From the NCBI GenBank assembly GCA_027486675.1, contig JAIXOQ010000021.1, forward strand, positions 1 to 36,799: a DNA stretch of 36,799 nucleotides. The letters run 5' to 3'. A program made the position numbers and the translations under genes. Within the stretch, counting starts at the first letter, position 1, and each line of letters begins with the position of its first letter. Of the stretch, positions 1 to 36,799 are shown in pieces. Source of the DNA: Pseudomonadota bacterium. GTDB lineage: Bacteria; Bdellovibrionota; UBA1018; CAIMNF01. Below the pieces are notes generated by a model. The model made no database searches. It had not been told where the DNA came from and saw nothing but the letters and a program-made list of their open reading frames with translations.

Positions 1-1
1 A

Positions 2-25
2 TATAGGCCGCAGAACCAAATGTAC
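2..25 (-). repeat. Left terminal inverted repeat (transposase end site L1)
   Basis: The core CCGCAGAACCAAATGTAC reads outward. Its reverse complement matches the right-end site at 36677-36700 with four mismatches in 24 bases. Mu transposases bind such end sites. The terminal dinucleotide cannot be fixed from one junction. Confidence 0.7.
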
Positions 26-34
26 ATAAAGTAC

Positions 35-97
35 ACACTAACATAAACGGCTCAAAACATTGAATACCAACAATATACACTAACATAAACGGCTCAA
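35..97. repeat. Pair of 21-bp direct repeats, 42-bp period
   Basis: ACACTAACATAAACGGCTCAA occurs exactly at 35-55 and again at 77-97. The 42-bp period is four helical turns, so bound proteins would lie on one face of the DNA next to the transposon end. They may be accessory transposase or host-factor sites; the function is unknown. Confidence 0.65.
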
Positions 98-140
98 TAT
101 ACTGAACGTCATTGTTGAATAAGGTTGAACTATACTTGAA

Positions 141-175
141 TAAATGCCCGTTTTTAGCCCAAAAACGGGCATTTA
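141..175. terminator. 15-bp perfect hairpin, likely terminator of leftward transcription
   Basis: Positions 141-155 (TAAATGCCCGTTTTT) pair perfectly with 161-175 around the loop AGCCC. The arms contain T5 and A5 runs. It lies downstream of the leftward repressor gene and could stop that transcript, or block host transcription entering the phage. Neither strand has a clean T tract directly after the stem, so the terminator role is inferred. Confidence 0.45.
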
Positions 176-210
176 CTTTAATATTTTGGCAAAATCAGGA
201 ACTGGGGAAA

Positions 211-304
211 GGTGACATAAAATGTACATTTGGTTTGCTTGAAAAATGTCACCCTATTTGTCACCCTTTTAAACGGTGACAAAAAATGTACATTTAGTTT
301 TGCA
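211..304 (+). repeat. Two long direct repeats carrying internal transposase-site-like sequences (L2, L3)
   Basis: Positions 211-236 and 275-300 are 26-bp repeats with two mismatches, starting GGTGACA and containing ATGTACATTT(G/A)GTTT. The second half resembles the terminal site core (reverse complement of ACCAAATGTAC) but in the orientation opposite to L1. Between them, GTCACCC at 248-254 and 260-266 forms inverted repeats with the GGTGAC boxes. Three left-end sites in mixed orientation recall the multi-site left end of Mu (L1-L3). The equivalence is inferred. Confidence 0.55.
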
Positions 305-314
305 AACTATTTGT

Positions 315-345
315 TTTGAAAAGCCGGTAAACTACCGTTTCTTTG
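315..345 (+). promoter_or_regulatory. Possible Bacteroidota-type promoter near the left end
   Basis: TTTG at 315-318 is followed after 19 bp by TTTCTTTG at 338-345, one base from TAnnTTTG. The same TTTCTTTG box occurs in the candidate late promoter at 19863. A 5-bp hairpin (CGGTA/TACCG, 325-337) lies in the spacer. It would drive rightward transcription toward a short uncertain ORF at 375. Confidence 0.3.
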
Positions 346-374
346 CAAAACAAACCGTTTCTTAATTTAGGGCC

Positions 375-578
375 ATGAAAGAAAACCGAAAACCTTCAGA
401 AGTATACATACGCCTTACCATAGGTTTCAAAGGCAAGCGGTGCTTCATTTTGAATCATCGTTTTGGCGGCGAATTACAAAAAGTTGCCCCTCAAGATTCA
501 AGTTTATCGTATCACCCGGATTGGATGAAGAAGCAATTATTTGCTCGACTTGAGCAGATAGTATCAGAGTTGATTTAA
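375..578 (+). CDS. Uncertain small ORF convergent with the repressor gene
   Basis: An ATG-started 67-codon frame follows a promoter-like sequence, but its last two thirds run antisense to the 3' end of the repressor gene. The product is basic with no recognised domain. It may be a real short protein, an antisense transcript that happens to be open, or chance. I list it because the promoter-like box and the ATG spacing are plausible; overlap with a better gene argues against it. Confidence 0.2.
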   Translation: MKENRKPSEVYIRLTIGFKGKRCFILNHRFGGELQKVAPQDSSLSYHPDWMKKQLFARLEQIVSELI

Positions 579-975
579 GAACAGCATTTTGCATTTCGAC
601 CAGGCTTAAGTTATCATTAGTAGAAACGACTTTTTCGCATACAGAATCAAGTACTTTAGACAGCCACGTCTTTTCCCAACCTTTAGGAAAGCCCTCTGAT
701 ACCACGGCCTTTAAAATCGTAGCCGTTACCTTCGGTTTATCGCCTACATCTTCCAACAGGTACTTGTTGCCTTGACCCATCATTATCCATGCTGGATTAA
801 CCCCTTTATTGGTTAAGAGGTTCTCCAGATGCTCCAATCTTAGATTTGATGAGCCATCTCCTTTTAGAATATTGTAATAATAGTTTTTAGAAACCCCCAT
901 CAGGTCGGCAAAGTCGGCCTTGTTAAGGCCAAAGTCAAGCCTTATCTCCTCCAACCTGCTTGTTTTCGTACCCAT
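445..975 (-). CDS. Phage repressor, XRE/cI-type helix-turn-helix
   Basis: This 176-residue protein has an N-terminal helix-turn-helix of the XRE/cI class (about residues 8-60: RLDFGLNKADFADLMGVSKN followed by a recognition helix and LENLLTNKGVNPAWIM). The C-terminal half is not the S24 peptidase domain of LexA-like repressors: no Ser-Lys dyad context is visible, so cleavage-type induction is not supported. It is the only leftward gene at the left end, divergent from the transposase operon, which is the position of the Mu c repressor. Two 19-bp palindromes lie just upstream of its start and are the obvious operators. It probably holds the early promoter off and regulates itself. Confidence 0.85.
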   Translation of the reverse strand: MGTKTSRLEEIRLDFGLNKADFADLMGVSKNYYYNILKGDGSSNLRLEHLENLLTNKGVNPAWIMMGQGNKYLLEDVGDKPKVTATILKAVVSEGFPKGWEKTWLSKVLDSVCEKVVSTNDNLSLVEMQNAVLKSTLILSAQVEQIIASSSNPGDTINLNLEGQLFVIRRQNDDSK

Positions 976-991
976 ATTATGGTATTTTTAG

Positions 992-999
992 CAAAAGCA
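992..999 (-). promoter_or_regulatory. Candidate repressor-gene promoter -7 element
   Basis: On the minus strand TGCTTTTG (999 to 992) is one base from TAnnTTTG and lies about 17 bp before the repressor ATG at 975. It overlaps the left edge of operator O1 (996-1014), consistent with autoregulation. No strong -33 element is evident. Confidence 0.35.
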
Positions 1000-1014
1000 C
1001 ATAATTTATGTGCT
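996..1014. promoter_or_regulatory. Operator O1, 19-bp perfect palindrome
   Basis: AGCACATAA-T-TTATGTGCT has 9-bp perfect arms around a single central base. The arms are identical to those of the second site at 1026-1044. The centres are 30 bp apart, about three helical turns, so two repressor dimers could contact each other on one face. It overlaps the candidate repressor promoter. Confidence 0.75.
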
Positions 1015-1019
1015 AAACA

Positions 1020-1052
1020 TTTGGAAGCACATAAATTATGTGCTTACCTTTG
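1020..1052 (+). promoter_or_regulatory. Early promoter of the transposition operon
   Basis: TTTG at 1020-1023 and a perfect TAnnTTTG (TACCTTTG) at 1045-1052 are separated by 21 bp. This fits the Bacteroidota -33/-7 consensus. Operator O2 fills the spacer, so a bound repressor would exclude the polymerase. Transcription would begin near 1058, about 48 bp before the first early ATG at 1106. Confidence 0.7.
1026..1044. promoter_or_regulatory. Operator O2, 19-bp perfect palindrome inside the early promoter
   Basis: AGCACATAA-A-TTATGTGCT has the same arms as O1 and a different central base. It sits exactly between the -33 and -7 elements of the early promoter, the classic place for direct repression. 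Confidence 0.75.
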
Positions 1053-1105
1053 TCAAGGCTATTTTAAGAATGCTAAAATGGCGTCACAAAGAAACGGAAA
1101 TATTA

Positions 1106-1381
1106 ATGAAACACGGTATGCAAAACACAAATTTCACATTGACCGAAATCTACGAAGGCTTAAAGGCCTACCGAGGCGCTATCGGCACCGTGGTCAGCGA
1201 GTACGGATGTACTCGACAGTGGTTGAATCTTGTATTGAATTCTAAGGGGAGTGATCCTGCCCTTGTGCAAAAAGCAGCCGAGGTTTGGTTGCGGTATGCC
1301 AAGGCATCTATGGAACAACAAGCCGAAGTAAACGAGATCGTAAACCAGGCGCGTTCGCTGACAGCCCCCGTTGTAGCATGA
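1106..1381 (+). CDS. Small Ner/Cro-like DNA-binding regulator
   Basis: This 91-residue early protein is the first gene after the early promoter. Its centre (AIGTVVSEYGCTRQWLNLVL) reads as a helix-turn-helix with the second helix around TRQWLNLVL. In Mu the corresponding position holds Ner, which shuts down early transcription. The ATG at 1106 was chosen because the longer frame from 1010 would start inside the operator and before the promoter. An alternative start is the ATG at 1118. The stop overlaps the transposase start in an ATGA, so the two are translationally coupled. The Ner role is inferred from position and fold only. Confidence 0.6.
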   Translation: MKHGMQNTNFTLTEIYEGLKAYRGAIGTVVSEYGCTRQWLNLVLNSKGSDPALVQKAAEVWLRYAKASMEQQAEVNEIVNQARSLTAPVVA

Positions 1382-3459
1382 ATTTCTCAAAGGGAGATAT
1401 TATCACGCGCGCCGATCGGAAAGGCAAAGAAACCTGCTGGGTTTCTGAGCGGCTTGTTATATCTGTCTGCGAAGGTATTAGTGAGGAGTATCTGCGTAAG
1501 AAATGCAGGTATGTATATCAAAAGTCAGTGCCGGTTAATCGTCGATCTCAAGCAATAATGCCTGATGTAGAATGCGCCTGGAGATTTGGTAACATTGATG
1601 GTCAATGGTACTACGACATCGACAGGATCCCTGACGTTTCACCTCGCTTTTACCGCAGCAAACTGGGCGAAAAAGCCGCATTAATAGCGGATTACGAGGC
1701 ATCATTGAAGGGGCAAAAATCATCCGATTTGGCGAAGTCAATCGGTGAAGCAGCCGAATCATGGCGCGAGTTTCTTCAGGATTACGAAGGCCTGCGCTCC
1801 GAACACGCAGAGAAATTAGCGAAGTCTGCCGCCATCATACAGGCAGCCGTTAATTACATACAAAGTGAAGGCATTGACGTCCGAAAATTTGGATTTTTCT
1901 CAGACTTGAGTGAATTGGTGAAAGGTGTTCCGTATCTCCCTGGCAATGTGCGCCGACTGAAAGAAAAGGTAGTGCGTGTATTGGCCGGGGAGACGGTTAC
2001 TGAAGTTGTAACGCTGCCTCGCATGGGCAACGACAACGCCAAAAAGTGGGATGATGCACAGGTTATTGGCTGGATGATCGTAATGCGTGCTGCCGGTGTA
2101 AACTACAGCAATGCCCACATCGCACGGAAAATAGGAACCATTTGCGCGCTAAATGACAAAACTCCGCCAGGAAAGTCCTGGATGGAACACTACCTGGCTT
2201 CGAATGAAGTGAAGCAAATGACGCATACCCGCTACGGTGCCGGTGGCCGACGTGCAATGTCTTACAAGGCATACATCCCGATGGATGGCGCTGTGTTCGC
2301 GGGCGATTGCTGGCTGATGGATGCGACACGGGTGAACTTCATTGAGTTTTCGCTGAATGGAAATGACTGGCAACACCTCATGGTGTGCATGGTATACGAT
2401 GTACACTCAGGTGCCATCATTGCCAGGAGTTACGGCACCAGTGAGAATCGGTGGATGTACAACCAGGCGCTCGCAGCAGCAGCAACTAAAGCCGGATACC
2501 TGCCTTATGAGGTAGTAACCGACCGATTCCCTGGGCATAACACATCCGAATGGGCTGCAACGAAAGCAAAACTCCAGCGCGATGGTGTGAAGGTAACCGA
2601 GTCCTGGAAGATGACTGGAAAGGCTCGACTGGAACGCGCAATTGATACCGTGCAAATGGTAGCGATGCAGGAAAGCGACAAGTACTACGGTCAGGGTATT
2701 CAATCCCGCCGCGATCATGCACACCGGAGCGAGGAAGCGCTGAAGGCCATGCGCCGCCGCGCGCGCGCCGAGGGATGGAACATGGAACGTGCCATCGAGG
2801 AGGCCGAAAAGGTTTTTGAGGTGTACAATAACATGGCTTATGCGTCCTACAGCCGCGCGCGCAAAACGGTGACTGAAAGCCCAAACGAACTGCACCAGGC
2901 AAGCGAAAAGCCGCATGTAGTGCGCGCCGAAGCCTACGAACTGCTCCACTACTTCGGGCTATCCAAGACCATTAAAGTTGGACGCCAAGGGATGATAGTT
3001 ACGGAGATCCTCAATGTAAAATACACCTATGTAATTGACCCACGGCATTACGAAAGTGTGAAAAAGCATGCTCAGGTGGTCATGTATTATGACCTGGAGG
3101 ACCTGAATACGGTACAACTGTACACGGTGGCTGCCAATGCAGCCGATGAAAAGTTCTTGTGCGAAGCAACCGAGCAAAAGGCGGTTCGCTGGACTGGACC
3201 AAAACAAGATGAAAAGGAAATGGGACGCGCGAAAGCGCGCATAGCAGCCTGGACAAAACTCCAGGAGGCTGAATTGGCCGGACACGTTGCGAACAGCGGC
3301 TGGTCAGATATTGAACTGATTGGAACGAGTTCCAGCAAGATTGACCGTGAAAATGCCGAAACCGCAGCGATGGTAGAACGCAGTAAAACTATTCGGACCA
3401 AACGGGCCACAACGCCCGATGATGATGATATCATAATTTCAATTCGTGACCTGTACTAA
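1378..3459 (+). CDS. Mu-type DDE transposase (MuA-like)
   Basis: This 693-residue protein is close in size to MuA (663 residues). Candidate catalytic residues are D315 (LMDATRVNF), D382 (VVTDRFPGHN) and E419 (GKARLERAIDTVQ). The D-D interval is 67, equal to that of MuA; the D-E interval is 37, shorter than MuA's 56. Residues 1 to about 230 would contain the DNA-binding region, and the ~200 residues after E419 would include the C-terminal barrel and the MuB-contact region. The start is the ATG overlapping the upstream stop; an in-frame extension upstream lies inside the previous gene. It would cut and join the phage ends with the MuB-like ATPase encoded at 4555. Confidence 0.92.
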   Translation: MNFSKGDIITRADRKGKETCWVSERLVISVCEGISEEYLRKKCRYVYQKSVPVNRRSQAIMPDVECAWRFGNIDGQWYYDIDRIPDVSPRFYRSKLGEKAALIADYEASLKGQKSSDLAKSIGEAAESWREFLQDYEGLRSEHAEKLAKSAAIIQAAVNYIQSEGIDVRKFGFFSDLSELVKGVPYLPGNVRRLKEKVVRVLAGETVTEVVTLPRMGNDNAKKWDDAQVIGWMIVMRAAGVNYSNAHIARKIGTICALNDKTPPGKSWMEHYLASNEVKQMTHTRYGAGGRRAMSYKAYIPMDGAVFAGDCWLMDATRVNFIEFSLNGNDWQHLMVCMVYDVHSGAIIARSYGTSENRWMYNQALAAAATKAGYLPYEVVTDRFPGHNTSEWAATKAKLQRDGVKVTESWKMTGKARLERAIDTVQMVAMQESDKYYGQGIQSRRDHAHRSEEALKAMRRRARAEGWNMERAIEEAEKVFEVYNNMAYASYSRARKTVTESPNELHQASEKPHVVRAEAYELLHYFGLSKTIKVGRQGMIVTEILNVKYTYVIDPRHYESVKKHAQVVMYYDLEDLNTVQLYTVAANAADEKFLCEATEQKAVRWTGPKQDEKEMGRAKARIAAWTKLQEAELAGHVANSGWSDIELIGTSSSKIDRENAETAAMVERSKTIRTKRATTPDDDDIIISIRDLY

Positions 3460-3470
3460 AAATTTTACAA

Positions 3471-3860
3471 ATGTCAAAACAACTCTTTTTTACGCTTTTC
3501 CTCTGTGCCTTTTCAGTAGCGCTCTTTGCTCAAACGCACATTTTACTCCCGGATGCTCCGGCTTCAAAATGCAACAACGTATCGATTGGTAAGTCGACAC
3601 TGATTGCAGTTTACCCGGAAATTGAGTTCACCATTTCTTTCCCCGACATGAAGGTGTACGTGGCTGAAGAAGGCAAAACGCAAGTGTATGATGCCGTAGT
3701 CAGCCAGGTAACAAACGGTATTTACCGCGCCGAAATCAACCCGCATACCTGGGTCGAAATCAATGGAAATACTGGCACCGCAGTCGTGTATCAGCACTGC
3801 TTTACCAGGGTTTTTACCCCGGCAGTTAACCTCTACACGGACATTCAAGCAAGGGGGTAA
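3471..3860 (+). CDS. Secreted protein of unknown function
   Basis: This 129-residue protein has a clear signal peptide (residues 1-21, hydrophobic LFFTLFLCAFSVALFAQ, cleavage near AQ-T). The mature part is small and beta-rich with two cysteines (C34 and one near residue 110). I do not recognise a family. It lies 11 bp after the transposase. Exported proteins are unusual in a transposition operon; this could be a periplasmic or surface factor such as an exclusion protein, but nothing in the sequence proves that. Its last codons (CAAGCAAGGGGGTAA) can also pair with the 3' end of the tRNA-like element downstream. Confidence 0.7.
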   Translation: MSKQLFFTLFLCAFSVALFAQTHILLPDAPASKCNNVSIGKSTLIAVYPEIEFTISFPDMKVYVAEEGKTQVYDAVVSQVTNGIYRAEINPHTWVEINGNTGTAVVYQHCFTRVFTPAVNLYTDIQARG

Positions 3861-3885
3861 CGTAGGCTTAACTGCCGCACATCCA

Positions 3886-3957
3886 AGGGCAACAGATCAG
3901 AAGGGATCGCAGTACTTTAAATGCTGTATGGGGGTTCGAATCCCCCTTGCTTAACCA
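3886..3957 (+). tRNA. tRNA-like element with UUA (ochre-reading) anticodon loop
   Basis: The 3' half is convincing. It has anticodon stem 3910-3914/3922-3926 (five pairs, one G-U), loop CTTTAAA with T33 giving anticodon TTA, T arm GGGGG-TTCGAAT-CCCCC (3930-3946), acceptor 3' strand TTGCTTA, discriminator A and encoded CCA (3955-3957). The 5' half is poor: a 4-bp D stem (GATC/GATC) with only a 6-base loop, C at position 8, and an acceptor 5' strand with G-U pairs and a mismatch at the first pair. Alternatively, AAGCAAGGGGG at 3847-3857 pairs perfectly over 11 bp with 3942-3952. It may be a suppressor tRNA, a decayed tRNA or a tRNA mimic. Confidence 0.4.
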
Positions 3958-4008
3958 AAATGCAGGATAATCCCCCCTCTATTTCTTCACTAACAAACTT
4001 TCCCGAAC

Positions 4009-4533
4009 ATGAAACAGGAAAACAGCACAGTAGCCCAGGACATCTGGAAACAACGACTCAGAATGACGCAACAGTTGATATTTGGAGGTATCCGAAAGAT
4101 TGCTGATCACTCCGATTGTGTACAATTAAAAGCGGTTATGTCGCGCCAGTGGTTTGCGGGTTTTGATATGAATTTGAGCCGCATGTTGCCAGACGGAACC
4201 ACCGCAGTTGGCGCTCCAACCAACGCCGATTTGTGTATCAGAAATGAAGTAGTAAATGCAGTTGTCGATGGCTTGAAGCAACGCCCACGTGATGGGGACC
4301 CGATCGCACGGAGTTTATTCAAACTCGAAATGTATGAGTACGATTTGATCCATGCCCTTACCGATATGTACTTCAAAACAGAGGAATTTATCAAGCAAGA
4401 TAAGATCGACAACTATGCCGCATCGGCGCTCGAAACAACCGTGTACGCCATGCTCCATGTAGCCCGTGCGGAAGACCTCACCGAAGTATTTAAACCATTT
4501 GATGAGCAGGATTTTGAGGCCTGTTCTATTTGA
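4009..4533 (+). CDS. Hypothetical protein between the transposase and MuB-like genes
   Basis: This 174-residue soluble protein is predicted mostly alpha-helical, with no signal peptide, membrane segment or recognised motif. It starts 51 bp after the tRNA-like element and ends 21 bp before the MuB-like gene, so it travels with the transposition genes. In Mu, A and B are adjacent; the insertion of this gene and the tRNA-like element between them is a difference. No function can be assigned. Confidence 0.75.
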   Translation: MKQENSTVAQDIWKQRLRMTQQLIFGGIRKIADHSDCVQLKAVMSRQWFAGFDMNLSRMLPDGTTAVGAPTNADLCIRNEVVNAVVDGLKQRPRDGDPIARSLFKLEMYEYDLIHALTDMYFKTEEFIKQDKIDNYAASALETTVYAMLHVARAEDLTEVFKPFDEQDFEACSI

Positions 4534-4554
4534 TCACCTCCTTAATAAAACAAC

Positions 4555-5499
4555 ATGAACGCAGCATTCAAATCACAAATACGCACGGCCATCGAGGCTT
4601 TTGTTGAGGCCGGTGGCAGCGCCGCCCAGGTAGCCCGCAAAGCAGGATTAAACGATGCTTACATATCGCTCATCCGCAACGGAAAGGACAGCGAAACGGT
4701 TAAAAACGAACACTGGATCAAGATCGCTCGCGCGCTCGATGTACGCTTCGATTCATGGCAAACCGTGGAGACGCAAAACCTTCGCATCGTTACCCAGGTA
4801 CTTGCCGATGCAAAAGATACCAGCCTGTTTATGGCGGTTTCACACAATGCCGGATCGGGTAAATCCCTGGCTTGCCGTGAGTTTGCAACATCGAATAGCG
4901 GACAGGCGGTGTACTTATACCGCGTCGAGCATGGCGAAACAAACAAGGTAGATTTCTTGCGCTCCCTGGCACAAGCCCTGGGCATTGATACCAAAGGACG
5001 CGGCTACCTCAGCGCCAACCGCCTTGCCGAAATCTGCATCGATTTCTTTGTGCGCCGCCTGGACCAGGCACCCCTCTTAATCATTGATGAAGCGGACAAA
5101 TTGACCGACAAGGCGCTGCGGTTTTTTATCAGCCTGTACAACGCAGTGGAAGGACGCATGGGATGCGTCATCCTTGGCACGGAGAACCTTAAAAAGAAGA
5201 TCAAATCGGGTGTATTCCACAATCGCAATGGCTTTGACGAGATCGACAGCCGCTTTGGCCGTCGCTTCATTCGCCTGGTTGGCGTGACAAAGCAGGAGTG
5301 CCGTGCCATCTGTGCCGCCAACGGTATCGACTCTAATAAGATCGCCGACGCGCTCTTCGAAGAGTGCGAACCGATCACAAACTCATACAACATGCGGGTG
5401 CTACGGGATCTGCGCCCGCTGGAGCGGAAAATCAAACGTGAATTGCTTAAAGAAATCGAATCGTCCGAGGCACTTATACCAGCCGGTTCGGCACAATAA
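4555..5499 (+). CDS. MuB/TnsC-like AAA+ transposition ATPase
   Basis: This 314-residue protein is about the size of MuB (312). Residues 5-60 form a helix-turn-helix (AAQVARKAGLNDAYISLIRN), as in MuB. The ATPase core follows: Walker A NAGSGKS with K103, Walker B LLIIDEAD with D178-E179, a sensor-1-like stretch CVILGTEN, and an arginine-finger region around DSRFGRR. The C-terminal ~70 residues match the helical lid. MuB binds DNA non-specifically, selects targets, confers target immunity and activates the transposase; the same role is expected here with the product of 1378-3459. Confidence 0.88.
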   Translation: MNAAFKSQIRTAIEAFVEAGGSAAQVARKAGLNDAYISLIRNGKDSETVKNEHWIKIARALDVRFDSWQTVETQNLRIVTQVLADAKDTSLFMAVSHNAGSGKSLACREFATSNSGQAVYLYRVEHGETNKVDFLRSLAQALGIDTKGRGYLSANRLAEICIDFFVRRLDQAPLLIIDEADKLTDKALRFFISLYNAVEGRMGCVILGTENLKKKIKSGVFHNRNGFDEIDSRFGRRFIRLVGVTKQECRAICAANGIDSNKIADALFEECEPITNSYNMRVLRDLRPLERKIKRELLKEIESSEALIPAGSAQ

Positions 5500-5558
5500 C
5501 CGGAAAACAACAGCAGGCCAAGAATCACTTTTAAAACATTTTTAAAACAGTTTTCAAA

Positions 5559-5996
5559 ATGGCTAAATCTACCGGTAACCGTAAATCGGACACCCCAACT
5601 CAAACTCCTTCTGAAGCCGCTCGCGCGCTCGCCGCAAAGTATGTTGCGCTGCTTGCTCAAAAAGCGCTCATCGAGGAGCAATTGGAAGAAATCAAATCGC
5701 AGTTGATCGACCACGCGAAAAACAACGACGACTACGAACTGGATGCAGTCAATGTCATCAAGGTGGCTGCAAAACCAAAACTTGATTTTGGCACCATGAC
5801 CAAAAAAGCCCAGGATCAATTGATTGCGCGCCTCAAATCCGATTTGCCTGAGTTTGTACTGCGCAAGGAGGAACTGGATGTTGAAGCGCTCTACTTGGCC
5901 CAAGGCACCAATGCACACGTGCAAAATGCCCTGAAAGCAAATGGTGTAACGATTCCAGCACCAGGTGAATCATTCCAAATTCGGAAGCAAAAATAA
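5559..5996 (+). CDS. Gam-like host nuclease inhibitor (candidate)
   Basis: This 145-residue protein has a Ser/Thr-rich start, then a charged coiled coil (about residues 24-53), then a C-terminal part in the order seen in Mu Gam: PEFVLRKEELDVEALYLAQG, a short helix, GVTIPAPGESFQI, end. Gam proteins bind DNA ends and protect them from RecBCD-type nucleases. The position directly after the MuB-like gene agrees with Mu (A, B, kil, gam). Overall identity to Gam appears low, so the assignment is tentative. Confidence 0.5.
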   Translation: MAKSTGNRKSDTPTQTPSEAARALAAKYVALLAQKALIEEQLEEIKSQLIDHAKNNDDYELDAVNVIKVAAKPKLDFGTMTKKAQDQLIARLKSDLPEFVLRKEELDVEALYLAQGTNAHVQNALKANGVTIPAPGESFQIRKQK

Positions 5997-6074
5997 GTTG
6001 GATGTCTTCATGAGACGTGGGGGCGTCGGTAAAAGCATCGGCGCTACCCATGCATTAAAACAAGGTTCGGAACC

Positions 6075-6500
6075 ATGAAATACGAAATTAGATCACGTAA
6101 AACAAGCCGCCGCGTCGAGGCGGAATACAATGATAAAGGCACACTGATCAGCATCAACTTTGATGCGACTGCCGAAGTCGAAAGTGTAAACTGGATGCTT
6201 AAAAACATACCAGTGGAGGAGCCGGATGTAAAGCGATGGATGCCGCAGGTTTTTGAAGTAAACGTAGCGATTGAGCAGGTCAGTTTTGAAATATTTTGGG
6301 ATACATACGGAGTAAAAGTAGGTCGTATTGCTGCCGAAAAACAGTGGTCAAAACTTACTCAAATAGAACGTGCAAAAGCGATCAGAAAAATTGCACAATA
6401 CCGTGCCTGGTGCCATAACAACACACCACCCCGGCGCTTAAAGGACCCTGAACGATACCTGAGCAATAAGACCTTTGATGATGAACTCAACTTTGTATAA
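6075..6500 (+). CDS. Protein with C-terminal segment resembling phage replication-initiator tails
   Basis: This 141-residue protein has an N-terminal half of unknown fold. Residues ~95-141 (FWDTYGVKVGRIAAEKQWSK, then YRAWCHNNTPPRRL and DPERYLSNKTFDDEL) follow the pattern of the C-terminus of many phage replication proteins and DnaT-like factors (YP-K-AxxxW, then P-pair, then TYLxxxxWxD). That segment recruits host replication proteins in other phages. A replicative role would suit Mu-style replicative transposition, but the full-length family is not recognised. Confidence 0.55.
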   Translation: MKYEIRSRKTSRRVEAEYNDKGTLISINFDATAEVESVNWMLKNIPVEEPDVKRWMPQVFEVNVAIEQVSFEIFWDTYGVKVGRIAAEKQWSKLTQIERAKAIRKIAQYRAWCHNNTPPRRLKDPERYLSNKTFDDELNFV

Positions 6501-6501
6501 C

Positions 6502-6930
6502 ATGGAAAAGCAACCAAGTGCCGCACAATTAAGGCGATTCTACGGCCTGCTAAAATCGGCAGGTGCCGCAGCCAACAAGGAGGATATTTTGGCCGGTTAT
6601 GGCGTAGAAAGCGCCAAAGACCTCACGCCAAAGCAAATGGATGAGTTATGCGAAGGGCTGCAACGTATTGCTGAAGGGCGTAAAAACGCATCACCTGAAA
6701 TGCGCAAAGCCCGTAGCCGGGTCCTTTTCCTGTGTACCGATTTGGGCGTGTTCAATGGCCGCAACTGGAACCACTTGAATGAATTCATCAAGTTGCCTCG
6801 GATCGCTGGAAAACTACTGTATGAATGTGATTTGGCCGAACTGGATGCACTGAACAAGAAACTCCGCGCTATGCTAAAAAAGCTGATGGAGCGGATCAAC
6901 ACTGAAAATGAACAAGCCCTAAAAAACTAA
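6502..6930 (+). CDS. GemA/gp16-like (DUF1018-like) protein, candidate
   Basis: This 142-residue helical protein has an N-terminal segment (AQLRRFYGLLKSAG, then DLTPKQMDELCEGLQRI) and a C-terminal block (LCTDLGVFNGRNWNHLNEFI, then L-E-DALNKKLRAMLKKL). Both resemble the architecture of Mu gp16/GemA, which modulates host gene expression and is encoded in the same early region. Similarity is by pattern only. The ATG at 6502 was preferred over in-frame ATGs at 6475-6483, which overlap the previous gene; 6502 follows its stop by one base. Confidence 0.5.
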   Translation: MEKQPSAAQLRRFYGLLKSAGAAANKEDILAGYGVESAKDLTPKQMDELCEGLQRIAEGRKNASPEMRKARSRVLFLCTDLGVFNGRNWNHLNEFIKLPRIAGKLLYECDLAELDALNKKLRAMLKKLMERINTENEQALKN

Positions 6931-6933
6931 AGG

Positions 6934-7161
6934 ATGAATAAAAAGGAAAAACAGGTCGCTCAAAGACGGATCAACTTCCTCAAACGGGTAATAACCGTAC
7001 AGGAGTTGTACCAAAAACACTACGTGGAAGGCTTGCCTACCACGGTCATCTGGAGGAAACACATCGAACCAATCCATCACATCAGCCTGCAATCGCTCCG
7101 CGAATACCTGAGCATCGCGGCTAAATCGGAACTTTCAAAAATTATAAACAATCAATCATGA
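6934..7161 (+). CDS. Small basic hypothetical protein
   Basis: This 75-residue, lysine- and arginine-rich, helical product has no recognised family. The segment YVEGLPTTVIWRKHIEPIHH could be part of a helix-turn-helix. It begins 3 bp after the previous stop, with a weak AAAGG before the ATG, and its stop overlaps the next start (ATGA). Position in the early operon suggests a host-takeover or regulatory role, but this is a guess. Confidence 0.6.
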   Translation: MNKKEKQVAQRRINFLKRVITVQELYQKHYVEGLPTTVIWRKHIEPIHHISLQSLREYLSIAAKSELSKIINNQS

Positions 7162-7679
7162 AATCAAAAATCTATTTGATGGCCATCTTGTTGGCGATCG
7201 TCGCTTTTTCAGCCTGCTCAAAGGCTTTGGCACCCACAGGTACCACTTTATTCGATGTGGCTGCTTTTAATAAATATGCTGATAGCGTGGTAGTTTGGAA
7301 ACTACTCCAACCTGATACGACCTACAAAGTGTATCCGCACACATTAACCGATACAGTTTTCATGGCCGGTGAAATGATTCAGGTACATGACTCAGTATGG
7401 TGTCCTGGAATGCTGGTACGAGATAGTTTGATTTACATCACCAGCATTGTATATGTGCCTGAAAAGCACATCAATTATAGTCATACCGTGTATGATACCA
7501 TGCGGACGGTTCAAAATGTACCAATCAAATTTTCCCAAATTATGAGTAAGGATTACTCCTGGAGCGAACGTATTGCCTGGCTGCTGCTCGTTGCTTTTCT
7601 ACTCATTGGATGGCTCATGAAACCTTCAAATATAAAGAAGGATATACTCATCGAAAAACAACCAGGAGACCTGCTATGA
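7158..7679 (+). CDS. Lipoprotein with C-terminal membrane anchor, candidate unimolecular spanin
   Basis: This 173-residue protein has a lipoprotein signal peptide with a lipobox-like FSAC (C20), a ~115-residue mature domain, and a single hydrophobic segment near the C-terminus (IAWLLLVAFLLIGWLM, residues 139-154) followed by a basic tail. A lipidated N-terminus in the outer membrane plus a C-terminal inner-membrane helix is the architecture of u-spanins (phage T1 gp11 type), which fuse the two membranes at lysis. Its stop overlaps the start of a DUF5675 gene, another candidate lysis factor. The length is in the u-spanin range. No sequence homology is claimed. Confidence 0.55.
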   Translation: MKSKIYLMAILLAIVAFSACSKALAPTGTTLFDVAAFNKYADSVVVWKLLQPDTTYKVYPHTLTDTVFMAGEMIQVHDSVWCPGMLVRDSLIYITSIVYVPEKHINYSHTVYDTMRTVQNVPIKFSQIMSKDYSWSERIAWLLLVAFLLIGWLMKPSNIKKDILIEKQPGDLL

Positions 7680-8113
7680 AAATTGAAGTAAACAAAATAT
7701 GCGAGACGAAGGACGCCACCCTTTCAATGCTCAGCATCGACGGACAGCACTTTTGCTTTGTATTGGAGGACGGTTTTAGAGATGTAAAACAACCTGGACG
7801 AACCCGGATTGCGGGTGGCGTGTACAACTTGGTGAAACGCTTTGTCGGCAAATTTTACGAAGAGTACAAACGCCGTTTCAAACATGAGTTTTCTATTCAA
7901 ATTGAAGGCGTTGCAAACTTCGAGGACATATTGGCGCACATCGGTAATTCGGTGAAGGATACACGGGGCTGTTTGCTCCTTGGGTTTGTAGCCAGTTTGG
8001 TGAATTATGACATCGTAATCGAGCAAAGTACTCCCGCCTATTTAGCCTTTTACAAACTCGTGGATAAGGCTTTTAAAAACAACGAAACCGTAACGCTTAC
8101 AATCAATCGCTAA
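7676..8113 (+). CDS. DUF5675 family protein, possible lysis enzyme
   Basis: This 145-residue protein fits the DUF5675 pattern: FVLEDGFRD-K--G-TRI--G-YNL near residues 25-50, a central F-x-I-x-V--FEDILAHIGN with a conserved His, then DTRGCLLLG. The family is common in Bacteroidota phages and has been suggested to act on the cell wall; no biochemical role is established to my knowledge. The start was chosen at the ATG overlapping the previous stop and preceded by CCAGGAG; an upstream in-frame ATG at 7610 would lie inside the upstream gene. Pairing with a spanin-like protein supports a lysis role. Confidence 0.7.
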   Translation: MKIEVNKICETKDATLSMLSIDGQHFCFVLEDGFRDVKQPGRTRIAGGVYNLVKRFVGKFYEEYKRRFKHEFSIQIEGVANFEDILAHIGNSVKDTRGCLLLGFVASLVNYDIVIEQSTPAYLAFYKLVDKAFKNNETVTLTINR

Positions 8114-8117
8114 ATCA

Positions 8118-8894
8118 ATGAAAACACATTTGCTCATTACGGCAGTAAACAAATACAATCCCGCTTTTTATGGCGCTGGCAATGACCTGAACGGTTGCAT
8201 TACCGATGCCGAAAAAATGAAGGAACTCTTTATGCAGCAAGACCTGAACAATGGAATTGTGCAGATTTTGTACAATGAGGATTGTCGGAGATCTGAGGTT
8301 ATTGCTTCCCTCAAATACATTGCTTTCAACATGGTTGCCGGTGACCGGCTGATCTGGTTCCATTCAGGGCATGGCAGTTACATGGAAACCGCCAACGGTC
8401 GCGCGACTTGTCGCTGCATGCATGATAACGTTTTATGGGATGCCGAGGTCGTAAAACTATGGAAAGACTTTCCAAAATACTCCTACGTGATCGCCCTGAG
8501 TGACACCTGCTTTTCAGAAAGTAACAGCCGCAATATCATTGGTTTCCCTGGTCACCGGGATAACCCGGATGATACTTACATGAAGTCGCGTAGTATCGAA
8601 TTGCCGCGCATGGCAAAGAAGTCTCCAACTAAGGGTTCTATCCCAATCAAGATTGGATTTCTCGCCATATCGGCATGCACTGCATTTCAGGTAAGTTGGG
8701 AGAATAATAACGGCGGAATTTTCACCCAGTGCATTGAAAAAGCGATGGATAATTCCAAGGGACTGGACTGGGCGATATTGCATGAACGTGTATGCCGCAA
8801 CATGCCACCTGAGTATAATCAGAACCCTATCCTTGAAACTAATTCAGGCCGATTGGGCAAATTGATTCCAGGGTTTTCTGTATACCAAAATTAG
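8118..8894 (+). CDS. Metacaspase-like cysteine protease (peptidase C14 fold)
   Basis: This 258-residue protein matches the caspase p20 plan: a first beta strand and loop LLITAVNKY--A-YGAGNDLNGCITDA, a central strand ending in FHSGHG with the candidate catalytic H85, and LSDTCFS with the candidate catalytic C131. Conserved Asp and Gly residues around them are intact, so it is probably active. It lacks obvious extra N-terminal or membrane domains. It follows the DUF5675 gene by 4 bp. Bacterial caspase-like proteases often act in abortive infection, toxin activation or signalling; in a prophage it could serve exclusion of other phages, host killing or processing of a phage protein. The substrate is unknown. 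Confidence 0.8.
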   Translation: MKTHLLITAVNKYNPAFYGAGNDLNGCITDAEKMKELFMQQDLNNGIVQILYNEDCRRSEVIASLKYIAFNMVAGDRLIWFHSGHGSYMETANGRATCRCMHDNVLWDAEVVKLWKDFPKYSYVIALSDTCFSESNSRNIIGFPGHRDNPDDTYMKSRSIELPRMAKKSPTKGSIPIKIGFLAISACTAFQVSWENNNGGIFTQCIEKAMDNSKGLDWAILHERVCRNMPPEYNQNPILETNSGRLGKLIPGFSVYQN

Positions 8895-8902
8895 ACCACC
8901 AA

Positions 8903-8935
8903 GGCGCTGGTCAACCCACCAGGTAGGCCAGCGCC
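8903..8935. other. Intergenic hairpin between the metacaspase and ATPase genes
   Basis: GGCGCTGG (8903-8910) pairs perfectly with CCAGCGCC (8928-8935) around a 17-base loop. There is no T tract on either side, so it is not an ordinary intrinsic terminator. It may stabilise or process the operon RNA. Confidence 0.5.
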
Positions 8936-8949
8936 ATAAACCAAAACAC

Positions 8950-9588
8950 ATGCGCGCGATCGGAATCAATGACTTTTTAAATAGGAAGTTCGACACTTTC
9001 AACTTTACAGGACCCTGGGCTGCAACCTTTGGACAACCGGAGCGCAACATGCGCGTGATCGTGTATGGCCGCCCAGGACAAGGCAAAACGGAATTCTGCA
9101 TACAATTGGCGAAGTACATGGCCGGATTTACAAAGGTGTATTACAACTCCTTTGAGCAAGGGATCAGCAAAACCCTCCAGGATGCTCTGGTACGCAACAA
9201 TATGATGGAGGTAAATGGCAAGTGCATTTTTGGCGACCAGGAAACCTACTCCGAAATGACAGAACGGCTGAATAGCAAAAACGCACCCCAGGTGGTCATC
9301 ATTGATTCACGGGATTACATCAACCTGACGGCTGCGCAGTTCAAAACCCTGATCGATAATAACCCGCGCAAGTGCTTCATCATAGTTTGTTGGGAAAGTG
9401 GTGGTAAGCCACGCGGCGAGTTCGCCAAACAGATCGAGTTCATGTGCGACGTAAAAATCAGGGTTTCAAACTTCACCGCATACCCACGGAGCCGTTTTGG
9501 CGGTAATCAAAACTTTATCATTTGGTCACGCAAGCCGAAAGCCGGTGAGCAATTAACCTTCCTTAAAGATGAAAAAGCTGACGCTTAA
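8950..9588 (+). CDS. RecA-superfamily P-loop ATPase, RadA/KaiC-like
   Basis: This 212-residue protein has Walker A GRPGQGKT (residues 40-47, K46) and Walker B VVIIDSRD (D119). A later stretch, CWESGGKPRGEFAKQIEFMCDVKIRV, is laid out like the RadA/KaiC segment that contains the conserved K and VD residues, although the typical GH-TK signature is altered. Length suits a single RecA-fold domain without zinc finger or Lon domain. It could support recombination or replication restart during transposition. It lies 55 bp after the metacaspase and overlaps the next gene by 20 bp. Confidence 0.7.
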   Translation: MRAIGINDFLNRKFDTFNFTGPWAATFGQPERNMRVIVYGRPGQGKTEFCIQLAKYMAGFTKVYYNSFEQGISKTLQDALVRNNMMEVNGKCIFGDQETYSEMTERLNSKNAPQVVIIDSRDYINLTAAQFKTLIDNNPRKCFIIVCWESGGKPRGEFAKQIEFMCDVKIRVSNFTAYPRSRFGGNQNFIIWSRKPKAGEQLTFLKDEKADA

Positions 9589-9910
9589 AGTGCCTCGGGA
9601 CGCTTTTCAATCCATGGTCTATGCTATCGATAAGAATTACGCAATGGCTATGGATACCACTGATTTTGAATCCCTAATTATTGCAACAGTACTTGTTGAA
9701 TGGGCGCATGAAACGCTAATTCGGGATATGTCACAGGAATATTCAAAGCCGGTAAAACTAAAACTGAATATCTCCCAGGCATTGTGTTTAAGGCCAATTT
9801 TATCCATCCAACATTACGATGATCCCTGGTTGCTGGCTGTATATGGCGATTTGTCCAGGAGTATCGATCAGTTCCTTCAATCACCCGTTCGTTTAAATTC
9901 AACCATTTAA
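9569..9910 (+). CDS. Hypothetical protein
   Basis: This 113-residue soluble product has no recognised motif. It overlaps the end of the ATPase gene by 20 bp and is followed by a gene 3 bp downstream, so it is probably cotranslated. It looks mostly helical (VLVEWAHETLIRDMSQEYSK region). The function is unknown. Confidence 0.6.
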   Translation: MKKLTLKVPRDAFQSMVYAIDKNYAMAMDTTDFESLIIATVLVEWAHETLIRDMSQEYSKPVKLKLNISQALCLRPILSIQHYDDPWLLAVYGDLSRSIDQFLQSPVRLNSTI

Positions 9911-9913
9911 AAC

Positions 9914-10297
9914 ATGAAAATATTCGTATACGATGCCACAACTCAAAGAGTAAATGGCAAAAAGCCAACAGTAACCTTTTGCAAAAATGGTTCAATTCGC
10001 CTTAATACAGGCTTTTGTGAAGCCTTAAAAATCACAACAGGTAAGGCTATAACATTTTGTCAAGATGTAGAAAATCCAAGTGACTGGTATTTATATTTTG
10101 ATGCGGACTCCGGTTTTCCATTTAGATATAAAGAAGGTCAATCATTGATTGGAAGCCACAAGATATTGGCTAATAAGATGATTGATTTCTTGAACGCTGA
10201 CTCTAAAACTGTAGTCGTGCCTGTTGCGACTAAACCGATACAAGTTAATGGTCGTGATTTTTACGCCCTCATCACAAAGGCTTTAAATTCAAAGTAA
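9914..10297 (+). CDS. Hypothetical protein
   Basis: This 127-residue product has a beta-rich N-terminus (MKIFVYDATTQRVNGKKPTV) and a central segment (DWYLYFDADSGFPFRYKEGQ) of the kind seen in small single-copy phage proteins of unknown function. No domain is recognised. Its gene is noticeably richer in A and T than its neighbours, which may indicate separate acquisition. It ends just before the second tRNA-like element. Confidence 0.6.
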   Translation: MKIFVYDATTQRVNGKKPTVTFCKNGSIRLNTGFCEALKITTGKAITFCQDVENPSDWYLYFDADSGFPFRYKEGQSLIGSHKILANKMIDFLNADSKTVVVPVATKPIQVNGRDFYALITKALNSK

Positions 10298-10305
10298 AAC
10301 GGCTT

Positions 10306-10379
10306 GTCGATGGTGCCGAATGCCTGAATATTGGCAGGAGTGAACTGGCTGCATGGGGGTTCGAGTCCCCCCTTCGACG
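10306..10379 (+). tRNA. Degenerate tRNA-like element
   Basis: Positions 10355-10371 form an ideal T arm (GGGGG-TTCGAGT-CCCCC). Flanking 7-nt strands (GTCGATG at 10306-10312 and CTTCGAC at 10372-10378) pair at six of seven positions, like an acceptor stem. The D and anticodon arms are weak: TGCC/GGCA can form a D-like stem with a 15-base loop, and the best anticodon loop (GTGAACT, anticodon GAA) has only three of five stem pairs. No CCA is encoded. It shares GCTG(T/C)ATGGGGGTTCGA(A/G)TCCCCC with the element at 3886-3957, so the two are probably related. Confidence 0.3.
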
Positions 10380-10402
10380 CAACAATTTCAACAACAAAAG
10401 AA

Positions 10403-10852
10403 ATGAAAAAAACTGTACTCATATCGCTGATCGCTTTGCTGCCCTTGTGGGTGGCTGGCCAGAGCTATGATGTACGGCATGCGCTGATACCTGCAAGCAT
10501 TTCTGTAGTCCATGGTATGGCATGGGGGCTGAATCAAACCCTTGAACATCATAATAGCCAGTTCTTCAAGGTTTTCCCTGGAGCCTCAAAACGTTGGTTC
10601 GGACAGGATTCCTGGAAAAACAAGTACTGGCAGTTCGACCCGGAGCAGGGACGTAACCGGACACCGATTTGGTTCACGGATGCCAAGCATTTCACGGCGA
10701 GCGTGAGCCAGGTTGCGCCGTTTTTCACTGGCATTACCATCGTGCTTGGAAAGAAGCGCCCGATCTGGCACTACCTGATTGACGCGGGTATCAGCGCGAT
10801 TGCCTACACCGCAGGCAATTATGTCACTTATGATCTCATTAAAAAATACTGA
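10403..10852 (+). CDS. Exported or membrane protein of unknown function
   Basis: This 149-residue protein has an N-terminal signal peptide (MKKTVLISLIALLPLWVAGQ) and two further moderately hydrophobic stretches (near residues 95-110 and 120-140), so it is secreted or membrane-inserted. No family is recognised. The start at 10403 was chosen because the upstream extension of the frame reads through the tRNA-like element and would bury the signal peptide. Like the protein at 3471, it is an exported product encoded next to a tRNA-like element. Confidence 0.65.
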   Translation: MKKTVLISLIALLPLWVAGQSYDVRHALIPASISVVHGMAWGLNQTLEHHNSQFFKVFPGASKRWFGQDSWKNKYWQFDPEQGRNRTPIWFTDAKHFTASVSQVAPFFTGITIVLGKKRPIWHYLIDAGISAIAYTAGNYVTYDLIKKY

Positions 10853-10854
10853 AA

Positions 10855-11187
10855 ATGAAACTATCAAATGAAATGTGCGAGTTTGAATTCGCAAAACTCC
10901 CCATCGAACTAAAACGGTGGATTATTGCCACCACAACTGAATTATCACGGGCTGAAATAAAGCACCCTGATTGGCCTGAAGATAAAATACATGCCGCCGC
11001 CATAGTGGCTGAAGAATCTGGAGAACTTGTCAGAGCGGCTTTGAATTACGAGTACGAAGGAGCCCGGTATTACGACATGCATACAGAGGCCATCCAAACG
11101 GCTGCAACGTGTTTTCGATTCGTATTAAATGCTCCAGACTTAGTTTTTTATAAATGCGCACCTGAAAAAAACTCTGAAAATGGCTAA
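10855..11187 (+). CDS. MazG-like nucleotide pyrophosphohydrolase-fold protein
   Basis: This 110-residue helical protein carries AAIVAEESGELVRAALNYEY, matching the EExxE metal-binding motif of all-alpha NTP pyrophosphatases (MazG/dUTPase-2 type), followed by a helix with E and a final helix with R--R/FVLNA. The second acidic motif (ExxD) is not clear, so activity is uncertain. Phage MazG proteins act on dNTPs or on (p)ppGpp-like alarmones. It overlaps the next small ORF by 8 bp. Confidence 0.6.
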   Translation: MKLSNEMCEFEFAKLPIELKRWIIATTTELSRAEIKHPDWPEDKIHAAAIVAEESGELVRAALNYEYEGARYYDMHTEAIQTAATCFRFVLNAPDLVFYKCAPEKNSENG

Positions 11188-11347
11188 ACTAGAGAATCCA
11201 TCGCTAACATCAATCGAATTATTGATGCGTACTTATGCCGTTCTTCTTGTGTTAAGAAGTCCCGCCCTTGAAAACCTTAAAAAGGATATTGAAGATTTTC
11301 TTAAACCCGATATAACAGAACAAATTAAAAAAGATGTTCGTAAATAA
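11180..11347 (+). CDS. Small ORF, 55 residues
   Basis: The frame MAKLENPSLTSIELLMRTYA... ends at TAA 11345-11347. It overlaps the MazG-like stop by 8 bp and its own stop overlaps the next ATG (TAATG), an arrangement typical of coupled phage genes. The product is helical with no recognised domain. Confidence 0.5.
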   Translation: MAKLENPSLTSIELLMRTYAVLLVLRSPALENLKKDIEDFLKPDITEQIKKDVRK

Positions 11348-11523
11348 TGGCACCAATAACATTCAATCTTAAAATGGCTGTAACCATAAGAGCCAAACAA
11401 ATCGTGAAAAGTTTCTTGGATGGTGAATCAATCAGCCTTAAGGACTGGCAACTTTTAAAAGATCAAAAAGTAATTACCCGCATACCTAAATTCGCAACGC
11501 ATGGAAACCCAAAAAAGAACTAA
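11347..11523 (+). CDS. Small ORF, 58 residues
   Basis: It starts at the ATG overlapping the previous stop and ends at TAA 11521-11523, 23 bp into the following gene. An internal ATG at 11374 (MAVTIRAKQIVKSFLDGESI) is an alternative start. The sequence KSFLDGESISLKDWQLLKDQ could be a short helix-turn-helix. The function is unknown. Confidence 0.45.
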   Translation: MAPITFNLKMAVTIRAKQIVKSFLDGESISLKDWQLLKDQKVITRIPKFATHGNPKKN

Positions 11524-11917
11524 ACCCAAACCAGACTGGATCACAGCCATTGAAGGCTTCGATCAATCATGGCACCGTACGATAAAAATGAAAATAGATG
11601 GCTACAATGTCACTTTTCAAAATCAAACATTTAAGCGCAAAATAGTCATCGTTTGGTATGTTGATGGAGTTTGGAAAGGAGAGTATATCAATATCAATTC
11701 AGAGATTGGAGCAAAATTTGGAATGCCCAAATACTTTAATATACCCAAAAAGTGGCTTGATCTCGAACGCAGAATAAACGGCAAAAAAGCAGCCGATAAA
11801 ATGAAGGCCGCAAATAGCAAAAAGGTGATTGCTTACCTCAACTACTGGACATCACCCGCAAGCCTTATCAGGCATTTGAAAAAGACTTGTAAGGAGTTTG
11901 AAGTGGTTAATGATTAA
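11501..11917 (+). CDS. Basic hypothetical protein, last gene of the early operon
   Basis: This 138-residue, lysine-rich product has an N-terminal beta segment (VTFQNQTFKRKIVIVWYVDG) and a helical C-terminus. No domain is recognised. The high positive charge could mean nucleic-acid binding. It is the last clear rightward gene before the strand switch at 11.9 kb. No terminator hairpin is visible right after it, so transcription may run into the control region. Confidence 0.6.
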   Translation: METQKRTKPKPDWITAIEGFDQSWHRTIKMKIDGYNVTFQNQTFKRKIVIVWYVDGVWKGEYININSEIGAKFGMPKYFNIPKKWLDLERRINGKKAADKMKAANSKKVIAYLNYWTSPASLIRHLKKTCKEFEVVND

Positions 11918-11938
11918 GTATTGAACCACGGTTGTATA

Positions 11939-12154
11939 TTAGAAAAGATATTGATTTCGAGTGAATCTGGTTACATTAATATCCTTGTGTTCATCATCAT
12001 CTTTTTTGTTATTCAAACCACTCCAAAAATCAAAAATTGAATCTTCAGGTTCGTTTAGGTGCTTTGATAAGCTTGTTATAAGTTCTGGGCAGTTTTCAGG
12101 AAGAACGCCCATTTCTTTCAATTCAATTATTACGTTTTGTAAACGAATGTCCAT
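11939..12154 (-). CDS. Small acidic protein on the opposite strand
   Basis: This 71-residue frame starts at an ATG after an A-rich leader and points away from the promoter at 12215-12246. The product is acidic in its centre (EPEDSIFDFW, then KKDDDEHKD). It is an isolated leftward gene between the early operon and the regulator operon, which is the place for a control protein. The shared intergenic region has three AACGTRCA boxes that could be its binding sites. No domain is recognised. Confidence 0.5.
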   Translation of the reverse strand: MDIRLQNVIIELKEMGVLPENCPELITSLSKHLNEPEDSIFDFWSGLNNKKDDDEHKDINVTRFTRNQYLF

Positions 12155-12178
12155 GTTTTTTGATTTTTATTGTCAGCT

Positions 12179-12210
12179 AACGTACATAACGTGCAAAACG
12201 AAACGTGCAA
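12179..12210. promoter_or_regulatory. Cluster of AACGTRCA boxes upstream of the middle promoter
   Basis: AACGTGCAA occurs exactly at 12188-12196 and 12202-12210 (14-bp period), preceded by the variant AACGTACAT at 12179-12187. The boxes end 4 bp before the -33 element of the promoter driving the structured RNA and regulator genes. An activator or repressor binding here would control the switch from early to late expression. Confidence 0.5.
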
Positions 12211-12214
12211 TTGT

Positions 12215-12246
12215 TTTGAACATTAACCAAAAGTGTTTTACATTTG
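12215..12246 (+). promoter_or_regulatory. Bacteroidota-type promoter of the structured RNA and regulator operon
   Basis: TTTG at 12215-12218 and a perfect TAnnTTTG (TACATTTG) at 12239-12246 are separated by 20 bp. The predicted start near 12251 coincides with the first base of the 12-bp closing stem of the RNA, which supports both calls. Confidence 0.7.
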
Positions 12247-12250
12247 TAGC

Positions 12251-12388
12251 GACAACACACCGAATTTATCCTTTGCGGGGTATTTTCAAACAACAAGTTT
12301 CTTAACCAGGGATTAGAATACCCTGTCAGACGAAGGAAGCCGCGAGGCTCCTTAACCTCCTTTCTGCTCCGCAGACCGGTGTGTTGTC
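12251..12388 (+). ncRNA. Structured ~138-nt RNA with 12-bp closing stem and exposed anti-Shine-Dalgarno sequence
   Basis: GACAACACACCG (12251-12262) pairs perfectly with CGGTGTGTTGTC (12377-12388). Inside are hairpins CAGGG/CCCTG (12307-12325), AAGG-A-AGCC/GGCT-CCTT with a GCGA tetraloop (12333-12353), and TCTGC/GCAGA with loop TCC (12363-12375). The linker between the last two contains ACCTCCTTTCTG (12355-12366), the 3' end of Bacteroidota 16S rRNA. CCTCCTTT in it is complementary to AAAGGAGG ahead of the genes at 12835 and 13386. Alternative pairings exist (GGGTATT 12278-12284 with AATACCC 12317-12323; CCCTG 12321-12325 with CAGGG 12399-12403). It has no ORF. It could be a separate sRNA or a cis-acting leader comparable to the P1 c4 RNA. 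Confidence 0.6.
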
Positions 12389-12434
12389 AACGTCCTGGCA
12401 GGGCTTTTTATGCCCGTAACCTTCTAATTTGACA

Positions 12435-12842
12435 ATGAAAGAGGTTCAAAACAAAGACGGCTTTCCCGTCTCAAAAGATGTTTCAATTTATTTTGGAGAG
12501 CCCGGAGGCTTCGGTGGCTCCATCAGTAACCACCTGATGGGATGGAGCGATGAGCAACATGGTTATATCGTGCTTTTGCGCGATCTTGCCTACTGCCTAT
12601 CCGTACATCCCACATTTATCAGAAATGTTCTGCGAGATCAGACCATGACCAAAGGTGTTGAGTGGGTTGATTCGTTTATGACCGACTACGAAAATGGCCA
12701 TCAATACAAGGCCCTTACTCCTGCTGGTCTAAAATTATTCCTTTCCTTGCTCCCGAACGACCACCACTACTTTGACTGCATCCGACAAGCCTGCCGTAAT
12801 CTGGAGAGTATGTTCAATGAAAAAGGAGGGAGCCATGAATAA
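12435..12842 (+). CDS. Bro/KilA-type phage regulator (first of two)
   Basis: This 135-residue protein has a central stretch IVLLRDLAYCLSVHPTFIRN and a C-terminal block YKALTPAGLKLFLSLLPNDH then C-R-C-NLESMF. This follows the Bro-N/antirepressor pattern in which a helical DNA-binding core ends in a LT-xGL-xLxx helix. The start is the ATG at 12435 (a TTG two codons earlier is possible); it has no Shine-Dalgarno sequence. It lies 46 bp after the closing stem of the structured RNA and overlaps the next gene by 8 bp. It may be an antirepressor or the middle/late activator; Mu encodes Mor and C in this part of the genome. Confidence 0.55.
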   Translation: MKEVQNKDGFPVSKDVSIYFGEPGGFGGSISNHLMGWSDEQHGYIVLLRDLAYCLSVHPTFIRNVLRDQTMTKGVEWVDSFMTDYENGHQYKALTPAGLKLFLSLLPNDHHYFDCIRQACRNLESMFNEKGGSHE

Positions 12843-13389
12843 GGTCCAACAAAACAATGGCAAGGCCATGACGCTTTCAGTGAACAATGATCTAAGTGTT
12901 ACCATTATCCAACAAGAAGGTAGCGAATGGCTTATGATGATTAATGATGTTGCTTCAGGCTATGGAGTTAATATTCAAACAATCCATTCACACCTTTCAA
13001 ATCATTCAGATGAGTTTATTGAAGGTGTTCACTTTTTACCTGCTTACGAAAATTTCGTAAGCAGCCAAAGGCGCAAGATGAAGATGCTTACCAAAGCAGG
13101 TGTGATTCGCCTCGGGTTCTTTATTAAAAGTGAACGTGCCAAGATTTTCCGGAACTGGGCCGAACAAATTGTACTGGCAGTTACGGCACCCAATGTACAA
13201 TTGCCCAAGGCTTCGCGCCGCAACCACAACCGACTTAGCAAGGATCGGTTGGTGGAAATCCTTAGCCTGGTGGCTTTGGTGGATGACAAGGAGGTACGCA
13301 CGGCATTGGTGCAAAAACTTATGCCCAACCTGGACATCCCATCTATTCAGTTGCAACTGCCATTGGTGGTAAAAGGAGGTGCAAAATGA
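12835..13389 (+). CDS. Bro/ORF6N-type phage regulator or antirepressor (second of two)
   Basis: This 184-residue protein has an N-terminal domain (residues ~20-110) of Bro-N/ORF6N character: MMINDVASGYGVNIQTIHSH, FIEGVHF, KMLTKAGVIRLGFFIKSERA, KIFRNWAEQIVLAV. The C-terminal ~70 residues are basic then hydrophobic. The ATG at 12835 was chosen because AAAAGGAGGG lies just upstream (12821-12830), a strong Shine-Dalgarno rarely seen in this phage. That site is complementary to CCTCCTTT of the upstream structured RNA. Its stop overlaps the next start (ATGA). It probably acts in the lysis-lysogeny or early-late switch. Confidence 0.65.
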   Translation: MNKVQQNNGKAMTLSVNNDLSVTIIQQEGSEWLMMINDVASGYGVNIQTIHSHLSNHSDEFIEGVHFLPAYENFVSSQRRKMKMLTKAGVIRLGFFIKSERAKIFRNWAEQIVLAVTAPNVQLPKASRRNHNRLSKDRLVEILSLVALVDDKEVRTALVQKLMPNLDIPSIQLQLPLVVKGGAK

Positions 13390-13607
13390 TTGCATTACGG
13401 AATAATCAGGTACAGGTATCCACTGGCGCGGATGCTGAAGATTGGAGCATTCGCTTACGCTACCGGCTTATGATCCTGTCGGCAGCCGCCGCTAATCCGA
13501 ATAATGGTCCGGCCATACTGGAAGCCATCTCATCTGAAATTGATTTTATGCTTGAGATGATACCCGACGAGGCGCAAATGAAAAAGGCGCTTGTCACTGA
13601 AAAGTAA
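13386..13607 (+). CDS. Small hypothetical protein of the regulator operon
   Basis: This 73-residue helical product (IRLRYRLMILSAAAANPNNG region) has no recognised domain. It starts at the ATG overlapping the previous stop, preceded at 6 bp by AAAAGGAGGT (13371-13380), the second strong Shine-Dalgarno in this operon. It is the last rightward gene before a terminator at 13622. It may be an accessory to the regulator upstream. Confidence 0.6.
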   Translation: MIALRNNQVQVSTGADAEDWSIRLRYRLMILSAAAANPNNGPAILEAISSEIDFMLEMIPDEAQMKKALVTEK

Positions 13608-13621
13608 AGGCTACAATTGAC

Positions 13622-13659
13622 AGCGGCCCCGATCGGTTGATCGGGACCGCTTTGTTTTA
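13622..13659 (+). terminator. Intrinsic terminator between convergent operons
   Basis: AGCGG (13622-13626) and CCCGATC (13628-13634) pair with GATCGGG (13639-13645) and CCGCT (13647-13651) around the loop GGTT, with one C-A mismatch. TTGTTTTA follows. It ends the rightward regulator operon. The leftward head operon ends at 13657 and would also meet this hairpin, though without a T tract on that side. Confidence 0.85.
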
Positions 13660-14151
13660 CTGGATAATGTCAGGATGGACACAGAAATCCGGTCCGGTAC
13701 CTTGCCAGGGCTGGTAAGGTGATTCCGGTGGTGTAGGAAAATCGGTACACTCAAAGCGCAAGCGCCACACTCGGTAATCAGATCGTTTATCCTTTTGAAA
13801 TCCACGGTACTGCAGCGTGGCAAATGAGGTGCCGGATAGGCCGGTAAGGGCAATCCGCACCGCTTCCACTGTGTCTATATGTTGCAGTGCCTGTTCGCTG
13901 AACGTGACGTCGGCTTTGCTGTGGGTACGCTCGCGCAGGCGAAAGCCAACGGCCACCTCAATCTGCACTACGCCTTCGGTGTTGGTCGGGCTTATATTGG
14001 TGTAATCACCCGACGTAAATGAAAACAAGGCACATGGCCATGATACCGGAGGCGGTTCTGCATCCAATTGTCCCAGGTCGTAATCGACCCACTTAATGGC
14101 TGTAACCTTGGTTGCAATGGTGTCCCGGATGGATTTAAACAGTGCTTTCAT
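13657..14151 (-). CDS. Head-tail joining or tail-terminator protein (candidate)
   Basis: This 164-residue protein has the features of small neck/terminator proteins: an N-terminal helix (MKALFKSIRDTIATKVTAIK), a beta strand IEVAVGFRLRERT, a helix ALQHIDTVEAVRIALTGLSG, and a final strand RVWRLRFECTDF. Proteins of this plan cap the tail tube or join it to the head. It is the last gene of the leftward head operon, after the G-like gene. Specific identity is not certain. Confidence 0.6.
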   Translation of the reverse strand: MKALFKSIRDTIATKVTAIKWVDYDLGQLDAEPPPVSWPCALFSFTSGDYTNISPTNTEGVVQIEVAVGFRLRERTHSKADVTFSEQALQHIDTVEAVRIALTGLSGTSFATLQYRGFQKDKRSDYRVWRLRFECTDFPTPPESPYQPWQGTGPDFCVHPDIIQ

Positions 14152-14192
14152 CGTGTGTAATTAATCGTTATTAAAAGCGTTTTCAGGCGGAT

Positions 14193-14627
14193 TTAAAGGT
14201 TCTTAAGATACTGGTCCAAAAAGCGCTGGGCTTTCTCCTTGATCTTTTTGTCCAGGTATGCTGATTGGCCTACAAACTGACGCTTGGGCATATCGAAACC
14301 TTTGCCTCGTCCGGCGCGCAAGCCTTCGTTGTGTACCTTTTCGTATTCCAAAGGAAACACGAAATCAACCTGGTTGCCGTGCGCTCTGCCTTTTAGTGCA
14401 TGACCTTTCAAAGTTCCCTTTTGCACCAACAATGCCCGCTTTGCTGGATTCTTGTCGGTTTTCTTACGCACTGGCCATTTGGCCAAACTGACATCCGTAA
14501 AGCCTTCATCTTTGAAGTTCTTTGCATGGAACTGTTCAGCCTCTACGGCAATAATATCGTTTGCGATGCGCCGCTCGATGTTGGGCAGTTCGGCAGCCAG
14601 CTTTGCGAAAAATTGTTGTGGATTCAT
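14193..14627 (-). CDS. Phage virion morphogenesis protein, Mu gpG-like
   Basis: This 144-residue protein starts with a helical segment (FFAKLAAELPNIERRIANDI), then NFKDEGFTDVSLAKWPVRKK, RALLVQKGTLKGHALKG, VHNEGLRAGRGKGFDMPKRQF and a basic C-terminal helix. The order W-PxxKK, L--KG-L, H--G, and P-RQF-G-S is the signature of the gpG / tail-completion family. It works in head-tail joining or tail assembly. It follows the F-like gene in the leftward operon, as in Mu (F then G). Confidence 0.75.
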   Translation of the reverse strand: MNPQQFFAKLAAELPNIERRIANDIIAVEAEQFHAKNFKDEGFTDVSLAKWPVRKKTDKNPAKRALLVQKGTLKGHALKGRAHGNQVDFVFPLEYEKVHNEGLRAGRGKGFDMPKRQFVGQSAYLDKKIKEKAQRFLDQYLKNL

Positions 14628-14650
14628 CTTAAGTCCTTATCTTTGTGGTG

Positions 14651-14704
14651 AGCCTTGTGCAAGTGGTCGGTTTGCTAACCGACAGGTAGCGCAGGGCTTT
14701 TTTT
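14651..14704 (+). terminator. Rightward intrinsic terminator inside the leftward head operon
   Basis: AGCCTTGTGC (14651-14660) pairs over ten positions (two G-U) with GCGCAGGGCT (14689-14698), enclosing a 7-bp hairpin GTCGGTT/AACCGAC (14666-14683). Seven T residues follow (14698-14704). The polarity is that of a plus-strand terminator, opposite to the genes around it. It lies between the F-like and G-like genes and touches the F-like stop codon. It may block antisense transcription from the converging operon or end a short antisense RNA. Confidence 0.6.
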
Positions 14705-15956
14705 ATGGGCCTGCAAAATCGGGTGCGGTATCGGTGATCGCATGTAAGCCGATCCGCTCCACGCCATCGTCATTGAGCCGCCGCCAAAAGTTGAAGTAGT
14801 ACTTTTCCTCCCCCAATTCGAGCAAATAGTAATACCAGTTGAGTACGCCCTGGTGTGCTCCTCGATCGGGCGCAACGCCCAGGTAGCGCAGTTTTTCACC
14901 ACTGATCAGTTGCAGCACATACAGCAACTGGTTGCGCCAGGCTGCCTGTCGGTGCGGCTTGCCGGTGATCGTTTTCACTTCGCCTCCAGTGATCGTGGCT
15001 GCTTGTGACATGCCCTGGTAGGTTTCGCTGAACGAGTCCACCAAGTTTTCTTTACTCCAATCCCGTACCTCATCCCTACTGATCGAGGCATGGAAGGCTT
15101 TAGACTGATCGTGCAATGCTTCACGATCGAGCGGTGATACTTTAAAGTATGGATGGTCCTCGTCAAATATCTTTGATGTTTTACCAGGATTATGCCGGAA
15201 CCCTGGAGGTATTTTTACCTCACTAAGATCCTCTCCAAAAGTCACAGGCTGATCAGTTTGAACCAGGAAACATCTGCATTCCCAACCATTCTTAGGAGCA
15301 TGTATATCCCAAAATGGATCATCAATAGCACGTATGACACCTTCAAGTGGGCGATGGCTATCTCGTACACGCTCATCATGAGCTGTTATATACCTAAGAT
15401 TTGGATACAGATCTTTTCGTTTTTCAAATTCTGCCCAACTTTCTGCTGCTTGTGCATTTCCTATGGTTGCCTGTAGTTCAGCCTTAAGCCATGTTTTATT
15501 ATGGCGTTTCATAATCCTTGCCGCCTCTTTATCCCAAGCGGCTCGGCTCAAGCCCTTGGCTTTCAATGCCCGTAATTCCTCGATCATGCGATGCTGCTTG
15601 TGTGCTGCAAAATCGCGCAAGTTTTGCTCGATGCGCTGAAACCTTTCCCACTCCGCAAGTGATGATGCTTCACTGAAACGCTTACCAAATCCGGCCTCTG
15701 CATGATTTCGAAACCTTGTAAAGTGTTCGAGCCACATGGCTTTATCGATGCGGTTGGGTAGTATGGTTTGATTCCATACGCCTTCCAAGAAATCCTTTTC
15801 TACCTGAGCCGATATTTTGCGCCACCGAATATCCAAGCCTTCAGCCAATAATACGGTGGTTGCCGTTCCGCATGTTGCGCAACTGCACCCTGGCGGATGT
15901 TCGAGGCCGTAGAGCGCGATCAGATCAATCCCGCGCTGCGCGCTACGGCTTAGGAC
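14703..15956 (-). CDS. Mu F-like head morphogenesis protein, probably made as a -1 frameshift extension of the portal
   Basis: The frame encodes a minor head protein of the Mu gpF / SPP1 gp7 family: a long helical N-terminal half and then LRYITAHDERVRDSHRPLEG, DDPFWDIHAPKNGWECRCFL near the middle. The first ATG/GTG/TTG codon is TTG at 15848, but the frame stays open upstream and encodes IDLIALYGLEHPPGCSC-TC, which looks like a genuine N-terminus with paired cysteines. No ATG, GTG or TTG exists between the preceding in-frame stop (near 15979) and 15848. The A AAA AAG heptamer at 15962-15956 in the portal gene leads by -1 slippage exactly into this frame. The 417 residues here would give an 843-residue portal fusion. 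An alternative is initiation at ATT, CTG or TTG. Confidence 0.8.
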   Translation of the reverse strand, partial: VLSRSAQRGIDLIALYGLEHPPGCSCATCGTATTVLLAEGLDIRWRKISAQVEKDFLEGVWNQTILPNRIDKAMWLEHFTRFRNHAEAGFGKRFSEASSLAEWERFQRIEQNLRDFAAHKQHRMIEELRALKAKGLSRAAWDKEAARIMKRHNKTWLKAELQATIGNAQAAESWAEFEKRKDLYPNLRYITAHDERVRDSHRPLEGVIRAIDDPFWDIHAPKNGWECRCFLVQTDQPVTFGEDLSEVKIPPGFRHNPGKTSKIFDEDHPYFKVSPLDREALHDQSKAFHASISRDEVRDWSKENLVDSFSETYQGMSQAATITGGEVKTITGKPHRQAAWRNQLLYVLQLISGEKLRYLGVAPDRGAHQGVLNWYYYLLELGEEKYYFNFWRRLNDDGVERIGLHAITDTAPDFAGP

Positions 15957-15962
15957 TTTTTT
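15907..15962 (-). promoter_or_regulatory. Candidate -1 programmed frameshift site, portal to F-like
   Basis: Reading on the minus strand: the slippery heptamer A AAA AAG (15962-15956, in phase with portal codons Lys-Lys), a 7-nt spacer that includes the portal stop TAA (15952-15950), then a stem-loop. The stem's 5' arm CCGTAGCGCG (15948-15939) pairs with CGCG-CT-CTACGG (15918-15907) over 10 bp with a 2-nt bulge and a 20-nt loop. This is the dnaX-type heptamer with a spacer and stem of the usual geometry. Confidence 0.7.
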
Positions 15963-17233
15963 CCAGTCTTGGGTTTGCCTTTAGGCTCATTAGTATTGGG
16001 CGGATCGGCTGGCTCTGTTTCTTCATCTTCCATCACTTCCCCATGCTCCGGTTTTGGGATCATGTATTTTTCATACCAGTAGTCCTCTGGTATAGGTACC
16101 ATGCCCGCAACCTTGATGTCAATATCCAGGCGTGCCGGCAGGCTCAATCCATCACCATCTTCGAAGGCAAAAACACCGCCTTCTACCTGGTAGCCAAGTC
16201 CTGCCAGGTATCGGGTCAGGTCTTCATTCAGAATTGACAATATAAACTCGCGATCATCCTTGTGCAGTTCATCCTGAGTTTTCATCTGCGTTTCGCTTTG
16301 CGCATACCCTGAATGTTTGGCCTCTGTGGTGGTCATGCTGTTCCCCAATATGGTCACGCTCATTTCCTCATTGCATGCCGCAATCAGAAAACGGAATATA
16401 TCGTTGCTGCTCGACCCGGCAGTGGGATTAAAGAATTCGAGTTTGGCATCTTCCGGAGCCACTACGTACCCTGCGGCTCCGGCCTGGCTCAGCGCCTGCT
16501 CCAGTATTTGACGGCTTGGCTCGTTGTTGTACGTTGCCCAACGAAAAGGCATACCGAACACCTCGGCAAATTCAGCCCAGTCGCCAAACCCTCCTCTTTT
16601 GAAGATTACATGTGGGCAGCACTCTAATATAAGTCCAAGATCATCTGGATCTCCTACCTCAATACAAAACCGATTGAGAGGATCCTGCCGATAAGGCAAG
16701 CCACTAATGTCATAGGCATTTTGTGTTACGATGCCGAATTTGGGCTTTACGTGTTTGCGAGGGATCAGGTTACTTACCCCTACTTCGGCGCTGCCTGGCG
16801 CTGGCCAGTATAACTCCATTAGGCTATGCCCCCAGAAGCGAGACTCCAACGACCAGCGCAAGAACTTTTTAAAGAACTTTTTACGGGTAAGATCTTTGAT
16901 GGCATCATCCACCTTTCCGTCTTTGTGGAAAGATATGGGCGTATTGGTGATCCTGGCGATGCGTTGATTGATAAGCTGCTTAAGCCGACCGTCCAAGAGG
17001 ATCTCTGTATATAGGTCGTACAAAAGTGAACGCTGTTGCGTTCTTTGTTCGGCAGCCATAAGAGCCAGTCGCCATTTCTGTATGTCCTGGCTTTGTCGTA
17101 CATTAGGACGAACCGTTACATGGTTGATCACCACGCCTTGTTGATCGGCAGATACTTTAGTGGTATCTTCGGTTTTTATGTCGACCGTTTCCATTTTAAG
17201 GCGACGGTATTTATCATTGATGGTCTCTGCCAT
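15950..17233 (-). CDS. Portal protein, Mu gp29-like (DUF935)
   Basis: This 427-residue protein follows the DUF935 plan: an N-terminal DIQKWRLALMAAEQRTQQRS, L-DL-TEILLDGRLKQLINQR, FLRWSLESRFWGHSLMELYW, a central FGMPFRWATYNNEPS, and a C-terminal STTTEAKH-type helix (ILGNSMTTTEAKHSGYAQSE) lining the channel. It forms the dodecameric DNA entry ring and binds the terminase encoded upstream. The ATG at 17233 is the natural start. Its last codons contain the A AAA AAG heptamer, so a fraction of ribosomes may read on into the F-like frame. A 130-bp gap separates it from the gp36-like gene. Confidence 0.88.
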   Translation of the reverse strand: MAETINDKYRRLKMETVDIKTEDTTKVSADQQGVVINHVTVRPNVRQSQDIQKWRLALMAAEQRTQQRSLLYDLYTEILLDGRLKQLINQRIARITNTPISFHKDGKVDDAIKDLTRKKFFKKFLRWSLESRFWGHSLMELYWPAPGSAEVGVSNLIPRKHVKPKFGIVTQNAYDISGLPYRQDPLNRFCIEVGDPDDLGLILECCPHVIFKRGGFGDWAEFAEVFGMPFRWATYNNEPSRQILEQALSQAGAAGYVVAPEDAKLEFFNPTAGSSSNDIFRFLIAACNEEMSVTILGNSMTTTEAKHSGYAQSETQMKTQDELHKDDREFILSILNEDLTRYLAGLGYQVEGGVFAFEDGDGLSLPARLDIDIKVAGMVPIPEDYWYEKYMIPKPEHGEVMEDEETEPADPPNTNEPKGKPKTGKKS

Positions 17234-17363
17234 TATAAACAGACTGTTTGAAATGCACTTAAATAAAACCTTTTGTTTGTTAAGGCGTGTATTCGTGCGC
17301 GGACGGTTTAAAAGCCTTCCACAGCGTCTTAAATAGCCTTAAAACTATATTCGGGTGTCGATC

Positions 17364-17771
17364 CTAAAAGCGGTTTGAACGCTTTGGAAGGCTCCCGTAA
17401 ACAATATGTGTTTGTTGGGTTACTTGCCGTCTTGGCAGATCATTGTAATGCTCTGTTTTTGAGGCCGACTTTAACCAGGCTACAGCACGGTTATATCGGG
17501 CTTGCCGGTCGGACACATCCTGCCCACTTTGCAGGCGAGCAACGATCAAGTAGATGGCAATATCACTACCAAGGTCAAGGATCAGGGCGTGACGGTTTGT
17601 TCCCGTCTTGCTGAAGATGGCGTCTACATCGAACGTATCAAACAGGTAGGTGCGCATTTCCGATTCAGCCGCGCTCATCGCCTGCGTGATAAGGGTATCG
17701 TCAGCCCTGGTTATTTCATCCAACTCGTCATCGAGTATTTTTACTAATAAATCTGCTTTCTGTAAAAACAT
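17364..17771 (-). CDS. Mu gp36-like protein (DUF1320), head-tail connector
   Basis: This 135-residue protein matches the gp36/DUF1320 pattern: FLQKADLLVKILDDELDEIT, DDTLITQAMSAAESEMRTYL, LILDLGSDIAIYLIVARLQS, RYNRAVAWLKSAS. The family resembles head-completion connector proteins of the gp6/gp15 type. In Mu it follows the capsid; here it sits between terminase and portal, a rearranged position. The start at 17771 lies one base after the terminase stop. A longer frame to 18044 runs inside the terminase gene and was rejected. Confidence 0.8.
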   Translation of the reverse strand: MFLQKADLLVKILDDELDEITRADDTLITQAMSAAESEMRTYLFDTFDVDAIFSKTGTNRHALILDLGSDIAIYLIVARLQSGQDVSDRQARYNRAVAWLKSASKTEHYNDLPRRQVTQQTHIVYGSLPKRSNRF

Positions 17772-17772
17772 A

Positions 17773-19287
17773 TCAGTATTTATTTTTAGATCGCTTTTCC
17801 TGATGAACCGTAATCGGTGCCATCTGGCGCAACTTGTTATTGATAATCCAAACGGCTCCTTCAACAGCATCTGGTCCGTCATCGTGAGCAGGTAAATTGG
17901 GTTCGATTGCCTTGAACTGTTCTTCCAGGCGCTGCATGTGCGGGTCATCCCGTTCATCTTCGTTGAGGATAAGTGATCCGCGTCGGTTGATCGGCTCCAG
18001 GTTGCCCTCGATGCGACTGAACTTATCCGGCTTTGCCCGATCATCCGGGCTTACGGCCAGTGTGCCCTCTGCCTTTTCCATGTTGCGCAGTGCGGGCATA
18101 AATACATCCTGATACCAGGCATCCTGGAATCCGTTGCATTCGACGTAGTTGTACAATTGGCTTCTATCATTGATATATGCCTTGTAGTCATACCACCACT
18201 TCAGCATGGTATTCAGCGTCGTTTGTTCCAGCCTGGCCTTAATGATGTAGTAATCGCCGTTAAGTTCGCCAACCAATGGAATGGCCTTGAAGTCATTGGT
18301 GCGGCTGTTTTTGTAACTCGCATCACAGTACGCAACCAAAAACCGGAACTTATTCAAGGGTGGCACTTTACCGTATTTAATATCCCGGAAAACAGATCCC
18401 TCATTGATCGGGTTATTGAAATACTCCTTTTGCCCGGAGGCATAGGAGATTTTCGATAGCATGTAATTGACCTCGGCAGCGCTGTAACGCTCTTTCCAAC
18501 TGGGGTTGCCCTTTTTGTCCAGGATATTGATTTGCTCGAAATCATCCGCTTTTTTGCTGGCTCTTACAACAATGCCATCTTTGGCGATGATGTTTCCAAC
18601 AATCACGAAGCGCTTTCGCCCTGATATGGACATGGTAGGCCAAAGTGCCTGTTCAATCCAGTCCCACTTCTTTTTCAGCCGTACCGGGTTGCGGGCTTCT
18701 TCATCGGTGTCTATATCATCGATGAGGATAAAGTCTGGACGCTTTTCTTCGTTGCGGCTACCGCGCGGTGATTGACCAGATCCGAGCGCCCTGAACGAGC
18801 AGCCATCTGCTGTGATAAACTTGCCGACCTCCCAACCACGCCAAGACTTTTGTTGTCCAAAATCATGCATGATCCTTGGATTGCTTTCCAACTGGATCAT
18901 CATGGGCATAAGCAACTCAGAGGCATTATCGTAGGAGTGCGATACCAGCAGCATGTTGAAAAGCCGACCATTAAACTTTTCAAACAGGGGAATAAACAAA
19001 CCAGCCGTGACTGATTTGGCATGTTCGCGCGCCCAGGCACGAACGATGTATATCTTATCGGAAGCGGCAATTTTCTTAGCAAAGTTTAAATGGAACTTTG
19101 CAAATGGAGCCGTTGCGTAATTGGGAAAATAGTACTGGCAAAATGCTTCAAAGTTCCCGAGCAGTTTTTTGATACGGGCTTGCTTTTCCTTATCCGTTTC
19201 ATTGAATGGAACGGGAATATCTCGCTCAACCGATTTTCGGTAGGCTTCCCAGCGCTGCATGGTTTGCTTATCCGTTATCTGGCTCAT
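17773..19287 (-). CDS. Terminase large subunit (Mu gp28-like)
   Basis: This 504-residue protein has an adenine-binding/Walker A-like region IVRAWAREHAKSV (residues 81-93), Walker B FILIDDID (186-193 with D190-D191) and an RNase H-like nuclease domain starting at VAYCDASYKNSRTND (D322). It ends with the C-terminal signature DDGPDAVEGA near residue 475. It cuts and translocates DNA into proheads; in Mu-like phages it starts from the left-end pac site and packages flanking host DNA. Its start overlaps the small-subunit stop (ATGA). Confidence 0.93.
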   Translation of the reverse strand: MSQITDKQTMQRWEAYRKSVERDIPVPFNETDKEKQARIKKLLGNFEAFCQYYFPNYATAPFAKFHLNFAKKIAASDKIYIVRAWAREHAKSVTAGLFIPLFEKFNGRLFNMLLVSHSYDNASELLMPMMIQLESNPRIMHDFGQQKSWRGWEVGKFITADGCSFRALGSGQSPRGSRNEEKRPDFILIDDIDTDEEARNPVRLKKKWDWIEQALWPTMSISGRKRFVIVGNIIAKDGIVVRASKKADDFEQINILDKKGNPSWKERYSAAEVNYMLSKISYASGQKEYFNNPINEGSVFRDIKYGKVPPLNKFRFLVAYCDASYKNSRTNDFKAIPLVGELNGDYYIIKARLEQTTLNTMLKWWYDYKAYINDRSQLYNYVECNGFQDAWYQDVFMPALRNMEKAEGTLAVSPDDRAKPDKFSRIEGNLEPINRRGSLILNEDERDDPHMQRLEEQFKAIEPNLPAHDDGPDAVEGAVWIINNKLRQMAPITVHQEKRSKNKY

Positions 19288-19718
19288 CGCTTCAACATTG
19301 ATTTGATGAATGAATCAAACAGCGTGACAACCTCGGCAGACTTTTCCGGAGCATGCGCGCGTACGAAGTCACAGAACTCCATGCCTACTTCTACCCGTTC
19401 GCCAATGTTGATTTCCGTTTCGAGGTTACGGATTGCTGCAGTCAATTTGGTAAGTACGTCGGCTTCTTTACTATCTGCCCAACCAACTTCCCTTTGGTCA
19501 ATACTGCTTGTGAGTTTTTCTATTTGCTCGTACAGTCTACCGACCTGTTCGCTTTTGGTCACGAGCAAGCTTTTACGAAGGCGCTCCCATCCACCTTCGT
19601 TTACCCATTTGGACATGGTTTGCTCCGATACCTCCGTGCGGGAAGCAACCTCTTTTTGTGTTAGGCGTTCCCGGACGTACAACAATTTTGCGAACTCTTT
19701 TTGCTGGTCTTTATTCAT
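19284..19718 (-). CDS. Terminase small subunit-like protein (gp27/DUF1804-like)
   Basis: This 144-residue protein has an N-terminal helix-turn-helix (AKLLYVRERLTQKEVASRTE, VSEQTMSKWVNEGGWERLRK) as in many small terminases and the DUF1804/gp27 family, followed by a helical coiled-coil region (QVGRLYEQIEKLTSSIDQRE) suited to oligomerisation. It recognises phage DNA for packaging. It is the first gene of the leftward operon. Confidence 0.82.
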   Translation of the reverse strand: MNKDQQKEFAKLLYVRERLTQKEVASRTEVSEQTMSKWVNEGGWERLRKSLLVTKSEQVGRLYEQIEKLTSSIDQREVGWADSKEADVLTKLTAAIRNLETEINIGERVEVGMEFCDFVRAHAPEKSAEVVTLFDSFIKSMLKR

Positions 19719-19738
19719 TCCGCACTTTCTATTTACTA

Positions 19739-19746
19739 CAAAGGAA
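19739..19746 (-). promoter_or_regulatory. Possible leftward late promoter -7 element
   Basis: On the minus strand TTCCTTTG lies about 20-28 bp before the small-terminase ATG and differs by one base from TAnnTTTG. It resembles the box of the rightward late promoter (TTTCTTTG). No clear -33 element is present, which is usual for activator-dependent promoters. Coordinates are good to within a base or two. Confidence 0.3.
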
Positions 19747-19777
19747 AGCCCGCTATACCTATATATATAATGTCCTT

Positions 19778-19809
19778 AAGACTGTCATAACGGCGCAAAA
19801 GACTGTCAT
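19778..19809. promoter_or_regulatory. Tandem 11-bp repeats in the divergent late intergenic region
   Basis: AAGACTGTCAT occurs at 19778-19788 and 19799-19809. The 21-bp period is two helical turns. They lie between the two divergent late operons, about 30 bp upstream of the rightward -33 element. They are the best candidates for the binding site of a late activator that serves both directions. Confidence 0.55.
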
Positions 19810-19837
19810 TATGGCTTGATTGAGCATCTACAGACAA

Positions 19838-19870
19838 TTTGGACAGGCGCGCAATGTGATACTTTCTTTG
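19838..19870 (+). promoter_or_regulatory. Candidate rightward late promoter
   Basis: TTTG at 19838-19841 is followed after 21 bp by TTTCTTTG at 19863-19870, one base from TAnnTTTG. The start would fall near 19876, about 14 bp before the protease ATG. The non-ideal -7 box fits activator dependence. Confidence 0.45.
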
Positions 19871-19889
19871 TATCGCACAAGGGCAAAAC

Positions 19890-20894
19890 ATGAAGAGATT
19901 TCGCGTACACACCGAGGATTTGAATGCATACGGCTTCTGGGTAATGACTGAAGGGTTGGATACATCCGACTTTGAGCAAAACCCAATATGCCTATACAAT
20001 CACATCCAGGCATGGCGCGGCACCGAAGATGAGATATTGCCGATTGCGATTTGGGAAGATTTGAAAAAGGAAGGTGGGACCATGAGCGCCGTTCCGAAGT
20101 TTGATATGGATGATGAATTCGCCGCTAAGATTGCCAACAAGGTTGAAAAGGGCTATTTGCGGGCTTGCAGTATCGGTATCAGTATTTTGGAATGGAGTGA
20201 AGACCCCGCTAACCTTAAGCCAGGACAAACACGTCCAACGGTTGTAAAATCAAGGCTTCGCGAAATCTCAATCTGTGATATTCCGGCGAACAAAAACGCA
20301 GTGACGTTTTACGACCAATCCGGTGATATAATCAATTTAAGTGACAATGCCTCCCTGGAGAAACTTCCGGTACTCAAACTAACTCAGTCTAATTCCATGA
20401 AAGAACTTGAAATCCTGGCGCTTAGCCTTGGCATTCGCAATGATGCATCCTTATCTGATATTCAGGAAAAAATTGCTGATAACAAAGCAAAGGCAGCAGA
20501 AAACGACCTTTTAAAGGCCGAATTGAAACTGATTAAGGACCAGGCCAAGCAGGTGCAACTTGCAGAATCCAAAAGCCTGCTGGATGCAGCGCTTACCGAA
20601 CAACGGATTAACGCTGATCAGCGCGCGCAATTCGAAAAGTTGTTTGAGTCCAATCATGATGCTGCCAAAGTGGCATTGGCATCCATTCCAAAGCCGGTTT
20701 CTCCGCTCAATTTCATTGCGCCTCAAGGCGGTCCAAATGACGGCAAATTTACCTACCAGGGTAAAACCTTCAGCCAATTGAGCAAAGAAGATCCTGCTAT
20801 GCTGGAAATGCTTCGCAACAACGATATGGCAACCTTCAGCGCCTTGTACAAGGCTGAATTTGGCCGCGAGTACAAAGTCACCGATAAGTCTTAG
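19890..20894 (+). CDS. Prohead protease fused to scaffold domain (Mu gpI-like)
   Basis: This 334-residue protein has an N-terminal prohead serine protease of the U35/HK97 type: the His of LYNHIQAW (H38), Ser of LRACSIGIS (S94), and the conserved strand LREISICDIPANKNA. Residues ~170-245 are a charged coiled coil, and the C-terminus (KFTYQGKTFSQLSKEDPAML) resembles Mu-type scaffold tails. It guides capsid assembly and then processes itself and scaffold. In Mu the scaffold Z is translated from an internal start within I; an ATG at 20397 (M170, MKELEILALSLG) at the domain border could do the same here. Confidence 0.88.
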   Translation: MKRFRVHTEDLNAYGFWVMTEGLDTSDFEQNPICLYNHIQAWRGTEDEILPIAIWEDLKKEGGTMSAVPKFDMDDEFAAKIANKVEKGYLRACSIGISILEWSEDPANLKPGQTRPTVVKSRLREISICDIPANKNAVTFYDQSGDIINLSDNASLEKLPVLKLTQSNSMKELEILALSLGIRNDASLSDIQEKIADNKAKAAENDLLKAELKLIKDQAKQVQLAESKSLLDAALTEQRINADQRAQFEKLFESNHDAAKVALASIPKPVSPLNFIAPQGGPNDGKFTYQGKTFSQLSKEDPAMLEMLRNNDMATFSALYKAEFGREYKVTDKS

Positions 20895-20943
20895 TCGGTT
20901 ATCAATCATAAATTACTTCATCAGCAATATCAATATAAAAGCA

Positions 20944-21843
20944 ATGGCTGTAAATAAAGAATTGTGGCGGCCCGACATCATTGAGGCCCTTTTCAAATCG
21001 AATGTGTGGATGAACCGCTCATTCAATGCGGACGAATATGTGGTAGGTGCCCGCATCGTACACATCCCGCAGGCGGGAGCGCCCAGCAATGTTGAACGCA
21101 ACCGCGTCAATTTGCCAGCGCCAATCGTGAAACGCGGCGATACCGATATCACCTATGTGCTGGATGAATATACCAGCGACCCACGCTTGATCACGGACAT
21201 CGAAAAAAAGGAGTTGTCGTATGATAAGCGTCAATCAGTGATCCGTGACGACACTGGAATTATGATGCAGGTATCGGGCGATAATATGTTGTATAACTGG
21301 GCGAAAAACGTCCCCTCCACCTATAAAGTGGTTACAACTGGTACATCCGCTACGGGTACTGCTCCAGGTGCCACTGGAAACCGCAAAATTGTCACAGAAG
21401 CCGATATCCGCACCGCTCAGACCCAGCTCAATAAATTGAACGTGCCCAAAGATGGTCGCGTAATGATTTTGCCTTCAGAGTTCCTGAACCAGTTGATGAG
21501 CGATAATAACCTGAAGTATGCTTTTCAACAGGTTGTAAACTTGCGGGAAGGTAGTGTAGGACGCTTGTGGGGATTCGATTTGTATGAGCGCTCTACCGTG
21601 CTGATTGAAACCACCGGTGGTACACTCAAACTGCCAGAAGCTGCATCTGCAACAGATGACAATGAGTGTGCGATATTCTACCAGGAAAACATGGTTGAGC
21701 GTGCATTGGGCGAGGTGAACATGTTCGACAACCCCGGCAAGGCGGAATACTATGGCGACATTATATCCTTCCTGGTGCGCTTGGGCGGTCGTAATCGCCG
21801 CGCCGACAACGTGGGTGTAGGCCTCATTTGTGCGCGTCCATAA
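20944..21843 (+). CDS. Major capsid protein
   Basis: This 299-residue protein lies directly after the protease/scaffold gene. Its N-terminus (ELWRPDIIEALFKSNVWMNR) and the run VGARIVHIPQAG, DEYTSDPRLITDIEKKELSY, RVMILPSEFLNQLMSDNNLK, GRLWGFDLYERS are of the kind found in HK97-fold capsids of Bacteroidota Mu-like phages. Length is near Mu gpT (305). The start at 20944 follows an A-rich leader; the longer frame from 20860 overlaps the protease gene. Confidence 0.85.
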   Translation: MAVNKELWRPDIIEALFKSNVWMNRSFNADEYVVGARIVHIPQAGAPSNVERNRVNLPAPIVKRGDTDITYVLDEYTSDPRLITDIEKKELSYDKRQSVIRDDTGIMMQVSGDNMLYNWAKNVPSTYKVVTTGTSATGTAPGATGNRKIVTEADIRTAQTQLNKLNVPKDGRVMILPSEFLNQLMSDNNLKYAFQQVVNLREGSVGRLWGFDLYERSTVLIETTGGTLKLPEAASATDDNECAIFYQENMVERALGEVNMFDNPGKAEYYGDIISFLVRLGGRNRRADNVGVGLICARP

Positions 21844-21905
21844 TAGGTATTTGAAGTTCGTACCTGGTTAAAAAACAAATCATTTCACAGTAAAAAACTG
21901 CCATT

Positions 21906-22238
21906 ATGAACGGCGTTAAATATCCATTTGGCAAGGCTGAAGTTCAGTCTATTGCACCCGCAGCAACGATTGCAGTTGCAGTTTCTGACCAACTGTCTTA
22001 CGTCAAAATCAATGCAGTTTTGACGGCTGCAACCACAATCAATATCACCCCGACCGGCGTGTTGGATGGAGCCCTGTTGTTCGTGGAGGTTCCATGTACA
22101 ACTGCTTACGATGTAACGTTTGGCAGCACCTATGTAACCAGCACTGGTGTGACTGGAACGGCAAGCAAAACCAAAGTCGCATCTTTCATCTATGTCAACG
22201 GTAAGTACGTTCAAACTGCGGTAAACACCATCAACTAA
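21906..22238 (+). CDS. Small beta-rich structural protein, possible head decoration
   Basis: This 110-residue product is Ala/Thr/Val-rich and predicted mostly beta (VAVSDQLSYVKINAVLTAAT, TINITPTGV, SFIYVNGKYVQTAVNT). It directly follows the capsid gene, where many phages encode decoration or head-fibre proteins. No specific family is recognised. Confidence 0.6.
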   Translation: MNGVKYPFGKAEVQSIAPAATIAVAVSDQLSYVKINAVLTAATTINITPTGVLDGALLFVEVPCTTAYDVTFGSTYVTSTGVTGTASKTKVASFIYVNGKYVQTAVNTIN

Positions 22239-22239
22239 A

Positions 22240-22473
22240 ATGGCACAGGCGACTGTCTCAAACCTGACTGAGCGTGAATTGCTCATCCTCTTGAATGATA
22301 AGGTGGATCGGTTGGAGATGGAAGTCCAGGCGAATCGGGCAACTGCTGACAAGATCAATCAACTTGAAATCCGGCTTATGAAGCAGGAAGTTACCTTCAA
22401 GATTTGGGGTACGGTGATTGGGTTTGTAGCTGGTGTGGGTGGAAGTGTAATCAGTCAAATCATAAAATTATAA
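22240..22473 (+). CDS. Small coiled-coil membrane protein, XhlA-like holin candidate
   Basis: This 77-residue protein has a heptad-rich segment (LNDKVDRLEMEVQANRATAD, INQLEIRLMKQEV) followed by one C-terminal membrane helix (IWGTVIGFVAGVGGSVISQI). This is the plan of XhlA/haemolysin-type phage proteins that assist holins. It starts one base after the previous stop. A role in lysis is inferred. Confidence 0.6.
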   Translation: MAQATVSNLTERELLILLNDKVDRLEMEVQANRATADKINQLEIRLMKQEVTFKIWGTVIGFVAGVGGSVISQIIKL

Positions 22474-22769
22474 TGAAAAACTGGAATAACGTTTTTGACA
22501 ATTATCCGGATGTCGATCAAATCTACATCGTTGATGATATGCCATTTCTCCGCGCCGATCAGGCACAAGCGCACGGTGCTGCCACTGGCAAACCAGTAGA
22601 GCCTGTGTCCCGATTTGTTCAGGATCTTGCTACCGATGACCTGTCTGAGGCCGAAAAAGATGCTGCAGATGAGAAGGCTGCTGCTGAAAAGGCTGCTGCT
22701 GATATAGATGCCTCAGTCCTGTCTAATACAGCTACAGTACCTGCCAAAAAGAAATCCGCTAAGAAATAA
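22473..22769 (+). CDS. Small hypothetical protein with Ala/Lys-rich tail
   Basis: This 98-residue product starts MKNWNNVFDNYPDVDQIYIV and continues DDMPFLRADQAQAHG; residues ~55-80 are an acidic Ala-rich helix (DLSEAEKDAADEKAAAEKAA) and the end is basic (PAKKKSAKK). It is probably cytoplasmic. The ATG overlaps the previous stop. The function is unknown; gene order places it with capsid-proximal accessory genes. Confidence 0.65.
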   Translation: MKNWNNVFDNYPDVDQIYIVDDMPFLRADQAQAHGAATGKPVEPVSRFVQDLATDDLSEAEKDAADEKAAAEKAAADIDASVLSNTATVPAKKKSAKK

Positions 22770-22806
22770 GCGGTTAAATATTCACCTGTTCAAACTTACA
22801 CCAACC

Positions 22807-23322
22807 ATGAACAAGCAATTTGCCTTGTACCCCAAGATCGCCATTTTGGTGATTCTTATGGGCTTGCTCGCCCAAAAAATCTATATCGCATTTAGCGATT
22901 ATAAATCCGGCCAAAAAACTGAAATGGTGAAAACCATTGATGGATATCCAATGGCCACCACCGATACCCAAACCGCAGCTGTTGCGCATCCTGATGAAAC
23001 CACTCCGGTTCAAGGTGATAGCAAGCATGCTATTGCACCGAATTCAAAAGCGGCCCCGAATACCTTTAAGAATACGGAGTGGCGCGCATTGAATGCCCAG
23101 GTCCCTGATTCGACTGACACGGGTGATTCATCTACATCAGGCCTAAGTGCGATTGATTTTATCAGACAAAACTTCGTTACCCTTATTTGGGCATTAGTTG
23201 CGCTGGTAGAAGTAATTGTGCGGCTTACGCCAACTCAAAAAGACAATTCGATCCTGTCATTCATTACCGAATGGCTTACCAAGTTGCTTCCGAACCGACG
23301 CGCGGGTGGTGGTACGTTTTAG
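22807..23322 (+). CDS. Two-helix membrane protein, holin-like candidate
   Basis: This 171-residue protein has an N-terminal membrane segment (KIAILVILMGLLAQKIYIAF), a long polar Thr/Ala-rich middle, and a second hydrophobic segment near residues 130-150 (FVTLIWALVALVEVIVRL), then a basic C-terminus. Two membrane helices next to the XhlA-like gene suggest part of a holin system. The long hydrophilic linker is unusual for a holin. The start at 22807 was chosen over the frame start at 22708, which overlaps the previous gene. Confidence 0.6.
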   Translation: MNKQFALYPKIAILVILMGLLAQKIYIAFSDYKSGQKTEMVKTIDGYPMATTDTQTAAVAHPDETTPVQGDSKHAIAPNSKAAPNTFKNTEWRALNAQVPDSTDTGDSSTSGLSAIDFIRQNFVTLIWALVALVEVIVRLTPTQKDNSILSFITEWLTKLLPNRRAGGGTF

Positions 23323-23379
23323 GACGTACCATTTACCCCTCGGACTTCATCATAGTTAATCATTTAAAAATCGGGAAAA

Positions 23380-24561
23380 ATGGCACTGCCAAACGTATCG
23401 ATACAACTTACCAACGGGGGCTTGGGTCAAATCGCGGCGAATGAAGACGGCGTGGTTGGCATGGTGCTAAATGGCGTGGCTGCAACTTCCTTGGCTTTAG
23501 GCACCTCTAAACAGGGGTTTAGCCTGCAAGAGTTTGTGGATGTCGGGATTAATCCAGCTTATGACACTACAAACACCGTGAAAGTTTACCGCCAAATCAA
23601 AGAGTTCTATGACGAGGCCGGTGAAGGCGCGGAACTTTGGATCATGTTGGTAAGCCAGGCAACGAACATCAATAGTATTCTGGACAAAACCCAAAATTTT
23701 GCCAAGAAGTTATTGACCGATGCGGGTGGCCGAATTCGTTTGCTTGCCGTTTCCCGTAATCCAGCCGGTGGCTATACTCCAAGTACAACTGCGAACCAAA
23801 TTGATTTGGATGTGATCAATGCTATCACAACCGGACAAGCACTTGCAGATGACATGCTTGCTGCATTTACACCTGTTCGATTTCTTATTGAAGGTTACGC
23901 TTATACTAATACCACTGCTGGGCTTGTGAACCTTCGCACCCTGACAAAGCCAAACGTGGCTGTGCTCATTGGTAACAGCGAAAGCGGAGCGCGATCGGCG
24001 ATTGGGCTTTTGCTTGGCCGATTGGCGGCGATCCCGGTGCAGCGTAATCCAGGTCGTGTGAAAGATGGCTCTTTGGCGATCACTGCGGCATACCTGGGCA
24101 CCTCAACCTTAGAGTCCGTTGAAAGTCAGGCTACGGCATTGGATACCAATGGTTTCATTACCCTACGTCGGTTCCCTGGTCGCGCTGGTTATTACTTCAG
24201 CGATGATCCAACTGCGGATTTGGCTACTTCCGATTATAATGCACTTGCAAGGGGGCGTGTAATTGATAAGGCTGTACGCCTTGCCTATACCACCTTCGTA
24301 AATGAAATACAGGACGAGGTACTTATTGACAGTGCCGGAAAAATTGAAGTAAGCCGTGCAAAGTATTATCAAACGCTGATTCAGTCAGCAATTGATACTT
24401 CAATGACTGCAGAGGGTGAAATCAGTAGCGTAAATGTATTTGTAGATCCGCAGCAAAACGTATTATCAACTGGCAGAATTTGCGTGAATCTGGAAATCAT
24501 TCCGGTTGGATATGCAAAATCTATTTTAGTGAAACTCGGATTTAATAACCCCGCAAATTAA
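23380..24561 (+). CDS. Contractile tail sheath protein (DUF2586-like)
   Basis: This 393-residue protein begins MALPNVSIQLTNGGLGQIAA and has the sheath-type core (WIMLVSQATNINSILDKTQN, PNVAVLIGNSESGARSAIGL) and a C-terminal domain GFITLRRFPGRAGYYFSDDP, DKAVRLAYTTFVNEIQDEVL, INLEIIPVGYAKSI-like end. The pattern fits DUF2586, a sheath family of Bacteroidota phages. It shows that the virion has a contractile tail. The tube gene follows after 5 bp. Confidence 0.88.
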   Translation: MALPNVSIQLTNGGLGQIAANEDGVVGMVLNGVAATSLALGTSKQGFSLQEFVDVGINPAYDTTNTVKVYRQIKEFYDEAGEGAELWIMLVSQATNINSILDKTQNFAKKLLTDAGGRIRLLAVSRNPAGGYTPSTTANQIDLDVINAITTGQALADDMLAAFTPVRFLIEGYAYTNTTAGLVNLRTLTKPNVAVLIGNSESGARSAIGLLLGRLAAIPVQRNPGRVKDGSLAITAAYLGTSTLESVESQATALDTNGFITLRRFPGRAGYYFSDDPTADLATSDYNALARGRVIDKAVRLAYTTFVNEIQDEVLIDSAGKIEVSRAKYYQTLIQSAIDTSMTAEGEISSVNVFVDPQQNVLSTGRICVNLEIIPVGYAKSILVKLGFNNPAN

Positions 24562-24566
24562 AGGCA

Positions 24567-24986
24567 ATGGCATTCAACTCTAAACAATATCAGTTTTCCG
24601 ACGTGTCGGTAATTATCCTTGGCCGTAAGATTGAAGGTTTTCGGGGGGTTAAATACAAAGTATCCGTGGAAAAGGAGCCTTTGTTTGGCCGTGGCAAAAA
24701 AGCGCTCAGTATCCAATCGGGTAATGAGAAAATCGAAGGCGAATTAATGATGCTTCAAAGCGAAGTGATTGCCTTAACCACTGCCGTAAAAGCGGCCTTA
24801 CCAACGGGTAAATTAACGGATGTTTCATTTGATATCGTTGTTTCCTATGGTGATGGAACCACGGCTTCTACGGATATAATCCGCAGTGCCGAGTTCACTG
24901 ATTACGAAAAAGGCCTCCAAAACGGGGATAAGTTCATGGAGATTTCGATGCCGTTTTTGGCGCTAGATATCGACGAAAATAAATAG
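24567..24986 (+). CDS. Tail tube protein
   Basis: This 139-residue protein follows the sheath gene and has the beta-sandwich character of gp19/FII-type tubes: FSDVSVIILGRKIEGFRGVK, KALSIQSGNEKIEGELMM, VSFDIVVSYGDGTTASTDII, FMEISMPFLALDI. Sheath followed by tube is the standard order. It is followed by a terminator hairpin, allowing high-level expression of the genes upstream. Confidence 0.85.
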   Translation: MAFNSKQYQFSDVSVIILGRKIEGFRGVKYKVSVEKEPLFGRGKKALSIQSGNEKIEGELMMLQSEVIALTTAVKAALPTGKLTDVSFDIVVSYGDGTTASTDIIRSAEFTDYEKGLQNGDKFMEISMPFLALDIDENK

Positions 24987-25038
24987 GAAAGGGTGTGGCC
25001 TTTGGAGGGGCTATGGGTTAATTTTCATTTGTGTTTCA

Positions 25039-25070
25039 GGGGGCAGGCAAAAAACACCTGCTCCCTTTTT
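25039..25070 (+). terminator. Intrinsic terminator after the tail tube gene
   Basis: GGGGGCAGG (25039-25047) pairs with CCTGCTCCC (25057-25065), with one G-U, around a 9-base A-rich loop, followed by TTTTT. Being inside the late operon, it probably gives partial termination, so that sheath and tube are made in excess over chaperones and tape measure. Confidence 0.75.
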
Positions 25071-25083
25071 CAAAAAAAACAAT

Positions 25084-25626
25084 ATGGCGACGGTTCACAA
25101 AAATTCACAAGGCTCATTTGTAGTCGTTTTTTCGGACGAAACGACTGCAACATTTTCAAAGCCTTCTACAAAACACCTGGGCTTGGCCCTTACCATCATT
25201 CGAAAAGATACATTGGGGATTGCTGATGTATTGGTCGATAACTGCCTATTAAGCGGTGATAAAGATGAATTAAAGGCAAATTTGGCCTATGCGCGCCAAC
25301 TGTCTGATGTTGCAGATGATGTTTTTGGCAAGGTGAAAGCCACACTTACCTATGAACAAATTGATGGTCAGCCGGTGAGTAAAGTAACATTCGAAGATGG
25401 CCACTTCTTCGTACTCCGAAAATGCGATCGCGCAACGTACTCAACCAGTCGGGCCAAGCAACAGCAAAACCCACTTGCCGGACTCAAGCATATCATTTCG
25501 AATTGTCTCATTTTCGATTTGAATACGGTCACAGACTTACTTGAGGAGCCAGGCTATTTGCTTGGTTTTTCCGAAGTGGCGGATGAATACCTGAATGATA
25601 CTGGCAAGCGCCTGGGAAACTCATAG
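25084..25626 (+). CDS. Tail assembly chaperone (lambda G-like)
   Basis: This 180-residue protein lies between tube and tape measure. It starts MATVHKNSQGSFVVVFSDET and ends in GFSEVADEYLNDTGKRLGNS. The last codons contain G GGA AAC in phase, so some ribosomes shift to -1 and add the 54-residue extension described next. Such G/GT pairs coat the tape measure during tube polymerisation. The family call rests on position and the frameshift site. Confidence 0.78.
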   Translation: MATVHKNSQGSFVVVFSDETTATFSKPSTKHLGLALTIIRKDTLGIADVLVDNCLLSGDKDELKANLAYARQLSDVADDVFGKVKATLTYEQIDGQPVSKVTFEDGHFFVLRKCDRATYSTSRAKQQQNPLAGLKHIISNCLIFDLNTVTDLLEEPGYLLGFSEVADEYLNDTGKRLGNS

Positions 25627-25654
25627 ACGCTTCTGATGGCAGCCCGGAAGCGTC
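25614..25654 (+). promoter_or_regulatory. -1 programmed frameshift site of the tail chaperone
   Basis: The heptamer G GGA AAC lies at 25614-25620 in phase with the upstream frame, followed by a 5-nt spacer and the stem-loop GACGCTTC (25626-25633) / GAAGCGTC (25647-25654), 8 perfect pairs with a 13-base loop. It closely parallels the lambda G-T site (G GGA AAG). Confidence 0.85.
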
Positions 25655-25784
25655 GCCCATTGAATATTACAATACCATGTTGCAGTATTATTTGCACATA
25701 CCTGATCCCGATAGTTTGCCGGATGAGATATGGGCATTGAAAGTTAAGCAATTGGAACACATTCGAAAAAGCGAGCAACAATGA
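25620..25784 (+). CDS. -1 frame extension of the tail chaperone (lambda T-like)
   Basis: Starting at CTC 25620 after the slip, the frame runs 54 codons (LIDASDGSPEASPIEYYNTM, then LQYYLHIPDPDSLPDEIWAL, ending RKSEQQ) to TGA 25782-25784, which overlaps the tape-measure ATG at 25781. The fusion would be 233 residues. An in-frame ATG at 25678 exists but leaves only 35 residues. The short hydrophobic/acidic composition fits T-type extensions that bind the tape measure and tube. Confidence 0.75.
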   Translation, partial: LIDASDGSPEASPIEYYNTMLQYYLHIPDPDSLPDEIWALKVKQLEHIRKSEQQ

Positions 25785-27430
25785 GTGGATTCACCTATTT
25801 TATCAAAGCAGATGTACAAGGCCGTTCGAGTGTCGAACAGTTGGCAGGCGCAGCCGGTCAAGCCGATACTGCTTTGAACAAATTGGGTGCCGACGCGCAT
25901 GTTGCCGGTGCTGCTGCTGATAATGCTGGTCGGCGCGGATCTGAATCTTTTGGATCGTTTAAGTCCACCCTCATTGGTTTGCTTGCTCAAATCGGATTGG
26001 TAACAACGGCGATGGCCAGCATTAATACTGCGGTAGATACGAAGTCGCTGAACAACGCAATCATCTTTACTGGAGGCGAGCAAGGTGTTCAAAATCTGGC
26101 AAATGTGAACCAGGCAATTGCTGACCTTAAGTTGCCACAAAAGGAATCGCTGGAAGGTTTTAAAACACTTTCAGGTGGCCTTATGGGCACTGGTATAACA
26201 GCAGAGCAACAGATGGATATCTTTAAAGGTGTCTCTGAAGGTATGCTCGTTATGGGTGGCACTGCGGATGAAACGAAAGGAGCATTATTAGCCCTGTCGC
26301 AAATGGCCAGCAAGGGAACCGTATCGGCTGAAGAATTAAAGGGTCAGTTAGGTGAACGGCTACCAGGAGCATTTAATATCGCAGCCAAGGCAATGGGTGT
26401 AAGCCAGACGGCCCTTATGAAAATGATGGAACAGGGTGATCTGATGGCGAAGGACTTCTTGCCAAAGTTCGCGGCTGAACTTCATAAAACATTCGGACCC
26501 GGTGTGCAAGAGGCGCTTGATAGCCCCAGGGCAAAGTTCAACGAAATGAGCAATGCCATTTATAATCTAAAAAACACGTTGGGCAATGAGTTGATGCCAA
26601 CTGCCACTGGTTTGATAAGCAACTTTTTAATCCCTGCAGCAAAGTGGATTGGTGACAATATCAATGTGCTTGGCCTGCTTGCTGTTGGAATTGGTGGCGT
26701 TTGGGCGGCCTTGAAAATCTACGCTGCTGCTGTTGAAATATCGGCATTTGTTACGGGCGGATTTGCCACATCCATTACGGCTTTAACTGATGCATTTTAT
26801 GCAAATCCGATCGGTTTTACGATTGGTGCCATCGTGGCTCTAAGCGCGGTTGTCATTTATGCCTGGAACAAATTTGAAGGGTTTAGATCAACTGTAGTTG
26901 GTATCTGGAGTGTTATTCAAGAATTCGGAAGTATCATATACGACTATGCAATTGCGCCTCTTATGGCGCTGGGTAAAACACTGATCGGTGTATTTACATT
27001 CGATCCGACAATGATCGCACAGGGCATTGCTGACGGTGTGAAGGCTGTGGAAAACATTGCTAATTCAGCAAGCATTGGCGAGCGAATGGGTAGTGCATTC
27101 ACGAATGGTTGGAATAGTCAAATAGAAGGTCTTAAAGATCCACGTTCTGCATTTGAAAATGCGCGTGATGATCGGCAAGGCGCTTTGGCCAATGCAAAGT
27201 TTTCTAAGCCAGGGGCTTCTAAAGACCCAAATGCAGACAAGGCTAAGAAGATCTCTGATACAGTAGCCGGTGGTGGTCAAAAGAATATTACAATCAATGT
27301 AAATAAGTTGGTCGAGTCCATCACTTTGAACACTACCAACATGAAAGAAGGGGCGGATGAAATAACCGACATAATCACTAAAACGCTTCTTCAGGTGCTT
27401 AACTCCGCTAATCAGGTCCAGGTAAACTAA
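25781..27430 (+). CDS. Tape measure protein
   Basis: This 549-residue protein has a tape-measure domain in its first half (SLNNAIIFTGGEQGVQNLAN, GTVSAEELKGQLGERLPGAF, NIAAKAMGVSQTALMKMMEQ), the TIGR02675-type core. Two to three hydrophobic stretches follow in the middle (LGLLAVGIGGVWAALKIYAA; TIGAIVALSAVVIYAW), as usual for tape measures. The small size implies a short tail. Its ATG overlaps the stop of the chaperone extension, and its stop overlaps the next ATG. Confidence 0.9.
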   Translation: MSGFTYFIKADVQGRSSVEQLAGAAGQADTALNKLGADAHVAGAAADNAGRRGSESFGSFKSTLIGLLAQIGLVTTAMASINTAVDTKSLNNAIIFTGGEQGVQNLANVNQAIADLKLPQKESLEGFKTLSGGLMGTGITAEQQMDIFKGVSEGMLVMGGTADETKGALLALSQMASKGTVSAEELKGQLGERLPGAFNIAAKAMGVSQTALMKMMEQGDLMAKDFLPKFAAELHKTFGPGVQEALDSPRAKFNEMSNAIYNLKNTLGNELMPTATGLISNFLIPAAKWIGDNINVLGLLAVGIGGVWAALKIYAAAVEISAFVTGGFATSITALTDAFYANPIGFTIGAIVALSAVVIYAWNKFEGFRSTVVGIWSVIQEFGSIIYDYAIAPLMALGKTLIGVFTFDPTMIAQGIADGVKAVENIANSASIGERMGSAFTNGWNSQIEGLKDPRSAFENARDDRQGALANAKFSKPGASKDPNADKAKKISDTVAGGGQKNITINVNKLVESITLNTTNMKEGADEITDIITKTLLQVLNSANQVQVN

Positions 27431-28035
27431 TGGCAGCTCAATTCGACATATCATCTTTGTTTCGGCAGGCATTCGGCTTAGGCCGTGGTGTGCCTTATGA
27501 TGCAAGTCGAGTGAATCAGCAGGAGTTTACAAAAGCTCCCAAGTTTCCGGATGCTTTGTCTGGCGATAATTTAGAGGGTAATGAGTTTGTAAATGTTCGC
27601 AGCGCGATTTCGGCAAATCTGCCTACGGGTAAACCGATTTTTATGCCAGTCAAAATTGGCGATTTTGTTTTGCCCAACGAACCGTCGATCAGTTTTGTAT
27701 CGAGAAAGAACATTGTATCGACTCCATTGACCGGATCGACCAGGCGCGGAACGGTAAAGGAACTGATAAACATTGAAGATTGGGTGATTACCATTCGCGG
27801 TATTGCCATCAATTTTGACAGCAAAAACTTCTATCCGGAAGACCAGGTAAAAGGCTTAAATGACCTATACAATAAGAATGAAGCATTGCCTATCCAGTGT
27901 GCTTTGACAAGTCTTCTTGGTATTTATCGGGTTGTAATTCGTGAGTTTCAATTGCCGGAAATGGTGGGTATTCAACATGCACAGGCTTATCAGTTTGTGC
28001 TTGAAAGTGATGAAGATTTCATTTTGGAATTATAA
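27430..28035 (+). CDS. DUF6046-like baseplate or tail protein
   Basis: This 201-residue protein has a low-complexity N-terminus and a beta-rich core: IFMPVKIGDFVLPNEPSISF, VKELINIEDWVITIRGIAIN, NKNEALPIQCALTSLLGIYR, GIQHAQAYQFVLESDEDFIL. The layout resembles DUF6046 and the DNA-circularisation/LysM-type tail proteins placed between the tape measure and hub. It probably links tube to baseplate hub. Starts and stops overlap both neighbours. Confidence 0.65.
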   Translation: MAAQFDISSLFRQAFGLGRGVPYDASRVNQQEFTKAPKFPDALSGDNLEGNEFVNVRSAISANLPTGKPIFMPVKIGDFVLPNEPSISFVSRKNIVSTPLTGSTRRGTVKELINIEDWVITIRGIAINFDSKNFYPEDQVKGLNDLYNKNEALPIQCALTSLLGIYRVVIREFQLPEMVGIQHAQAYQFVLESDEDFILEL

Positions 28036-29012
28036 TGTACGTCCTGAACTGCAACATAGAGATTGATGGGAAACGATTTACACGTGTGAGCGAGGTGAAG
28101 ATCGAAAGCAGTGCAAAGTTACTGGAGGATACCGCCACGTTGAAAATACCAACAACTGCCCGACTTGAAAGGCAAGGCGAATTTATCAGCGAAGTTGAAA
28201 CTGCGAAACAGTTTAAGGTAGGTGACCCGGTACGAATTGAACTTGGCTATGATGGCAATGTATATGAGGTTTTTGAGGGGTATGTGATGAAGATTGCACC
28301 AGGGGTGCCTTTAGAAATTGAATGTATCGATGCTACCTGGTTGCTACGCCGTAAGAACTGCAAAAAAAGTTTTCAAAGCACTACCTTGAAAAAAGTGCTT
28401 GATTTCATCCTGGAAGGAACAGGTATTAAATTGAAGGGCGAAGTGCCGAGTATTAATCTGGCACCGTATTACCTTAAAAATGTTTCGGCGGCATCCGCGC
28501 TTCAAAAAATAAAGGAACGCTATGGATTGACATTGTACTTGAAGGGGACGGACTTGCATGTTGGTTTAGCAAGTTATACCGATGATGTGATTGTCAAATA
28601 TGAGTTGGGTACAAATATCATCGACAATGACCTTACCTGGGTAAACGAAGATGATACCAGGATTAAAATAAAGGCAATCCTGATAAAAAAGGATAATACC
28701 AAGATTGAAAAGGAGGTAGGTGATGGGGATGGCGAGACAAGGACATTATACTTCTATAATTTGGACAGTGCGGAAAATTTGGAAACACTCGCGTTGCAGG
28801 AAATCAAAAAGTATAAATACGCAGGCTATAAAGGCGGCATCAATACCTTTTTGATCCCTGCAGTAAGTGTGGGTAATGTAGCCCGAATGGCTGACCCGCA
28901 GTTTTCAGAACGTTCTGGTGATTATATCGTGGACAAAGTAACCACAACGTTCGGGCAAAATGGAGCCCGGCGAAAAGTTGAACTTGGATTAAAAGTAACT
29001 ACCAATGGCTGA
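28035..29012 (+). CDS. Baseplate hub protein (Mu gpP / phage D-like)
   Basis: This 325-residue protein has the gp27-like hub plan: an N-terminal beta domain (VSEVKIESSAKLLEDTATLK; FKVGDPVRIELGYDGNVYEV), ECIDATWLLRRKNCKKSFQS, TLKKVLDFILEGTGIKL, and a C-terminal half ending GDYIVDKVTTTFGQNGARRK. It forms the trimeric centre of the baseplate and carries the spike encoded next. It overlaps the spike gene by 8 bp. Confidence 0.82.
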   Translation: MYVLNCNIEIDGKRFTRVSEVKIESSAKLLEDTATLKIPTTARLERQGEFISEVETAKQFKVGDPVRIELGYDGNVYEVFEGYVMKIAPGVPLEIECIDATWLLRRKNCKKSFQSTTLKKVLDFILEGTGIKLKGEVPSINLAPYYLKNVSAASALQKIKERYGLTLYLKGTDLHVGLASYTDDVIVKYELGTNIIDNDLTWVNEDDTRIKIKAILIKKDNTKIEKEVGDGDGETRTLYFYNLDSAENLETLALQEIKKYKYAGYKGGINTFLIPAVSVGNVARMADPQFSERSGDYIVDKVTTTFGQNGARRKVELGLKVTTNG

Positions 29013-29511
29013 TAATAACCAAGACTTACACAGTGCATTGCACAAATTTGTAAAGGACCGCACCTCAATTGCTGTTTTTCCGGCAGTTGTAAAGGTTTTT
29101 AATGACGATTTCAACACGGTCGATGTTGAAGATAACGACGGCAATATGCTGTTCGAGGTTATGTTGGCATCGAATGTAGGCTATGGCGTAAGCCTGTATT
29201 ATAAGCCCACGATCGGATCGACGGTATTTGTAGCGGATGTTGGCGCATCAGAGGAACGATACGTTGTCGTGGCTTACGCTGAGTGCGATCTTGTCCAGGT
29301 ACAGGTTGGTGCTACCGAATTGATTATTGATGAAAACGGGGTGAAAGTTGGCAATGGCTTGGATACTTTGAAATCGGCACTTGATGACCTTATACTTCAA
29401 ATAAAACTAATTACTGTCACATCAGCTGCACCCGGATCACCCACATCGGTTCCAATTAACGTTGCGGCATTTGATGCCATTAAGACACGTATAGACAGCC
29501 TTTTGCAATGA
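29005..29511 (+). CDS. Baseplate spike protein (gpV / Mu gp45-like)
   Basis: This 168-residue protein begins with an OB-fold-like region (TSIAVFPAVVKVFNDDFNTV, YYKPTIGSTVFVADVGASEE, RYVVVAYAECDLVQVQVG) followed by a short repeat-like beta segment (ELIIDENGVKVGNG) and a C-terminal helix. This is the plan of the membrane-piercing spike. It follows the hub gene, as in Mu. Confidence 0.78.
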   Translation: MADNNQDLHSALHKFVKDRTSIAVFPAVVKVFNDDFNTVDVEDNDGNMLFEVMLASNVGYGVSLYYKPTIGSTVFVADVGASEERYVVVAYAECDLVQVQVGATELIIDENGVKVGNGLDTLKSALDDLILQIKLITVTSAAPGSPTSVPINVAAFDAIKTRIDSLLQ

Positions 29512-29798
29512 TTGATATCCGTGTTGACATCGAGGGTGGTTTTGATTTGCTAATTGCGAATGGTGACTTTGTTTCAAATGAAAGTACACGTCAGCACCAG
29601 ACGCTTTTGCTGCTTTGTGAAAAGGGCGAACTGAGAGAGTTTCCAACGCGCGGAATTGGCATACAAGGATGGATAGCAGATGAAGTAACGGGTGACTTTA
29701 ATAGCACCGTAAAGCGTGAATATGAAGCCGATGGAATGAAAGTGTTGAGCATAAAAGGATCAATCACAAATCTTCAGGTGGAAGCAGTATATGAGTAG
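29508..29798 (+). CDS. Baseplate wedge protein, gp25/gpW-like (Mu gp46-like)
   Basis: This 96-residue protein fits the GPW/gp25 family in size and order: DFVSNESTRQHQTLLLLCEK, GELREFPTRGIGIQGWIADE, then VKREYEADGMKVLSIKGSIT. It forms part of the inner wedge near the spike. It overlaps both neighbours by a few bases. Confidence 0.78.
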   Translation: MIDIRVDIEGGFDLLIANGDFVSNESTRQHQTLLLLCEKGELREFPTRGIGIQGWIADEVTGDFNSTVKREYEADGMKVLSIKGSITNLQVEAVYE

Positions 29799-30273
29799 CA
29801 TTCAAGTCATACCTGGGCAAACCTTGCCCGACATCGCGGCGCTGCATTGCGGCTCGATGTCGAAGTGGCCAGAGTTGGCTGCGCTAAATGGCTTGGGCCT
29901 CACTTCAGACTTGACAGGTGGCCAAAGTTTATTGCTGCCTGATCCATCGACTGATCGGAAACCAGAGAAGGTTGAAAATCAGCCATCGTCGGCGAAGAAA
30001 ACAGTAATTGCTCAAGCGGGCCAAACCTTAGCTGATTTGGCGATTCAATATTTGGGAAGATTGGCTTCATGGGCTGATTTGGCGGCTTTGAATGGGCTTG
30101 GGTTAACTGACGCCATCACTCCTGGCCAGGCATTGATCCTTCCTGGCGTAAGTGAAAAAAGAGTGGCGGCTTATTACAAATCCGGTGGTTATTTTCCCGC
30201 AGCCGGTGCGATCAACACCTTGAATGAAGGTGTCGCTTATTGGGGTATTGAATATGACTTCATCGTTCAGTAA
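29791..30273 (+). CDS. Protein with two LysM-like repeats, tail/baseplate gpX-like
   Basis: This 160-residue protein contains two ~45-residue repeats: GQTLPDIAALHCGSMSKWPE followed by LAALNGLGLTSDLTGGQSLL, and GQTLADLAIQYLGRLASWAD followed by LAALNGLGLTDAITPGQALI. They have the LysM spacing (GQTL-DIA, W-LA-LNGL, GQ-L-LP). gpX-type tail proteins with LysM modules bind peptidoglycan or baseplate. The repeats are separated by a Pro/Lys/Ser linker, and a unique C-terminus follows. Confidence 0.72.
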   Translation: MSSIQVIPGQTLPDIAALHCGSMSKWPELAALNGLGLTSDLTGGQSLLLPDPSTDRKPEKVENQPSSAKKTVIAQAGQTLADLAIQYLGRLASWADLAALNGLGLTDAITPGQALILPGVSEKRVAAYYKSGGYFPAAGAINTLNEGVAYWGIEYDFIVQ

Positions 30274-30277
30274 TGTA

Positions 30278-31111
30278 ATGGCAAGATCAATTTCAGAAAT
30301 ACAGACGCAAATCATTGCTGCAGTGCAGGCTGACACCACGCTGAGCGGCTTGAGTAGTACGAGCGTGACTGCCATTTGGCGGCTGTGGACATTCGTTGTG
30401 GCAACGGCGATCTGGACGCTGGAGGTACTATTTGATGCGTTTAAGTCGGAAGTCACCGAATTGGTAGCGGCGCAAAAAGCGCACACGCTGAGGTGGTATC
30501 AAACCAAAGCCCTGGCCTTCCAATTGGGAGGGACATTAGGTGCTGGATCTGATGTATACAATAATACAGGCCTGACGGATGACCAGGTAACTGCTCAAAA
30601 AATCGTAACCAACGCTGCTGTGTCAGAGGTTGATAATCAGTTAATCATCAAAGTTGCAAAAACGGTATCCGGTGAATTGCAGCCGCTTGAAAGCGGTGAA
30701 ATAACCGCAATAACAACGTACTTGACTGAAATCAAAGACGCTGGTGTTAAGTTGATTTTGCGCTCGGTGGCTGCTGATCGGCTCAAGGTTGTCGTCGATG
30801 TGTATTATGATGCAACGGTTTTGTCATCTACGGGTGCTCGCTTGGATGGCACTTCATCAACTCCGGTGCAAGAAGCGGCTAAGGCTTTTTTGCTGGAATT
30901 GCCGTTTGATGGGCAGTTTGTGAAATCGCACCTAGTTGACAAATTGCAAGCCGTGGACGGTGTGATTGTGCCGGAAATCAGACTGTGCCAGGCGCGCAGA
31001 AACGATGATCCAAGTTTTAGCGCAGTAGATGTTTTTTATCAGCCTTTCAGTGGATTCTTGAAGTATTACACTCCTTCTACAGATTTAATACTCAATTTCA
31101 TCGCCGCATGA
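30278..31111 (+). CDS. Baseplate protein J-like (Mu gp47-like)
   Basis: This 277-residue protein starts ARSISEIQTQIIAAVQ, typical of gpJ-like wedge proteins, with an early Trp-rich helix (AIWRLWTFVVATAIWTLEVL) and a C-terminal beta part (AADRLKVVVDVYYDATVLSS; AVDGVIVPEIRLCQARRNDD). It builds the outer wedge that triggers sheath contraction. The ATG at 30278 was chosen because ARSISEIQ is the family-like start; ATGs at 30224 and 30254 overlap the previous gene. Confidence 0.75.
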   Translation: MARSISEIQTQIIAAVQADTTLSGLSSTSVTAIWRLWTFVVATAIWTLEVLFDAFKSEVTELVAAQKAHTLRWYQTKALAFQLGGTLGAGSDVYNNTGLTDDQVTAQKIVTNAAVSEVDNQLIIKVAKTVSGELQPLESGEITAITTYLTEIKDAGVKLILRSVAADRLKVVVDVYYDATVLSSTGARLDGTSSTPVQEAAKAFLLELPFDGQFVKSHLVDKLQAVDGVIVPEIRLCQARRNDDPSFSAVDVFYQPFSGFLKYYTPSTDLILNFIAA

Positions 31112-31536
31112 ACTACGCATTGGATATAGCCAAAATGATACAGTGGTTGCTGCCCTCAGCGTTGCGAAAAACCGTGATGCTTGCATGGCTCAATGCGCTG
31201 CTGGCTCCGGTGAAAACGCTGCATAATTCGTTTGTAATCTTTACTGCCGCCACCAAAAAGGATATTGCTGTAACTGGGCAAAAGAGCATTTTGGAGTTTC
31301 ACTTGAACCGGTATTTTGGTGATATCCAAATCGTTGATGCTACTGCGGCTGCCCAGGTGTATATCTACCTGGAGAGTGAAAACTCCCCAACCTATTTGCC
31401 CAAGTTTATTTCGGGCAGTAGTGTGGATTTCATTGCCATTGTGCCGTTTGCGTTGCAATCACAAGAGGTTGCAATCAGGGCGTTTCTAAACAAATACAAA
31501 CTGCCAACCAAGCGGTACAACATAATTTATCTATGA
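31108..31536 (+). CDS. Baseplate-associated protein (position of Mu gp48 / phage I)
   Basis: This 142-residue protein is predicted to have two N-terminal helices (DIAKMIQWLLPSALRKTVML; AWLNALLAPVKTLHNSFVIF) and a beta-rich C-terminus. The family is not recognised by motif. It lies between the J-like and collar-fibre genes with 4-bp overlaps on both sides, the place of the wedge component that connects baseplate to fibres. Confidence 0.6.
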   Translation: MNYALDIAKMIQWLLPSALRKTVMLAWLNALLAPVKTLHNSFVIFTAATKKDIAVTGQKSILEFHLNRYFGDIQIVDATAAAQVYIYLESENSPTYLPKFISGSSVDFIAIVPFALQSQEVAIRAFLNKYKLPTKRYNIIYL

Positions 31537-32666
31537 ATCAAGTCGACTTTTCACTACCTAACGGTTTCCCTCTGGAGGCTGATGCAACCCTGGGTTTCAT
31601 GCAGAACGATTACCAAACTGCGATCCGTGGTATTGGCCGATACTTTGGTGAAGCAGTCATTCTTTCTGGATTGGTTGAATCAGGTGGAGCCGTATCGGAT
31701 GGCTGGATTATGATTGGAGGTGAGTTGGTTTTCTTCCAGGGAGGCACGATCAGTGCCAACTACGTCATCACGGAAACGTGGGTGCAGAAGGCGAATCAAG
31801 ACGGCTCACTGGTTAACCGTTATCTGACAAAAAAGGCACAATTTGGAAGCGGGTCAATAACTTACAGCTATGCCAGTTTGCAGCGCATTGAAACCATTCA
31901 GGCCCTACAAAATCGCATCCTGGACGCGATTGTATTTGAGCCTGAAGTTGTTCTTTCGGGCCTCGTTGTAAGCAGCGTGAACACGGGTTTGTCGACGCTG
32001 GCCATCTCGGCTGGTATCGCTGTAATCAACCGGAAGTTCGTAAGTGCTCCTGCTTATGCTGGCGGTTATCCGGTCTATTTGAAGGAAGATGGAACCTGGA
32101 CAAATACTGCTCCATCATCGAATTTTATCGCCTTCAATCCTTACACATCGCAGCGATTTGCGGATGTGATCGGGCGCGCATCTGCGCCGCTTGGAGATGT
32201 GCGCATGCGTGTAACCTTGTCGAGTTCATTCGACAATACGGGCCTTGGAAAATGGGATTTAAAAGGATGGGCTGTGTGCAACGGAGCCAACGGTACGGTT
32301 GATTTGCGCAGCCGTTTTGCTGTCGCTTATGACAACCGCAATACCGATCCAGGCGGCAACTTATGGGATTCGGTCTACATGACACCAGGTAGTACAGGAG
32401 GTGAGAAAAACCACACATTGACCGTTGGCGAAATGCCCAGTCACCGCCACGGACCGGCTACACCAGCCGAAGGAGAATGGGGACTTGCGCGCCGCACCGT
32501 TACAGGTGAAAACAAAACCAGCGCTGGAACAGATTCACTTCTTAGTGGTCAGGAAATTGACATTACTGCGACTGGTCAGCCAGCAGGCGTTGCGCTCGCT
32601 GGTGGCGGCGGCGGTCATGAAAACCGCCCTCCGTTTATGGTTTTAGTTTACATCCAACGCATTTAG
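31533..32666 (+). CDS. Tail collar fibre protein
   Basis: This 377-residue protein has an N-terminal baseplate-binding region and ends in a phage tail collar domain: WDLKGWAVCNGANGTVDLRS, then FAVAYDN, GGEKNHTLTVGEMPSHRHG and a C-terminal GGGGHENRPPFMVLVYIQRI. The HxH motif (SHRHG) and the late HENRPP are the metal-binding and trimer-forming signatures of collar domains, as in short fibres that touch the receptor. It is likely one of the host-contact proteins. Confidence 0.85.
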   Translation: MNQVDFSLPNGFPLEADATLGFMQNDYQTAIRGIGRYFGEAVILSGLVESGGAVSDGWIMIGGELVFFQGGTISANYVITETWVQKANQDGSLVNRYLTKKAQFGSGSITYSYASLQRIETIQALQNRILDAIVFEPEVVLSGLVVSSVNTGLSTLAISAGIAVINRKFVSAPAYAGGYPVYLKEDGTWTNTAPSSNFIAFNPYTSQRFADVIGRASAPLGDVRMRVTLSSSFDNTGLGKWDLKGWAVCNGANGTVDLRSRFAVAYDNRNTDPGGNLWDSVYMTPGSTGGEKNHTLTVGEMPSHRHGPATPAEGEWGLARRTVTGENKTSAGTDSLLSGQEIDITATGQPAGVALAGGGGGHENRPPFMVLVYIQRI

Positions 32667-32670
32667 ACCG

Positions 32671-33126
32671 ATGGCCATTCAACCCGTAAATACAATAAAA
32701 AGCTGGTTTGAAACCGGCGACAAACCAACTCAGAATCAGTTCTGGGATTGGCTGGAATCGTTCGTTCACAAGAACGATTCGGTTCCTATGTCCCAGGTAT
32801 CCGGGTTGAATACTGCGCTTACGGCTTTGGCCACTCAATCCAGCGTAGATGCCCTGAAGGCGATTGTGGTTACCACCTCGGCTTCCTCGATCAGCGTATC
32901 ACTGCCTGCAGGGACCATCCTGAATAAGATCAGGATCAAAAGTTCATCGGCTCAAACATTGAATTGCGGGACTTCGGTTGGTGGCTCCCAAATCCTTGCA
33001 GCCGAATCGCTGAATGCCAACCAGGTAGGACTTTATGTTGTCGACGTGGACATCGAGTCGGCAACAACAATTTACTTCTCTGGATTATCAGGCAATAATT
33101 CAATCAAAATCTATTTACAACAATGA
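32671..33126 (+). CDS. Fibre-associated structural protein
   Basis: This 151-residue protein has an N-terminal motif KSWFETGDKPTQNQFWDWLE, often found at the start of phage fibre-region proteins in Bacteroidota, then a helix (VSGLNTALTALATQSSVDAL) and a small beta domain (SISVSLPAGTILNKIRIKSS to NSIKIYLQQ). It could be a short fibre or an adaptor between collar fibre and long fibre. The stop overlaps the next start. Confidence 0.65.
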   Translation: MAIQPVNTIKSWFETGDKPTQNQFWDWLESFVHKNDSVPMSQVSGLNTALTALATQSSVDALKAIVVTTSASSISVSLPAGTILNKIRIKSSSAQTLNCGTSVGGSQILAAESLNANQVGLYVVDVDIESATTIYFSGLSGNNSIKIYLQQ

Positions 33127-35990
33127 AAAAGCTTTTAATTGGAGTTATTCTGGTGCTTTCTGCTTTCGCGGTTGATGCTCAAAAGCGAACAGTTATCACC
33201 GACATTATCAAGGTATATAACGAGTTTTGGTTGGGTGGCCGTAAGGTTACATCGATTGAAACGGACTCCACTTTCACATCGGCAAATCACAATAAGATTC
33301 CTACGGTGAAAGCTGTAAAGGATTATGTTGCTGCAAATGGGGCTGGTATATCAGCACTGACTGGAGACGTGAGCGCCACTGGGACTGGATCGGTGGTTGC
33401 TACGATTGCTGCAGGGGCTGTCACTGGGGCGAAAATTGCAACAGGTGCAGTAAGCGATTCGACAAAAGTTGCTGCAAATGCAATCACAACCACACGCATT
33501 GCGGACGGTGCTGTATGGGCGGTAGATCTTGCAGCAAATGCAGTTATAACGGCTAAGATTGCAAACAGTGCAGTTACAGGCGCAAAATTGGCGACTGGTG
33601 CCGTTTCGGATAGTACCAAGATGGGGACGAATGTGATTGAGCAATCAAATATTGATAATGGATCTGTGTGGGCGCGGCATCTCGCCAGCATGGGTGCAAG
33701 CAATGGGCAAGTATTGGGATATAATGGAACAAGGTGGGGGCCGGTGGCTGCCGGTAGCGGATGGGGTTTAACAGGAAACGCACCTACTGCAGGGAGTTCG
33801 TTTTTGGGAACTACCAATAACGTATCCTTGCGGATACGTACAAACAATTCACAGAAAGTTATCTGTGATAGTCTTGGTAATTTTGGTATAGGTGTAAATT
33901 TACCTTTAGCACGATTCCATAATGTTGGATCAGGGACAACAAGCAGTACAGTTAACTTTGTTTTTAATAACAGTGCAGGAACGAATATTATAGGTGGCCT
34001 AGATAACGGATATGTACGTTTTGGTAATAATACTTCGTCGGCGCCTCGTATGTTTTCAGGTTCGGATGCTAGTTCTGGGGATGTAGATCTTGCTGGGAAA
34101 AACATGGTATTTAGGTCTGGCGTTACAACGGAAGCTGCATTAACTGGAACATTTTTATTTACAGGTACTAACATGTCGCATACATCTGGTGCTCAATCTA
34201 TGTTTAGGACATCGCGACAATACGCTTTAGCAGCAGGCAATGCTTCACCGGCAAATTTTGCAATTGACTATAGTATTAATAACCCTGGTGCACAAACAGG
34301 GGTGTTAACAGGGCTAACAGTTAGGGCGAACGAAATAAATTTAAATGGAATTGGTCATAACTTATTTGACATTACAGTAAATTCAAATTCTATATTTAGA
34401 GTTGCAAATAATGGCTGGGTCGGCATGGGCACTACAACTATGAATGCGGATGTATTGGATTTACAGGCTAAAAATAGTGCGCAGATAACCGGGAGTGAGT
34501 TATCAACAACCGGAACCGGGACAAACTGGACCGGCACTAGTTTTGTTTTGGGATATACGCATACGCCAGGGAGTACTGCACCGCTTATAGGCGCATTTTC
34601 AGTATCGGCAGGATGGATTTATGCCGTTACTTACGTTATTACTGGGCGGACTGCCGGACTTTTTAATGTGACAATGGGCGGATTGACTGTCAATAATTCA
34701 GGCCCAAATGGCACCTACACTATACCGCAGGCATTTACGACAACCACCGGCGCGTTAACGTTAACACCAACGACAGACTTCGATGGTACAGTTACATTTA
34801 CGGTAAAAAGAGCAGTCGTATATCCCCCGGCAATATCTTTAAAAAATTCAACGGGATCTGTTTCCGTTGAAATTCGCGTACCTAACTTGGCCACTAATAC
34901 CTTTATGGGCCGTGAAGCAGGTGGGTATGCCGCTTCGGATATAGGTGAAAAAACATTTTATGGGTATTATGCTGGAGGTTCAAGTACGAGAGGTGGTGCC
35001 GCTACATCAATAGGTGCCTATGCTGCATACTTGAACACAATAGGAAGCAATTATGTAGCTGTTGGGTCCCGCGCTGGTGTAAATACTACAACTAGCAGTA
35101 ATTTTGTAGCCCTTGGTTACCAATCGGGGAATGCAAATTCAACGGGATCAAGTTGGACTGCAATAGGATACAGAGCAGGATTTAATAACACAATATATGA
35201 TGATTGGATTGCAATTGGGCGCAATGCAGCACCGCAAGTACACTTTCAAAATGGCATTTATATAGGTGGCGGCGTTGCCGCTACTGAAGGTGTATCTGGT
35301 ACTCCAACAACCAACGAGGTAGTTATTGGGCATCTTGCGACAGGCGGGGGATCTAATACAGTTACAATTGGCAATACCAGCATTACGAAAAACCAATTGT
35401 TCGGAAATTTAGGCGTATCATCAACCGCCATAACACCCGCCGCGCGATTACATCTAGTCGGATCTGGGGCAACTAGCGCAACCTGGACACTCCAAGCCCA
35501 TAACAATTCAGGCAATAATAATGGATTTATGTTGCGCGACGATGGCCGCACAGGCTTAGGTACGGCTACACTAGCCGCTGCTACGCTAACAATAGCAGCT
35601 GGCACAACCACTACTGCACCGCTTAATATCCCCGCAGGCACTAATACAAGCACAATAGCGTCTGGTAACATTGAGAATAATGGTACCGACTTGCAATACT
35701 CGCCAGATGCTTTTAGCCGATATGTGTTGATCAAAGGATTAAGTGGCACAAGTCCATCCTTAGATTTTCCCGCTATGGCGCAGGGGACAGGCGCAGTATT
35801 AACATTCACAGATGCCAATGCAGCATCGGGTGATATTATTACAATTGCCAATCCATTTGCCTCTGGTGGGTCATATACTTTCACCGCAGGCTGTTCTACT
35901 TCTGGTACTATTTGGGTCAATGTTATAAGCTGGGCTTCTGGCACGAGCGATCCAAGTGCCGCAAACTTCAAATACCGGATTATTAAATAA
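33123..35990 (+). CDS. Large repetitive fibre or adhesin with N-terminal signal peptide
   Basis: This 955-residue protein starts with a signal-peptide-like segment (MKKLLIGVILVLSAFAVDAQ). Residues ~80-190 contain imperfect repeats of GAVTGAKIATGAVSDSTK type. Two segments share a RxHxVGSGxTSxT pattern (near residues 265 and 780). Residues ~595-715 form YadA-head-like repeats (SNFVALGYQSGNANSTGSSW, TAIGYRAGFNNT). The C-terminus ends in a beta domain. The repeats and position after the collar fibre say trimeric tail fibre; the signal peptide is odd for a cytoplasmically assembled virion protein. Codon use turns more A+T-rich from about 33.9 kb on, suggesting module exchange. Confidence 0.75.
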   Translation: MKKLLIGVILVLSAFAVDAQKRTVITDIIKVYNEFWLGGRKVTSIETDSTFTSANHNKIPTVKAVKDYVAANGAGISALTGDVSATGTGSVVATIAAGAVTGAKIATGAVSDSTKVAANAITTTRIADGAVWAVDLAANAVITAKIANSAVTGAKLATGAVSDSTKMGTNVIEQSNIDNGSVWARHLASMGASNGQVLGYNGTRWGPVAAGSGWGLTGNAPTAGSSFLGTTNNVSLRIRTNNSQKVICDSLGNFGIGVNLPLARFHNVGSGTTSSTVNFVFNNSAGTNIIGGLDNGYVRFGNNTSSAPRMFSGSDASSGDVDLAGKNMVFRSGVTTEAALTGTFLFTGTNMSHTSGAQSMFRTSRQYALAAGNASPANFAIDYSINNPGAQTGVLTGLTVRANEINLNGIGHNLFDITVNSNSIFRVANNGWVGMGTTTMNADVLDLQAKNSAQITGSELSTTGTGTNWTGTSFVLGYTHTPGSTAPLIGAFSVSAGWIYAVTYVITGRTAGLFNVTMGGLTVNNSGPNGTYTIPQAFTTTTGALTLTPTTDFDGTVTFTVKRAVVYPPAISLKNSTGSVSVEIRVPNLATNTFMGREAGGYAASDIGEKTFYGYYAGGSSTRGGAATSIGAYAAYLNTIGSNYVAVGSRAGVNTTTSSNFVALGYQSGNANSTGSSWTAIGYRAGFNNTIYDDWIAIGRNAAPQVHFQNGIYIGGGVAATEGVSGTPTTNEVVIGHLATGGGSNTVTIGNTSITKNQLFGNLGVSSTAITPAARLHLVGSGATSATWTLQAHNNSGNNNGFMLRDDGRTGLGTATLAAATLTIAAGTTTTAPLNIPAGTNTSTIASGNIENNGTDLQYSPDAFSRYVLIKGLSGTSPSLDFPAMAQGTGAVLTFTDANAASGDIITIANPFASGGSYTFTAGCSTSGTIWVNVISWASGTSDPSAANFKYRIIK

Positions 35991-35998
35991 ACAACATC

Positions 35999-36607
35999 AT
36001 GAAAAAAAGCATTTTATTGGCATTTTATGTCTTTTCATTTTTCTTACTGCGTGGCCAGTCCACTGAAGTTGTACTTGATACAACTTACAATCAGTCAAAA
36101 TCAGGGTTATTTTACACAATAAATTATGTAAAATATTCTGATGGCTCATATCAAGAACGCGCTATAGCTCTTGCTGATAGCAACTATGTTCTCAATGATT
36201 ATGTGGCCAAAATTGAGGCAAGGTGTAATGTTATTGCTGAAGCGGCAGTAACAGGAATGCAAGCCAGGCAAGCATCTATTGATTTTGCTCGAATGGATAC
36301 TTTATGTATTAATTTGAGCGGAAGGTCACCAGTAAAAACCTTGATGGACATTTATACATCAGAGTTTAGTGTTGGTCAATGGACTATTGCATTTTCAGGA
36401 TCGACTACAAATGTTACATTTCCTGTACTTTCGACGAACAAACGAAAACGATTATTGCCTGAAGGTACAACTGCAAAAACCATGTTAGTTTTTGGGAAAA
36501 TGATGCGGCTTACAAATTACCCGTTTCAAGGAATTAACCTTTTGTTTAGGGTTAAAGAAGGATATTGGGCAAACTACGATAAGACGATTGTTTTGAAGCG
36601 ATCTTAG
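35999..36607 (+). CDS. Exported protein of the fibre region, unknown function
   Basis: This 202-residue protein has a signal peptide (MKKSILLAFYVFSFFLLRGQ), then a helical segment (LNDYVAKIEARCNVIAEAAV) and a beta-rich C-terminus (VGQWTIAFSGSTTNVTFPVL). No family is recognised. It starts 8 bp after the large fibre and is the last gene before the terminator. The gene is A+T-rich like the end of the fibre gene, suggesting the two were acquired together. It may be a fibre chaperone, a fibre tip or a surface lipid-independent factor; only export is supported. Confidence 0.65.
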   Translation: MKKSILLAFYVFSFFLLRGQSTEVVLDTTYNQSKSGLFYTINYVKYSDGSYQERAIALADSNYVLNDYVAKIEARCNVIAEAAVTGMQARQASIDFARMDTLCINLSGRSPVKTLMDIYTSEFSVGQWTIAFSGSTTNVTFPVLSTNKRKRLLPEGTTAKTMLVFGKMMRLTNYPFQGINLLFRVKEGYWANYDKTIVLKRS

Positions 36608-36625
36608 ATTGTTTTAATCATCTTT

Positions 36626-36676
36626 TAAAAACGCTTTAATTGATCTATGTAGGTCAATTAAAGCGTTTTATTTTTT
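36626..36676 (+). terminator. Strong intrinsic terminator at the right end
   Basis: AAAACGCTTTAATTGA (36628-36643) pairs perfectly with TCAATTAAAGCGTTTT (36654-36669); two more pairs (T-G, C-G) close a 6-base loop. A T6 tract follows at 36671-36676. It ends the rightward late operon just inside the right transposon end. Confidence 0.9.
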
Positions 36677-36700
36677 GCACATTTGGTTTTGCGGATTATA
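36677..36700 (+). repeat. Right terminal inverted repeat (transposase end site R1)
   Basis: GCACATTTGGTTTTGCGGATTATA matches the inverted left end (2-25) at 20 of 24 bases and the internal left sites (221-240, 285-304) in its ACATTT-GTTTTGC core. No second right-end site is evident nearby. Confidence 0.7.
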
Positions 36701-36799
36701 GATCAGGAGGGTATATATTGACGGTTGCCATTGTTTTTTTAAACAAAGAAACCACTCCCCTACCCGGTGTGAAAGGACACAAAAAAACACCCTTCAGCC
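36701..36799. other. Flanking DNA beyond the right end, no gene seen
   Basis: These 99 bases contain no ORF, repeat shared with the phage or recognisable RNA. They are probably host chromosome next to the insertion, too short to identify. Confidence 0.5.

Follow-up and report, generated by a model that had tools for sequence, protein, structure and literature searches.

The window, by which we mean the whole 36,799-nucleotide stretch of DNA analysed here, corresponds to positions 1-36799 of a contig in a 2.7-Mb genome and carries a Mu-like (transposable) phage, as indicated by a Mu portal protein (PF06074, 1e-69) and a Mu F protein, together with PHROG matches to a transposase and a DNA transposition protein. 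In this phage, a promoter and a structured leader precede a 135-aa ORF that overlaps the beginning of a bro-N gene (stop codon of the ORF at 12840-12842, ATG of bro-N at 12835). Anti-repressor PHROGs are hit by the protein downstream of the leader, with phrog_2127 in 15 of 19 members; the protein is called antirepressor-like here, a designation that it owes to its family name only. The features of the locus are as follows.

12215..12246, + strand: Bacteroidota-type promoter, TTTG-N20-TACATTTG, read directly; same place relative to the stem in the related loci L009 and L089
12251..12262, + strand: 5′ arm of stem P1, GACAACACACCG (seqA-like), predicted RNA 5′ end; perfect complement of 12377-12388
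12321..12329, + strand: X, which pairs with X′ (12395-12403), crossing stem P1
12335..12351, + strand: hairpin H2 with a GCGA loop (GUGA in L009 and L089); pairs invariant in the three sequences
12364..12374, + strand: hairpin H3, CUGC-UCC-GCAG; one U-A to U-G change among the three sequences
12377..12388, + strand: 3′ arm of P1 (seqB-like, putative antisense strand); 12382-12390 complementary to 12429-12437
12395..12409, + strand: X′ (12395-12403), then C and TTTTT; terminator-like, predicted 3′ end of a short RNA
12418..12446, + strand: weak hairpin, AACCUU/AGAGGUU, whose loop holds the start codon (12435)
12429..12437, + strand: T, the putative target segment at the start codon (seqC-like), which pairs with the P1 3′ arm
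12435..12842, + strand: 135-aa ORF between the leader and the antirepressor-like gene; no Pfam or PHROG family
12835..13389, + strand: Bro-N antirepressor-like protein (Pfam PF02498, 3.8e-08; PHROG anti-repressors)

A sequence-only reading of this DNA had placed a structured RNA at 12251-12388, closed by a perfect 12-bp stem and beginning at a Bacteroidota promoter. Both elements are present as described: TTTG at 12215-12218 is followed by 20 nt, TACATTTG at 12239-12246 and four bases, after which the stem begins, and this stem is the top helix of its region. The energy evaluation which that reading had suggested also bears it out, the 138-nt fold (−53.1 kcal/mol) being better than all 200 shuffles (mean −31.7, sd 3.7; z −5.73). 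Three further hairpins had been described, and H2 (with its GCGA loop) and H3 are indeed kept in L009 and L089; the third, GGGGUAUUUU/GAAUACCC, is not, three of its pairs breaking in L009 as read from the alignment. Because CCCUGUCAG of this third hairpin can pair with 12395-12403 downstream, the RNA probably reaches ~12409, past the previously reported end at 12388, and because X/X′ crosses P1, the two helices together would form a pseudoknot. No likely ORF lies inside the RNA, as had been stated; a 114-aa GTG frame at 11961-12305 overlaps it, with nothing in its favour. The X/X′ stem, the complementarity between the 3′ arm and the start region further downstream, and the antirepressor context go beyond the earlier description.

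Several other features of the phage were recorded. At the left end lies an HTH repressor-like gene (445-975, − strand; Pfam HTH_3, PHROG repressors), the product of which is a possible target of the antirepressor-like protein. The early region encodes a caspase-domain protein (8118-8894, + strand; Peptidase_C14, 2.8e-20) that has no PHROG match. tRNA-like sequences (Rfam) occur upstream of the leader in the window (3886-3954, + strand) and in L038 (2815-2884), L051 (3876-3949) and L065 (3978-4037); ARAGORN called no tRNA in the window. Directly after the T-run, a five-codon ORF (ATG CCC GTA ACC TTC TAA, 12410-12427, + strand) is also in frame in L009 (MPATF) and L089 (MPTTF), and the stem of the start-codon hairpin explains part of this conservation. 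Inside the RNA, CCUCCUUUCU (12356-12365, + strand) is kept in L009 and has one change in L089; we take it to be identical to the 3′ end of Bacteroidota 16S rRNA, and it is complementary to AAAGGAGG, which precedes bro-N at 12835.

Three covarying pairings upstream of bro-N genes

Searching with the Bro-N protein identified a single IMG/VR contig, L009, whose bro-N gene is likewise preceded by this RNA. An alignment of the window and L009 proteins then yielded 50 loci in IMG/VR, and a larger alignment (A4) yielded 47 loci in one-per-species genomes and 72 in IMG/VR. Leaders in the 50- and 47-locus sets were chosen by eye: 27 were kept from the former (L033 counted as L009; duplicates L055 and L061 and variant L044 left out, and 20 loci in which no leader could be seen put aside) and 14 from the latter (duplicates L083, L084, L087 and L090, variants L101 and L105, and 27 further loci put aside), with the close twins L052 and L053 counted separately. 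New contigs of the 72-locus set were tested in two steps, the 13 best-matching ones, reduced to 11 by dropping L158 and L160 (identical to L157), and then 11 weaker ones; start codons were set automatically in these later sets. Other routes were less productive. DNA searches of relatives and phage records returned only short matches, judged to be chance; a bro-N search of 55 genomes of the order recovered only the window's own genome; and two IMG/VR pattern scans (5 and 18 stretches) gave one true relative, L014, which is the contig of L009.

Among the named hosts of leaders are Flavobacterium branchiophilum, Flavobacterium geliluteum, Pedobacter sp. BS3 (L039/L084), Winogradskyella psychrotolerans, Winogradskyella undariae, Maribacter sp. 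ACAM166 (L043/L087) and Epilithonimonas hispanica, and other leaders come from MAGs; by record titles, leader phages occur in Flavobacterium relatives, Bacteroidales, Saprospiraceae and Chitinophagaceae. Within the stretch examined, 36 of the 44 other leader or variant loci encode a relative of at least one of nine window proteins from the transposition, early or head modules. The contig of L088, titled as a Patescibacteria MAG, carries a leader and relatives of the window phage proteins; misbinning of a contig from a Bacteroidota phage is the likelier explanation. The 135-aa ORF had no relative in IMG/VR or among the 44 other loci, and in loci other than the window the leader adjoins bro-N directly; descent of this ORF from a Bro-N duplication was considered and rejected (hhalign probability 0.75%).

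The leaders share a common order upstream of bro-N, namely the promoter, the 5′ arm of P1, X, one or two hairpins, the 3′ arm of P1 and X′, the last often with a T-run (at least 4 T within 10 nt of X′ in 21/42 leaders), followed by a weak hairpin whose loop contains the start codon. In an alignment-free helix list, P1, X/X′ and the 3′ arm/start region pairing all rank among the top seven helices at 20 of 29 loci, L053 having been left out of this scoring. The coincidence of promoter and closing stem, noted in the window by the sequence-only reading, recurs in the relatives, where 31 of 42 leaders have a strict −7 box (TAnnTTTG) whose end lies 2-6 nt ahead of the base that opens the stem, as compared with 65 of 21,000 random positions.

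To evaluate covariation, the longest Watson–Crick match within each locus was compared with that obtained after swapping loci, using windows fixed to the start codon. For the 3′ arm against the start region, own matches averaged 8.89 versus 5.22 swapped in the 28 discovery loci and 8.29 versus 4.96 in the 14 genome loci; the corresponding values were 9.96 versus 5.85 and 9.57 versus 5.64 for the two arms of P1, and 8.43 versus 5.50 and 7.71 versus 5.65 for X and X′ (8.19 versus 5.52 over the 42 loci). For each pairing in each set, and for each over all 42 leaders, 0 of 10,000 permutations did as well. The start-codon hairpin gave 6.83 versus 5.69 over the 42 loci. Control stretches further into the gene (+18..+50 and +50..+82) were not significant (lowest 758/10,000), and in 21 of 29 loci the U of AUG is the first base of the match between arm and start region. 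Kinship among loci, it can be argued, raises the swapped matches and hence works against the test.

The eleven better-matching later contigs, which were uninspected beforehand, gave concordant values for arm against start (7.27 versus 5.49; 1/10,000), P1 (7.45 versus 5.83; 2/10,000) and X/X′ (7.64 versus 5.78; 1/10,000). By reading, seven of them carry the leader (L139, L155, L156, L157, L167, L170 and L171), L137 and L148 are ambiguous, and L151 and L153 are without one. The 11 weaker-matching contigs yielded no signal on their own (arm:start 4.45 versus 4.95; 9,891/10,000), and the feature therefore belongs to the closer bro-N relatives. All 22 new contigs together gave 5.86 versus 5.15 for arm:start (39/10,000), 6.55 versus 5.86 for P1 (89/10,000) and 6.27 versus 5.35 for X/X′ (1/10,000); without L170, whose leader is that of L104, the counts were 115, 154 and 3 of 10,000, respectively. 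As background, 33 usable loci of 47 put aside were scored, near-identical ones being retained. These gave 6.15 versus 5.56 for arm:start (37/10,000) and 6.42 versus 5.66 for X/X′ (1/10,000), with no signal for P1 (4,972/10,000); a weak background therefore exists, and part of the X/X′ signal is not leader-specific.

Individual comparisons illustrate the same behaviour. L104 and L167, whose leaders resemble each other, have GACTGT or GACTGA as the 5′ arm, ACAGTC or TCAGTC as the 3′ arm and ATGACTGTC or ATGACTGAC as the codons, such that one change is matched threefold (5′ arm, 3′ arm and start region) and alters one amino acid. Covariation across related phages had been suggested as a check on the closing stem, and in the window, L009 and L089 all 12 pairs form, three having changed on both sides, one on one side and none being broken. 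The start region follows the arm in these three sequences (GACAA/UUGUC, GCGAA/UUCGC and GCAAA/UUUGC), with 25 of 27 cells of the arm:start helix paired and two pairs changed on both sides, and X/X′ varies in one pair only; shuffle controls on three sequences are weak (11 to 31 of 500 for the stem, 31 to 54 of 500 for arm:start). Stem covariation and promoter position across relatives thus support the earlier suggestion of a functional RNA, and we consider the RNA in the window to be real and very probably functional. That related phages keep the pairing pattern with different letters points to an RNA switch over the following gene.

Two further patterns were noted among the loci. An inverted repeat overlapping the promoter, TTTGCCCCTGA...TCAGGGGCAAA, is visible in several loci and was considered as a competitor of P1; it was dropped because its swap support was weak in the discovery set (96 of 10,000) and lacking both in the genome set (9,657 of 10,000) and for all 42 loci together (1,041 of 10,000). 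This repeat spans the −7 box and a site ~30 nt downstream in L049 (5811-5853), and occurs also in L009, L041, L057 and L076. In the variant leaders of L044, L101 and L105, the antisense arm is instead complementary to the bases that immediately precede the start codon (8, 7 and 11 Watson–Crick pairs).

RNA-type mismatches and relative helix strength

The three matching segments could in principle be DNA operators, that is, three phage-repressor sites (direct, inverted and direct) changing together with repressor specificity. Such sites would differ in sequence between phages and match within one, as is observed, and one copy does lie at the predicted transcription start. Operators would be expected to show equal numbers of G-U- and A-C-type mismatches. 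Both types were counted, scored alike, in the best helix of fixed windows, helices individually unchecked. The best P1 helices of 42 loci comprise 603 Watson–Crick pairs, 36 G-U, 6 A-C and 20 others (p 2.8e-6), and the X/X′ helices contain 31 G-U against 7 A-C (p 1.2e-4); no such bias was found in the start hairpin (5 versus 4). In addition, P1 frequently extends several base pairs beyond the shared core. Both observations argue against operators, an explanation that we now regard as very improbable.

The distribution of wobble pairs also distinguishes the two arms. U stands in the 5′ arm for 33 of the 36 G-U pairs of P1, and the arm:start helices are almost purely Watson–Crick (402 pairs, with 2 G-U, 8 A-C and 12 others). 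From the G-U bias in P1 and the near-pure arm:start pairing it follows that the match between 3′ arm and start region is nearly letter for letter, and that the 5′ arm resembles an RNA copy of this region weakened by wobble pairs. A comparison of shared positions gives 18 cells with G-U in P1 and a Watson–Crick pair at the start, as against 9 of the opposite kind, four of which belong to the window and L009; the element lists behind these and other counts contain some wrong assignments, for example in L037, L046, L088 and L103. As a duplex, P1 equals or exceeds arm:start in 39 of 42 loci (mean −19.7 versus −12.7 kcal/mol; best helices of fixed windows, again individually unchecked), such that something must open P1. 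In the window, the arm:start pairing is modest, with a run of 7 Watson–Crick pairs and a duplex energy of −8.4 kcal/mol. Nested folding of 35 leaders, 7 of the 42 loci with badly assigned arms being omitted, gave arm:start a mean probability of 0.06 in cis, with L065 and L121 as exceptions, and thus offers no support for passive closing of the start codon in cis.

A pure cis switch or attenuator, in which no RNA works in trans and P1, X/X′ and arm:start represent alternative states chosen by a ligand, a protein or the rate of transcription, was also weighed. Several features would suit such a device: X/X′ crosses P1, the T-run after X′ occurs in half of the leaders (21/42), and the hairpins of the interior are retained inside subfamilies. 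From one subfamily to another, by reading, the interior changes, unlike a ligand-binding core, and no Rfam riboswitch or leader family was matched in the window or, at curated thresholds, in 12 relatives. On this evidence we judge a pure cis switch to be unlikely.

A proposed relationship to the C4 and c4-2 RNAs

The sequence-only reading could name no RNA family for this element, which is correct for the window: none of the Rfam families attains its threshold at this place, and the four hits with E up to 10 are far below theirs. A riboswitch, 6S RNA, ribozyme or retron was likewise set aside as unlikely, with no Rfam match in the window and, by reading, no reverse transcriptase in the ORF list. 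The statement does not extend to the relatives, which match Rfam c4-2 (RF02944) at the same place. With matches placed by contig coordinates, 14 of 45 records have a c4-2 match in the leader with E up to 10; E is below 0.001 for 11 of them, and three lie over the cut-off of 41 bits (L047, L095 and L107); these comprise 9 of 29 records (L034, L039, L041, L043, L045, L047, L058, L059 and L060) and 5 of 16 genomes (L086, L095, L099, L101 and L107). L039 matches the full length of the model at 40.6 bits, and the variant leader L101 matches at E 4.9e-7; weak matches are those of L059 (E 0.024), L086 (0.094) and L099 (3.5). The window record (G000), L009 and L089 have no match at E up to 10. The position in the window is linked to c4-2 through L034, which belongs to the same phage group (portal 72% identical; product of 17773-19287, taken for the terminase, 80% over 163 aa) and matches at E 9e-4. 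In control genomes, c4-2 matches occur in 2 of 14, none over the cut-off. Matches elsewhere than at the leader were found in G127, G128, G135 and at a second place in G132; one strong match away from the bro-N locus is G132:C140:22203-22276 (66.4 bits).

The c4-2 model spans X to X′ with an inner hairpin, without the 5′ arm or the start region, and by reading the window has the same architecture, an X stem that encloses a hairpin and is closed by X′ and then U. Our own model of the group, R2, places the entire architecture at 12314-12409 in the window with 6 bits only, and a wider R2 search did not list the window and missed L009, L089 and other subfamilies. R2 found the leader in only L039, L053, L103 and L034 of 21 sources, and only L103 (E 6e-6) was new, L039, L034 and a near twin of L053 having been in the training set. 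Common descent of the window RNA and c4-2 was therefore not significant by profile. The C4 model (RF01695, cut-off 45 bits) was exceeded by 0 of 18 records and had no match in G000. We file the window RNA as a divergent variant of the C4/c4-2 kind that belongs to neither Rfam family.

In the part of the c4-2 literature listing considered here, we found no functional account and none concerned with Bacteroidetes; a target for c4-2 may already have been proposed in its source literature. The Rfam 15 paper mentions a structure update for c4-2, and the words antirepressor and sRNA are absent from a publication that applies RNA-seq to a transposable phage of Bacteroides.

Antisense RNAs of this kind are best studied in enterobacterial phages, where the 5′ end of C4 is formed by processing and the phage P1 layout consists of a1b1, a′b′ and a2b2 segments. 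C4 is listed for Proteobacteria and phages (PMC2864571), the phage P1 operon c4-icd-ant requires the C4 antisense RNA for repression of the antirepressor ant (PMC8198154), and the P4 CI RNA is complementary to one sequence upstream (seqA) and one downstream (seqC) (PMC4825925). The leader has the layout of P4 seqA-CI-seqC, an antisense segment between upstream and downstream complements: in the window, one segment is complementary to sequences on both sides, and the downstream target lies at the translation start before the antirepressor-like gene. The two systems differ in that P4 acts on transcription termination, whereas the downstream target of the leader is a start codon.

A proposed model for the antirepressor operon

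The anatomy, the three covarying pairings, the RNA-type mismatches of P1, the promoter position and the antirepressor-like neighbour are observed, and the account of them that we find most convincing, and hold to be probable, is a leader RNA of an antirepressor operon working like phage P1 C4 and the P4 CI RNA. RNA polymerase would start at the first base of P1, and many transcripts would end at X′ and the U-run to give a short RNA of ~155-160 nt, as the T-run in 21/42 leaders suggests; read-through would produce an mRNA for the 135-aa ORF and, by overlap, bro-N. The 3′ arm of P1 would then serve as an antisense strand against the start region of the first gene. While held by the wobble-weakened 5′ arm, it would leave the gene translatable; when released, or when the short RNA is abundant, it would pair with the start region, antirepressor synthesis would be shut off and the prophage would stay quiet. 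Release might come about by 5′-end processing, as in C4, or through a helper protein. We infer that these steps (termination, release of the arm, repression as the direction of control, and action in trans) take place as described. Repression by the free 3′ arm at the operon start is suggested by the layout, which resembles those of P4 and phage P1, and by the overlap of the 135-aa ORF with bro-N, which resembles icd-ant and orf45-anrP. A point against this account is that X and the arm are ordered like X′ and the start, which prevents a single short RNA from forming both pairings in colinear fashion.

The antirepressor of Gifsy-1 is anrP, and its control provides a rival precedent in which the outcome is reversed. 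There, as described in PMC4825925, the short RNA IsrK and a read-through mRNA arise from one promoter and adopt alternative structures, one sequence being reused as short RNA and mRNA leader, and orf45 is a small ORF coupled to the next gene. By analogy, the read-through mRNA of the window would be silent through internal pairing, and a short RNA from the same leader would activate the antirepressor in trans; the gene order is alike (leader with terminator-like end, small ORF, antirepressor-like gene). Activation by IsrK involves pairing with the 3′ end of orf45, whereas the window arm covers the start codon itself, such that binding should block rather than open. The mRNA is also not predicted to silence itself in cis, and the small ORF that the analogy depends upon is without a relative in the 44 other loci, where the leader meets bro-N directly. 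For these reasons we think an activating RNA improbable, and favour the repressing antisense strand of the C4 and CI type.

With regard to its consequences, this reading provides a concrete proposed target for a c4-2-like RNA, the antirepressor start region, together with a mechanism with testable letters, in a subtype that escapes the Rfam model; it also provides a signature for a decoy strand, the G-U bias with U on one arm. A further and more doubtful possibility is that every phage has its own RNA address of ~6-15 nt, present in three copies (as the decoy, the antisense strand and the first antirepressor codons), that decides which antirepressor mRNA a lysogen silences. Were this the case, codons 2-4 would drift freely to follow the RNA, incoming and resident antirepressor mRNAs could both be silenced, and the wobble-weakened decoy would set the threshold for induction; an RNA code, and not a repressor protein, would then determine how these Bacteroidota phages are grouped by immunity. 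If the RNA sets lysogeny, Bacteroidota prophages may be inducible or silenceable by a short RNA.

Follow-up and report, generated by a model that had tools for sequence, protein, structure and literature searches.

Among the structural genes of phages, those for tail chaperones and for a few capsid proteins are known to use programmed slippage. The frameshift in the tail assembly chaperone, found in tailed phages such as lambda (G/GT), was reportedly described by Xu, Hendrix and Duda in 2004. A frameshift in the major head protein of Lactobacillus phage A2 (Garcia et al. 2004) is cited in a review on frameshifting (PMC5009743). According to this review, in E. coli dnaX the ribosome slips on A AAA AAG and a sole tRNA-Lys is present, and a 9-nt run suffices for slipping of the bacterial RNA polymerase in vivo, as in Thermus dnaX (PMC5009743). 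In SPP1, the portal draws few copies of gp7, the namesake of the F-like family, into the procapsid, and gp7 supports infection (PMC6316719). In the Microbacterium phage clusters EA3, EA5, EA8 and EB, the portal is fused to MuF (PMC7302621). In PRFect, MuF-like genes that are found as fusions elsewhere are classed with the 'false positives', and the portal junction is not analysed (PMC10885494). In the accessible parts of the frameshifting review (PMC5009743) and of the GeneTack survey (PMC3711429), the portal is not mentioned. We found no portal/MuF frameshift or slippage site in the open-access literature searched; an earlier note on this DNA had regarded the arrangement as probably undescribed.

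We analysed the junction of a Mu gp29-like portal gene and an F-like minor head gene in a stretch of DNA of 36,799 nucleotides, here called the window. Both genes were recognized by profile matches above the curated cut-offs, with 235.9 bits against 23.9 for the portal (PF06074), and 57.2 against 29.6 bits (PF04233) and 44.9 against 39.65 bits (TIGR01641) for the core of F. The C-terminus of the window F gave no convincing match to a known domain, and a PDB fold search with the F model gave no match. The full-length portal-F model is poor (pLDDT 65.5, pTM 0.38) and places the slip site within a predicted disordered linker. A gp36-like adaptor gene lies on the minus strand as well, together with terminase, portal and F. 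The head module of the window is divergent, with terminase, portal, F and neck genes at 13657-19718 on the minus strand and protease, major head protein and tail genes at 19890-36607 on the plus strand. The features of the junction are collected in Table 1.

Table 1. Features of the portal/F junction and neighbouring genes in the window
Feature	Position	Strand	Evidence
Terminase large subunit	17773-19287	(-)	
Portal gene, Mu gp29-like, zero-frame product	15950..17233	(-)	427 aa; PF06074 Portal_Mu E=1e-69; phrog_113 portal
In-phase slippery heptamer A AAA AAG (portal codons AAA AAG)	15956..15962	(-)	sequence; A AAA AAR in 7/7 window-clade members
Portal stop TAA, one sense codon (TCC) 3' of the heptamer	15950..15952	(-)	sequence
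Hairpin, putative stimulator	15906..15949	(-)	outer stem GCCGTAG 15949-15943 with CTACGGC 15912-15906, plus inner stem
F-like minor head protein, -1 frame from stop to stop	14703..15980	(-)	frame limits, translation
F-frame part 5' of any ATG/GTG/TTG, S-R-S...L-Y-G...C-x-C-x-x-C	15849..15956	(-)	conserved
TTG, first conventional start of the F frame	15846..15848	(-)	internal to the conserved protein, residue 38
Phage_Mu_F / SPP1 gp7-like core domain of F	15264..15557	(-)	PF04233 E=3.5e-15

The portal ORF ends with GGA AAA AAG TCC TAA. The F frame opens at 15980, right after a TAA at 15983-15981, and ends with the stop codon at 14705-14703. The earlier note had placed an in-phase A AAA AAG at 15962-15956 and had stated that a slip of -1 leads into an F frame free of ATG, GTG and TTG up to the TTG at 15848; inspection of the sequence gave the same sequence, phase and coordinates and the same frame. 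Translation of F after the slip runs from 15956 to 14706 and adds 417 aa to 426 portal residues, which is the 843-residue portal-F product calculated before. The stem described in the earlier note was also found, but an additional pair, G15949-C15906, shortens the spacer between heptamer and hairpin from 7 to 6 nt (TCCTAA).

Assuming that these elements work together, portal and F would be translated as a single unit that contains a programmed -1 slip. The majority of ribosomes would read AAG TCC and terminate at the TAA, which yields the 427-aa portal. Some would pause at the hairpin 6 nt downstream, slip by -1 on A AAA AAG and enter the F frame, thereby making the 843-aa portal-F. A few of the twelve subunits of the portal ring would then be hybrid, and the slip rate would set the number of F domains at the portal vertex. 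F might act within the head as SPP1 gp7 does, and if only some portal subunits carried it at their C-terminus, it would be fixed in place as well as in number. The conserved trait would be the making of both forms, portal and portal-F. It is very likely that a programmed -1 slip between portal and F yields portal plus portal-F in the window; that slippage occurs, and at which rate, we infer from sequence.

Viewed singly, the site in the window could be chance. The host genome (2.7 Mb) contains 17 copies of the pattern A AAA AAG, one codon and TAA, and a similar number of a reversed control pattern (15). The hairpin has a minimum free energy of -22.1 kcal/mol and is among the lowest 2% of folding-energy windows of its own locus, but 20 of 200 shuffled sequences fold equally well (z -1.23). 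Because the heptamer of the window is not rare and the stem is not exceptional by shuffling, the case for a slip site rests on comparison, by which the arrangement greatly exceeds chance. Three features of a frameshift cassette are present in the window, namely an in-phase X XXY YYZ in the overlap, an RNA structure about 5-9 nt downstream that is under selection and a conserved -1 coding frame that lacks its own start.

Single-protein searches with the window F returned almost nothing close, and profiles were needed. To collect relatives, an alignment of five F proteins was used on viral contigs, species genomes and phage records. Profiles built for this analysis then located the portal and F ORFs, resulting in 145 adjacent pairs, of which 125 form the non-redundant set after clustering of F at 85% identity. 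A phylum-wide genome search with A1 contributed one addition (G073). Loci were termed 'no-start' if the first ATG, GTG or TTG of F lies more than 20 nt past the portal stop. An in-phase XXXYYYZ is present in the short overlap at every one of the 55 non-redundant no-start loci whose F is in the -1 frame; the density of such heptamers elsewhere in these portals would lead one to expect 4.4. None of the 16 loci that have F in the +1 or zero frame and a start at the portal stop carries one. By frame, there are 55 no-start loci in -1 versus 3 in +1 (L036, L136 and L148); L136 is a broken locus and the other two contain A9-A10 runs. The position of F in the +1 frame beside these runs fits polymerase slipping in the opposite direction or an error in homopolymer length during sequencing. 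The heptamers of the -1 loci are of the types A AAA AAA/G, U UUU UUC and A AAU UUU/C, and the geometry of the window (-13: heptamer, one codon, stop) recurs in most of the U UUU UUC and A AAU UUU relatives. The arrangement is present in isolate genomes, including Flavobacterium, Chryseobacterium, Elizabethkingia, Winogradskyella and Riemerella, and in the sequenced isolates Peternella_1 and TCUEAP3. Heptamer, spacer and stem, whose conservation in relatives the earlier note had proposed to examine, were all found to be kept, and the invariable presence of a heptamer at -1 loci without a start supports its portal-F slippage reading.

In GenBank, the F proteins of Peternella_1 (QQV91569.1; L007:3022) and of Elizabethkingia phage TCUEAP3 (UFK27504.1; L319:2995) start internally to the conserved protein, and the true F frame of both phages extends back to the slippery run at the portal end. 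In Flavobacterium phage FPSV-S1 (L006:3795-4709), a gene for a Dcm-type methylase lies directly 3' of F.

The alignment of the F relatives begins at the slip site. In 29 relatives, Tyr17 is invariant and Cys25 nearly so, and both residues lie 5' of the TTG start at residue 38. The codons upstream of 15848, for which the earlier note had suggested a plausible N-terminus, encode conserved protein. Between the window and its four closest relatives, the pN/pS of the no-start segment, which is short, is 0.27-0.49; it is near 1 in some distant pairs. Substitutions in close pairs are mostly at the third base, for example 19, 13 and 51 at positions 1, 2 and 3 between L102 and L104. The RNA shows a constraint of its own. 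In the window clade (n=7), all 5 conserved amino-acid columns within the stem arms use a single codon, versus 7 of 85 elsewhere (Fisher p=1.8e-5), and third-base identity is 0.87 in the stem arms versus 0.40 elsewhere. The outer stem is invariant in all seven members, a synonymous constraint without covariation. Judged by these substitution patterns, the F protein is under purifying selection and the RNA stem is under selection. For the whole U6 class, MAFFT with RNAalifold gave no consensus structure, because the loop lengths differ. Position-wise pair tallies were used instead of RNAalifold; they are derived from individual folds and are thus not an independent test of covariation.

A separate F could also be produced by coupled reinitiation near the portal stop, at the non-canonical ATT 15929 or CTG 15923, or from the TTG at 15848. 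Separate F genes whose ATG overlaps or adjoins the portal stop are found in other clades, and in the proteobacterial and Firmicute Mu-like phages examined (D108, JBD26, vB_RhkS_P1 and FP_Mushu), the start of F overlaps in the ordinary way and a heptamer is absent. Homologues with an ATG and without the heptamer, named in the earlier note as a case against slippage, therefore exist, but only in the separate-gene clades of the tree. F need not be covalently attached, because some of these separate-gene relatives do well without fusion. On the other hand, reinitiation leaves unexplained the phase of the heptamer, the spacing of the hairpin and the use of the same site in fusions, and the contrast between no-start loci (55/55 with the heptamer in phase) and separate-start loci in other frames (0) argues against it. 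The TTG is probably not used as the start of F, since the conserved Tyr17 and Cys25 would be lost. Taken together, independent initiation of F in the window seems improbable compared to the programmed slip.

The slip itself could be made by the ribosome or by the RNA polymerase, and the loci fall into two groups in this respect. Short heptamers are followed by a strong hairpin 5-6 nt downstream. Compared with the other windows of the same locus, the folding energy ranks within the lowest 5% at 26 of 26 U6 loci, at 4 of 5 loci of the A3U3 type and at 9 of 13 of the A6-7 type, but at only 3 of the 30 loci with A9-A11, mostly exactly A10. The junctions, 26 kb in total, contain 46 homopolymers of at least 9 nt, versus one in 273 kb of other portal/F sequence. 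Based on the hairpins of each class and on the slipping data in PMC5009743, the window is read as a case of ribosomal frameshifting, and the A10 class probably uses polymerase slippage. The host of the window has one tRNA-Lys, with anticodon UUU, among 42 tRNA places in a genome that is 95% complete. We count this in favour of slipping, because in E. coli a single tRNA-Lys has been associated with slipping on A AAA AAG (PMC5009743). A weak tRNA-like match (37 bits, Rfam tRNA) is located in the prophage at 3886-3954 of the window on the plus strand and is not called by ARAGORN.

Transcriptional slippage could in principle also generate the fusion of the window. The 30 relatives with A9-A11 and without hairpin, the efficient slipping of 9-nt runs in bacteria (PMC5009743), a T10 in L112 and the +1-frame A-run loci L036 and L148, which fit two-way slipping, make this process likely in relatives. 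In the window, however, the run is only A6, below the approximately 9 or more of a transcriptional slippage element; all seven cassette members of the clade have A6-A7, and their hairpin is constrained. For the window, we therefore regard slipping of the polymerase as very unlikely and favour the ribosomal -1 slip. An error in sequencing or assembly, or a fusion gene that decayed by a frameshift, can hardly be the explanation: the site is a homopolymer and part of the relatives are MAGs, but the same arrangement recurs at 55 non-redundant loci that include isolate genomes, Peternella_1 and TCUEAP3, the no-start segment is under purifying selection, and no-start loci are 55 in -1 versus 3 in +1.

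At 17 non-redundant loci, portal and F are joined in one frame. The junction of 16 of them carries a run of A6-A10 or T10, and the remaining one (L124) carries T TTT TTC. In many of these in-frame fusions, a stop codon follows shortly in the -1 frame. Slipping at such a site would yield the portal alone. P. gingivalis phage007a, with an annotated 854-codon 'portal', and L323 contain U UUU UUC with a hairpin within the fused frame. The fusion of L318 (PP754929.1) has T TTT TTC at portal-frame codon 423, followed by the GC-rich hairpin GGCCCCG...CGGGGC, and L323 has T TTT TTC with a hairpin similar to it. In the tree of portal plus F, the fusion, slip and separate states interconvert (label changes: fusion 11, separate 7).

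The cassette can be found by DNA alone. A U6-type query, TTTTTTC-GAN-TAR-GCCCC...GGGGC (TTTTTTCGANTARGCCCC-N4-22-GGGGC), was run against 2.9 million viral contigs and gave at least 120 matches. All 120 listed matches lie at the end of a portal and the start of an F frame; both genes were recognized at 114 of these, and at 6 one partner was truncated, too short or unrecognized. With the window-type query AAAAAANNNNTRAGCCGTAG...CTACGGC, 5 matches were obtained, 5 of 5 at portal/F. Plasmids searched by DNA gave no match.

It seems likely that slippage determines how many MuF domains the portal ring carries in Bacteroidota Mu-like phages, and that the production of both forms is conserved while device and polarity are exchanged. 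The devices would be ribosomal (three heptamer types with a hairpin) or polymerase-based (A10/T10), and the polarity would flip between a fusion made by slipping and a truncation made by slipping. The wide occurrence of the site, the exchange of mechanism and the inverted polarity within fusions all extend the reading of the earlier note. If true, this would explain how a few-copy protein reaches the one portal vertex, and it predicts mixed portal rings in which the twelvefold symmetry is broken. A CdiA_C domain, a toxin domain of contact-dependent inhibition, was found at the C-terminus of F in 16 of 29 relatives, for example in the C-terminal third of F in L002, L007 and L119 (the profile match is to PDB 4g6v). 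The portal-F of these relatives would be a portal-MuF-toxin hybrid, and slippage may meter the dose of this toxin-like domain where F carries one. Our data also imply systematic misannotation, as F is called from internal starts in Peternella_1 and TCUEAP3 and the junction is taken for two genes or for one 'portal'. Two DNA signatures (heptamer, stop, hairpin) permit direct searches, and the slip-site hypothesis can now be tested in cultured phages.

Programmed slippage has precedents among phage morphogenesis genes; what appears to be new is its use in this gene pair, together with the exchange of devices and the presence of two polarities. Like lambda G/GT, the portal/F junction combines a conserved -1 slip in a morphogenesis operon with a minor extended product. 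It differs in concerning head and portal genes, and thus another assembly stage, and in having a whole minor head protein as the extension. The window resembles E. coli dnaX (tau/gamma) in A AAA AAG, a downstream hairpin and two nested products, and the A10 relatives resemble Thermus thermophilus dnaX, where the polymerase slips on a run of 9 (PMC5009743). The inverted-polarity fusions come especially close to dnaX, with the full-length product in frame and the short form made by the slip. In contrast to dnaX, the slip in the window leads to the long form and concerns a virion structural pair instead of a polymerase subunit, and portal/F junctions also use U UUU UUC and A AAU UUU. In phage A2, a -1 frameshift likewise extends a head component, but the extended protein is the major capsid and the extension is not a MuF protein (PMC5009743). 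The Microbacterium clusters also unite portal and MuF-like function in one polypeptide; these actinophage fusions are described as simple in-frame fusions and a slippage site is not reported (PMC7302621). In SPP1, the gp7-family protein is likewise held by the portal, gp6, in few copies within the head, but gp6 and gp7 are encoded by separate genes and bind non-covalently (PMC6316719).
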